Below, piece by piece: positions 1-40,012 of a stretch of 40,012 nucleotides of DNA (within the stretch, counting starts at the first letter, position 1; every line of letters starts with the position of its first letter). The notes under the pieces were generated by a model, which saw only the letters and a program-made list of their open reading frames with translations, was not told the DNA's origin and ran no database searches. Position numbers and translations under genes: made by a program. The stretch is taken from NCBI GenBank assembly GCA_030618605.1, contig JAUXDC010000005.1, positions 1 to 40,012 on the forward strand, written 5' to 3'. The DNA comes from Holophagae bacterium (GTDB lineage: Bacteria > Acidobacteriota > Thermoanaerobaculia > Thermoanaerobaculales > Sulfomarinibacteraceae).

Positions 1-42
1 ATACGCCGGCATCACGACAACGACTTTATGCTCCTCGAACAT
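1..42 (-). CDS. Truncated 5' end of a probable family-2 glycosyltransferase (MFEEHKVVVVMPAY...)
   Basis: Minus-strand ATG at 42..40 reads MFEEHKVVVVMPAY to the window edge. 'VVVVMPAY' matches the first beta strand of GT2 / dolichol-phosphate-mannose-synthase-like enzymes. It begins 6 nt after the stop of the upstream sulfatase-like gene. Confidence 0.55.
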   Translation of the reverse strand, partial: MFEEHKVVVVMPAY

Positions 43-48
43 CGATCT

Positions 49-1479
49 CTACTGATCCCCATCCAGATAGCCGAGGGACTTCAGCTGGTCGATCTCCTCT
101 TCAGAGAGTCCGGTAGAACCTTCGCCCGCCATGGACAAGGACTTGAGGTCGGCTCTGTCCGCCACCGCTTTGGCTTCCAGGGCCTCGAGCTTCTCACTAA
201 AATTTTTCACCAGATCCGGATGGGCACTCGCCTGATTGATTCTCTCACCGGGATCATCCTGAAGATCAAAGAGCTCACCACGGGTTTTCACATACTTCCA
301 CCGCTCCGTCCGAAGAGCCTGCCAGATATAGACTTCATCCGAAAGCGGCCGATCTTCGCCGAACATGGGTACGAGACTCTTTCCCTGAGATACCGGGAGG
401 TCAGGGAGTTCAACAATGTCGAGTATCGTCGGTACGATATCGACAATCGAAGCGAGGTGCGGGACTCGGGTCCCGCCAAAGGAATCCTCAGGCATCTTGA
501 TGATCAGCGGGACCTGGGTCACGGTGTCATAGAGACCCAGAGAATGGAGCAACCGATTATGCTCCATAAAGTTCTCGCCATGATCTGCCGTCACGACAAT
601 GAGCGAGTTGTCGTAAAGACCCAGGCTCTTGAGTTCCTCAATCAAAAGCCGCATCTGTTCGTCGATGTAGGCTATTCCTGTGTCATAGAGCTCAACAAGG
701 AAATCTATTTCCTCAGGTGTCATGAATTCCGAGATTTCTTTTCCTTCATCCAGGCGAGCGTTCACCATCCTGAGGAAACGAGTCGCGCACAAACCGCTGC
801 GGCAGCCATCAAAACTGTCACTGTCGAATCTCAGATTTTCGGAGAAAAAGGGCTCAGGACAGTGGTAGGGAAGACCTTCAGGTTTGGAGTGCACATCGTA
901 AACATGGAGAAAAAGAAAGAAGGGGCTTGCTGGCTGATCGTGAAGCCAATCGAAGACCCTGGGCCCGATCGAAACGATGTTTCCGCCCTGGTCATCAAAA
1001 TGATCGAAACCCTGGGAGAATCCAAATTTTCGAGTCAACCAAATGCAGTCGACAAAGGCCCCGGTCTCGTACCGGTGATTTTTCAAATGCTCCGCCAGAG
1101 TCACCATCGACTCGGGCATCGGAACATCTCTTCCGGGAAAAATCTGATGGGTCCTTGGGTACAAGGAGGTCAACATCGTCACGTGGGAGGGGAGCGTTCC
1201 CCCTCCGTTCTGAGAAAATTGATCGAAGACAATAGCGTCCTTAGCCAGTTCCTCCAGGAAAGGAGTCGTCGACCTCGAATAGCCATAGAGACTCATATGA
1301 TCGGAACGCAAGGTGTCTATCGAAACCAGGATTACATTGGGTGGCGTGCCATGAGCCGGGATGCTGCTCCGATCGCCGGATTCCTTCCGGCATGCCGACG
1401 ATCCAACAACAATGACTACGAACAGCAACGCCCAGGTCTTGGTCAGTTTCGTGCTCGTCCAATGGTGTCTCACCTTCAC
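49..1479 (-). CDS. Sulfatase / alkaline-phosphatase superfamily lipoprotein (Thr at nucleophile position)
   Basis: NVILVSIDTLRSDH, GTLPSHVTMLTSLYP, VTADHGENFMEH; lipobox GSSAC; C-terminal LKSLGYL. Confidence 0.9.
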   Translation of the reverse strand: MKVRHHWTSTKLTKTWALLFVVIVVGSSACRKESGDRSSIPAHGTPPNVILVSIDTLRSDHMSLYGYSRSTTPFLEELAKDAIVFDQFSQNGGGTLPSHVTMLTSLYPRTHQIFPGRDVPMPESMVTLAEHLKNHRYETGAFVDCIWLTRKFGFSQGFDHFDDQGGNIVSIGPRVFDWLHDQPASPFFLFLHVYDVHSKPEGLPYHCPEPFFSENLRFDSDSFDGCRSGLCATRFLRMVNARLDEGKEISEFMTPEEIDFLVELYDTGIAYIDEQMRLLIEELKSLGLYDNSLIVVTADHGENFMEHNRLLHSLGLYDTVTQVPLIIKMPEDSFGGTRVPHLASIVDIVPTILDIVELPDLPVSQGKSLVPMFGEDRPLSDEVYIWQALRTERWKYVKTRGELFDLQDDPGERINQASAHPDLVKNFSEKLEALEAKAVADRADLKSLSMAGEGSTGLSEEEIDQLKSLGYLDGDQ

Positions 1480-3824
1480 TGGAGATACCCCAGAGCTTTC
1501 ATCTGACTCCTGACTTCCTCATCAACGGAAAGGCTCGCATCTGGAGATTCCCGATCTCTCTTGTCGATCCAGAAGTGCATCCACTCCCGAAGGCCGTTCC
1601 AACAGGCCAATTCCGATCCATCATCAACAACCTCTTGACGCTGCTCACCCGGATCGTCTTCGAGGTCGTACACACGAAGATAGGGTTCGCTCTGACCAAA
1701 TTGGTCGATTTTGGCTTGACTGAAGAGACATTTCGTATTCTGAACCCACACAGCGTTATACGAAATTGCGCCTTCGTCAGCCACCCCCGATTGGTACACT
1801 TCGGAGAAGAGAGGCAGCGGCGATTGCCGGTCTGAAGCATCAAGCACGCGGGGAGAAATACTGAGGTCCGGCGTGACAGGAAATTCCCAATCCAACCCAA
1901 GAACCTCTCCAATCGTCGCCGGGATCTGCGTCGTGCTGACTCGTGTTTGGATTTCCCTACCCGCCCACTGCCCATCTGGGAAACGGATGATCAGAGGAAC
2001 ATGGGTGAGTTCTTCAAACAGGGTTTTCCCATGATCAAAACCACCGTGATCATAGAATTCCTCTCCATGATCACTGATAAAGAGAATGAGGCTGTCATCA
2101 TACACACCGAGAAACCTCAAGAAGTCAATAAAGCGTCCAAAGGCAGCATCTTCGTAAGCGACCTCTGCAGAGTAGAGCGCCGAAATGTGCGCCAACTCCT
2201 CAGGGTCTGAGCCATGATGATTGGCGGAAAAGGGCCCCGGGAGATACTCGGCTTCATCCAACTCACCCGGAAAAGGTTCAACCCACTTCATGAACTCCCC
2301 GGTGGGGGTGTAAGGACCGTGGGGACCAACAGTGTGCAAATAGGCAAACAACGGCTTCGAGAATCCATCATTCCAAAGCAATTGATGGCGGAGAATTCCC
2401 CGAATACCATCGGAACGGAGTTCCCGACCGCTGAGTTGACTGTTGATCGAGAAATGGCTGAACGCCTGATCGAATCCAAATGCCGGCCCTACGACGAACG
2501 ACTGCGAAACTCCGACTGAAAGCCGTCCTTCTTCCGCAAGTCTCAAGCCAAGCGGCTTCAGTTGTTCCCAACCCATGCGGACATTGCCGCTCATCATCTG
2601 ATGAAAAACCGGGGGTGCCCCCGTCAACAGTGATGCCACGGCGGGGAGAGTCCAACTGCTGGCACTCTCGGCATTCAAATAGACAACCGAGTCCGCCGCA
2701 AATCCCGTGATATTTGGGCTGAGATCTGCAGGACCTCCAAAGGGCCCAAGCTTGTCGGTGCGAAGGGCGTCGACAAGGTAGATAAACACATTGGTCATTC
2801 TTTCGGAAGCTGAAGTCTGTTTTTGATTGAGTGGAGAATCTCTCAAGGCACCCGGATTGAGCGAAAAATGGACCTGTGCACCCTTCATGGCGAAGCCGCT
2901 GCCGGGAGAATGGACGAGGATCCTCATCTTTCCCATCTTGTTCCATGAATTATCTACAGTAATCCGCTGCCCGCTGAGAGCCTCAGGCTTCCCCCGCCAA
3001 ATCTCACCCCATGTTCCATCCGTTGCGGTCGCGGCAATGTCTATGACGACTTCCATACCATCGACACCCCCTTGAACCTCCCCGAAGCCCATTGAGAAAA
3101 GATGTTTCGGCGCAATGGGAATCAGAACTTCAGCTCCATCGGCAATATTCAGGACCTTTGATGCCTGGTCAAAACCGCTGGCGGAAAGGAAGGCAAACGG
3201 GGCCGGAATATGACTCGGGACGATCGCGATGGCATAAAATGCGGCCGACAAGAGCCTCGGATCTTCCGTCTCAGGAAGCGTCGTGGCAAAGGCAAACTTC
3301 AGTTCCATCCGATTCAGACCGTCTTGAAGAGCTTCGGCCGGCAACTTGATCCGATAGTCCGAAAGAGCTGACTTCAATTCAACCGCCGGGAGTGTCACGC
3401 CATTGAGGATCACACTCAACTGCTGGAGATCACCACCCTCGGAAGGGATCCCTCGTGCTCGAAAGAACATCCCCAAATCATCATTCGTGGGCCGCCAAAA
3501 CTCAAGTTCGGCCCGACCTCTTTCAACAAAAGCGAAGAAACCACCATCAGTCGACACAGGAGTCCACCCCGAACCAGGAGTCAGTGAACCTCCCTGGCCG
3601 TCAAATTTCCAGGATGGGGCGCCAAAGTCGTAAATCGTCACCTGCGGGTCCAGCAGGAAGTTCAGGGGAAGCGTCCTCGGTTGATCCCCCACGCCGACTC
3701 CGAGACCAATCTGCATAGCAGCAGATTCGGACACCGACCCGATTTCATTCCGACCTCCCGGCTTGCACCCAGTGATCGACAGAAATCCAATACACACCAG
3801 GACAAAGAGCCCTTTCACAGACAT
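1476..3824 (-). CDS. Sulfatase / alkaline-phosphatase superfamily lipoprotein with N-terminal beta-sandwich-like extension (Thr at nucleophile position)
   Basis: ORF extends to 3950, but MSVKGLFVLVCIGFLSITGC (start at 3824) is the likely lipoprotein signal. NVFIYLVDALRTD, SWTLPAVASLLTG, LFISDHGEEFYDHGG; C-terminal MKALGYLQ. 4-nt overlap with the downstream gene. Confidence 0.85.
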   Translation of the reverse strand: MSVKGLFVLVCIGFLSITGCKPGGRNEIGSVSESAAMQIGLGVGVGDQPRTLPLNFLLDPQVTIYDFGAPSWKFDGQGGSLTPGSGWTPVSTDGGFFAFVERGRAELEFWRPTNDDLGMFFRARGIPSEGGDLQQLSVILNGVTLPAVELKSALSDYRIKLPAEALQDGLNRMELKFAFATTLPETEDPRLLSAAFYAIAIVPSHIPAPFAFLSASGFDQASKVLNIADGAEVLIPIAPKHLFSMGFGEVQGGVDGMEVVIDIAATATDGTWGEIWRGKPEALSGQRITVDNSWNKMGKMRILVHSPGSGFAMKGAQVHFSLNPGALRDSPLNQKQTSASERMTNVFIYLVDALRTDKLGPFGGPADLSPNITGFAADSVVYLNAESASSWTLPAVASLLTGAPPVFHQMMSGNVRMGWEQLKPLGLRLAEEGRLSVGVSQSFVVGPAFGFDQAFSHFSINSQLSGRELRSDGIRGILRHQLLWNDGFSKPLFAYLHTVGPHGPYTPTGEFMKWVEPFPGELDEAEYLPGPFSANHHGSDPEELAHISALYSAEVAYEDAAFGRFIDFLRFLGVYDDSLILFISDHGEEFYDHGGFDHGKTLFEELTHVPLIIRFPDGQWAGREIQTRVSTTQIPATIGEVLGLDWEFPVTPDLSISPRVLDASDRQSPLPLFSEVYQSGVADEGAISYNAVWVQNTKCLFSQAKIDQFGQSEPYLRVYDLEDDPGEQRQEVVDDGSELACWNGLREWMHFWIDKRDRESPDASLSVDEEVRSQMKALGYLQ

Positions 3825-3946
3825 CTTCAAGAGGTCCCGCCTTTCGAAGCAATCTCTTGTTGTACTTATAAAAGATAGGTTTTCCACAGTTCCCTTATCC
3901 TCTCGATTCCTGTCCGAGGCTTCAACGGAGCCATGACAGGGACATC

Positions 3947-5398
3947 TCACTCAATACAAACCCTGCGAATCACAACCCCGAGTACCCGCTCGGTACCGTT
4001 CAATTCCTCAGAAACAAAGGGAGGAGCGGCCTTCAGGTCGACACGAACCGCGGCGCCGGGATCAAGATCAGCCTTCATGGGCATTCGAACCGAGAATTTT
4101 CCGTTCGGTGGGCGAAAGGAAAAAACCGGCTGACCATCAACAGAGGTGCTCAACCGAAAATCATCAATTCGGTAGTTGATGCCCTCCAGAACCAGGGAGT
4201 GAAAGACTCGTTTCTCTTGGGGCACTGAAACTCGCAGGGCCGCCTCCGGACCAATCCAGCGACCGAGGCCTTCCAGGCCTTCTTCTTCCGGAAAGATCCC
4301 ATGAATCGCCGCCACATCGACGTCTGTCGTCACGAAATCCACACACCCCGCGACGACGCCCTCACGGATTTCGACACTCTCAAGAAAGACACCAAGCTCA
4401 CGGTCATCTGCGAGTCCGACGCTTGAAGGCCGAAATCCCTTGTCGGTGACAACCCGGATTTCAACCAGTGAACTCGACTGGGCCACCGAACACGATGTGA
4501 CCAGGACAAAAGGGCGCCCCTGGGAGGGGCTCTGCAGGTCGGCAAGATGCTCATTACCCAGGAATACACTGATGGTATACGCATCGGGACGGTAGTTCAC
4601 TCCTCGAATGATGACTTGATATCTCCCATCCCTGCTGGGTGGCTTTTCGAGAATCGCCCGGAGCTCCAATCCCGCCCATTGACCGACCATTCCAGGCTCC
4701 GGCGCGAACATACCGGAAAACGGCACATTGATATTTTGGGAACGGCGAGAAAAATTGACGACAGGCTTTGATTCTGCGGGAAGGATCGAGACTTCATCAA
4801 CCACGGTTCCCAAAATTCTTTCGTCCTGACTGCCATGATCCGATGGTTTGAAGGTCGATGATACTTCGAGTTCGATCTTGAGATCCTGTCCGGGCACGAG
4901 GTCCAGCACCTCGGACCACAGAGAGAAAGCAGTACCTCGTTGAGGATTGTCAATTCTCGCCACAGTCTCTCCTCCCAGGAGGAGTAGAAGCGAATAGTCG
5001 TCGGACCGGGGATTTAAACCGGAAACTCTGATGAAAAAGCGTTGACTCCCTGAACCGGCCACACCTGGAACCCGAAGAACCACCATGGATTCTTGTCCCA
5101 TCCACCGACCATATATTTCGGTTTCCCGGTCATAAAAACCCTGGACCACGGCCCCGGCAAGTGTCTCGGCACCCAGATCCACCGAAGTCGAGGCGGAAAT
5201 AGCCCCACCCCCAGATTGAACCTGAACCGGTGAGATCTCACCGGCGGAAAAATCCGAGGTGCCGCCGGCTACCCCTGAATCATCTGTTTCATCAATCCGA
5301 CACCCGAACCACAGGAAAAACCCCACACAAAGGAGCACTGCCGGAACGACACGTGACAATCTGGAAACAAGCAAAGGAACTCCCTCACACACGATCAT
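3947..5398 (-). CDS. Predicted lipoprotein with three tandem ~120-aa beta-sandwich-like repeats
   Basis: Signal with lipobox-like FLWFGC. Three internal repeats, each running from (G)RWxG/QWAG through GxNxRxDxYxL and PxxG to (D)(E)R.LGV/T....V.I. Confidence 0.75.
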   Translation of the reverse strand: MIVCEGVPLLVSRLSRVVPAVLLCVGFFLWFGCRIDETDDSGVAGGTSDFSAGEISPVQVQSGGGAISASTSVDLGAETLAGAVVQGFYDRETEIYGRWMGQESMVVLRVPGVAGSGSQRFFIRVSGLNPRSDDYSLLLLLGGETVARIDNPQRGTAFSLWSEVLDLVPGQDLKIELEVSSTFKPSDHGSQDERILGTVVDEVSILPAESKPVVNFSRRSQNINVPFSGMFAPEPGMVGQWAGLELRAILEKPPSRDGRYQVIIRGVNYRPDAYTISVFLGNEHLADLQSPSQGRPFVLVTSCSVAQSSSLVEIRVVTDKGFRPSSVGLADDRELGVFLESVEIREGVVAGCVDFVTTDVDVAAIHGIFPEEEGLEGLGRWIGPEAALRVSVPQEKRVFHSLVLEGINYRIDDFRLSTSVDGQPVFSFRPPNGKFSVRMPMKADLDPGAAVRVDLKAAPPFVSEELNGTERVLGVVIRRVCIE

Positions 5399-5445
5399 CG
5401 GATTGATGATGCTACCACTCTCTCAAGAACATGGGTGGCCGGAAC

Positions 5446-5484
5446 AACAAAAAAAGGGCCTCTCCGAATACCGAAGAGGCCCTT
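5446..5484 (-). terminator. Intrinsic terminator after the 5506..6201 gene
   Basis: Perfect 10-bp stem AAGGGCCTCT/AGAGGCCCTT (5454-5463 / 5475-5484) followed on the minus strand by 7 T. Confidence 0.9.
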
Positions 5485-5505
5485 AAATTCTCTTATTATC
5501 GAGGC

Positions 5506-6201
5506 TTATGGAGCCAACGTACGATAGGACTCAAACTCGTCATACCACACATCGCCTGTGGTGGTCGCATCAACAGCGGAGGTCGCACCAAGACGGACAT
5601 AATCGACAACGAGGTTGTCGTTGGTCAGAGTGGTGTTCGATCCCTTGAGATTCCATGGATCCGCAGAAGTGTTCCTGGCGTAGATCTTGGCCATCCCGTC
5701 ACCACTACCAGCCTGCCACTCGATCATGATGTTCTTCTTCTTCGAGGTTTCGGCAAGAACAACACCACCAACATACGTGAAAGTGCCGTCATTCTGGCGA
5801 GCTCCCACCCGGACAGCATAACGGGCACCATCGGGGTTGCCCACCCTCAAGCGACGAAGCAAAACACGGTATACAGTCACATCACCGGCGCCGATGACTC
5901 CATCAACATCATCGCGAGCAAGGAACATGGTGTGACTGGTGACGCAGGTGTCGCCACAGTTGTCCATGAAAATTCCGCCGGAACGGTCGATCCAGAAGGC
6001 AGCCCGATACACCGTTTCATCAGCGGGACTGTGATCCTCGACATAGGCGGTGGAGGTCGAACCGTCAAAGGTCACAACCAGCCCATAATTCGTCCCATTC
6101 ATCGCAGCAGCCGGGGTAACGGTCAGCTGCGTCGCAGCCATCAACGGGCTTCCAATGAGGAGAACACCAAGAACAACAACTGTTAACTTCAACGCTTTCA
6201 T
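5506..6201 (-). CDS. Secreted hypothetical protein
   Basis: MKALKLTVVVLGVLLIGSPLMAA signal peptide. Start at 6201 preceded by strong SD (GGGAGGAAGAGTATG). C-terminal WYDEFESYRTLAP. The listed ORF extends upstream to 6279, but 6201 is the better start. Confidence 0.8.
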   Translation of the reverse strand: MKALKLTVVVLGVLLIGSPLMAATQLTVTPAAAMNGTNYGLVVTFDGSTSTAYVEDHSPADETVYRAAFWIDRSGGIFMDNCGDTCVTSHTMFLARDDVDGVIGAGDVTVYRVLLRRLRVGNPDGARYAVRVGARQNDGTFTYVGGVVLAETSKKKNIMIEWQAGSGDGMAKIYARNTSADPWNLKGSNTTLTNDNLVVDYVRLGATSAVDATTTGDVWYDEFESYRTLAP

Positions 6202-6294
6202 ACTCTTCCTCCCAGTTTTATGGCCCAAAGCATTGAGCCTGGTTTTCCTTACACAATAAGGACGTACGACACCGGCCATAGTAACAAATAAAGA

Positions 6295-6336
6295 CCACGG
6301 CGTGTAGTCCAGAGCCTACTGTGTGTAGCCCAGAGC
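6295..6336 (-). repeat. Degenerate 21-bp tandem duplication spanning a stop codon
   Basis: Minus strand GCTCTGGGCTACACACAGTAG followed by GCTCTGGACTACACGCCGTGG (17/21 identical). Confidence 0.8.
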
Positions 6337-7956
6337 CTCCAGACGAGCCAGATCCTCCGGGCTCAAGGTGGCGGTTTCCACAAAACCATGGCGCCCAGAG
6401 GCTTCCATCCGAGCAATGGAGTCGAGGATTTGACCTGAAGAAGCTAGCGCGTTCCTCTCCTTGACCGACATGGTCGACAACCGGCCCGTACTGAGGATGT
6501 CATTCAACTCGTCCGGATCCTGAGCGAGCGAATAGAATTCCTCTTCTCCAGTATCCAGGTTTCGAATCAGCTTATAGTCACCCAATATGACGGCCCGGAG
6601 ATCAACCTCTCCAGATGACTTGAAGGTCATCGAAATCTTGGGCACCTCGCCGTCAAGGGTGTCACTGACCAGCTGCGGTAATGCAATTTTTCCACTGCTC
6701 TGTCCTACCGGTGGAAGGCCGAGAATCTCACGGATAGTCGCATTCATATCCACGTGGCTGATCGGCGCAGCGACCTCTGTGCCGGGGCTGATGAGACCAT
6801 CCGCCACCACAATCAGGGGGACACGAATCAGCGAGTCGTAGACCTGTTTCTTGTGTCCGAAAAGATTGTGTTGTCCCAGACCCTCTCCATGATCAGACGT
6901 CAGGACGACCAGTGAATGCTCCAACAGCCCTCTCTGCTTCAAGAGTTCCAAAAGCCGACCAATCTGGCGATCGACATACTCCACCTCAAGCGCATACCGC
7001 TGTCGCGAAACGGCATCATCAATTTCCTCGTCTGCGAAAAAACTCAAGCTCGCGGGAACCTCTTGACCCGCCTGGGTCTTGACGATCAACGTCGCGGGCA
7101 ACTGACACCGATTGAGACGCCGCGGCGGCATGCCCCTGGTTCCTTCCCACCCGCTCCCGAGAGCGACATCAACTCCGGAAGCCCGGACCTCAAGCTGCCT
7201 GAATCCAAGGTGTCCCTCAAAACCATCATCAAGAGGCTCGAAACTCACCTCGTTCAGACCCGATTTCAAAAGCAGGGGAAATTCACATCCCAGACCATCA
7301 ACCCGACACGAGCCCAAGCTCTCTCCATTGAGCTTCACTGAAAACTCGAAATAGTCCAATCCTGGTGGGCTATAGGGTTCGTGGGGATCTGAATAATGAG
7401 CAAAGAGAAAGACGGGTTTCTCAAGAGTATCCGGAAGAATGCCTTCGATCCTGTCGGTGACCTCTTCGGCCTTCAAAAACCACTGACTCTCAAAGTGATC
7501 TTCATAGACATCGAAGCCCTGAGACAGACCGAAACGGGCCTTGAGTACACCCAAACTGATAACTGCATAGCTTGAATAGCCCTCATTTTTCAGACTTTCC
7601 GCAAGGGTTTCGAAAGACTCCGGAAGTATGTCCGTGTTCTTTTCCACCCTGTGCCTGAAGGGCAGAACGCCGGTAAACATGGAGGAGTGACTTGGGCCGG
7701 TGACCGCAATATGCGAATAGGCACGGCGAAACAACGCACCTTGATCAGCAAGCGCGTCGATAACAGGTGTCTGTGCCATTTCGCCATAACATGACACGTG
7801 ATCTGCCCTGAGAGTATCGACAACGATCAGGATCAGATTCCGCCTGGGCCCCTTCTCCTCAACGACGGGCTTCCCGGAACACCCCCAGAAGAAAAACATC
7901 ACCACGACGAGAATGAAAAACCACATCGCGCAACTGGTACAGGATGAACCTCTCAC
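6316..7956 (-). CDS. Sulfatase / alkaline-phosphatase superfamily lipoprotein with internal beta-rich insertion (Thr at nucleophile position)
   Basis: NLILIVVDTLRADHVSCYGE, AVTGPSHSSMFTG, VVLTSDHGEGLGQH; lipobox-like FFWGC; C-terminal LEALGYTQ. Confidence 0.9.
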   Translation of the reverse strand: MRGSSCTSCAMWFFILVVVMFFFWGCSGKPVVEEKGPRRNLILIVVDTLRADHVSCYGEMAQTPVIDALADQGALFRRAYSHIAVTGPSHSSMFTGVLPFRHRVEKNTDILPESFETLAESLKNEGYSSYAVISLGVLKARFGLSQGFDVYEDHFESQWFLKAEEVTDRIEGILPDTLEKPVFLFAHYSDPHEPYSPPGLDYFEFSVKLNGESLGSCRVDGLGCEFPLLLKSGLNEVSFEPLDDGFEGHLGFRQLEVRASGVDVALGSGWEGTRGMPPRRLNRCQLPATLIVKTQAGQEVPASLSFFADEEIDDAVSRQRYALEVEYVDRQIGRLLELLKQRGLLEHSLVVLTSDHGEGLGQHNLFGHKKQVYDSLIRVPLIVVADGLISPGTEVAAPISHVDMNATIREILGLPPVGQSSGKIALPQLVSDTLDGEVPKISMTFKSSGEVDLRAVILGDYKLIRNLDTGEEEFYSLAQDPDELNDILSTGRLSTMSVKERNALASSGQILDSIARMEASGRHGFVETATLSPEDLARLEALGYTQ

Positions 7957-9518
7957 AGGGCGAGTCCTCTCAAACGGGCTGCGGCCAACCTCAAATCCCG
8001 TGCAACATCATCAATGTCCTCAAACCGCAATTCACAATCGGTCGCCAAACCCTCCATGATTTGTGCCGTTGATCGCAGCTCGCCGATGATTGAGGTTTCC
8101 ATTGAACCCACCGGCGCCGATGCGCCCGACTGCATCCCGGCCAGCTGACCGATGACCCCCAAAAGGGCGTTGTTGACTTCGGTCTGGTAGAGGCTCAGGT
8201 TACGGACTGAACGCAACGCCAGGCGACGGATCAGTTTCCCCAGACCACCAAGAGAGGCGTGAGCGTCTGAATCCGGACCACGGGCAATCAAAGCCCCAAT
8301 GTTGCCGATCAGCATATTCAGCTCGGCCATCTTCTCCTCAGAAATCCCCGACTGGTCCGACGTGACCTGAGCCCCGGCGATCGCAACCGGCGCCGGCAAA
8401 GACTGCCTCTGCTCAAGCTCGACACGGACGCGCTGAATCCTGTCAACGATAAAACGGGCCCGAACGGCAGGACTGTGAAAGGTCTCGACGTCACGCACGG
8501 CCCGACGCCCCCTTCTCAGCGCTTCGTCCTGATCCTCGTACACGCGACGCATTGCCCGGGCCGCAGCTTCCAGGTCCGGCTCCGCCCAGAGCGCGTCCGC
8601 CGGGTAGGGTTCGCTCCCCGGACCGATCTCAGTGGACTCGTAGGGAACGAGGAAGCTGTTGTTGTCATTCATGAAATCCAGGTTGCCCGAGTAGGCCGTT
8701 GCAATGACCGGTTTACCCAGCGCCATCGCCTCGGCCATCGTCAGCCCAAATCCTTCCGATCGGTGAAGGGAAACGTAGGCGTCACAGGCATTGATGAACG
8801 CCTTCTGGTCATCCGCAGGCAGATAGCCGTCACGGTACTCGATGTCAGGCCGGCCTGCTGCTGCCTCCCGAATACTCTCCGCCTGCTCTGCATGGCGTTC
8901 TCCGTTGATGGATTTTACGACCAGTCGAGGCCCCTCCCCTGAAGAAAAGGCCATCTTGAAGGCCTCGATCACCGCGATCGGGTTTTTGCGCGCAAAGAGG
9001 CTGTCCAGGTCGAAGCAGAACATGAAGAGGTAGTCCTCGGGCAAAGCGAGATCAACCCGGGTTCGGGGGGGTGGCTCGGGCGTTTCAATCGGAAGGGGAA
9101 AGGGCTGGACCGGTTTGCAGATTTTGCGCGCGATCGAACGGGCCGAGAAGGAACTGTTGGCCCAGACCTCGTCCAGGAAGTCGGCACTCTTCGCCATCCA
9201 GTCCGGAAACTCCTCCAACTCCCAGGCCCAAAGACCGATTGTGTAACGGTCTTTGAGACACGAATGCCCGAATCGGTCGAGAAAAAGAGGTACGCTGTCC
9301 GCATTGACGCCGATAATGTTGATGTCGTAATCGGGGTCTTTGCTTCCAAAATCGTCGAACTTCGACTCCTGCCGGCTGACGGTTTCGGTGAATGGCACAA
9401 CTGCGTAGTCAATGCCGCCTTCACGGAGTGCTGATACCAAAAGGCGAGTATGTTCTCCGACCCCACTCTCGGCATAAACATAACCGTAGACGTTGACTCC
9501 CGGTTTCAAATTTCCCAA
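7953..9518 (-). CDS. GT4-like glycosyltransferase with helical C-terminal tail
   Basis: GVNVYGYVYAESGVGEHTRLLVSAL and SLHRSEGFGLTMAEAMALGKPVIAT. 4-nt overlap with the sulfatase-like gene. Confidence 0.88.
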   Translation of the reverse strand: MGNLKPGVNVYGYVYAESGVGEHTRLLVSALREGGIDYAVVPFTETVSRQESKFDDFGSKDPDYDINIIGVNADSVPLFLDRFGHSCLKDRYTIGLWAWELEEFPDWMAKSADFLDEVWANSSFSARSIARKICKPVQPFPLPIETPEPPPRTRVDLALPEDYLFMFCFDLDSLFARKNPIAVIEAFKMAFSSGEGPRLVVKSINGERHAEQAESIREAAAGRPDIEYRDGYLPADDQKAFINACDAYVSLHRSEGFGLTMAEAMALGKPVIATAYSGNLDFMNDNNSFLVPYESTEIGPGSEPYPADALWAEPDLEAAARAMRRVYEDQDEALRRGRRAVRDVETFHSPAVRARFIVDRIQRVRVELEQRQSLPAPVAIAGAQVTSDQSGISEEKMAELNMLIGNIGALIARGPDSDAHASLGGLGKLIRRLALRSVRNLSLYQTEVNNALLGVIGQLAGMQSGASAPVGSMETSIIGELRSTAQIMEGLATDCELRFEDIDDVARDLRLAAARLRGLAL

Positions 9519-9565
9519 CTTTTACCTCCGACGACCCGATTTTGACACGGCCACATATCAGCCCC

Positions 9566-12256
9566 TCATCCAGGAGGCTGCGATCGCCGCGCAATCCAAG
9601 TGACATGATGTGACCACTGAAGGGCAACAGCCTGCAGGTCGAGTCGTTGAGGACGAGCGATGGTCCCCTGATCGACGACGGCAGTCATGGCTGCCACCGC
9701 CGGCGCCACCAGCGCCGCCGGATTCCCTGCGACATCGGCAGCATCGAAGAGCCCCGTCGGCCTGTCGATACCTTCCATACTCGACCGGCGGCGAGCGACG
9801 ACACCCTTCCCCAACGAATCGGCCAGTGCGAAGCACGAGTCAAAACGAGGCTCCGGATTGATCGATAACAATCCGTCGCTCGCAGCCACTACCGAGTTGC
9901 AAAGGCCGGCGCTCAAAGGTCTGCTGATCACACGGATCGGCAAGTGGTCGACCTCCTCCGCCAATGTTCCGGCGTCACGAGCCAGGAGACACAGGCCGAT
10001 ATCGGATCGACCCAATGCCACAAGCCTTCGAACACAGTCAATCAAGGCCGAAGTAACACGCTCTCCATCGTAGTCTCCGCCACTGACCATCGCCGCAAAC
10101 CAGAACACACCCTCACCGACGGAAATCTCCTCCAGTGCCCCTGGTTCCACCTCTTCCCCATGCCAGGCGGGCAAGAAAGGAAGATGGCGAACGGGAATCG
10201 ATACCCGGTCTTCCAGAATACGTTGGGCTGAAGTGGTTGGAACCCAGACCTCGTCAAGGCACTCCAGGAGATCTAAATGCACGGACTCAGGCGAGTCTGT
10301 CAGATAGCCGACCAACCCCCCACCCACTCTCGTGCCGAAAGGCAGTGAATTGATGACGGTTTCGTACCGAGCGGCCGCCAGGTCAAGAACCGTCACCGGG
10401 AAAGGGGCGCCATGCATGTGACGAATCTGGTCCGAGGTCATTAAATCAGGCAATTCGTGATCCAGGGCGACTGCAACGGTTGGCAATCCGGCCCGTTCGA
10501 TCACACGCGTCAAACCCGAAACGAGACTCCTCGCGCCCCGCTCGCCTTCAAAATACCCAACGATGTTGACTCCCGGAACGGCCAATGGCCGCGGATCACA
10601 CTGATTTCCCGGCCGAATGGGAGGCTTTCGGGCGGGACGCGGCACCGTGGCACGCTCGTCAACCAGTTTGGAATCATGACCCCGCCCATCGGACGAAACT
10701 CCCTTGAGCGCCAGCGCGAATCGACTCTTCATCGATAGAGACAGCCTGACGGGCCGCACCAAATCGGGATGAAGGCCGTGAAGGGGAGCTCCGTGGACGA
10801 CCATCCAGTAGGCAAACGCACTCCGATCACGAGTGAGGGGCTCCGGGTAGAGATCCCGGACCTCTGCCCGCATCCCATGGATCAGCAAGCCCAACCGAGT
10901 CACCAGGGCGTCACCGTCACCATCGTCTCCCATGGACTCATTGAGCCAGCCGGCGTGCTCGTTCGGGTTGCCGAGGTCAATGCCATCGAGGCGCTCCTGA
11001 TCATCGTTCGTATTCGAGTCGGTCCGGCTGTTCCAAAGGGTACGAAGTGGTCCGACAAAAGCCTCATGCATGTGTGCCTGGGCGGACCCCTCGTCCAGGA
11101 ACCAGTTGATGAATCGGGCAAGATCCTCGCCGAGGATTTTGGGGAAGACCTCACGAAGATCAGCCCGGTCCCGCCACAGGAAGAGCGCCGCCCGGTGCGT
11201 CACACCGTGGTCAAACCACAGTGGTTCAGTGAGCCAATCAAGATAGGAGTCGTCGCATGCGGGATCGAAGGGATCGGGCCACCTGAGTCCCTCCGGATCG
11301 ATTTCCTGAAGAGCCACCCGGACAAAACGTGGAATCGGAATGTCGGTATCCCGGAAATGATGGTAGACGTAGGGCAACCCCCTCATTTCATGGTGCCCGC
11401 TGTCTTCGACCAAGGTCGAATAGTGTTCGAAAAGGGGCCGTAACTCAGGGCGTGACCACAGGTCGAGCCGATCCTGATGCTTGCTGATGGCATCGATCTG
11501 TTTGGGATCGACACCACTGAAGTGGAAGAAACCGACCCTTTCCCCGTCGACCTCCCAGTGGTCCGACTCCCATTTTGGAAAACGGTGGGGAAGATTCCAG
11601 TAGGCGATGTTGTAGATCGGCTCTCGGACGATCGCAACTGATTCGAGGAAGGCCGGCGTGAAATCCATCCAGGACTGGTCAACGAACATCCCATTCGTCA
11701 GGTCGTTGATGCAGTAACGATGAAGCCGATCGCACCACCAGTCGAGAAAACCCTCGGTTCGCTCGTCGAGACGGAGACCGAGAAAACCCAGGTTGTAGAT
11801 GCCACACATGCCGATGACCCGCTCCGGCGGCCGGCAGACATTGTCGAGTGGTTGGGTCAAGTGGGGCGTCAGCACCGCAGAATGCTCGGACAGTGCATTT
11901 TCGAGCCCCGTCAGCCGGTCGTGAACCAGGATGTCAGGATCGAAATAGAACACCCGGTCAAGTCCAATGACATCACGCAAGTACTTGATCACGAACGGTT
12001 TTACCGCGGTGTTGAGTTCCAGGATGTCGTAGCGAAAGGCGAAGTTGCTGAATGCAGGAATATCGAGCTCATGCGCAAGGATGATCTCAAACGGGAAATC
12101 GTCATAGGGAACGCGATCATCCAGTGTGTCGACCAGACACACGTACACCGTCGCACCTGGGTGGTACTTAAGGTAGGACTCTGCAAAAACCCGGGTCATG
12201 CCGAGGTAGTTGTTTGAAGAAATCGTAAACACGTCGACCGGCGTCGATGTCGGCAT
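9566..12256 (-). CDS. Two-module glycosyltransferase: N-terminal GT-A-like nucleotide-sugar transferase plus C-terminal degenerate GT4-like module
   Basis: N-terminus FTISSNNYLGMTRVFAESYLKYHPGATVYVCLVD, DRVFYFDPDILV. C-terminal module starts VPGVNIVGYFEGERGARSLVSGL, parallel to the neighbouring GT4 start. Confidence 0.8.
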   Translation of the reverse strand: MPTSTPVDVFTISSNNYLGMTRVFAESYLKYHPGATVYVCLVDTLDDRVPYDDFPFEIILAHELDIPAFSNFAFRYDILELNTAVKPFVIKYLRDVIGLDRVFYFDPDILVHDRLTGLENALSEHSAVLTPHLTQPLDNVCRPPERVIGMCGIYNLGFLGLRLDERTEGFLDWWCDRLHRYCINDLTNGMFVDQSWMDFTPAFLESVAIVREPIYNIAYWNLPHRFPKWESDHWEVDGERVGFFHFSGVDPKQIDAISKHQDRLDLWSRPELRPLFEHYSTLVEDSGHHEMRGLPYVYHHFRDTDIPIPRFVRVALQEIDPEGLRWPDPFDPACDDSYLDWLTEPLWFDHGVTHRAALFLWRDRADLREVFPKILGEDLARFINWFLDEGSAQAHMHEAFVGPLRTLWNSRTDSNTNDDQERLDGIDLGNPNEHAGWLNESMGDDGDGDALVTRLGLLIHGMRAEVRDLYPEPLTRDRSAFAYWMVVHGAPLHGLHPDLVRPVRLSLSMKSRFALALKGVSSDGRGHDSKLVDERATVPRPARKPPIRPGNQCDPRPLAVPGVNIVGYFEGERGARSLVSGLTRVIERAGLPTVAVALDHELPDLMTSDQIRHMHGAPFPVTVLDLAAARYETVINSLPFGTRVGGGLVGYLTDSPESVHLDLLECLDEVWVPTTSAQRILEDRVSIPVRHLPFLPAWHGEEVEPGALEEISVGEGVFWFAAMVSGGDYDGERVTSALIDCVRRLVALGRSDIGLCLLARDAGTLAEEVDHLPIRVISRPLSAGLCNSVVAASDGLLSINPEPRFDSCFALADSLGKGVVARRRSSMEGIDRPTGLFDAADVAGNPAALVAPAVAAMTAVVDQGTIARPQRLDLQAVALQWSHHVTWIARRSQPPG

Positions 12257-12333
12257 TCAAAACCCTTTCGTTGCGGGTGAGATTATCAGATCAAAAGCCC
12301 CGTACCAAATCTCCGGATTCAGCGAAGATACCC

Positions 12334-12339
12334 TATAAT
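12334..12339 (+). promoter_or_regulatory. Putative -10 box for the coiled-coil/GT2/methyltransferase operon
   Basis: TATAAT upstream of an AGGAG SD at 12354-12358. Confidence 0.5.
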
Positions 12340-12365
12340 CGGCATGGCAGGCCAGGAGAAATACT

Positions 12366-13400
12366 ATTAACGACGACAAGGTTCAACTGCTTCTCGACCA
12401 ACTCGAAGCGCTTTCGTCACCGAGAGCGGCGGCGTTCGGCGTGCTCGGCCGGTTGATGTGGACCGTGCTGCGACCTTTGCGCCGTGTCCTCTGCGGCAAC
12501 CTCGCCGAAACGGCCGAGGCTCTCCATAGCTATGTTGCCGACGCTGAGCACGATCGGCTGGTTTTTTCCGACTCCCTCGATGCTGCCCGCAGAGACCTCG
12601 CCCAACTCGGCGCCCTTCAAGAGGATCGGACCATAAACACCCAGCGTCATTTGACCCTTCTGCAGGACGACTACGACAAAACCAAGCAACGCCTCGCCGA
12701 CATTGCGAACGCAACACAGCGAGACGCCGAGAACCTCGGCGGGCACATCGAGGACATTCAGGCAGACTATGACGCCTTCAAGCTTTCGATGACCGAGACC
12801 ATCACCGCCGTCGAGGAGGACGGCGCGGAATTCCGAACGCATCTCGGCAACATCCAGGCGGACAGCGACCTCCAGAAGAAATTTTTCGACACGATGGCGA
12901 CCGCTCTCCAAAAGGATTCCAAAACCCTCACCCAACACCTCGCCCGCATCCAAGAAGACGCGGAAAATTTGAGCCAACACCTCGCGAATATTCAGAAAGA
13001 TATCGACCTCCAAAAAGAAATCTCAAACGAAACAACCTCCACAATCCAAAGGGACGCACAGACCCTCCGCCAACACCTCGTCCAGATCCAAGAGGACCAT
13101 GACACCACCAAGGAAACGGCAGGTAACCAACTGAGAGCCCTCGAGGCCTTCAAATCCCAGTCCTCCTTGACGACCCAGCGCCTTGAGAAAGACGCCGGCG
13201 CCGTACTCGATCATATCGGGCGCATCCAATCTGACCATGACAGGGTCGCCTCCCTGGCCGGGCAAACCCGCGCGGACACCGATGAACTCCGGGCAGCCAT
13301 CGAACAACTCGGTCAGCTGGCCGCCGACCTCCACCAGGACCTTACGCATGTGGCCGAGGCAATCTCCCAATTGCACGGCGCCGACCCGGACCTGTCGTGA
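12366..13400 (+). CDS. Coiled-coil repeat protein with N-terminal amphipathic segment (proposed ATT start at 12366; ORF track begins at GTG 12441)
   Basis: Repeats of the form xQxDxxxLxxHLxxIQxDxDxxK. Reading frame open upstream to the stop at 12336. AGGAGA SD 6 nt before ATT. Confidence 0.75.
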   Translation: MNDDKVQLLLDQLEALSSPRAAAFGVLGRLMWTVLRPLRRVLCGNLAETAEALHSYVADAEHDRLVFSDSLDAARRDLAQLGALQEDRTINTQRHLTLLQDDYDKTKQRLADIANATQRDAENLGGHIEDIQADYDAFKLSMTETITAVEEDGAEFRTHLGNIQADSDLQKKFFDTMATALQKDSKTLTQHLARIQEDAENLSQHLANIQKDIDLQKEISNETTSTIQRDAQTLRQHLVQIQEDHDTTKETAGNQLRALEAFKSQSSLTTQRLEKDAGAVLDHIGRIQSDHDRVASLAGQTRADTDELRAAIEQLGQLAADLHQDLTHVAEAISQLHGADPDLS

Positions 13401-14410
13401 AATTCACCGTTGTCGTTGTAACGTGGAACGGCGCTCAATGGATCGACGACTGCCTTCAATCGGTCCTCGATCAGGAAGGCGACCCGAACATCATCCTGGT
13501 CGACAACGGAAGTTCTGACGACACGGTCGAAAGGGCCAACAGAATCCTTCAGGACAACGGCTCAAAGGCCGGGTCGAGCACCATTCTTCGCCTCAAACGC
13601 AACCACGGATTTCCAACCGGTGCGAACCGGGGCATGGCAGCGGCACTCAACGCCGACCCCGACCTCATCGGCATCCTTCTGCTCAACCAGGACGCTCACC
13701 TTGAACCCGGCGCTCTCCAGGCCTTTTCCCAATTCCTGGAAGAAAACCCCAAGGCAGGCGCCCTTGGAGCCAGAATCCTCTATCTCGATCGTGCCTCGTT
13801 GCAACACGCGGGCGGATACCTCGAACATCCACGAATGGTCGGTCTCCACTTCGGTCACCATGAACCTGTCGATGAGAAAAAATTCAACGAGCCGCGCGAG
13901 GTCGACTACGTGACTGGAGCAGCGATGATGCTGAGGGCCGAATGCCTTCGAGATCTCGGGCTGTTCGAGGAGCTGTTCTCGCCGGGATACTACGAGGATG
14001 TCGAGCTGTGTCAGCGTTTAATTCACAATGGATGGTCGATTTGGTACGTACCCGAGGCGACGGTGATCCATGCGGAATCTTCGTCCTTTTCCAACAGGGA
14101 TCTGCGCCTTCGCGTAAGCCACCGCAACCGGCTGATCTTTGCCCTCCCACACTTTCTCGAGGCAGCTGCCGCCGAGAAATTTCTGGATGCCGAGTCCCAC
14201 TTTCTCATCAATGACGCACACCACGACGAAGTTCGTGCTATTTCCGGTGCTGCCCTCGATCTGCTTACTCTCCTCCCGGCTGCGCTCAACGCACGTATCG
14301 GTGACGGCCATGGCGACACCGAAGGCGAAGAACGGGCCCGGCAGGTTCTCGTCTCCCTTCGCGACGTCTGCCGAGACATCCTGATTCCTCCGCCGACCAG
14401 GAGCGAATAA
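13397..14410 (+). CDS. Family-2 glycosyltransferase
   Basis: MKFTVVVVTWNGAQWIDDCLQSVLDQ, ILVDNGSSDDT, LLLNQDAHLEPGAL, GYYEDVELCQRL. 4-nt overlap with preceding gene. Confidence 0.93.
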   Translation: MKFTVVVVTWNGAQWIDDCLQSVLDQEGDPNIILVDNGSSDDTVERANRILQDNGSKAGSSTILRLKRNHGFPTGANRGMAAALNADPDLIGILLLNQDAHLEPGALQAFSQFLEENPKAGALGARILYLDRASLQHAGGYLEHPRMVGLHFGHHEPVDEKKFNEPREVDYVTGAAMMLRAECLRDLGLFEELFSPGYYEDVELCQRLIHNGWSIWYVPEATVIHAESSSFSNRDLRLRVSHRNRLIFALPHFLEAAAAEKFLDAESHFLINDAHHDEVRAISGAALDLLTLLPAALNARIGDGHGDTEGEERARQVLVSLRDVCRDILIPPPTRSE

Positions 14411-14415
14411 ATCGA

Positions 14416-16134
14416 ATGCCCATGTCCACAGATCCGCTGACCGGCATCCGCATCCTCGACGCAACGCTGAACTACTCGGACACCTCCGAAGACAGAGTCC
14501 TGGCGACACTCGAAAAGGCCACAGACCGATCCTCCGAATCCGACGAACTCGCCGACGGGATAGTTGACTGGCCGACTCGATATCACTTTTCTCGCATGCG
14601 GGGGCACCTCATCCGGCCCCTTGGCCTCAAACCCGGCATCGAGGTCCTCGATGTTGGTTGCGGTACCGGGGCGGTCACCAGGGCCCTCGGGGAACGCGGG
14701 GCGCGGGTACTCGGTATCGAAGGCGCCCTCCCGAGAGCCCGGGCCGCCGCCCTGAGGTGTGCCGACCTCGAACATGTCGAGATCGTCTGCGGCGACATTT
14801 CACACCTTGAAACCGACAAGACCTTTGACCTCGTCTGTCTGGTTGGAGTTCTCGAGTACGCGGCCACCTCGGTGGGTGGCAAGCACGGCCCCGAGTCGCT
14901 GCTCAAGCACCTCAGGAAGCTCGTCAAGCCGGGCGGCGCCCTCCTCGTCGCTATCGAAAACCAGATCGGACTCAAGTATCTGTTGGGCTACCGGGAGGAC
15001 CACGTTGCGCTGCCGTGGGCAGGACTCGAGGACTATGCCGAGGGCTTTGGCGCCCGGACCTGGTCGCGGCGGCAACTCGGCATCCTCCTTGGCACAGCGG
15101 GCTTTGAAGAGCAACGCTGGCTTTTCCCTTATCCGGACTACAAGCTGCCATCGGTCATCCTCTCCGAAGGCGCTTTTGAACTGGACAACGCTCCGGAGCT
15201 GGTCGACCAGATCGTGCGCCTCCCTGTTCAGGATTTCGCCTTTTCTCGCACGATTCTGGCTGATGATCGTCGCGTTCATAATGTTTTTCTCAATGCGGGC
15301 CTCGGACCCGATGTCGCCAATTCCTTTCTCGTTCTCGCAAGCTCCGACAATCACACCCTTGATGAGTTGGTTGACCCCATGTCGCTGGCCTGGATATTGA
15401 GCGGTGAACGCCGGGCTCAATGGAAGAGGACACAGGTGGTGGTTGAGCGAGACAACGGCCTTCGAGTAATTGCACGCCCCAACTCGGTTGACCAGAATGT
15501 CCGGAAAGACCGTTGGCTCACTCAGTCCCCGGTGCGTGATGACCCCTGGCGCCGGGGACCGACACTGGAGCAGATTGCCCTCGAATCCTGCCACACCCGT
15601 GACGAACAAGGCCTGGCCGCGGCTCTGAAACACTGGACATCGTGCCTCAACGAGGCGCTGGTGCAAGCATCGGAGCATGCCACGAGCCATCCCTATTCCC
15701 CATCCCCGGGCACGCCGGCCCTTCCGGACGACATGCTGGACGTCAGTCTGTCGAACTTTGTGCTCTCGGATGAGGGGGTCGTTTTTGTTGATCGTGAGTG
15801 GCGGGTGGACGGCGGAGTCGATCCCGGACTGGCCGGCCTGCGAGCTCTGTGGTTTTTCTCACTCGACCTGATGAACGGCGGCGCCCGTCATCCGTGGCCG
15901 GATACCCTGACGGTCGACGACATTTGCCGCGAGATGGCGGCGATGTGCGGGTTCCCGGCCCAACTCGACGACCTCAATAGAATGTACTGCGCTGAGGCCG
16001 AACTCCAATCATTGGTGATCGGCTTCGACGTGGAACGCGTGACACGGGATCTCCGCGGTTCAGGACAATTGACCCTCGTAAATCCCAACGCGTCCTGCCC
16101 CATCCGCTGGACCCATCTGCACGAATTCCCCTAG
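14416..16134 (+). CDS. SAM-dependent methyltransferase fused to a possible kinase-like domain
   Basis: EVLDVGCGTGAVTRALGERGARVLGIE (SAM-binding motif). C-terminal half has LDVSLSNFVLSDEGVVFVDREW, resembling a catalytic D..N plus DxEW pattern. Confidence 0.85.
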   Translation: MPMSTDPLTGIRILDATLNYSDTSEDRVLATLEKATDRSSESDELADGIVDWPTRYHFSRMRGHLIRPLGLKPGIEVLDVGCGTGAVTRALGERGARVLGIEGALPRARAAALRCADLEHVEIVCGDISHLETDKTFDLVCLVGVLEYAATSVGGKHGPESLLKHLRKLVKPGGALLVAIENQIGLKYLLGYREDHVALPWAGLEDYAEGFGARTWSRRQLGILLGTAGFEEQRWLFPYPDYKLPSVILSEGAFELDNAPELVDQIVRLPVQDFAFSRTILADDRRVHNVFLNAGLGPDVANSFLVLASSDNHTLDELVDPMSLAWILSGERRAQWKRTQVVVERDNGLRVIARPNSVDQNVRKDRWLTQSPVRDDPWRRGPTLEQIALESCHTRDEQGLAAALKHWTSCLNEALVQASEHATSHPYSPSPGTPALPDDMLDVSLSNFVLSDEGVVFVDREWRVDGGVDPGLAGLRALWFFSLDLMNGGARHPWPDTLTVDDICREMAAMCGFPAQLDDLNRMYCAEAELQSLVIGFDVERVTRDLRGSGQLTLVNPNASCPIRWTHLHEFP

Positions 16135-17786
16135 CCATCTCCCTTGTGAGAGAATCGGGCTAGATCCTTGATCTTCCGCAGGATGGCCCATGTTTTCCAC
16201 ATGGTCGATCTGTGAATGTCGTCCAGTTGTGCCCCAATCTGCTGGAGCTCGACCTCCATGTGGAGATTGTTCTGCCGCAAGGCCTCACCCTCCTGGAGTG
16301 CGACTTTCAGCGCCCCCTCCATCGCCCAGAACGACAGAGGATTCGACCCTTCCCCGTTGAGATCAGGGGCTTTCTCGGCCCCGGAGACCCACCGGCGCAA
16401 CGGCCCAGTCGTCGCATCGATACTGAAGTGCTCGCGTGCCATACGCCAGGCACGCTCACCAATCTCCGGCAGGGCAGCTCGCTGCTCAAAGACCTCCAGC
16501 AAGATCGAGGTCAAGGAGGCAGGATCTCCCGGCCGATAGGCGTAGGCCACACCCCAATCGACACAGTCTTGAACCAGCTCGCTTTGGGAGGTGGCCACAA
16601 AAGGCAGTCTTGCCTCCATCCATGCAATCATCCTGCCGCTGGAACCCAATTCGCGCTCGTAAAGGACTTTTTCAGTGACGAGACCGAGGTCGGCACGTTC
16701 AACCCACCAGGCAAGTTCTCCGGTGCTCAGACTCCCCAGAAGGTGGATACGGTCAGAAAAGACTGAGGCCTCAGCCAGATTCCGAAACCGATCCCAGCTG
16801 AGCTCGTCATGGCCGGCGATCGCGCCTCCGGTCACTACCATGTGGAGGTCCTCGATCTTCTCCATGGCCTTTTCGATGCCGGCCACAAGAGTCTCGACAT
16901 CACACCATGTATTAAACCCTCCGCTCCACAGGATGACGAAGGCATCCTCGGCATTGCTCCACGCGCGATCGCTTTTGTCGGACGCAATTGCCGGTGTCTC
17001 AATGCCCGTTGCGGCACACGGCATAACGTGGACCATCTCGCGCCCGGCCGTTTCCCGATTGAGGCGCCCCAAAACACCCAACTGACCGATGGCAACCTCT
17101 CGCTGCCGACTTGAAACCACCGAGAAAACGTCACCGTTCTCCACCAGGGTCGCCACCAGATTCCTGTAGGCGGTCAGCTGATCTCCCTCCGAACACCTGG
17201 CCGCCCGGGCCTGGGCCTCGGCCATCGGGTCTCCAAAAAGATCGACCCACACCGGCCTGCCACCTGCCACCTCGACACATCGGCCCGAGGGCCGGGCAGA
17301 AGCGCCCACCAGGCACGCAGGGTCAAAGGCCTTGATCAGATCCGGAATGATGTCACCCGTATGGAAATCGTCTGAGGACATTCTGACGATCATCATCGAA
17401 TCGGTTTTTTCGACTTCGATGCCGGGATCGGCACCGTCATACCCGCCCGCCATTCTCTCGCACAAGACGAGCGGCCGAATGCCGTCAGCCACCAACCCCT
17501 GAACGAACTGCCACGTTCGGCCACCAGGTGCGTAGTTCATTCTGGCGTGTTCAAAGGGCAGGGGAGCGGTTCCGAGAAGAGCGACAGCCCGACCCGAACC
17601 CACTGTTTCCCGCCACCGCCGCACCGCAGTCAAGGCATCCAAAGAACTCTCCTCACCATCCGGTATTGACCAAGCAACATTATTATTGTCAGAGAAAACA
17701 CCAACACCGTCAACAGCACTCTCACTTGGGCATGCACTGAAACGACAACCGCGACGAACACGGCTGATCCTCACCCACTGGCTCAT
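16131..17786 (-). CDS. Glycosyltransferase (GT-B/GT4-like) with C-terminal coiled coil
   Basis: VILWSGGFNTWCDVETLVAGIEKAMEKIEDLHMVVTGG, HLLGSLSTGELAWWVERADLGL. C-terminus ALRQNNLHMEVELQQIGAQLDDIHRS. Confidence 0.75.
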   Translation of the reverse strand: MSQWVRISRVRRGCRFSACPSESAVDGVGVFSDNNNVAWSIPDGEESSLDALTAVRRWRETVGSGRAVALLGTAPLPFEHARMNYAPGGRTWQFVQGLVADGIRPLVLCERMAGGYDGADPGIEVEKTDSMMIVRMSSDDFHTGDIIPDLIKAFDPACLVGASARPSGRCVEVAGGRPVWVDLFGDPMAEAQARAARCSEGDQLTAYRNLVATLVENGDVFSVVSSRQREVAIGQLGVLGRLNRETAGREMVHVMPCAATGIETPAIASDKSDRAWSNAEDAFVILWSGGFNTWCDVETLVAGIEKAMEKIEDLHMVVTGGAIAGHDELSWDRFRNLAEASVFSDRIHLLGSLSTGELAWWVERADLGLVTEKVLYERELGSSGRMIAWMEARLPFVATSQSELVQDCVDWGVAYAYRPGDPASLTSILLEVFEQRAALPEIGERAWRMAREHFSIDATTGPLRRWVSGAEKAPDLNGEGSNPLSFWAMEGALKVALQEGEALRQNNLHMEVELQQIGAQLDDIHRSTMWKTWAILRKIKDLARFSHKGDG

Positions 17787-17804
17787 CGGCAGATGTGGAG
17801 ACTC

Positions 17805-18929
17805 TCAATCCCAGTCACCCGCGTCACTGGGTTCAAATCCGGCCGAGAACACACCGGCTCGAACACAGGAGACCGGCCACCGTCCAATGGGATCCACACG
17901 ATAAAGCGCCAGAAAACGATCTCGAGCACTGTGATAGCGCCTGATGCTCGGCAGGATGACCACCCCATCGACGCAAACGCCACCCATGGAGATCTGATCC
18001 AATTCGCGGATCAACGTTCGCGGTTCGGTCCAGGTTGCACCACCGTTTGAAGAGCGGATCATGGCAATCTCCGCCCCGGAGTATGACGTTCCATGGTTTT
18101 CTGCATCAGTCGAAGCAACAAACCACAGATCGGACCCAACCGAGACAAAACCACCGGGTTCACGATCGACCGGAGCATCGCCACCCCACAAAACCGATGG
18201 TACAGACCACGAGAGACCTTCGTTGGATGATTGCTGCACCATAATCTCTGAGGCGCCACCCTCCTCAAGCTCCCACTCAAAAGCCAGGAGCACGGCGCCG
18301 TCGGCCGTCACAAAGGCCCTCGAATCTTCGATGTTGGCACCCCAGGGACCGGTGACGGCGGAAGACCGTCTTTCCCAGCTCAAGCCGCCATCGTCGGACG
18401 CCAGACACCCAACGGTGTAGGTCGCCTCATTGGTATTGGGGGGACCGTCAACTTCGGTGACAAAGAGAAGGAGCCGGCCCCCGCCCAACGCCACGAGTTC
18501 AGTGTCAATCAACATCTTTGAGGAGGTCAGAGCCACGACGGGCGCCCCCAGGCCGAGTCCGACGGAGGCAACAATCGCTCGCGGCGTACCATTGTGCTCG
18601 ATCCACGAAACCCACACCCGGTGACCATCGGCGGTAATTGCCGGCCAACGAAGGCCCGGAGGGGCGGCAACCGGGGCAAAGGTGAATGCCCCGTCGGTCG
18701 ACTGCATGATGCCCAGACCGACTCCGATCAGGATCACTCGACCATCATCGGTCGCCACCAGCCGGGTGTCACCCCCAACGGGGCCCAGGCGACACTGATC
18801 ATCGACCGCCACTGATTGCAGCACAGGTTTCGGCATTTTCGAGGATGACGGTGGCGCCGAGGCACAGCCAATCCCAAAGCCGGCAAATGCCGTCAGCAGG
18901 CATATTCGAAAACCCCATCGCGTTCCCAC
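17805..18929 (-). CDS. BNR/sialidase-like beta-propeller lipoprotein
   Basis: Lipobox GFGIGC. Repeated SxDGGxxW-type motifs (SDDGGLSWERRS, SNEGLSWSVPSV, SNGGATWTEPRT). Confidence 0.8.
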   Translation of the reverse strand: MGTRWGFRICLLTAFAGFGIGCASAPPSSSKMPKPVLQSVAVDDQCRLGPVGGDTRLVATDDGRVILIGVGLGIMQSTDGAFTFAPVAAPPGLRWPAITADGHRVWVSWIEHNGTPRAIVASVGLGLGAPVVALTSSKMLIDTELVALGGGRLLLFVTEVDGPPNTNEATYTVGCLASDDGGLSWERRSSAVTGPWGANIEDSRAFVTADGAVLLAFEWELEEGGASEIMVQQSSNEGLSWSVPSVLWGGDAPVDREPGGFVSVGSDLWFVASTDAENHGTSYSGAEIAMIRSSNGGATWTEPRTLIRELDQISMGGVCVDGVVILPSIRRYHSARDRFLALYRVDPIGRWPVSCVRAGVFSAGFEPSDAGDWD

Positions 18930-18975
18930 CCCAGCATCATACGCTGGGAGGCGACAGCGCTACACTGGACCCACA

Positions 18976-20772
18976 GTGTTGAAATCGGCCTTTCATCGTC
19001 TGCTCGAAAAGCTCCCCCTTCTGACGGGAGGCTATCGGGCTGTCCAATATCGGACCCGACTGGCCGGCGGGAAGTCCGCCGGCGAAATTCGATACCACAC
19101 CATCACCGGTGGCCCTTCCCAGGAATGGGGCGTCACCCTGTGCTCTTCCCTCGAACTCGAGGAGATCCACCGGTGGACGATTGCTCAGACACTGAAGAGC
19201 CTCAAGATCACCGATCAGGCGAGTCCGGATTGTGGCTGGTTTCTGGCGCCCGGGGCGGTTCTTCCCGCGGTACATCCGGGATGGATGGAGTCTGCGCTGC
19301 TGGTGGCCTCGACGGAGAGTGTCGACACCGTGACCCTGACCGAGAGAGTCAGCGGTGCACCTCAAGACTTGCCCGCCTCTGCCGATGATTTACTGGACAC
19401 CCCCTGGCGTTCCTTGACCCTCTTCTCAAGCAAGAGCTACCGGTGGGACGCCGAGACCGACACCGTTCAACCCCGCAAGAACACACTGACGGCCAAGATT
19501 ATCGGTCCGAACGGCATCGGTTCTGCGCCTCCCCGCACATCGGCCGAGTCAGCCCTACGCCGAGGTTCCTATCTCGGCAACCGCCCTCTTCCCGCCCTGC
19601 TGAAAATCGGTCTCGCCCATCGGCTCCCGGCTGTGAGAACCGACGGCAAAGAGTCTCGTCCGGGTGTCCTGGTCACGGCACCATTTCTCGCCCGCGGCGG
19701 TGCGGAACATACGCTCGTCGAGACACTGACGGTCCTGCAGTCCACCTGTCGCATGGCCTTCGCGACCCTGGCGCCCCACCGAGAAGAGCTGGATGACCGC
19801 CGAAGCGATTTCGAACACTTGAGCCCGCACCTCTTCAGCCTTGGCGACTGGGTTCACCCAGACGCGATGCTGCCGATGTTGCTCCACCTGATCGACCACC
19901 TGAATATCGATGTCCTCTACAACGCCAACGGCACGACTCTCTTTTATGACTTCGCCCCCCGGCTCAAGGCGGCTCGCCCGAACCTGCACATCATTGACCA
20001 CCTCTACGACCACCGCGTCGGCTATATCGAACGTTATCGGGACCCCAAACTTCTCCAGTCTATCGACGCCTGCATCGCCGAAAACCATCCGATTGCAGAG
20101 GTTCTGACGTCCGAGTACAACTGGCCCGCCGACCGCGTTCCGGTCATCTGGTCCTGCGGCAGACCGCACCACAACCTCCCGCCCGAGGGAGCCAGGGACA
20201 CGATCCGCCGTGAGCTACGGGACGCACTGGGATACGCCGATGACGATGTCGTCTTCCTGACGGCCGCCCGCATGCACGAACAAAAACGCCCGTTGGACCT
20301 CGTGAGTCTGGCCGAGGCTGTTGTGGCCACTCCCAACATCCACTTCCTGATCGTCGGAGGCGGCCCGATGGAGGAGGCCGTCGACCACACAATCTCCGAA
20401 GCTGAGACCACGCAAATACGCCGACTACCTTTCAGGGCGGACATCCCGGAGTTGATTACGGCCTCCGATGTGGGCCTGCTGGTCTCGGACTTCGAGGGTC
20501 TGCCGGTCTTCCTTTTGGAATGCCTCCAACTGGGTCGCCCCTTCCTGGGAACCGATGTCGGCGACCTGGGCCGGGTCCTCAGGGAGACCGGCGCCGGCTT
20601 GGTCGTCGAAACACCCGGAGATATCCAGGCTCTGGCCGAGGCCGTCCGCAATCTGGCCGACAGGACCGTGCGCCAAGATTTCGGCGCCAAGGCCCTGACG
20701 GCGGGTGGGCGTTTCTCGCCAGACCACTGCGCTCGGGAATACGGAAAAGTGCTCTTCGGTGATCGATCATGA
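18976..20772 (+). CDS. GT4-like glycosyltransferase (paralogue 1 of a tandem pair)
   Basis: VLVTAPFLARGGAEHTLVETL, VVFLTAARMHEQKRPLDLV, LVSDFEGLPVFLLECLQLGRPFLGTDVG. Confidence 0.9.
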   Translation: MLKSAFHRLLEKLPLLTGGYRAVQYRTRLAGGKSAGEIRYHTITGGPSQEWGVTLCSSLELEEIHRWTIAQTLKSLKITDQASPDCGWFLAPGAVLPAVHPGWMESALLVASTESVDTVTLTERVSGAPQDLPASADDLLDTPWRSLTLFSSKSYRWDAETDTVQPRKNTLTAKIIGPNGIGSAPPRTSAESALRRGSYLGNRPLPALLKIGLAHRLPAVRTDGKESRPGVLVTAPFLARGGAEHTLVETLTVLQSTCRMAFATLAPHREELDDRRSDFEHLSPHLFSLGDWVHPDAMLPMLLHLIDHLNIDVLYNANGTTLFYDFAPRLKAARPNLHIIDHLYDHRVGYIERYRDPKLLQSIDACIAENHPIAEVLTSEYNWPADRVPVIWSCGRPHHNLPPEGARDTIRRELRDALGYADDDVVFLTAARMHEQKRPLDLVSLAEAVVATPNIHFLIVGGGPMEEAVDHTISEAETTQIRRLPFRADIPELITASDVGLLVSDFEGLPVFLLECLQLGRPFLGTDVGDLGRVLRETGAGLVVETPGDIQALAEAVRNLADRTVRQDFGAKALTAGGRFSPDHCAREYGKVLFGDRS

Positions 20773-22553
20773 CTCCATTGGGACTCCGCCGTACAGGCCG
20801 CGCAATTCGCCGTGAGCTCTCCATTCTCAAATACCGTGTGCTCCATATCCTGGGCACACGAGCTCCGGCCAAGGTGGTCCCGATGTCCGAACAAGGGCCG
20901 GACCTTCCGTTGAGCCATCCGATGGTCGGCATCGTCGCACCGTCCGGCATTGACACTGAGCGCCTGACAGAAATCCTTGCACGCCAGACCGAGACATCCT
21001 GGACCCTGGAACCCGGCGCAATCGACACCGCACCGTGGCTCTGGTGCCCCGGTCCAGGAATCGAAGATCTGGAGACCTGCCATCTCGAAAGCCTGGTCTT
21101 GGCAGCGACCGCACTCGACCTCACTATGACCATCGGCGGTTGGGCCTTTCCTGAAGGGGCCATCGGCCGCCCCGACAACGTGGACCCGGGAAACCTGGCC
21201 CTGATGCGTCGCCCCGGCACTCGTGCCGTGAGTGAGCCGATTCAAGGCGCCCTCATCCCCCAGATCACCCAGGAGACGCCTGCGATTCCAATCGCTCCAC
21301 CAAGTCACCAAAGCGGTCCCTTCGTCCTCAACCACAAGGGCGGTCCGGGCGCCGTCATTCGGTTGCCAGTTCACGATGTCCACGCCCGTCTGGCGTCTCT
21401 TCCGACCGAGGCAGGACCTCCAGCCGTGCTCTTTGTAGCGCCCTACCTCGCAATCGGCGGCGCCGAAAACCTGCTCTTAGACCTGATCGAAGGCCTGACG
21501 CCCGAGCATCGCATACTGGTCGTCACCCTGGACCCGCACCGAAAGGAGTTGGGCCAAACTGTCGATCGGTGTCGCCGCCTGACGCCTCACGTCTACACCC
21601 TGGGTGACTGGTTGCCTCGGGAAGCCCGCATTGACACCCTCTGCCACCTCATCAGGCGATGGCAGGTCGAAGTTCTGGTCTCCTGGAACGGCACCGTTGA
21701 CTTCTACGACCACGCACTGGAGATGAAACAACAATTTCCGGACCTCCGAATCCTGGCCCAGCTCTACAACCATGAAGGCGGTTGGGTCGACCGGACGACC
21801 TCCACACTGCTGACGGAGCTCGATGGGCACCTGGCCGTCAACGACCGCATCAGCCGGGCCCTGATCGACAGGGGCGCACCTGAGAATCGGGTTCACACGG
21901 TGCACCACGGAGTTCGCATTCCAAAAGCAGTTTCCGAGGCGGACCGGATCCAAAGACGCCGGACTCGACGGGCAGAACTCGGACTCCCCGAAGAAGCCGT
22001 TGTCGTCGGGACATTTATACGACTTCACCGTCAAAAACGACCCTTGGACATTGTTCGGCTGGCCCGGAAACTCAGGTCGTCCAGGCTCCACTTCCTCCTC
22101 GTCGGCGGCGGCCCGGAAACACGCGCCGTCGAGGCCGAAATCCTGCGTGACTCCCCGGAAAACCTCCTTCGGCTTCCCCTCCAGACCGAAACCCTCCATC
22201 TCTACGATGCCCTGGATATCTGTCTCTTGACCTCGGAATATGAAGGTCTCCCGGTCTTCTTGTTGGACGGACTGGCCCGGGAAATTCCGTGTGTCGCGAC
22301 CGCAGTCGGTGAAATCCCCGAACTCCTGCATGACGGCGGAGGCATCCTGGTTGACCGTCCCGGGGACATCGATGCCCTCGCCGACGCCCTCCTGAGCCTC
22401 GAAGACCCGGAGCAACGGCAATCCCAAGGACAGCGCGGCCGCCGGACCGTCGAGGACCGGTTCGGCCTGGATACCTACGTCAAGAGCTATCAGAGGCTGA
22501 TGTTCCCATCCCATCACGGCCGGAAACAAGAGGAGCTGATACTGGATACTTGA
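20769..22553 (+). CDS. GT4-like glycosyltransferase (paralogue 2 of a tandem pair)
   Basis: VLFVAPYLAIGGAENLLLDLIEGL, VVVGTFIRLHRQKRPLDIV, LTSEYEGLPVFLLDGLAREIPCVATAVGEIPEL. 4-nt overlap with paralogue 1. Confidence 0.92.
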   Translation: MTPLGLRRTGRAIRRELSILKYRVLHILGTRAPAKVVPMSEQGPDLPLSHPMVGIVAPSGIDTERLTEILARQTETSWTLEPGAIDTAPWLWCPGPGIEDLETCHLESLVLAATALDLTMTIGGWAFPEGAIGRPDNVDPGNLALMRRPGTRAVSEPIQGALIPQITQETPAIPIAPPSHQSGPFVLNHKGGPGAVIRLPVHDVHARLASLPTEAGPPAVLFVAPYLAIGGAENLLLDLIEGLTPEHRILVVTLDPHRKELGQTVDRCRRLTPHVYTLGDWLPREARIDTLCHLIRRWQVEVLVSWNGTVDFYDHALEMKQQFPDLRILAQLYNHEGGWVDRTTSTLLTELDGHLAVNDRISRALIDRGAPENRVHTVHHGVRIPKAVSEADRIQRRRTRRAELGLPEEAVVVGTFIRLHRQKRPLDIVRLARKLRSSRLHFLLVGGGPETRAVEAEILRDSPENLLRLPLQTETLHLYDALDICLLTSEYEGLPVFLLDGLAREIPCVATAVGEIPELLHDGGGILVDRPGDIDALADALLSLEDPEQRQSQGQRGRRTVEDRFGLDTYVKSYQRLMFPSHHGRKQEELILDT

Positions 22554-22705
22554 AGATTTTGTTCTCCCAACGGTGAAAATAGGGAAATGGTGCGCCCACG
22601 AGGCACGATGGGATTTGGGGTGGCTGGCGGGCCTTTCGGTACCGCGAAGGGTTGGAGTCAAGTTTCGAGTATCAAGTATCGAGTTTCTTTCCTTGAACTT
22701 GATAC
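22545..22705. repeat. Intergenic heptad-repeat / inverted-repeat element
   Basis: TCAAGTT TCGAGTA TCAAGTA TCGAGTT TC at 22658-22687. GTATCAAGT (22669-22677) pairs with ACTTGATAC (22697-22705). GATACTTGA (22545-22553, includes the GT4 stop) pairs with TCAAGTATC (22672-22680). Confidence 0.75.
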
Positions 22706-22726
22706 CATCTCCTTGGATAGAAATCT

Positions 22727-23701
22727 ATGACCCCCACACCACGCTACTCCGTTTTAATTCCGGCCTACAACCATGCCGAGTTTGTTGAAGAGGCGGTCAC
22801 CAGTGCACTCGAAGACGGAGGCCAACAAGTTGAGGTAATCATCGTCGATGACGGATCGAATGATGATACCCCCGCCGTGCTGCAATCTCTCGAAACCGAC
22901 GATCGGATCCGGGTCCATACCCAGGAGAATCAAGGCGCACACGCAGCACTCAATCGCCTCCTCAGCCTGGCCCGCGGTGAGTTCGTCTTCATTCTCAACT
23001 CCGACGATACCTTCGAATCCGGACGTCTTGAACGTCTGGCAACCGCACTTGAGGAACACCCAGGCACCGCCGTTGCCTGTTCAACCCTGCGTATCATCGA
23101 CGACCAGGGCCGGCAGATCGGCATCAAGAATGCCTGGCGGGATCTGGAGCCTTGGCCCGTGCCCCATCCGCAGCCACACCTGGCAGACCTCGACGACCCC
23201 ACGCTGGCCCTCCTGCAGTCGAACTGGGCGGCAACTACCTCCAATATGGCCTTTCGTCGTTACCTGGTGACCAAAAACAACCTGCAGTTCAATCCACTTC
23301 GCTACACCCACGACTGGGACTTCCTGTTGGCCGCATCGGCCATCGGGGAGATCGCCCTGGTCGAAGAACCCTTGGTGCGTTACCGGGTTCACGGCGCCAA
23401 CACCATTCGGGAGAACGACGAGCAAGCTCAGGCAGTCATGCACTTCGAGATCCTCTGGACCGTCGCCCGACATGCAGCACACACCTTGGCCCGAGCCTCC
23501 ACAAGGGGATTTGACCCCGCTGACCTCCGGGAACGCATGCTGCGGTCCCTGCCCTCCTTCGGGCACGAAGACCTCCTCTTCCAGCTCCTCACGCTGCGGG
23601 GGACCGGTGACTCGCCTCCTGCAAGTTACGACGCTCTCCTGCACCCCGAGCACCCGCTTCGCCGGGCAGCCCTGGCGGCATTGGCCGGCGAAAAAACCTG
23701 A
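22727..23701 (+). CDS. Family-2 glycosyltransferase
   Basis: YSVLIPAYNHAEFVEEAVTSAL, VIIVDDGSNDDTPAVL, FVFILNSDDTFE. Confidence 0.94.
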   Translation: MTPTPRYSVLIPAYNHAEFVEEAVTSALEDGGQQVEVIIVDDGSNDDTPAVLQSLETDDRIRVHTQENQGAHAALNRLLSLARGEFVFILNSDDTFESGRLERLATALEEHPGTAVACSTLRIIDDQGRQIGIKNAWRDLEPWPVPHPQPHLADLDDPTLALLQSNWAATTSNMAFRRYLVTKNNLQFNPLRYTHDWDFLLAASAIGEIALVEEPLVRYRVHGANTIRENDEQAQAVMHFEILWTVARHAAHTLARASTRGFDPADLRERMLRSLPSFGHEDLLFQLLTLRGTGDSPPASYDALLHPEHPLRRAALAALAGEKT

Positions 23702-23796
23702 ACCCGCAAAAACACAAAGAACTCCAAACGACTGATCTTAAATATTTTTCTTCCCGATCTCTTTGCAGTCTTCGCGTCTTGGCGGTTCAATTGTGT
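23699..23796. repeat. RCRCAAAGA-type short-period inverted repeat (copy A)
   Basis: TGAACCCGCAAAAACACAAAGAAC ... GATCTCTTTGCAGTCTTCGCGTCTTGGCGGTTCAAT: imperfect inverted arms. The TGA stop of the GT2 gene is part of the left arm. Confidence 0.75.
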
Positions 23797-23834
23797 TTTT
23801 CTTTTTCGACGGCCAATCCGGCCCATATCCTCGC

Positions 23835-24815
23835 TTACAGCAGCCCCTGCTCCCTCATCCAGGCATCGTTGAAGATCGTGCTCAGGTAGCGGTTCCCTGA
23901 ATCCGGAAACAGCGTGACGATTCGGCCCGGGCAGTCCATGGCCTGGGCAACCTGGCGGACACCCCACAGGGCCGCCCCCGACGAGCCACCTGCCAGGATG
24001 GCTTCAAGGCGGGCCAACTCCCGGGTGGCAAGAAAGGCCTCCCGGTCCGACACGCGGAGCATATCGTCCAGCAGGTCGAATTCCGGGCAACCGATAATTT
24101 CCTCGTCGCCGAGACCCTCGATCAGATACGGTCCCGGTTCGACCATGCGCCGGTCATGGAACCAGTCAAAAAAGACCGACCCCTCGGGATCAATCGCCAC
24201 GACCTTGATCAAGGGATCCTGCTCCTTGAGGTACCGCGCCGCGCCGCAGATCGTTCCTCCGGTCCCGATACCGGCCACCAGCACGTCGATACGCCCGTCC
24301 ATCTGTTCCCAGATTTCGGGTCCGGTGGTCCGGTAGTGGGCCTCGTTGTTGACACGATTATTGTGCTGATCCGGGAACCACCAGTCCGGGTGTTCAGCAG
24401 CAAGCCGCCGCGCCTTCTGGTTGTAGCTTTCGGGGTCTTCGGGAGGCAAATGCCCATCAACCAACACCAGGTCGACACCCATGGCCCGGAGACAATCCAG
24501 CTTTTCTTTCGAGGTCCGTTGCCGGACGACCATCGTGCAATTGAGGCCCTCGAGTTCGGCCATCATCGCCAGACCCATCGCCGTATTGCCCGAGGAACTC
24601 TCGACAATCGTACCGCCGGGCGCCAAGTCCCCCGTTCTGAGGGCCTCCTCAACCATGAAACGGGCAATACGATCCTTGACACTGCCCATTGGATTGAGGA
24701 ATTCCAACTTGGCAAAGACTTCGCATGTGAGGCCCTCGACGCTCCGGTGCAATCGCACCATCGGCGTCCAACCCACGGCCTCGGAGATCCGGTCGAAAAC
24801 ACGTTTTTCATTCAT
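23835..24815 (-). CDS. PLP-dependent cysteine synthase / cystathionine beta-synthase family enzyme
   Basis: NPMGSVKDRIARFMVEEA, IVESSSGNTAMGLAM, VAGIGTGGTICGAARYL, AGGSSGAALWG. Confidence 0.92.
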   Translation of the reverse strand: MNEKRVFDRISEAVGWTPMVRLHRSVEGLTCEVFAKLEFLNPMGSVKDRIARFMVEEALRTGDLAPGGTIVESSSGNTAMGLAMMAELEGLNCTMVVRQRTSKEKLDCLRAMGVDLVLVDGHLPPEDPESYNQKARRLAAEHPDWWFPDQHNNRVNNEAHYRTTGPEIWEQMDGRIDVLVAGIGTGGTICGAARYLKEQDPLIKVVAIDPEGSVFFDWFHDRRMVEPGPYLIEGLGDEEIIGCPEFDLLDDMLRVSDREAFLATRELARLEAILAGGSSGAALWGVRQVAQAMDCPGRIVTLFPDSGNRYLSTIFNDAWMREQGLL

Positions 24816-24823
24816 CGCCGGCG

Positions 24824-24829
24824 ATTATA
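24824..24829 (-). promoter_or_regulatory. -10 box of the CBS/CysK-like gene
   Basis: Perfect TATAAT on the minus strand, 8 nt before the ATG at 24815. Confidence 0.6.
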
Positions 24830-24878
24830 GCCACTTGTGGACTCGATGTGGCAATGACCCGTTACACTGACCGGACCC

Positions 24879-27122
24879 ATGTCGGGCCTGGGATCAGATA
24901 TGCCGAGACGTTTTCCTTCACTGACCTTCTTGCTTTTGTTGCTGCCGATCGGCCAGGCGGCCGCTGACCTGCCGTCCCAATACGATCTCCGCGACGTCGA
25001 CGGCCAAAACCTGGTGACTTCGGTCAAGAGCCAACAAGGCGGTACCTGCTGGACCTTCGGCGCGATGGCGGCGATGGAGGGCAATTTGCTGATGACCGGT
25101 GCCTGGGAAACTGCCGGAGAGAGCGGCGAACCGAACCTGGCCGAGTACCACCTGGATTGGTGGAACGGTTTCAACCAGCACAATAACGACGACATCGACC
25201 CGCCGTCGGGGAGCGGACTGGAAGTTCACCAGGGCGGTGACTACAGGGTGACCTCGGCCTATTTGGGGAGGGGCGAGGGCGCGGCGAGAAACATCGACGG
25301 CCAGTCCTACAACACACCGCCGGAGCGCTACCGCGACGACTACCACTTTTTTGTGCCACGCCACATTGAGTGGTATGTCGCCGGAGACAACCTCGAGACG
25401 ATTGATCAGATCAAACAGGCCGTGATCGATTACGGGGTCATAGGTACCTGTATGTGCTACGACGGTGCCTTCATCAACGGCTCCTTCATCCACTATCAAC
25501 CCACCTCGTCCACTCTCGATCCCAACCATGCGATCGCTATCGTTGGCTGGGACGACGATAAAGCGGTTTCAGGCGCCCCGGGACCAGGCGCGTGGCTCTG
25601 CAAGAACAGCTGGGGAGAGGGCTGGGGCCTCGGCGGATATTTCTGGATTTCCTACTGGGACAAACACGCAGGGAAACACCCCGAGATGGGCGCCATCGCC
25701 TTCCGTGACGTCGGCCCCCCGGATTGGGACACGACCTACTCTCACGACTACCACGGATGGCGGGATACCTATACGGATGCCGGACGGGCCTTCAGCGCCT
25801 TCACCGCAAACACCGATGAGGTTCTCGGGGCAGTCGGTATCATCACCACCGAAGACGACACCAGCTTCACCGTCAGGGTGTGGGACCGTTACGAGGGGGA
25901 TGAACTGCTCGACATCCTGGGTTCGACCACCGGAACTTTTGCCCACACCGGCCTGCACACAGTCGATTTGCCCGTCCCAATTTCTCTGGTGCAGGGTGAT
26001 GACTTCTTTGTCGAGCTTGAGGTCTTCAGCGGGGGCCTGGCCTTCGACCGGACCTCGGACGTACCGGTCCTTCTGGGGGCCTCGACCAGAGCCATCGTCG
26101 AGAGCAGCGCCGCACCCGGCGAATCTTTCGTTCAACCTGGATCTCAGTGGATTGATTTCACAACCGTCGAAGAGACCGGCAACATCTGCATCAGGGCCCT
26201 GACCTCGATACCGGGCCTGAGAGTCCAACAGTCCGAAAACCTGGTGGCTTCCGGGCCGGTCGGCGGACCATTCGAACCCTCGACCATCCAGTACACCCTG
26301 GAAAACCGTGACCCAACCACCATCACCTACGATGTCACGCTGTATCAGCCCACCGCCTGGATCACTCTGAGCGGGCCGGTCTCAGGATCGCTCGATCCGG
26401 GATCAACGGCTGTCATTACGGTCGAAGTCAACGGCGCCGCCAATGCGCTGGAGGCCGGAGCCCATGTCTCAAACCTTCTGTTCACCAACACGACCAGTCA
26501 CTTCGGCGACACCAGCCGAATGATCGTCGTCGCGGTTGGTGACCCCGAGATCCGGCACTCCGAAACACTTGACACCGATCCCGGCTGGGCGACCGAGGGG
26601 CAGTGGGCCTGGGGACAGCCCGCGGGTCTCGGCGGCGCTCACGGTGGGCCCGATCCAACCGGAGGTTTCTCGGGACCTGCAGTCTACGGCTACAACCTCG
26701 GAGGTGACTACCCCGACAATTTGTCCGAGACCCATTTGACCAGTACGGCGTTTGATTGTCGGGGACTGTACGGCATTCACCTGGACTTCCAGAGGTGGCT
26801 CGGGGTGGAACAGCCTGATTATGACCACGCCTCGGTTCGCGTCAGTACCGACGGAACGAATTGGACCACCGTGTGGGAGAACGATGCCGAGGTCACGGAC
26901 ACGACCTGGACCCCTATCGATCTGAACATTTCCAGTGTGGCCGACAACGCAGAGACGCTCTATCTTCGCTGGACCATGGGCACGACTGACGCCGCATATA
27001 CCTACTGCGGCTGGAACATTGACGACATCGAAATCCTCGGTGTCTCCGAAATTGATCGCGGCCTGTTCTCGGACGGCTTCGAAAACGGCGACACGTCCGG
27101 GTGGTCGTTTACGACACCGTAG
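24879..27122 (+). CDS. Secreted papain-family (C1A) cysteine peptidase with lectin-like and C-terminal domains
   Basis: Signal FLLLLLPIGQAAA. YDLRDVDGQNLVTSVKSQQGGTCWTFG, DPNHAIAIVGWDDD, LCKNSWGEGWGLGGYFWISY. C-terminal [20 protein letters not shown]. Confidence 0.9.
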   Translation: MSGLGSDMPRRFPSLTFLLLLLPIGQAAADLPSQYDLRDVDGQNLVTSVKSQQGGTCWTFGAMAAMEGNLLMTGAWETAGESGEPNLAEYHLDWWNGFNQHNNDDIDPPSGSGLEVHQGGDYRVTSAYLGRGEGAARNIDGQSYNTPPERYRDDYHFFVPRHIEWYVAGDNLETIDQIKQAVIDYGVIGTCMCYDGAFINGSFIHYQPTSSTLDPNHAIAIVGWDDDKAVSGAPGPGAWLCKNSWGEGWGLGGYFWISYWDKHAGKHPEMGAIAFRDVGPPDWDTTYSHDYHGWRDTYTDAGRAFSAFTANTDEVLGAVGIITTEDDTSFTVRVWDRYEGDELLDILGSTTGTFAHTGLHTVDLPVPISLVQGDDFFVELEVFSGGLAFDRTSDVPVLLGASTRAIVESSAAPGESFVQPGSQWIDFTTVEETGNICIRALTSIPGLRVQQSENLVASGPVGGPFEPSTIQYTLENRDPTTITYDVTLYQPTAWITLSGPVSGSLDPGSTAVITVEVNGAANALEAGAHVSNLLFTNTTSHFGDTSRMIVVAVGDPEIRHSETLDTDPGWATEGQWAWGQPAGLGGAHGGPDPTGGFSGPAVYGYNLGGDYPDNLSETHLTSTAFDCRGLYGIHLDFQRWLGVEQPDYDHASVRVSTDGTNWTTVWENDAEVTDTTWTPIDLNISSVADNAETLYLRWTMGTTDAAYTYCGWNIDDIEILGVSEIDRGLFSDGFENGDTSGWSFTTP

Positions 27123-27576
27123 GCGCGGCCGCTGGTGGCCCACCATGGATTCTAACGAGCAACCTGACCACCTCGTCATCTGCCGGGGGCATCGGATATG
27201 CCTTTAATTTATCGGATCGAACCCAGGCGAGTTCCTGTCCCTCACGGGGTGTCGGCAAACCGGCGGCAATCGCTGCCGAGTAGAACAGCAGGAGGATCTC
27301 CAAATCGGGCTCGGTATGGACTGCGAAGGTCAAAGGACCGCCGATCTCAACCACAATCCCAAGTTCCTCGTCCAATTCCCGAACCAACGCCTCGGCATAG
27401 GACTCGCCCTTTTCGACCTTGCCTCCGGGGAACTCCCAGAGTCCGGCCATGTGGGTGCCCTCCGGCCTTCGGGCCAACAAAACCCTGCGTTCACCATCAA
27501 AGATGACAGCGGCAACGACTGTAAATCGAGTCTTGGCCCGAATGGATCTCTCCTCCTCGGCGCACAACTCCCGCAC
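27109..27576 (-). CDS. NUDIX hydrolase (MutT-like)
   Basis: NUDIX box [26 protein letters not shown]. Start uncertain; GTG at 27576 preferred over the 27693 ORF start, whose N-terminus is translated from the low-complexity CT tract. Confidence 0.85.
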
Positions 27577-27608
27577 CGATGTCCTCAATCCTAACCCAGC
27601 GTTGTATC

Positions 27609-27643
27609 CTTCCCCCTCTCCCTCGCTCCCCCTCTCCCCCTCT
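27609..27643. repeat. C-tract (G-rich on minus strand) upstream of trpB, G-quadruplex potential
   Basis: Minus strand GGGGG-AGA-GGGGG-AGCGA-GGG-AGA-GGGGG fits G3+N1-7 x4. Confidence 0.7.
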
Positions 27644-27657
27644 TCTCGATCTCCAGC

Positions 27658-27663
27658 TACAAT
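27658..27663 (+). promoter_or_regulatory. Putative -10 box of trpB
   Basis: TACAAT, followed by SD-like TGGAGG 8 nt upstream of the ATG at 27695. Confidence 0.45.
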
Positions 27664-27694
27664 AAAGAACCACCCAACCGTGGCTGGAGGCATT

Positions 27695-28888
27695 ATGAAG
27701 AAACAACCTGACGAACGCGGCTACTTTGGCGACTTCGGCGGCCGGTTCGTGCCGGAGACGCTGATGGTCCCGCTGGAACAGTTGGAGACCACCTGGCTCA
27801 AGGCCGGGAAAGATAGAAATTTTCGAAACCGCCTGAAAGAGCTGCTGGAACGTTTCGTCGGCCGCCCAACACCCCTGTATCCCGCGCGGCGGTTGGCGGC
27901 AACGCTGGGTGGCGCTCAGATCTGGTTCAAAAGGGAAGACCTCTGTCACACCGGATCCCACAAGATCAACAACGCCGTCGGGCAGGCCCTGCTGGCACGG
28001 GAGATGGAGAAACACCGGGTGATCGCCGAGACCGGGGCCGGTCAACACGGCGTTGCGGTGGCGACGGCCGCGGCGCTCCTCGGTCTGGATTGCAGGATCT
28101 ATATGGGATCGGAAGACATGCGGCGGCAAGAGTCCAATGTCCGCCGGATGCAGTGGCTCGGGGCCGAGGTCGTCGCGGTTGAGAGCGGCAGCCGAACCCT
28201 GAAGGATGCGATCAACGAGGCCCTTCGAGACTGGGTGACCAACGTCCGTACAACCCACTACATCCTCGGGTCGGTCTTGGGGCCGCATCCCTATCCGGCG
28301 ATGATCCGCAATTTTCAATCCGTAATCGGAACCGAGGCCTTCTCGCAGATCCGGGAGGCGACCCGATCCCTCCCCGATCTGGTGGTCGCCTGTGTCGGCG
28401 GTGGTTCCAATGCGGCCGGTATCTTCTCGGCCTTCGTACCGTTTGACCAGGTGCGTCTGGTCGGAGTCGAGGCCGGCGGCAGAGGTCCGGCCCCGGGAGA
28501 GCACGCGGCACGATTCACCGAGGACGGCAAACCAGGCATCCTCCACGGCACCTTGACACGCGTCCTACAGAATTCCGACGGCCAGATTCTGGGAACGCAC
28601 TCGGTATCCGCAGGGCTGGACTATCCGGCGGTGGGACCGGAGCACGCCGACTGGGAGGCCAAGGGGCGAGTCAGCTACGTACGAATCTCGGACGATGAGG
28701 CCATAGCCGCCTTCAAGCTCCTTGCCCGGACCGAGGGCATCGTTCCGGCCCTCGAGAGTGCCCATGCCATCGCCTACGCCCTTCAAGTGGCGCCGGCAAT
28801 GCCTCTCAATGCACGAATTCTGGTCAACCTCTCGGGCCGGGGAGATAAGGACATGGACGAAGTGGCTCGACTGGACGGTGCGTCATGA
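27695..28888 (+). CDS. trpB: Tryptophan synthase beta chain
   Basis: [63 protein letters not shown]. Start set at the SD-preceded ATG; the ORF track extends artefactually upstream to 27419. Confidence 0.97.
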
Positions 28889-29682
28889 ACCGGATCCAAC
28901 AGATTTTCAAGAAGGCCCGAGGAGAAAATCGGGCAGCCTTCATTCCCTACATCACCGCCGGCGACCCGTCGTTGCAACGGACCTCCGAGATCATTGAGGC
29001 CCTGGAACGCGCCGGCGCCGATATCATCGAACTGGGAGTCCCCTTCTCAGATCCGATAGCCGACGGTCCGACCAACCAAAAAGCGGCCGAGAGGGCGTTG
29101 GCTTCCGGGACATCCTTGAAGGGCGTCCTGGACCTGGTCACGGATCTCCGAACACGTTCGGACATTCCCATCGTGCTCTTCACCTACGCCAATCCCGTCC
29201 TGCAGTTCGGACTCGAGGCCTTTGGATCCGCGGCGGCCGCATCAGGCATCGACGGCATCCTCTTTACCGATGTCCCGACCGAGGAGTTACCCCGGTTTTC
29301 ACCCGCACTGGCTGCAGCCGAAATCGACCCGATCCTCCTGGTCACCCCGACCTCGGACAAGGCACGGATCAAGGCGGCCTCCAAGGCCGGAAGCGGTTTT
29401 ATTTACCTGGTGTCTCGAACGGGCGTCACCGGTGCGCAGCGCCGGCTCGACCCGGAGCTGAAACCCTTGATCGCCCAGGTGCGAAAAGCATCAAAACTCC
29501 CCGTAGCCGTGGGCTTCGGCATCAGTGATTCCGACCAGGTCCGGCAGGTGGCTCTCTGGGCCGACGGGGTCGTCGTCGGTTCGGCCATCGTCAACCAGGT
29601 GGCCTCGCTTGGCGACAGTGACGAACTGGCGCCGGCGATCGAAAACTTTGTCCGGCCTCTGGCCAAGGCATGTAACCGCTGA
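28885..29682 (+). CDS. trpA: Tryptophan synthase alpha chain
   Basis: [53 protein letters not shown]. 4-nt overlap with trpB. Confidence 0.97.
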
Positions 29683-30470
29683 TGGGACGTCCGAAAAGAC
29701 GGCAACTGGGGCAGAACTTCCTGATTGACCCGCAGGTCATCCAGCGGATTGCCGCCCTGACAAAACTGAACCCGCCGAGGGTCCTTGAGATCGGACCGGG
29801 GAGGGGAGCATTGACCGGGGCCCTGCTCGAACGATTCGACCGCGTCCTGGCCCTGGAGGTTGATACCGGTCTGATCCCGTCCCTGGAGGCGAATTTCGAA
29901 GGTACGGCGCTTGAGATCAGGTCGAGCGACGCCCTCAAAGAACCCCTGGACCCTCTCCTTGCAGCCGAAAAACCCTGGCAGGTCGCCGCCAACCTCCCCT
30001 ACTCTGTGGGAACCGCCATCCTCAGGCGACTCTTGCCCCGCCACGACCTCGTAACCCGCATCGTCGTCATGCTCCAGGCCGAGGTCGTCGAGCGACTGGT
30101 GGCCGAACCTTCAGGGTCAGGCCACGGTCTACTGGCCCTCGAACGGGCGGCGTTTGCCGACGCGTCAGTGGCCTTCGACGTCCCGCCCGGCGCCTTCCGG
30201 CCACAACCGAAGGTTCACTCCATCGTCGCAGTCATCGACCTCAAACCCCCGGAGTTTTCCAGGAACGAACTCAAGGCCGCTTTCCATCTGGCCTCTCACG
30301 GCTTGAACCGGGCACGAAAGACGCTGCCCAACGCCCTGAAACCCCTTGTGGACCTCGAGCAGATTGAGCGCAGCGGCCTCGACCCCGGTGCCCGGCCCGG
30401 AACCCTCGAGCTCGCCGACTGGGTCCGACTGGGATCCGATGTGGCAGAGGCCGGCAACGCGACTGAATAA
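29682..30470 (+). CDS. rsmA: 16S rRNA dimethyladenosine transferase
   Basis: RRQLGQNFLIDPQVIQRI, VLEIGPGRGALTGALLE, AANLPYSVGTAILRRLL. Confidence 0.94.
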   Translation: MGRPKRRQLGQNFLIDPQVIQRIAALTKLNPPRVLEIGPGRGALTGALLERFDRVLALEVDTGLIPSLEANFEGTALEIRSSDALKEPLDPLLAAEKPWQVAANLPYSVGTAILRRLLPRHDLVTRIVVMLQAEVVERLVAEPSGSGHGLLALERAAFADASVAFDVPPGAFRPQPKVHSIVAVIDLKPPEFSRNELKAAFHLASHGLNRARKTLPNALKPLVDLEQIERSGLDPGARPGTLELADWVRLGSDVAEAGNATE

Positions 30471-30478
30471 AGGAAACC

Positions 30479-32338
30479 ATGAACCTCCTGAAAGAAACCC
30501 TCGGAGACTTGCTGAAGACCTGGCCTCGACTGCTGGCAACCGACGTGGTCTACAAGATCATCGCATTGGTCGTGCTCACGCCTGTGGTCAGTCTTTCTCT
30601 CAAGTATTTCATTGCAACCAGAGGAAGCTCCGTCTTGGCGGACCAGGATATTCTTTATTTCGTTCTGAGCCCTATTGGTCTCGCAGCCCTGGTGGCAGTC
30701 GGAACTGTGAGCCTGGCGATTCTCACCCTGGAACAGGCATGCCTGATGGCAATCGGATTCGGGGTGACCCGAGATCTTCACATCCGTACTACCGACGCCC
30801 TTTGGTACGGCGCCCAAAAAGCGTGGTCGGTGGTCAGGTTGGCGCTCCGAATCTTCGTCCACGTGTTGGTGATCGCAGCACCTTTCCTCATCGCGGGCGG
30901 CCTTACCTCCCTGGTGCTGCTCTCCGACCATGACATCAACTTCTACCTCGCTGACCGGCCTCCGGCCTTTTTCTTCGCGGCCGCCATCATCGGCGCCCTG
31001 CTGGCTTTGATGGCGGTGCTGATCATCCGCCGGCTCTTGACCTGGGCTTTCGCCCTCCCGCTGCTGCTCTTTGAAAACCTCTGTCCGGCAGAGGCCCTGA
31101 AAACCAGTGTTGAGCGGACTGCAGGCCACAGGCTGATTGTCGGATTTACCCTGGTCGCCTGGGGCGCGACGGCGGCGTTGCTGTCGGCGGCACCCCTGGC
31201 AATTGTTGGCACTCTGGGCCGCTGGACCGTGCCAAAATTTGCGGACTCCATGGCGGTGCTGGTGGTCGTCATGGGTTTTTTCCTCCTGTTGTGGGGACTA
31301 CTCAGCCTGGTGGTGACGGTGATCAACGGATCGATGTTCGCATTGCTGATCGTTCGCCTGTACGACAATCTCGGGAGTTCTTCTGACGCTCGGCTGGCGG
31401 GCAGGGCAACTCCAGAAAAGTGGACCGCGGACCCGCGACGGAGAATCTCGATCAAATGGGCTCTTGGTGGTCTCGTTCTGGCCGGTGTTCTGGCAGCCGG
31501 AGCAGGCGCTCTCTTCCTGGACACAGTACGGTTCGACGACGACGTTGTGGTCATCGGCCACCGCGGGGCTGCAGGAAGTGCGCCGGAGAACACCCTCGCA
31601 TCGGTCGAGCTGGCCCTCGAACAAGGAACGGATATCGTCGAAATTGACGTCCAGGAGACTCTGGACGGTGAGGTCGTGATCATGCACGACAGCGACCTGA
31701 TGAGGGTCGGCGGCAGCCGATTGAAGATCTGGGAGGCCACCAAAGAGGAAATCCTCGAGGTTGATATCGGCAGTTGGTACGACCCCGAATTCAGCGACCA
31801 GCGGGTTCCCACCCTCGAGCAGGTACTCGAACTGTGCAAGGGGCGGGCACTGGTCGACATCGAACTCAAAGACTACGGTCACAACGTGCGCCTCGAAGAG
31901 AGGGTCGCCGAGATTGTCGAGAAGGTGGGGGTGGAGGACGAGATTGTGCTGATGTCCCTTGTCTCGGACATCGTTTCAACGATGAAGAATCTGCGGCCCG
32001 AATGGACGGTGGGACTCTTGACCGCAAAAGCCGTCGGTGACCTGACCACCTCAGACGCCGATTTCCTCGCAGTTCACGTTGGGATCGCCAGCCCGGGCTT
32101 CGTGCGCCGCGCCCATGCCGCCGGCAAGGAAGTCTATGTATGGACCGTCAACGACAAGCTCAACATGCACCGGATGATGAGCCGGGGTGTCGACGGCATC
32201 ATCACTGATTATCCGGCGTTGGCAAGAACCGTCATCGAGGAGCGCACCGAACTGTCCTCGGCCGAGCGCCTGATGCTTAGCGCCGCATTCTGGATAGGAC
32301 TCAAGCCGAAAGAACCACCGCCGGAGAGGGATCTCTAG
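30479..32338 (+). CDS. Membrane-anchored glycerophosphodiester phosphodiesterase
   Basis: N-terminal multi-TM domain, then VVIGHRGAAGSAPENTLASVELALEQGTDIVEIDVQETLDGEVVIMHD and VWTVNDKLNMHRMMSRGVDGIITDYP. Confidence 0.93.
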   Translation: MNLLKETLGDLLKTWPRLLATDVVYKIIALVVLTPVVSLSLKYFIATRGSSVLADQDILYFVLSPIGLAALVAVGTVSLAILTLEQACLMAIGFGVTRDLHIRTTDALWYGAQKAWSVVRLALRIFVHVLVIAAPFLIAGGLTSLVLLSDHDINFYLADRPPAFFFAAAIIGALLALMAVLIIRRLLTWAFALPLLLFENLCPAEALKTSVERTAGHRLIVGFTLVAWGATAALLSAAPLAIVGTLGRWTVPKFADSMAVLVVVMGFFLLLWGLLSLVVTVINGSMFALLIVRLYDNLGSSSDARLAGRATPEKWTADPRRRISIKWALGGLVLAGVLAAGAGALFLDTVRFDDDVVVIGHRGAAGSAPENTLASVELALEQGTDIVEIDVQETLDGEVVIMHDSDLMRVGGSRLKIWEATKEEILEVDIGSWYDPEFSDQRVPTLEQVLELCKGRALVDIELKDYGHNVRLEERVAEIVEKVGVEDEIVLMSLVSDIVSTMKNLRPEWTVGLLTAKAVGDLTTSDADFLAVHVGIASPGFVRRAHAAGKEVYVWTVNDKLNMHRMMSRGVDGIITDYPALARTVIEERTELSSAERLMLSAAFWIGLKPKEPPPERDL

Positions 32339-33120
32339 CCTCCAAAGAGATTACCAATTGACGGCATATCTTGGGGTTCTCCAGTGATCTTGCTGGTGGC
32401 GCCTGAGAGGCCGAAGCCTGTCAATACAGTCTCCGAGTGCTGCGGGTCGCCGTTGACCATATCGTCGGACACGATCTTGACGATGCCGAAGGGAACCTCA
32501 CTCGAGATCCACTGGGTTGACGTGCTCTCGACCTTGATCGTCTTGAAGACAATCTTGGCACTTGAACTACCTTGACCGCGGTATCGATCACACCCGAAGG
32601 TCCCTGCCGGGACCGTCACCGACTCGGCATCTTCTTTGGTCAGGGTGTAGCTGACCTTGAGGCCGATCGCCTTCGTCATGCCCCCCATCATCGAACCGGC
32701 GCCCTTGATACGCATCGGTTGGCTGTCACCGGCCTGCATGATGACCTCGGTCGCCATGTCGTTGAAGTTGCCCAGCGCGTTGGCAACGTCACCCTCAAAT
32801 ACTGACTTCTTCATCAACACCTTGATAAAGACGGGGTCACCCTGAGGTTTGCGGCCCTTCTTCTTAACCTTGAAGCTGTTCATCTCCATCTCGGTCCACA
32901 CGTACAGCTCACCGTCACGCTCTTCCTCTCCAAGATACGAAATCCGCATGACGGTCACGATCTGTTTGCCGTCTTCGTCGGTCATCGTCTGTTCGCGCTC
33001 CTGCCACGAACCAACTGGCGTCGACTTCTCGAAGTTGAAATCAATGGTGCCCGCAGCAGCAGTACCGCCCAGGCTGATGACGGCACAAAGGCCAAGTACG
33101 ATCAGGAATGTCTTGCGCAT
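32335..33120 (-). CDS. Secreted hypothetical protein, DUF4412-like
   Basis: Signal MRKTFLIVLGLCAVISLGGTAAAG. Start at 33120 preceded by GGGAGGACCT SD (ORF track gives 33132). Domain call is from general appearance only. Confidence 0.7.
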   Translation of the reverse strand: MRKTFLIVLGLCAVISLGGTAAAGTIDFNFEKSTPVGSWQEREQTMTDEDGKQIVTVMRISYLGEEERDGELYVWTEMEMNSFKVKKKGRKPQGDPVFIKVLMKKSVFEGDVANALGNFNDMATEVIMQAGDSQPMRIKGAGSMMGGMTKAIGLKVSYTLTKEDAESVTVPAGTFGCDRYRGQGSSSAKIVFKTIKVESTSTQWISSEVPFGIVKIVSDDMVNGDPQHSETVLTGFGLSGATSKITGEPQDMPSIGNLFGG

Positions 33121-33326
33121 AGGTCCTCCCATTCGAAACTATAGTTGAGGAAAACCCCCGGCCGCACCAAATATTCCACCGACTCCCGCACTGTGACCGC
33201 CCCCCAAGGCCTCTCCGGGATCGACTCCATCAATCAACAACGATTGTCCCCATTGTCACGCGCGGTGCTACCATTTCAAGGAATGCGGCACTCCGTGAAA
33301 TCATTCCGTCTCCGGAGAACCACCCA

Positions 33327-34130
33327 GTGAGTTGGTGGCAAGGACTCTTTCTCGGCATCCTTCAGGGGCTGACTGAATTCCTTCCGGTTTCGTCCTCGGG
33401 TCATTTGGCATTGGCCCAGATGTCGTTCGGACGGTTGGGATTGGCATTTCACCAGCCTGGGGTTGTATTTGACGCCATGCTGCACGTCGGCACGGCGACC
33501 GCGGTGGTGTGGTCCGAGCGACGCCAACTCGGCCGTTGGCTGACGACGGTGGACGGCCGCCGGTTGCTGGGTCTACTGGTGCTGGGAACCCTGGCAACGG
33601 CTGTGGTGGCCTTCCCCCTCAGAGATTTGGCGACTGCGGCATTTGAGCAACCGATGGTTATCGGCGTATGCCTCATGATCACCGGCCTCCTGGTGTTCTC
33701 AACTCGCATCTTCAAGCGCGGACATCACACCGAGGCGACGACACATTGGAAACACGCGGCCCTGATCGGACTGATCCAGGGGTTGGCGGTCTTCCCAGGA
33801 ATCTCCCGGTCCGGCGCGACGATCACCGCAGGTCTCGGAACAGGCCTCGACCGGGCATGGGCCGCCAGGTTCTCCTTTTTGATGAGTGTTCCGGCAATCG
33901 CCGGAGCGACCGTGGTCGAACTGCTGTCGGAACGTGAAGCACTGGCGATCGCCGGCACCAATTTTTGGGGACCAACGATCATCGGCGGCATCGCTGCGGC
34001 GGTCGTCGGTCTAGTGGCGCTCCGGTTGGTCATCCGCATGGTCAGTTCCCGGATCTTTGATCGTTTTGCCTGGTACTGCCTCCCTCTCGGTGCAATGGTG
34101 ATTGCACTCGCCATCGGGGGGGTCCTGTGA
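33327..34130 (+). CDS. uppP: Undecaprenyl-diphosphatase
   Basis: GILQGLTEFLPVSSSGHLALAQ, FPGISRSGATITAGL; GTG start. Confidence 0.95.
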   Translation: MSWWQGLFLGILQGLTEFLPVSSSGHLALAQMSFGRLGLAFHQPGVVFDAMLHVGTATAVVWSERRQLGRWLTTVDGRRLLGLLVLGTLATAVVAFPLRDLATAAFEQPMVIGVCLMITGLLVFSTRIFKRGHHTEATTHWKHAALIGLIQGLAVFPGISRSGATITAGLGTGLDRAWAARFSFLMSVPAIAGATVVELLSEREALAIAGTNFWGPTIIGGIAAAVVGLVALRLVIRMVSSRIFDRFAWYCLPLGAMVIALAIGGVL

Positions 34131-36562
34131 CCGAGCGTACCCTTCGGGAGATTACGGCGGTAGCGTTGATCCTCGGCGCCATATTGATGGCGGTGGCCCT
34201 GATCAGCCACCATCCCATGGATCCCAGTCCCTTCAGAACTCAGACTGCTCACGACACACCCCTGAACCTTGTCGGGTGGCTTGGCGCCAGCGTATCGGCG
34301 TCCCTGCTTGGCGTGTTCGGTGTGTCTGCGGTCCTCCTGCCGATCCTGGCAGCAGTTCTGGGGTGGTTCCTCCTCCGACAACAGGTTCCGGACGGGCTCA
34401 AATGGGTCGGCATCGGCTGGTTGCTGGTCCTGATGTCCATTCCCGGACTGGTCGGCCTGTTGTGTTCCGAAGTGTCTTTTAAGGGCGGCACCTTGTCGTG
34501 CGGGGGCCTGGTCGGACACGCGACCGGCGACCTGCTGGGCGGTCTGGCCGGACCGGTCGGGCGCGTGATTATCCTGATCTTCTTCGTCATCGTCGGCCTC
34601 TTGTTGGTTTCTGGACTCTCGGTGGAAAGGGGCGCTGACGGCATACTCCGCCAATTGGCCGACCGGATTCGACGACGCAGGGAAAACAAAGAGGATCAAC
34701 AGCGCCTCCAACAAAAAGAGGATGACCGCCGAGCCGTCCTCAGCCGCCAGCACGACCGCCTGACCGAGAGCTATCCAGGCCCCGGGTCGATTACGGTCAA
34801 GGAACTCAAGGGCAAGGGGAGTATCCGTATCAACCGCCGCAAGGGGGGCACCGGTGCTGAGGATCACCCGACCCCTTCCGGCCGCCTGGAGCTCCAAATC
34901 GATCGACCGGAGACCTCCAGCGCAAAAAGGTCGAAGGCGCCGAAAACCAGCCGGGGCATATCCCCTGCACCCAAACCGAAGATCCAAATCCAGGAGGAAT
35001 TCGACTTCGTCGAGGACCTGGACACCTACGATCTGCCGCGACTGTCCTTCCTCGATACCCAGGACGATGAGATTGAGCGGGACTCGTCGGCACTGATGGA
35101 AAACGGCCGAATGCTGACGGACAAGTGTCAGGAGTTCAAGGTCCGGGGCGAGGTCGTCAACATTCGAACCGGACCGGTGGTGACCACCTACGAATTCCGG
35201 CTGGCATCGGGCGTCAAGATCGCCGCAGTCCAAAACCTCTCCGAGGACCTCGCACTGGCACTGCGCACCTCGTCAGTCAGAATCGACCGCATCCCAGGCC
35301 GGGCAACGGTCGGCATCGAGGTTCCCAACCCCGAGCCCGAGGTCATCAAGCTCTCCAAAATCATCGACACCCCGGAATTCCAAAGAGCCCGATCGTTGCT
35401 GACCCTGTGTATGGGCGTCGACATCCGAGGCAATCCCTTCGTCACTGATCTCCAGAGGGCGCCGCACCTCCTGATCGGCGGTTTCACGGGTTCGGGAAAA
35501 TCGGTCGGTATCAACGCGATGATTCTGTCGATCCTCTACAAGGCCCAGCCTGATGAGGTCAAGTTCATAATGGTCGACCCCAAGATGGTCGAGTTGGGGG
35601 TTTACAAGGACATCCCCCACCTCCTGACACCGATCATCACCGAGCCGAAAAAAGCGGCCAACGCCCTGGGGTGGGCCGTTGACCAAATGGATCAGCGATA
35701 CCGGAAACTGGCCACCCTTGGGGTCCGAAACCTCGAACAGTACAACCAGTTGGTCAGCGACCCCAAGCAGTTGAAATTGACCCGGGAACGGCTCCTCGGA
35801 GACGGGGATGAGGATCAGGAATTCGAGCCCATGCCCTTCATCGTCATCGTCATTGACGAGTTGGCCGATTTGATGATGACGGCGGGACGAGCCGTTGAAG
35901 AGGCAATCACGCGCATCGCCCAGAAGGCCCGGGCGGTTGGCCTCCACCTGATCTGCGCGACCCAGCGGCCCTCTGTCGATGTCCTGACCGGCATCATCAA
36001 AGCCAATTTTCCGGTCCGGGTCGCCTACAAAGTTCGATCTCGGCATGACTCCAGGACTATTCTGGACGCCATCGGCGCGGAACACCTGATCGGGCGGGGC
36101 GACATGCTCTATCTGCCTCCCGGAACCTCGAACATCATGCGCATCCATGGTCCGCTGGTGACCGAGAAGGAAATCGCAAGCGTGGTTCGCTACATCAAAC
36201 GTTTTGGAAAACCCGAGTACCAAAAAGGCATTCTCAGTCACCAGCCACTCGGAGGGGGCGATCGGGGATCTGGGGGCGGGACCGGATCCACTGACGGCTC
36301 AGAGCCCTTCGAGGATCCGATGTACGAACAGGCCGTGCGTTTGGTCGTTACCGAGCGCAAGGCGTCGGCATCGCATATTCAAAGGCGATTGCGCCTGGGT
36401 TACACCCGATCAGCCCGGTTGATCGACATGATGGAAAGCGAAGGCATCGTCGGTCCGGCCGCCGGTTCGAAGGGCAGGGAAATCCTGGTGCCCGAAAACT
36501 ACTTCGCCGAGGTTAACGAGACCCACGCCCTCAACGGCGACAACGACCCAGGGGAGTCTTGA
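34127..36562 (+). CDS. ftsK: DNA translocase FtsK/SpoIIIE family
   Basis: N-terminal TM region, linker, HLLIGGFTGSGKSVGINAMILSILY, FIVIVIDELADLMMTAG, C-terminal winged-helix-like gamma domain (RRLRLGYTRSARLIDMMESEGIVGP). Confidence 0.96.
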   Translation: MTERTLREITAVALILGAILMAVALISHHPMDPSPFRTQTAHDTPLNLVGWLGASVSASLLGVFGVSAVLLPILAAVLGWFLLRQQVPDGLKWVGIGWLLVLMSIPGLVGLLCSEVSFKGGTLSCGGLVGHATGDLLGGLAGPVGRVIILIFFVIVGLLLVSGLSVERGADGILRQLADRIRRRRENKEDQQRLQQKEDDRRAVLSRQHDRLTESYPGPGSITVKELKGKGSIRINRRKGGTGAEDHPTPSGRLELQIDRPETSSAKRSKAPKTSRGISPAPKPKIQIQEEFDFVEDLDTYDLPRLSFLDTQDDEIERDSSALMENGRMLTDKCQEFKVRGEVVNIRTGPVVTTYEFRLASGVKIAAVQNLSEDLALALRTSSVRIDRIPGRATVGIEVPNPEPEVIKLSKIIDTPEFQRARSLLTLCMGVDIRGNPFVTDLQRAPHLLIGGFTGSGKSVGINAMILSILYKAQPDEVKFIMVDPKMVELGVYKDIPHLLTPIITEPKKAANALGWAVDQMDQRYRKLATLGVRNLEQYNQLVSDPKQLKLTRERLLGDGDEDQEFEPMPFIVIVIDELADLMMTAGRAVEEAITRIAQKARAVGLHLICATQRPSVDVLTGIIKANFPVRVAYKVRSRHDSRTILDAIGAEHLIGRGDMLYLPPGTSNIMRIHGPLVTEKEIASVVRYIKRFGKPEYQKGILSHQPLGGGDRGSGGGTGSTDGSEPFEDPMYEQAVRLVVTERKASASHIQRRLRLGYTRSARLIDMMESEGIVGPAAGSKGREILVPENYFAEVNETHALNGDNDPGES

Positions 36563-36563
36563 G

Positions 36564-36881
36564 ATGGGATCTTTCGAATTTGTAGGATTGGACATGCTGA
36601 CCCTCGGCGCCCTCGGTACAGCATCCGCGCTCCTCGTGGTCTTGATCATCAGTTTCCGCTCCCGCGGACGGGTCTTTTGTCAGTACCTCAAACACATGAG
36701 CGGCATCGAACTCAACCCGAAGATGGTCAACCGAGTCTTCAAGCACAACGGCCGTGCAGGGGTCCGAGATCTCCTGATCGATCTGATCATCCAGGAGGAC
36801 CTGTCCGACCCCTCTCGAGTCGTGACCCCGGACAGCAAGCCGGACCGCTCCATCTACGACTCCGGCGTCTTCGACCGCTGA
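36564..36881 (+). CDS. Small membrane protein of unknown function
   Basis: One TM helix (LGALGTASALLVVLIISF) plus basic/helical domain; starts 1 nt after the ftsK stop. Confidence 0.7.
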   Translation: MGSFEFVGLDMLTLGALGTASALLVVLIISFRSRGRVFCQYLKHMSGIELNPKMVNRVFKHNGRAGVRDLLIDLIIQEDLSDPSRVVTPDSKPDRSIYDSGVFDR

Positions 36882-36893
36882 GGCAAAAGAAGA

Positions 36894-37048
36894 CAATTGA
36901 ACCGCAAAGGTCGCTAAGATCGCAAAGATAGGCGCAAAGATAATTTTCAAAAATCAACCTTCGTCTTCTCTTCGTGCTTTTTGTGTTCTTTGTGGTTCAA
37001 TCGCTTTCCTCTTCGTGCCCCCTTCGCGCTCTTTGCGTCGCGGTTCAT
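36894..37048. repeat. RCRCAAAGA-type short-period inverted repeat (copy B, one left arm and two right arms)
   Basis: CAATTGAACCGCAAAGGTCGCTAAGATCGCAAAGATAGGCGCAAAG ... CTTTTTGTGTTCTTTGTGGTTCAAT ... GCGCTCTTTGCGTCGCGGTTCAT. Confidence 0.8.
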
Positions 37049-37050
37049 AA

Positions 37051-37082
37051 CTCCCCCTCTCCCCCTCTCCCCTGCTCCCCCA
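37051..37082. repeat. C-tract upstream of mutL, G-quadruplex potential on minus strand
   Basis: Minus strand GGGGG-AGCA-GGGG-AGA-GGGGG-AGA-GGGGG. Shares the 18-mer CTCCCCCTCTCCCCCTCT with 27626-27643. Confidence 0.75.
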
Positions 37083-37120
37083 CCTTATCCAAAATCCGGG
37101 TTATCCTTCCCCGATGGTGA

Positions 37121-38923
37121 ATGATGCGGATTAAGGTACTCCCGGACCATGTTATCAACCGAATCGCTGCCGGCGAGGTGGTCGAACGTCCCGCTTCCGT
37201 CGTCAAGGAGTTGGTCGAAAACGCCCTGGACGCCGGCGCCACACGAGTCGATGTCGAACTTTCCGTCGGTGGTCGCTCGTTGATTCGGGTTGCCGACGAC
37301 GGCTGCGGCATGGATCACGACGACGCTCTATTGGCTCTGGAGCGCCACGCCACCTCCAAGTTGGAAACGGCCGATGACCTCGACCATATCTCGACCCTGG
37401 GCTTTCGGGGCGAGGCCCTCCCTTCGATTGCCGCCGTCTCCAGATTCCGTCTCTCCAGCTGCGCCGACCCCGCCGAGGGTGGCGTGGAGATTACGGTTGA
37501 GGGCGGACGCATCCTCGGCGTTGAAGGGCAGGCACGCGGTCGGGGAACGACCATCGAGGTCCGGGACCTCTTCTTCAATACTCCTGCACGACGAAAGTTC
37601 CTCCATGCTCCCGAGACCGAACTGCGGCACGCACAGGACGCTGTTATTGCCATGGCACTGGCCAGGCCCGACGTCACCTTCATGCTGTCGCACGGAGGCA
37701 GGACCCTGATCGAAGCCCCTCTCGCCACATCCCTGGACCAGCGTCTGCGCGACCTCCTTCGTCGGAGAGGTCTGGACACCGTGCATCGTTTTGAGGCGGA
37801 GGGTGGTGGTCTTCGGGCCTGGGGACTGCTGGCGCCGGGCAAGGGCTCGGGGCGGCCCCAGCTGACCCTGCTGGTCAACGGCCGATGGGTTCGGGACCGG
37901 CTCCTGGTCGGCGCTGTCAACCGGGTCCTGCGCGCGGCAGGCTCGGGTTTTGGCGGGTCCAGGGTGGTGCTGCTGTTGACGGCGCCTCCTGATGCGGTCG
38001 ACGTCAACGTCCATCCGGCCAAAACCGAGGTGCGCTTCGCCCGGTCGGGCGCGGTCTTCAGCCTGGTCGAACGAGCCCTCCGTGGGGTCATCACCACCGG
38101 CCAGGGCCAGGTGGAGGTTCGTAACTTCGACAGTCTGGGGCCCTCACCGACTCCTCACGCGGCGGAGCCGCAGGCGATCACCTGGTCCGCCCCTGCCGCC
38201 CCGACCACCGGCCCATCCCTCTTCCCCCACCCGGTCTATCAACCAGTGGACGGCGAATCGAAGGCCTTCGACGAAGCGCGTCTGGGCCAACCGACCACCA
38301 CCGCACACGCAAGCGGCGCAAAGCCCGGCGCTTCCGACACGCCCTTCGGCCGCCTGATGGGACAGTACCGCCGGTCGTTCATTCTGCTCGAAGACCAGCA
38401 CGGTCTGGTCATCGTCGACCAACACGTCGCTCATGAGCGGGTGCTGTACGACCAGATTCTGCGCCGGTTGGATGGAGAGCAGGCGCCGTCACAACGCCTT
38501 TTGACACCCCTGCTGCTGGAGATCGACGAAGCCCAGGCTGCCGCCCTGCCGCGGTTGGTCGACGTCCTCGGCAAGGTCGGCCTGGAGGCCGATGTCTTCG
38601 GTCCGGAAACCGTGCGCATCTCGGCCCTCCCACCGGACCTCGACCCCGAGGAAGCCCGAAACGTCGTCGAGGAACTTCTCGAACGCGCCACCGAGATTGA
38701 CGGCATTCCCGAGCGGGTCACGGAGATCATCCGAGAAGAGCTGGCCGCCTCGATGAGCTGCCGGGGCGCAATCAAGGTCAATCACGGTTTGAATGAGATC
38801 GAACAGCGGTCCCTGCTGGACGATCTGGCCCACACCGACAACCCCTACCGCTGTCCGCATGGACGGCCGATCATCCTCCGCCTGAGCCAGGAGGAGATGG
38901 AACGACGACTCGGGAGACGATGA
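37121..38923 (+). CDS. mutL: DNA mismatch repair protein MutL
   Basis: IAAGEVVERPASVVKELVENALDAGATRV, DDGCGMDHDDALLALERHATSKL, STLGFRGEALPSIAAVS, DLFFNTPARRKFL. Confidence 0.97.
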   Translation: MMRIKVLPDHVINRIAAGEVVERPASVVKELVENALDAGATRVDVELSVGGRSLIRVADDGCGMDHDDALLALERHATSKLETADDLDHISTLGFRGEALPSIAAVSRFRLSSCADPAEGGVEITVEGGRILGVEGQARGRGTTIEVRDLFFNTPARRKFLHAPETELRHAQDAVIAMALARPDVTFMLSHGGRTLIEAPLATSLDQRLRDLLRRRGLDTVHRFEAEGGGLRAWGLLAPGKGSGRPQLTLLVNGRWVRDRLLVGAVNRVLRAAGSGFGGSRVVLLLTAPPDAVDVNVHPAKTEVRFARSGAVFSLVERALRGVITTGQGQVEVRNFDSLGPSPTPHAAEPQAITWSAPAAPTTGPSLFPHPVYQPVDGESKAFDEARLGQPTTTAHASGAKPGASDTPFGRLMGQYRRSFILLEDQHGLVIVDQHVAHERVLYDQILRRLDGEQAPSQRLLTPLLLEIDEAQAAALPRLVDVLGKVGLEADVFGPETVRISALPPDLDPEEARNVVEELLERATEIDGIPERVTEIIREELAASMSCRGAIKVNHGLNEIEQRSLLDDLAHTDNPYRCPHGRPIILRLSQEEMERRLGRR

Positions 38924-39789
38924 TGAAACGGGAAATCTGGCGCCTGACCGAAGGCCTGGTGTTCATGCACTTCGCCATCTACTTTCTGACCTCAACCGGT
39001 CAGGGAAGTGCCGCTGCGCTGGCCCTGATCCCCGGAACCGTTGCCGCCAGGCCCTGGACCCTCTTCACCTTCCAATTCATTCACGGCGGCATGATTTCCT
39101 TCTTCTTCTCCGCACTGGTTCTCTGGATCATGGCCCGACCCCTTGAGGAACTCTGGGGTTCACCCCGCTTTTTGGCCTTTTACCTTGTATCAATCGTCGG
39201 CGCCGCAGGGACGGCACTTCTGCTGGGCGCAACCCTGGTCGGCGACATCTTCCTTGCCACCTCCCTGCTTTTCACATTTGCCACCCTCTACCCCGATACC
39301 GAGTTCCTCTTGTTCTTCATCCTGCCGGTCAAGGTCAAGTATCTGGCCGTTGTCGGAGGAGCGTTCCTGGCCTTTCAGAGCTTCAACTATGGCCTCGTGG
39401 CCGGCGCAGCCAATTTCGTCGGAATGTCTGCAGGCTACGTTTTCTTCTTGGCGACGAGACGCATTCCGACCCGGCGCAAGATCGCATTCGAGATGAAGAA
39501 ACGTCGTGCAAAAAGAGAGATTTCACTCGAAAACGATGCCGTTGAGGGACGCAACCGCCTCTGGGACCCACGGGTCATGCAGGCCGAGACAGAGACCCGC
39601 GCCGCCGGGGAAGTTCCTGCCGGGCTCCTTCCCTTGCTCGAAGAACTGGAAGGGGCGGTCGACTCATCGGTCACCGTCTGCGCCCCGGAAGATTTCGGCC
39701 ACATTGACGATGAGACCTGCCGCACCTGCGCCGGTTATCCCGAGTGCGCCGCAAGGGCTATCCGGGCGGCAGCGGGGCAGAAGGAATAA
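38920..39789 (+). CDS. Rhomboid-like membrane protein, probably catalytically inactive, with C-terminal Cys-containing domain
   Basis: Multi-TM rhomboid-like layout (WTLFTFQFIHGGMISFFFSALVLWIMARPLEELWGSPRFLAFYLVS). C-terminal CAPEDFGHIDDETCRTCAGYPECAARA. 4-nt overlap with mutL. Confidence 0.75.
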   Translation: MMKREIWRLTEGLVFMHFAIYFLTSTGQGSAAALALIPGTVAARPWTLFTFQFIHGGMISFFFSALVLWIMARPLEELWGSPRFLAFYLVSIVGAAGTALLLGATLVGDIFLATSLLFTFATLYPDTEFLLFFILPVKVKYLAVVGGAFLAFQSFNYGLVAGAANFVGMSAGYVFFLATRRIPTRRKIAFEMKKRRAKREISLENDAVEGRNRLWDPRVMQAETETRAAGEVPAGLLPLLEELEGAVDSSVTVCAPEDFGHIDDETCRTCAGYPECAARAIRAAAGQKE

Positions 39790-39826
39790 CCACAAAAAGG
39801 CACAAAGAGGCACGAAAAGGGACTCA
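39786..39826 (+). repeat. RCRCAAAGA-type short-period repeat (copy C, left arm only)
   Basis: ATAACCACAAAAAGGCACAAAGAGGCACGAAAAGG starts at the TAA stop of the rhomboid-like gene. Confidence 0.6.
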
Positions 39827-39862
39827 ATCGAAGACCCTGAGCCTCCGACGCCATCGAGGTCT

Positions 39863-39918
39863 TTTTCCTCAAGGGGCTGTGCTCTGCCGATGCCAACACT
39901 GACGCCCCTTGAGGAAAA
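39863..39918. repeat. Perfect 15-bp inverted repeat with 26-nt loop
   Basis: TTTTCCTCAAGGGGC (39863-39877) / GCCCCTTGAGGAAAA (39904-39918). Confidence 0.9.
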
Positions 39919-40012
39919 TGCACCGAGCGGGAGCGACCGGTGGTTTTGTGAGTTCTCGACGATCTCCATGCGCTCCCGAAGGCCGGGGATGGGATTCAGG
40001 GGCCGGGGCAGC

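Follow-up and report, generated by a model that had tools for sequence, protein, structure and literature searches.

Three genes in the window, the 40,012-nucleotide stretch of a Holophagae bacterium contig analyzed here, encode matches to the sulfatase family PF00884, and the question raised by this locus is whether their products are sulfatases at all. The proteins, designated w1 (476 amino acids; 49–1479), w2 (824 amino acids; 1476–3950), and w3 (546 amino acids; 6316–7956), are encoded, with all of their residues considered below, on the reverse strand and score 140.8, 95.1, and 155 bits, respectively, against a PF00884 cut-off of 25, a match that by itself does not separate proteins with Thr in the nucleophile slot from those with Cys or Ser. 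The original prediction placed Thr in the formylglycine slot of all three, and this is what is found: Thr95 of w1 (T-L-P-S-H99; codon ACG, 1195–1197), from the ORF translation and alignment; Thr434 of w2 (T-L-P-A-V, a V-type slot comparable with T-A-V-S-V in EptA; ACT, 2649–2651), from translation, MAFFT, and hhalign; and Thr86 of w3 (T-G-P-S-H90; ACC, 7699–7701), from translation, HMM alignment, and hhalign. In w2 a second, chance TLPAV begins at residue 186 (codon 3393–3395), but the alignment puts the slot at residue 434, and hhalign pairs both Thr434 of w2 and Thr86 of w3 with T282 of EptA. One-residue register slips, seen for proteins with C-T-x-x-R (L002, L019, and L020), could be taken to mean that the alignment is wrong and that a real Cys or Ser nucleophile lies elsewhere; however, the three independent methods (MAFFT, HMM alignment, and hhalign to EptA) agree on Thr and none of the three proteins has a C/S-x-P/A-x-R motif in the slot, so that such an artifact is refuted at the sequence level and its probability is close to nil.

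The slot Thr is not a matter of chance, because it is present in 126 of 130 PF00884-like ORFs at 80 loci that were chosen by a pattern leaving the slot Thr out, and because dN/dS relative to congeneric orthologues is 0.09–0.20 for w1, w2, and w3, values that argue for purifying selection and functional constraint on these proteins. Other residues change with it. When 179 related Thr-slot proteins were compared with 16 Cys/Ser proteins from the same data, Arg at position +4 was confined to the Cys/Ser type and the motif GK[WHFY]H, with its sulfate-binding Lys and His, was found in none of the 179 as opposed to 9 of the 16, whereas HxxxxHxP was present in 131 and LxxLGY in 155 of the Thr-type proteins but in none of the Cys type. 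The window proteins conform to this division: compared with S1 sulfatases they have His or Val for the +4 Arg, no GKxH, His for the late Lys, an additional His ahead of the DPH motif, and a C-terminal LxxLGY, which reads LKSLGY in w1 (67–84), MKALGY in w2 (1485–1502; conserved columns), and LEALGY in w3 (6325–6342). It is very probable, judging from these residues, that none of the three is a formylglycine sulfatase. Searches for a maturation enzyme (FGE or anSME) with PF03781 and TIGR03942 gave no match above the cut-off in genome G000, which is 89.7% complete; the lack of a formylglycine-generating enzyme was dropped as proof of a non-sulfatase function, given that the genome is incomplete, that relatives carry PF03781 proteins, and that PF03781 is broader than this enzyme.

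The metal-site motifs D-T/A-L-R-x-D and DHGE are kept in w1, w2, and w3, as had been predicted; the residue after the first Asp is Thr48 in w3 and Ala in w2, and is also Ala in 7 of the 130 relatives. An HMM alignment, with which hhalign agrees, pairs E244, T282, H380, H385, D455, H456, and H468 of E. coli EptA with Asp47 (7816–7818), Thr86, His187 and His192 (H187-Y-S-D-P-H192, 7381–7398, a pair invariant in the alignment), Asp355-His356 (6889–6894), and His368 (6853–6855) of w3. In w1, Asp55 (1315–1317) aligns with E244 as the other predicted first-site ligand, His192 and His197 (889–906) with the H380/H385 pair (by motif, H390/H395 of MCR-1), Asp299-His300 of the DHGE motif (580–585) with D455/H456, and the late His312 (544–546) with H468 (H478 of MCR-1). 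The HMM alignment of w2 gives Asp394 (2769–2771) and Asp627-His628 (2067–2072) as metal ligands and His640 (2031–2033) as the third His, and w2 comes closest to EptA, since its H539-T-V-G-P-H544-G-P (2319–2336) is nearly identical to HTIGSHGP. The Zn1 ligands of MCR-1 are E246, pT285, D465, and H466, with H395 and H478 belonging to the second zinc or active site (PMC5031297); the equivalents of H390, H395, and H478 are His187, His192, and His368 of w3, with counterparts in w1 and w2. Because of the pattern seen across the class (Thr, the set of His residues, and the absence of the sulfatase residues), these proteins are almost certainly not sulfatases but, most likely, metallo-phosphotransferases or phosphodiesterases with a Thr nucleophile. 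The non-sulfatase claim of the original prediction is upheld by this alignment with the zinc ligands and three His residues of EptA and MCR-1 and by the loss of the sulfatase Arg and GKxH, and phospho-transfer chemistry in the three proteins is judged likely from the sequences.

The proposed likeness to LtaS and the phosphoethanolamine transferases holds for the active site but does not extend to family membership. The window proteins share with EptA, MCR-1, and EptC the Thr nucleophile, the first metal site of an acidic residue, Asp, and His, the H-x4-H-x-P motif, and the late His, but whole-protein similarity is low and w1 and w3 carry TxPSH rather than TxVSV. Each has a signal-type N terminus with no further hydrophobic segment, in contrast to the five of EptA: w1 has a single hydrophobic segment at its N terminus, closed by a possible lipobox (GSSAC), w3 is a predicted lipoprotein (FWGC), and w2 has a β-rich region of ∼380 residues at its N terminus; all three are predicted to be secreted lipoproteins. 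Membership of the EptA or LtaS families was rejected on this architecture, which lacks the five-helix membrane domain, and on scores far below the cut-offs (41.9 bits for w1 and 23.4 for w3 against 500 for NF028537, and 47.1 against 970 for the curated LtaS model). LtaS and the phosphoglycerol transferase OpgB likewise share the Thr nucleophile and the Asp-His metal ligands but are distant in sequence and are natively membrane proteins. In its soluble form, OpgB transfers phosphoglycerol from one periplasmic glucan to another (PMC3818809), which shows by analogy that a glycan phosphotransferase can be soluble. How the window proteins would reach a phospholipid donor is not obvious, because the membrane domain of EptA is missing.

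The active-site residues fit EptA; the body, by fold and profile, is of the type found in S1 sulfatases and phosphonate monoester hydrolases. In profile comparison the match to the Escherichia coli sulfatase YidJ has E = 6e-40, whereas the matches to EptA have E = 1e-7 and 1.5e-14, and the best Foldseek matches are sulfatases; it should be noted that the model of w2 is poor overall (pLDDT 61) and good only in its core. The likeness to S1 sulfatases (PF00884, including YidJ and choline sulfatase) covers fold, sequence body, the first-site Asp, and the D-H/N ligands, and w1 and w3 also have the SGSH_C-like C-terminal region PF16347. The phosphonate monoester hydrolases and phosphodiesterases of S1_0, which are close in fold and place phosphodiester chemistry on a sulfatase body, use formylglycine derived from Cys, in contrast to the Thr of the window proteins. 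Such a body, in a superfamily that is promiscuous between sulfate and phosphate (PMC12421950), would also suit a genuine sulfatase that uses Thr directly or a Thr-derived cofactor, but oxidation of Thr would yield a ketone and not formylglycine (PMC5066984), the Arg and GKxH are lost along with the Cys or Ser, and the same genomes contain separate Cys-type sulfatases; we regard this explanation as very improbable.

In the nucleotide pyrophosphatase/phosphodiesterases (NPPs; PF01663, type I phosphodiesterase), the nucleophile is a Thr in a T-x-P-x-H context, and the second metal site has the pattern D-x3-H plus His. The window proteins could, in a comparable manner, be secreted phosphodiesterases or phosphatases (NPPs and PafA being models) that strip glycans, lipids, or nucleotides, whether the cell's own or foreign, of phospho-groups and pass these to water, an alternative that is less likely than transfer. 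It would not call for a membrane domain to reach a lipid donor, and w1 and w3 exceed the PF01663 cut-off of 23 bits with 47.6 and 60.6 (20.9 for w2). However, the similarity is limited to the first ∼65–75 residues around the nucleophile (positions 1–74 of 342 as the best stretch in w1 and w3) and then stops, the second site has the H-x4-H and late His of EptA rather than the NPP pattern, and the genes lie in a biosynthetic glycosyltransferase locus.

The reading that we favor, with somewhat more confidence than doubt, is that these secreted proteins, probably anchored by a lipid, are metalloenzymes belonging to the alkaline phosphatase superfamily and would use an unmodified Thr nucleophile on phosphate esters, as opposed to formylglycine on sulfate esters. 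In terms of w3, a divalent metal presumably held by Asp47, Asp355, and His356 would activate Thr86 for attack on phosphorus in a phosphodiester donor, giving a putative phospho-Thr intermediate; His187, His192, and His368 would serve both to bind either a second metal or the phosphate and to activate the acceptor, to which the group would then be passed. The acceptor would most likely be a hydroxyl of a surface glycan assembled by the adjacent glycosyltransferases, or else water, and about half of the confidence placed in phospho-transfer chemistry extends to a glycan, and not water, being the net recipient. A β-rich insertion of w3 (residues ∼200–312 in the AF2 model; 7021–7359), which lies between the His pair and the remainder of the catalytic domain and is common to its orthologue group, is a possible substrate-recognition module. 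Catalytically inactive regulators on the same fold are conceivable, as debated for the periplasmic domain of YejM/LapC: in LapC of E. coli the Thr is retained but G-R stands at the Asp-His position, a precedent for loss of function, and the window genome contains a degenerate relative (L023) with L-Q-A-S-L in the slot and TSG in place of DHG. The Asp-His ligands are nevertheless intact in all three window proteins and the Thr-type class as a whole, unlike LapC or L023, shows no variation in its ligand set, which together with the low dN/dS makes this explanation improbable.

The case for surface-glycan action, also part of the original prediction, comes from the window locus and its relatives. 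The w2 gene overlaps by 4 bp both the w1 gene and a gene in the same run (3947–5398, reverse strand) for a secreted or lipoprotein-like product without a Pfam match, which has three tandem β repeats of ∼130 residues each (E-values 1e-14 to 7e-7); these three genes are likely to form one operon. Another neighbor (5506–6279, reverse strand) encodes a secreted protein with no Pfam match; at two further loci (L192 and L221), homologues of it adjoin genes of the Thr type. The w3 gene overlaps by 4 bp a GT4 gene (7953–9518), the first of a set of glycan-assembly genes (7953–23701) in the order GT4, GT-like, coiled coil, GT2, methyltransferase, GT4, BNR, GT4, GT4, GT2; a PDB search gave no kinase match for the C-terminal half of the methyltransferase. 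This conserved glycan-assembly locus is found again in part, together with Thr-type genes, in G001:C277 and G005:C9, and glycosyltransferases stand beside Thr-type genes in the window locus, in the congeneric copy of it, and in two loci related to it. A family-wide link was not found: in a wide sample of loci of at least 9 kb, only 6 of 66 Thr-type loci have a detectable glycosyltransferase, and a glycan substrate therefore cannot be generalized beyond the window locus and its relatives. The position of most relatives outside glycan-assembly loci favors the hydrolases considered above, as do the PF00884 complements of most family members, which at 22–33 matches per genome resemble degradative repertoires.

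The coordinated presence of three such genes in one glycan locus, to which significance had been attached, loses its force on comparison with other loci. A census by genome search and fetched stretches gave ∼16 Thr-type proteins and ∼4 Cys-type sulfatases in the window genome (Acidobacteriota, Thermoanaerobaculales), the Thr type making up about four fifths of its classifiable "sulfatases"; most copies lie away from glycosyltransferases, and elsewhere two copies lie on the same strand within 3 kb in 25 of 79 loci. Viral contigs searched with w1 yielded nothing. A more speculative extension, to which we give rather little weight, is that the TxPSH/TxPAV proteins form a very large family of soluble cell-surface phosphotransferases, with a sulfatase body and an EptA-like Thr/His metal site, that has grown to more than 15 copies in a genome among some of the Acidobacteriota, is abundant in Planctomycetota, and writes or edits phospho-substituents on surface glycans.

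The suspicion of default mislabeling was correct but not new, as SulfAtlas (2016; PMC5066984) had reported Thr, and with it misannotation, for half of the PF00884 seed. The large Thr-type subfamily itself seems to be undescribed, and literature searches for TxPSH or TPR-linked sulfatases gave nothing specific. Counts of "sulfatases" based on PF00884 overstate the use of sulfated polysaccharides in Acidobacteriota, Planctomycetota, and their relatives, and a residue test (Thr, no +4 Arg, no GKxH, H-x4-H, and LxxLGY) that splits the classes cleanly could be used in annotation now. If the phospho-transfer reading is true, these bacteria have a large and unexplored range of phosphate reactions at their surface, and the family lends itself to studying the interconversion of sulfatases and phosphotransferases in the alkaline phosphatase superfamily. 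In the phylogenetic trees, the Cys-type proteins fall into a single clade (SH support 0.98, UFBoot 79); the placement of EptA is unstable, and support in the IQ-TREE run on a smaller set is only moderate. Formylglycine sulfatases may have arisen from within a Thr-using stock by gaining the Cys, the Arg, and GKxH.

The three minus-strand proteins of the window that match the sulfatase family PF00884 well over its cut-off, w1 (49-1479), w2 (1476-3950) and w3 (6316-7956), carry threonine in the slot that Cys or Ser fills in the sulfatase signature, C/S-x-P-S/A-R: T95-L-P-S-H in w1 (Thr codon 1195-1197), T434-L-P-A-V in w2 (2649-2651) and T86-G-P-S-H in w3 (7699-7701). This was claimed in the original prediction and is borne out by translation and by three alignment methods, which place the slot identically. 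Gene order is unchanged throughout in the closest named relative among the matches listed, a metagenome-assembled genome of the Thermoanaerobaculales (Acidobacteriota) whose w3 counterpart is 89% identical; because dN/dS values against it are 0.09, 0.18 and 0.20 for w1, w2 and w3, respectively, all three are under purifying selection.

The Thr-type proteins are a class and not an oddity of the window. The genome to which the window belongs (3.83 Mb, 89.7% complete) has 26 PF00884 matches, some of which are pieces of one gene; by active-site columns, 16 proteins are Thr-type, 4 are Cys-type (slots CSPTR, CTAGR, CTPTR, and CTPTR), and 4 are unclassifiable. Elsewhere in its GTDB family, most genomes have 22-33 matches each, and four have 1-6. 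When 85,000 genomes were scanned with the nucleophile position left out of the pattern, at least 577 relatives were confirmed, the best 80 of which belong to Acidobacteriota, Aminicenantes, Planctomycetota, Deltaproteobacteria, Eisenbacteria, and Omnitrophota. Among the 130 PF00884-like ORFs in these 80 best loci, Thr is in the slot in 126, His replaces the signature Arg (position +4) in 107, and His is found at the positions of w3 His187 and His368 in 125 and 119. Trees built from 92 and from 46 sequences group the Cys/Ser proteins in a single clade (SH 0.98, UFBoot 79) inside a wider set of Thr types; w1, w2, and w3 are each in a different Thr subclade and so are not recent tandem duplicates. 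Many Thr-type proteins have long C-terminal TPR arrays (L004, L005, L007, L012, and L013 in the same genome and most loci of the wide sample), and 111 of 179 exceed 640 residues.

Residues that travel with the slot were compared in all proteins collected, 179 of Thr type and 16 of Cys/Ser type (including Escherichia coli AslA, YidJ, and YdeN), five register-shifted C-T-x-x-R proteins being placed in the Cys type by reading the sequence. The sulfatase motif GK[WHFY]H is present in 0/179 Thr-type and 9/16 Cys/Ser-type proteins, whereas HxxxxHxP (131/179) and a C-terminal LxxLGY element (155/179) are absent from all 16 Cys/Ser-type proteins; the +4 Arg is found only alongside a Cys/Ser slot. Asp47, Thr86, His187, His192, Asp355, His356, and His368 of w3 align with Glu244, Thr282, His380, His385, Asp455, His456, and His468 of E. 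coli EptA, a Thr-nucleophile phosphoethanolamine transferase, and correspond by motif to Glu246, Thr285, His390, His395, Asp465, His466, and His478 of MCR-1. In MCR-1, Zn1 is held by Glu246, Asp465, His466, and phospho-Thr285 and Zn2 by His395, and His478 lies in the active site, its equivalent in LptA being a ligand of the second zinc (PMC5031297). The likeness to EptA extends in w2 to H-T-V-G-P-H-G-P (H-T-I-G-S-H-G-P in EptA) and to a slot that, like that of EptA, ends in Val; EptA is itself placed among Thr proteins of this V type, although its exact position varies between trees. The co-segregating features and the EptA alignment show that the two types differ by exchange of the whole active site and not of a single residue. 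The LxxLGY[LI] element, which has no family-model match, is near-invariant, closes the sulfatase-like domain of w1, w2, and w3, and precedes the TPRs in fused proteins. One protein of the same genome (L023, on contig C60) keeps this end but has a destroyed active site (slot LQASL, TSG instead of DHG) and is likely a pseudo-enzyme.

w1, w2, and w3 are almost certainly not formylglycine sulfatases, as formylglycine is unobtainable from threonine (PMC5066984). A search of the genome found no FGE-family protein and no anSME over the cut-off, these being the formylglycine maturation enzymes, but this is weak evidence for a non-sulfatase function because the genome is incomplete and relatives carry PF03781 proteins. 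It should be noted that Cys-type sulfatases (L001, L002, L019, and L020) are present, yet neither an FGE-family protein nor a clear anSME was found in the assembled 90%.

The original prediction likened the Thr site to those of phosphoethanolamine transferases and LtaS. The likeness holds for the aligned EptA residues but not for the rest of the protein: w1, w2, and w3 have one hydrophobic segment, N-terminal, as opposed to five in EptA, and score far under the NCBIfam cut-offs for EptA and LtaS, so that they belong to neither family. The body of the Thr-type proteins is, by profile and model, sulfatase-like. Matches by hhalign have E = 6e-40 for YidJ and 1e-7 (class profile A1) or 1.5e-14 (profile A2) for EptA. 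Structure prediction, proposed earlier as a check, gave an AlphaFold2 model of w3 with pLDDT 85.7 and one of w2, core only, with pLDDT 61; for both, the best folds are S1 sulfatases and phosphonate monoester hydrolases. When the PDB is searched by sequence with the class, the sulfatase-like entries that match best all bear the name of sulfatases or phosphonate monoester hydrolases, some of them "putative". The suspicion of default mislabelling is sound in that PF00884 has propagated false annotation, but this was published in 2016 with SulfAtlas, which found Thr in 30 of 59 seed sequences (PMC5066984). As far as the literature searched shows, the new elements are that EptA-type histidines and LxxLGY segregate cleanly with Thr in proteins with a sulfatase body, that Thr-type proteins have expanded in this lineage, and that a glycan locus containing their genes is conserved.

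The best reading is that w1, w2, and w3 would transfer a phospho-group via Thr to a glycan hydroxyl or water. A presumed metal would activate the Thr, which would accept the group from a putative phosphodiester donor, and the resulting phospho-Thr would pass it to the hydroxyl or water; the extra histidines might serve a second metal or the acceptor. A membrane domain would be dispensable for such an enzyme, since a soluble form of OpgB moves phosphoglycerol between periplasmic glucans (PMC3818809).

Overlaps of 4 bp link w2 both to w1 and to the gene at 3947-5398, and also link w3 to a GT4 gene (7953-9518), so that each group looks like an operon. The 14 kb beyond w3/GT4 encode glycosyltransferases, a methyltransferase, a coiled-coil protein, and a BNR protein, and similar gene kinds recur with Thr-type genes in two related loci (G001:C277 and G005:C9). 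For this reason, the glycan-locus link made in the original prediction, with w1, w2, and w3 acting on a glycan made at their own locus, is reasonable for these three proteins, but it is not a rule for the whole Thr family: a glycosyltransferase is detectable in only 6 of 66 Thr-type loci of the wide sample. The gene at 3947-5398 has no Pfam match and encodes three tandem β repeats of ∼130 residues each (pairwise E 1e-14 to 7e-7), found in the genus only.

The protein encoded at 14416-16134 and its counterparts in two relatives (L228:5514-7724 and L227:5911-8169) combine a methyltransferase with a conserved domain, C-terminal to it, that contains D-x4-N...D-R-E-W and is kinase-like in appearance. 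The coiled coil is fused to this protein in both relatives and is a separate nearby gene in the window (12441-13400). The middle domain has no PDB sequence match; the combined architecture resembles that of WbdD, an O-antigen chain terminator (PMC3482155). A BNR/Asp-box (sialidase-like) protein is also kept across the glycan loci (17805-18929 in the window, L228:4246-5412, and L227:8218-9345). Its C-terminal end in the window (FSAGFEPSDAGDWD) shares the pattern F-x-x-GFE-x(4-6)-W, which may be a sorting signal, with that of the protein encoded at 24879-27122, and L022 has a similar end (FRGDFESGDLGGW).

Follow-up and report, generated by a model that had tools for sequence, protein, structure and literature searches.

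A putative O7-type glycan chain terminator encoded beside a separate coiled-coil protein, a candidate ruler in trans

Genes and features of the locus

The window, the whole 40,012-nucleotide stretch analysed here, comes from the MAG of a Holophagae bacterium (3.8 Mb, 396 contigs). It contains a tightly packed triplet of ORFs, all on the + strand, in which the gene for a coiled-coil protein (CC) comes first and is followed by genes for a GT2 glycosyltransferase and for a methyltransferase/kinase-like protein (MTK). An earlier note on this DNA had described three adjacent genes on the same strand, and the coordinates agree: CC and GT2 overlap by 4 nt, and a gap of 5 nt separates GT2 from MTK. 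The features are listed below, with G003 denoting the sister species used for comparison.

12334..12339, + strand: TATAAT, possible -10 element 5' of the CC gene (from the sequence; kept in G003)
12354..12358, + strand: AGGAG Shine-Dalgarno, 7 nt 5' of ATT (identical in G003)
12366..13400, + strand: CC, separate coiled-coil protein of 344 aa with a probable ATT start; candidate trans-acting ruler
12435..12503, + strand: predicted amphipathic, positively charged helix at about residues 24-46 of CC, possible N-terminal membrane anchor
12720..13187, + strand: coiled-coil repeat region of CC, residues 119-274, in units of 32/32/14/32/46 (self-similarity, hydrophobic period)
13397..14410, + strand: GT2 glycosyltransferase, 337 aa (Pfam PF13641, E 5e-19; PF00535, E 3e-18)
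14416..16134, + strand: MTK (572 aa), a putative chain terminator of the O7 type with methyltransferase and kinase-like halves and no coiled coil of its own
14416..15351, + strand: methyltransferase domain of MTK, residues 1-312 (Pfam Methyltransf_11, E 2.5e-15; fold matches)
15352..16083, + strand: probable APH/choline-kinase-like domain of MTK, residues 313-556 (beta/alpha order of the model, conserved residues, weak profile match)
15736..15801, + strand: catalytic-loop motif LDVSLSNFVLSDEGVVFVDREW of MTK, residues 441-462 (alignment of relatives)
16084..16131, + strand: low-confidence C-terminal tail of MTK, residues 557-572, possible docking peptide (alignment, model)

No consensus -35 accompanies the TATAAT, and the promoter scan was also without that element. 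In both species the CC frame extends, open and conserved, as far upstream as ATT 12366, and AGGAG precedes this codon by 7 nt. The first ATG, GTG or TTG within CC is GTG 12441, which corresponds to GTT in G003. Because the frame and the AGGAG are kept in G003 and GTG 12441 is not, translation is likely to start at the ATT; the alternative is a later start, at GTG in the window and at ATG in G003. CC is a real gene, since its orthologue in G003 gives a dN/dS of about 0.40 in the comparison with the window. The corresponding values are 0.20 for GT2 and 0.19 for MTK, and the higher ratio of CC relative to its neighbours is as expected for a spacer under looser constraint. An artefact reading of the triplet was ruled out, the reading frames being intact and conserved in two species.

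The description of CC as a tandem-repeat coiled coil also held. Compared with itself, CC scores highest at shifts of 46, 32 and 78 residues (0.41, 0.38 and 0.28 per position), where the best of 200 shuffles reached -0.11. Its hydrophobic period is 3.54 residues, as in a heptad/hendecad coiled coil, and has a power of 208; the highest value among 500 shuffles was 106. The 32-residue units are discernible by eye. In G003 the units run 32/32/32/32/46; the net change in CC length between the two species is 18 residues, and their MTK proteins are 89% identical. Near the N-terminus of CC, residues 25-42 have a hydrophobic moment of 1.96 and a charge of +4. The single-sequence structure model of this protein (pTM 0.41) is informative only for its helical nature. 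An anti-phage link was considered and rejected, the library matches being to generic coiled-coil and methyltransferase entries only.

The GT2 call of the earlier note is borne out by the two Pfam matches. The family is a generic one, and a close relative of this GT2 was found in G003 only (86% identical). The surroundings of the triplet hold four GT4 genes (7953-9518, 16131-17786, 18976-20772 and 20769-22553), a further GT2 gene (22727-23701) and two sulfatase-family genes. A large protein encoded at 9566-12256 matches, over its N-terminal half, the glycosyltransferase that adjoins an MTK homologue on a Citrobacter plasmid. Short coil or amphipathic tails also end other sequences of the window, such as GT4b.

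The methyltransferase and kinase-like halves of MTK

The first half of MTK is a methyltransferase, as had been called from the sequence. Pfam places the domain at residues 65-231, and a fold search returned matches spanning residues 15-312 with Z up to 16.4; every fold-search match of MTK was taken by this half. Among them is CgnL (7pd7, Z 15.7), which is also the closest methyltransferase named for ORF6-O7 (PMC11231755). In the study of K. pneumoniae O4/O7 (JBC 2024), ORF6-O7 was found to combine a methyltransferase with an unannotated AmiN-like kinase (PMC11231755). This enzyme adds first a phosphate and then a methyl group to the glycan end, and it is inactive when Asp441 is replaced by alanine (D441A; PMC11231755).

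We compared the window MTK with ORF6-O7 through L035, a plasmid protein, and through the residue numbers given in PMC11231755. L035 is a single chain of 1457 aa that combines a methyltransferase and a kinase motif with a coiled coil and GT2 sequence, and its gene comes after those for an ABC permease and ATPase. The SAM-site residues of ORF6-O7 are Y28, Y66, G91, G93, E112 and Y158 (PMC11231755), and L035 has all six at exactly these numbers. Residues Y20, Y56, G81, G83, E102 and Y148 of the window MTK fall in the same columns. Over the head region L035 and the window MTK are 33-35% identical and their kinase motifs align, which makes window Asp442 the probable counterpart of Asp441 in ORF6-O7. 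Judged by these alignments, the window MTK is a relative of the O7-type (ORF6-N) terminators and, by analogy, would act on the glycan end.

The order of the head, with the methyltransferase followed by an unannotated APH-like kinase domain (a probable one in the window), is likewise shared. ORF6-O7 has this N-terminal pair of methyltransferase and APH/AmiN-like kinase, then a coiled coil and two C-terminal GT2 modules (PMC11231755). ORF6-O7 joins its head to a CBM, a coil and the polymerase within one polypeptide. In the window, by contrast, separate genes encode the coil and GT2, no CBM was noted, and MTK ends at residue 572 without a coil.

The earlier note had likened the system to WbdD, an assignment that the family evidence replaces with K. 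pneumoniae O7 ORF6. The WbdD of E. coli O9a is a methyltransferase and kinase terminator with a proven coiled-coil ruler; its kinase is of the eukaryotic type, with a DFG motif, and the protein trimerizes through its own coil (PMC3482155). The ORF6-O7 kinase differs from that of WbdD in sequence and structure (PMC11231755). The window MTK has DxEW where WbdD has DFG, and membership of the WbdD family was ruled out, there being no sequence match. WbdD chains were absent from the six PDB sequences matched by a profile of the kinase half at E values up to 10.

The same note had proposed that the second half of MTK is kinase-like, and both the conserved residues and the model agree. Asp442, Asn447 and Glu461 are invariant among 34 diverse relatives and Asp459 is nearly so. 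The AlphaFold model, built with 25 sequences, shows two domains at high confidence (pLDDT 89, pTM 0.91). After residue 312 the model has three strands, two short strands and two helices leading to the loop with D442 and N447, then a hairpin, D459-x-E461-W462 and further helices. This order resembles the kinase fold, with helix alphaC missing. Residues 556-572 have pLDDT below 50, and the tail at 557-572 aligns where relatives enter their coiled coil.

Profile searches place the domain less firmly. Choline kinase, the only biologically sensible entry among the six PDB matches, aligned exactly on the catalytic loop with a weak E value of 0.066. In a profile-profile comparison of MTK with APH proteins of related genomes, the top alignment also lay on the catalytic loop and was not significant, and a methyltransferase decoy outscored APH. 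No named Pfam or NCBIfam kinase family matched the second domain above the cut-off; single relatives gave weak NCBIfam matches to LanL, thiamine kinase and Bud32. The case for a kinase, built on sequence and model, is therefore good but not proven.

Its real weakness in the alignment is the column of the N-lobe lysine (beta3), for which the earlier note had seen no clear candidate. In the window this column is Ala354 and in G003 it is Ala; L037-L040 have T, A, S and A there, and many other members of the family have K or R; the alphaC stretch and a VxK strand are present in some Bacillota relatives. Because the lysine column is Ala354 and alphaC is missing, the kinase may be weak or dead, and phosphorylation is less certain than termination. 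MTK might then only methylate, as O8/O5-type WbdD does, with or without CC as a ruler, a reading that we consider a real possibility and yet a doubtful one. Methyl-only ends have a precedent in the chains of E. coli O8, which equal those of K. pneumoniae O5 (PMC11231755). Set against an inactive domain, the invariant Asp442, Asn447 and Glu461 and the nearly invariant Asp459 suggest Mg/ATP chemistry or binding, and the role of the lysine could fall to another basic residue. The question concerns the chemistry of the cap, and either answer can be combined with a ruler acting in trans.

Fused and split arrangements among relatives

In five relatives (L037-L040, the nearest ones, which come from the same family of genomes and are 40-46% identical to the window, and L052) a homologous MTK, 39-46% identical to that of the window overall, continues at its C-terminus into a coiled coil of roughly 70-190 residues. 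In L037-L040 the coil closes with an amphipathic tail, for example RHPLVRFYRRLRWWLPQ, and L038 and L040 occupy the syntenic glycosyltransferase locus. The MTK proteins of the window and G003 stop just before the position at which the coil of these relatives begins. Compared with the fused coils, the coil of the window is longer, unrelated, built of repeats, of opposite polarity and encoded by its own gene. Since the helix polarity is reversed and sequence similarity to the coils of fused MTK relatives is absent, CC is not just the detached end of a fused gene; judging from the sequences, it looks like an independent rod recruited into the operon.

The MTK tree points in the same direction. The window and G003 form a pair within a clade supported at 100/98, and the other six rows of this clade are labelled coil-bearing, L053 doubtfully. 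The label was also given to L055, L080 and L096, which have short coils, and to L053, in which inspection revealed no convincing coil. As the window and G003 nest among coil-bearing rows, the coil-less MTK is derived.

The syntenic locus is informative in two other species of the window's genus, G001 and G002, in which the MTK gene adjoins a GT2-GT4 fusion. G001 has a complete fused MTK-coil; G002 has the beginning of an MTK (86% identical), after which the contig ends. In the window and G003, CC, GT2, MTK and GT4 are four genes. Between G001 and the window the flanking genes are 64-84% identical and MTK only 41%, so that the CC-GT2-MTK block looks exchanged. This, together with an exporter encoded elsewhere, would fit a CC that is unrelated to the terminator and came into the operon accidentally or through horizontal transfer of a cassette, the ruler of the glycan having been lost. 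We regard this as distinctly improbable: all three genes are intact and under purifying selection in both species, with the dN/dS values given above, and they overlap or nearly do so.

The split form, CC with a coil-less MTK, occurs only in the window and G003; being limited to two sister species, both MAGs, it is effectively one evolutionary instance. The expectation that the triplet would be conserved in related genomes thus holds for G003 only, and elsewhere the coil is fused to MTK. Among 20 genomes of the family, CC turned up in 2, with one weak partial match in a third (G010), and of 396 genomes sampled from the phylum 5 matched the kinase profile; the distribution is therefore patchy. 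The MTK family is tolerant of other splits: in G044 (L042) the methyltransferase and a kinase-coil protein are separate genes with a GTGA overlap, a boundary that leaves kinase and coil together.

Two coil-less relatives of MTK, L053 and L071, lie in Wzm-Wzt loci with no separate coil visible alongside. An absent coil alone thus does not call for a separate one, and the coil may be dispensable in some systems. These loci lend some weight to a different role for CC, in which it would be anchored in the membrane and serve as a scaffold for assembling the polymerase from the glycosyltransferases of the locus, GT2 included, with MTK terminating chains free of length control by CC. The position of CC immediately 5' of GT2, with the 4-nt overlap, would also suit a scaffold, as would the coil or amphipathic tails at other sequence ends, GT4b among them. 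We nevertheless consider it unlikely, since the nearest relatives carry the coil in MTK and not in GT2, the window MTK stops exactly where their coil starts, and the tree neighbours all around are coil-bearing.

A possible ruler acting in trans

We somewhat favour reading the triplet, by analogy with ORF6-O7, as an O7-type terminator of a surface polysaccharide whose ruler acts in trans. Of the split ruler suggested in the earlier note, the separation of the coil from MTK within one operon stands, and the WbdD type of the terminator does not. In the terminators described in PMC11231755 the ruler is built into the terminating enzyme, so that its length cannot change without altering the enzyme.

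In the proposed mechanism, MTK would halt the growth of a lipid-linked glycan by capping its non-reducing end. The cap is a methyl-phosphate in O7 and would be a methyl-phosphate or a methyl only in the window. The N-terminal amphipathic helix of CC would rest at the inner membrane, close to the glycosyltransferases that polymerise the chain, and the rod would protrude by about 43 nm, assuming an unbroken helix of about 290 residues. Its C-terminal end would hold MTK, so that only sufficiently long chains, those reaching MTK, would be capped. Chain length would be set in trans and could be altered through gain or loss of repeat units. We infer the binding of CC to MTK, the membrane attachment, the ruler function, the kinase activity and the sugar. 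The more specific version of this proposal, in which an N-terminally anchored rod of 32-residue repeats holds the O7-type terminator and its length evolves by whole repeats, is offered tentatively, with slightly more doubt than confidence.

By analogy, the arrangement would resemble E. coli O9a WbdD in pairing a terminator with a rod that has an amphipathic membrane helix at its far end. The ruler of WbdD is in cis and its helix C-terminal, whereas the rod of the window would act in trans with its helix N-terminal. A natural split, together with the fused loci of sister species, would show that holding terminator and ruler together is all that is required. With the split form, the length of the rod, its dose and the activity of the terminator could each be varied separately, and a detachable rod would make the ruler idea testable.

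The genome of the window encodes LpxC, so lipid A is probably present, and the proposal would add to the known range of O7-type termination an uncultivated lineage that encodes lipid A and is not among the groups named in PMC11231755. No exporter gene lies beside the operon; a Wzm/Wzt-like pair is encoded on contig C293 of the same genome, but no Wzt_C domain was found. Among the related loci, 45 of 78 contain a Wzt-type ABC ATPase motif, mostly directly before the MTK homologue.

Fused and split genes around the candidate chain terminator

At several related loci a coiled coil is joined to the C-terminus of MTK, the methyltransferase/kinase-like candidate chain terminator, in the same gene. 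In related genomes, the GT4 gene adjoining MTK also carries a GT2 domain at its N-terminus:

L040 7869-10433, GT2-GT4 fusion
L038 7141-9717, GT2-GT4 fusion
L044 1945-4497, GT2-GT4 fusion

In the window GT2 and GT4 are separate genes, so that neither of the two fusions persists there. A member of the MTK family is itself split in genome G044, where a GTGA overlap joins the two genes:

L042 7408-10208 (-), methyltransferase gene and kinase-coil gene

The kinase part of this split protein has an intact VxK strand and an alphaC-like stretch. A fuller N-lobe with both elements is also kept in Bacillota relatives (L081, L088, L112, L113, L115 and L117), in several of which a C-terminal non-coil region replaces the coil.

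Exporter genes, and relatives with no convincing coil

Of the loci with a Wzm-Wzt-MTK arrangement, two were noted:

L053 2364-4094
L071 4112-6004

A convincing coiled coil is absent from the MTK of both, and no coil gene was seen within the visible part of either locus. The window's own genome encodes an exporter pair on contig C293:

L165 1837-3793 (-), Wzm/Wzt-like pair

Its 399-aa ATPase bears a C-terminal extension, but Wzt_C found no match across this genome.

Start of the coiled-coil gene and other genes in the window

The apparent start codon of the separate coiled-coil gene is ATT, a rare type, with AGGAG upstream at good spacing (12354-12368); the sister species G003 keeps both the codon and this Shine-Dalgarno sequence. 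Two further genes were noted:

9566-12256 (-), 896-aa protein
24879-27122 (+), peptidase of the papain family (C1) that also has a lectin-like domain, adjoining the polysaccharide genes

The 896-aa protein has no Pfam or NCBIfam match, and its N-terminal half is 32% identical to a glycosyltransferase adjoining the Citrobacter plasmid MTK homologue.
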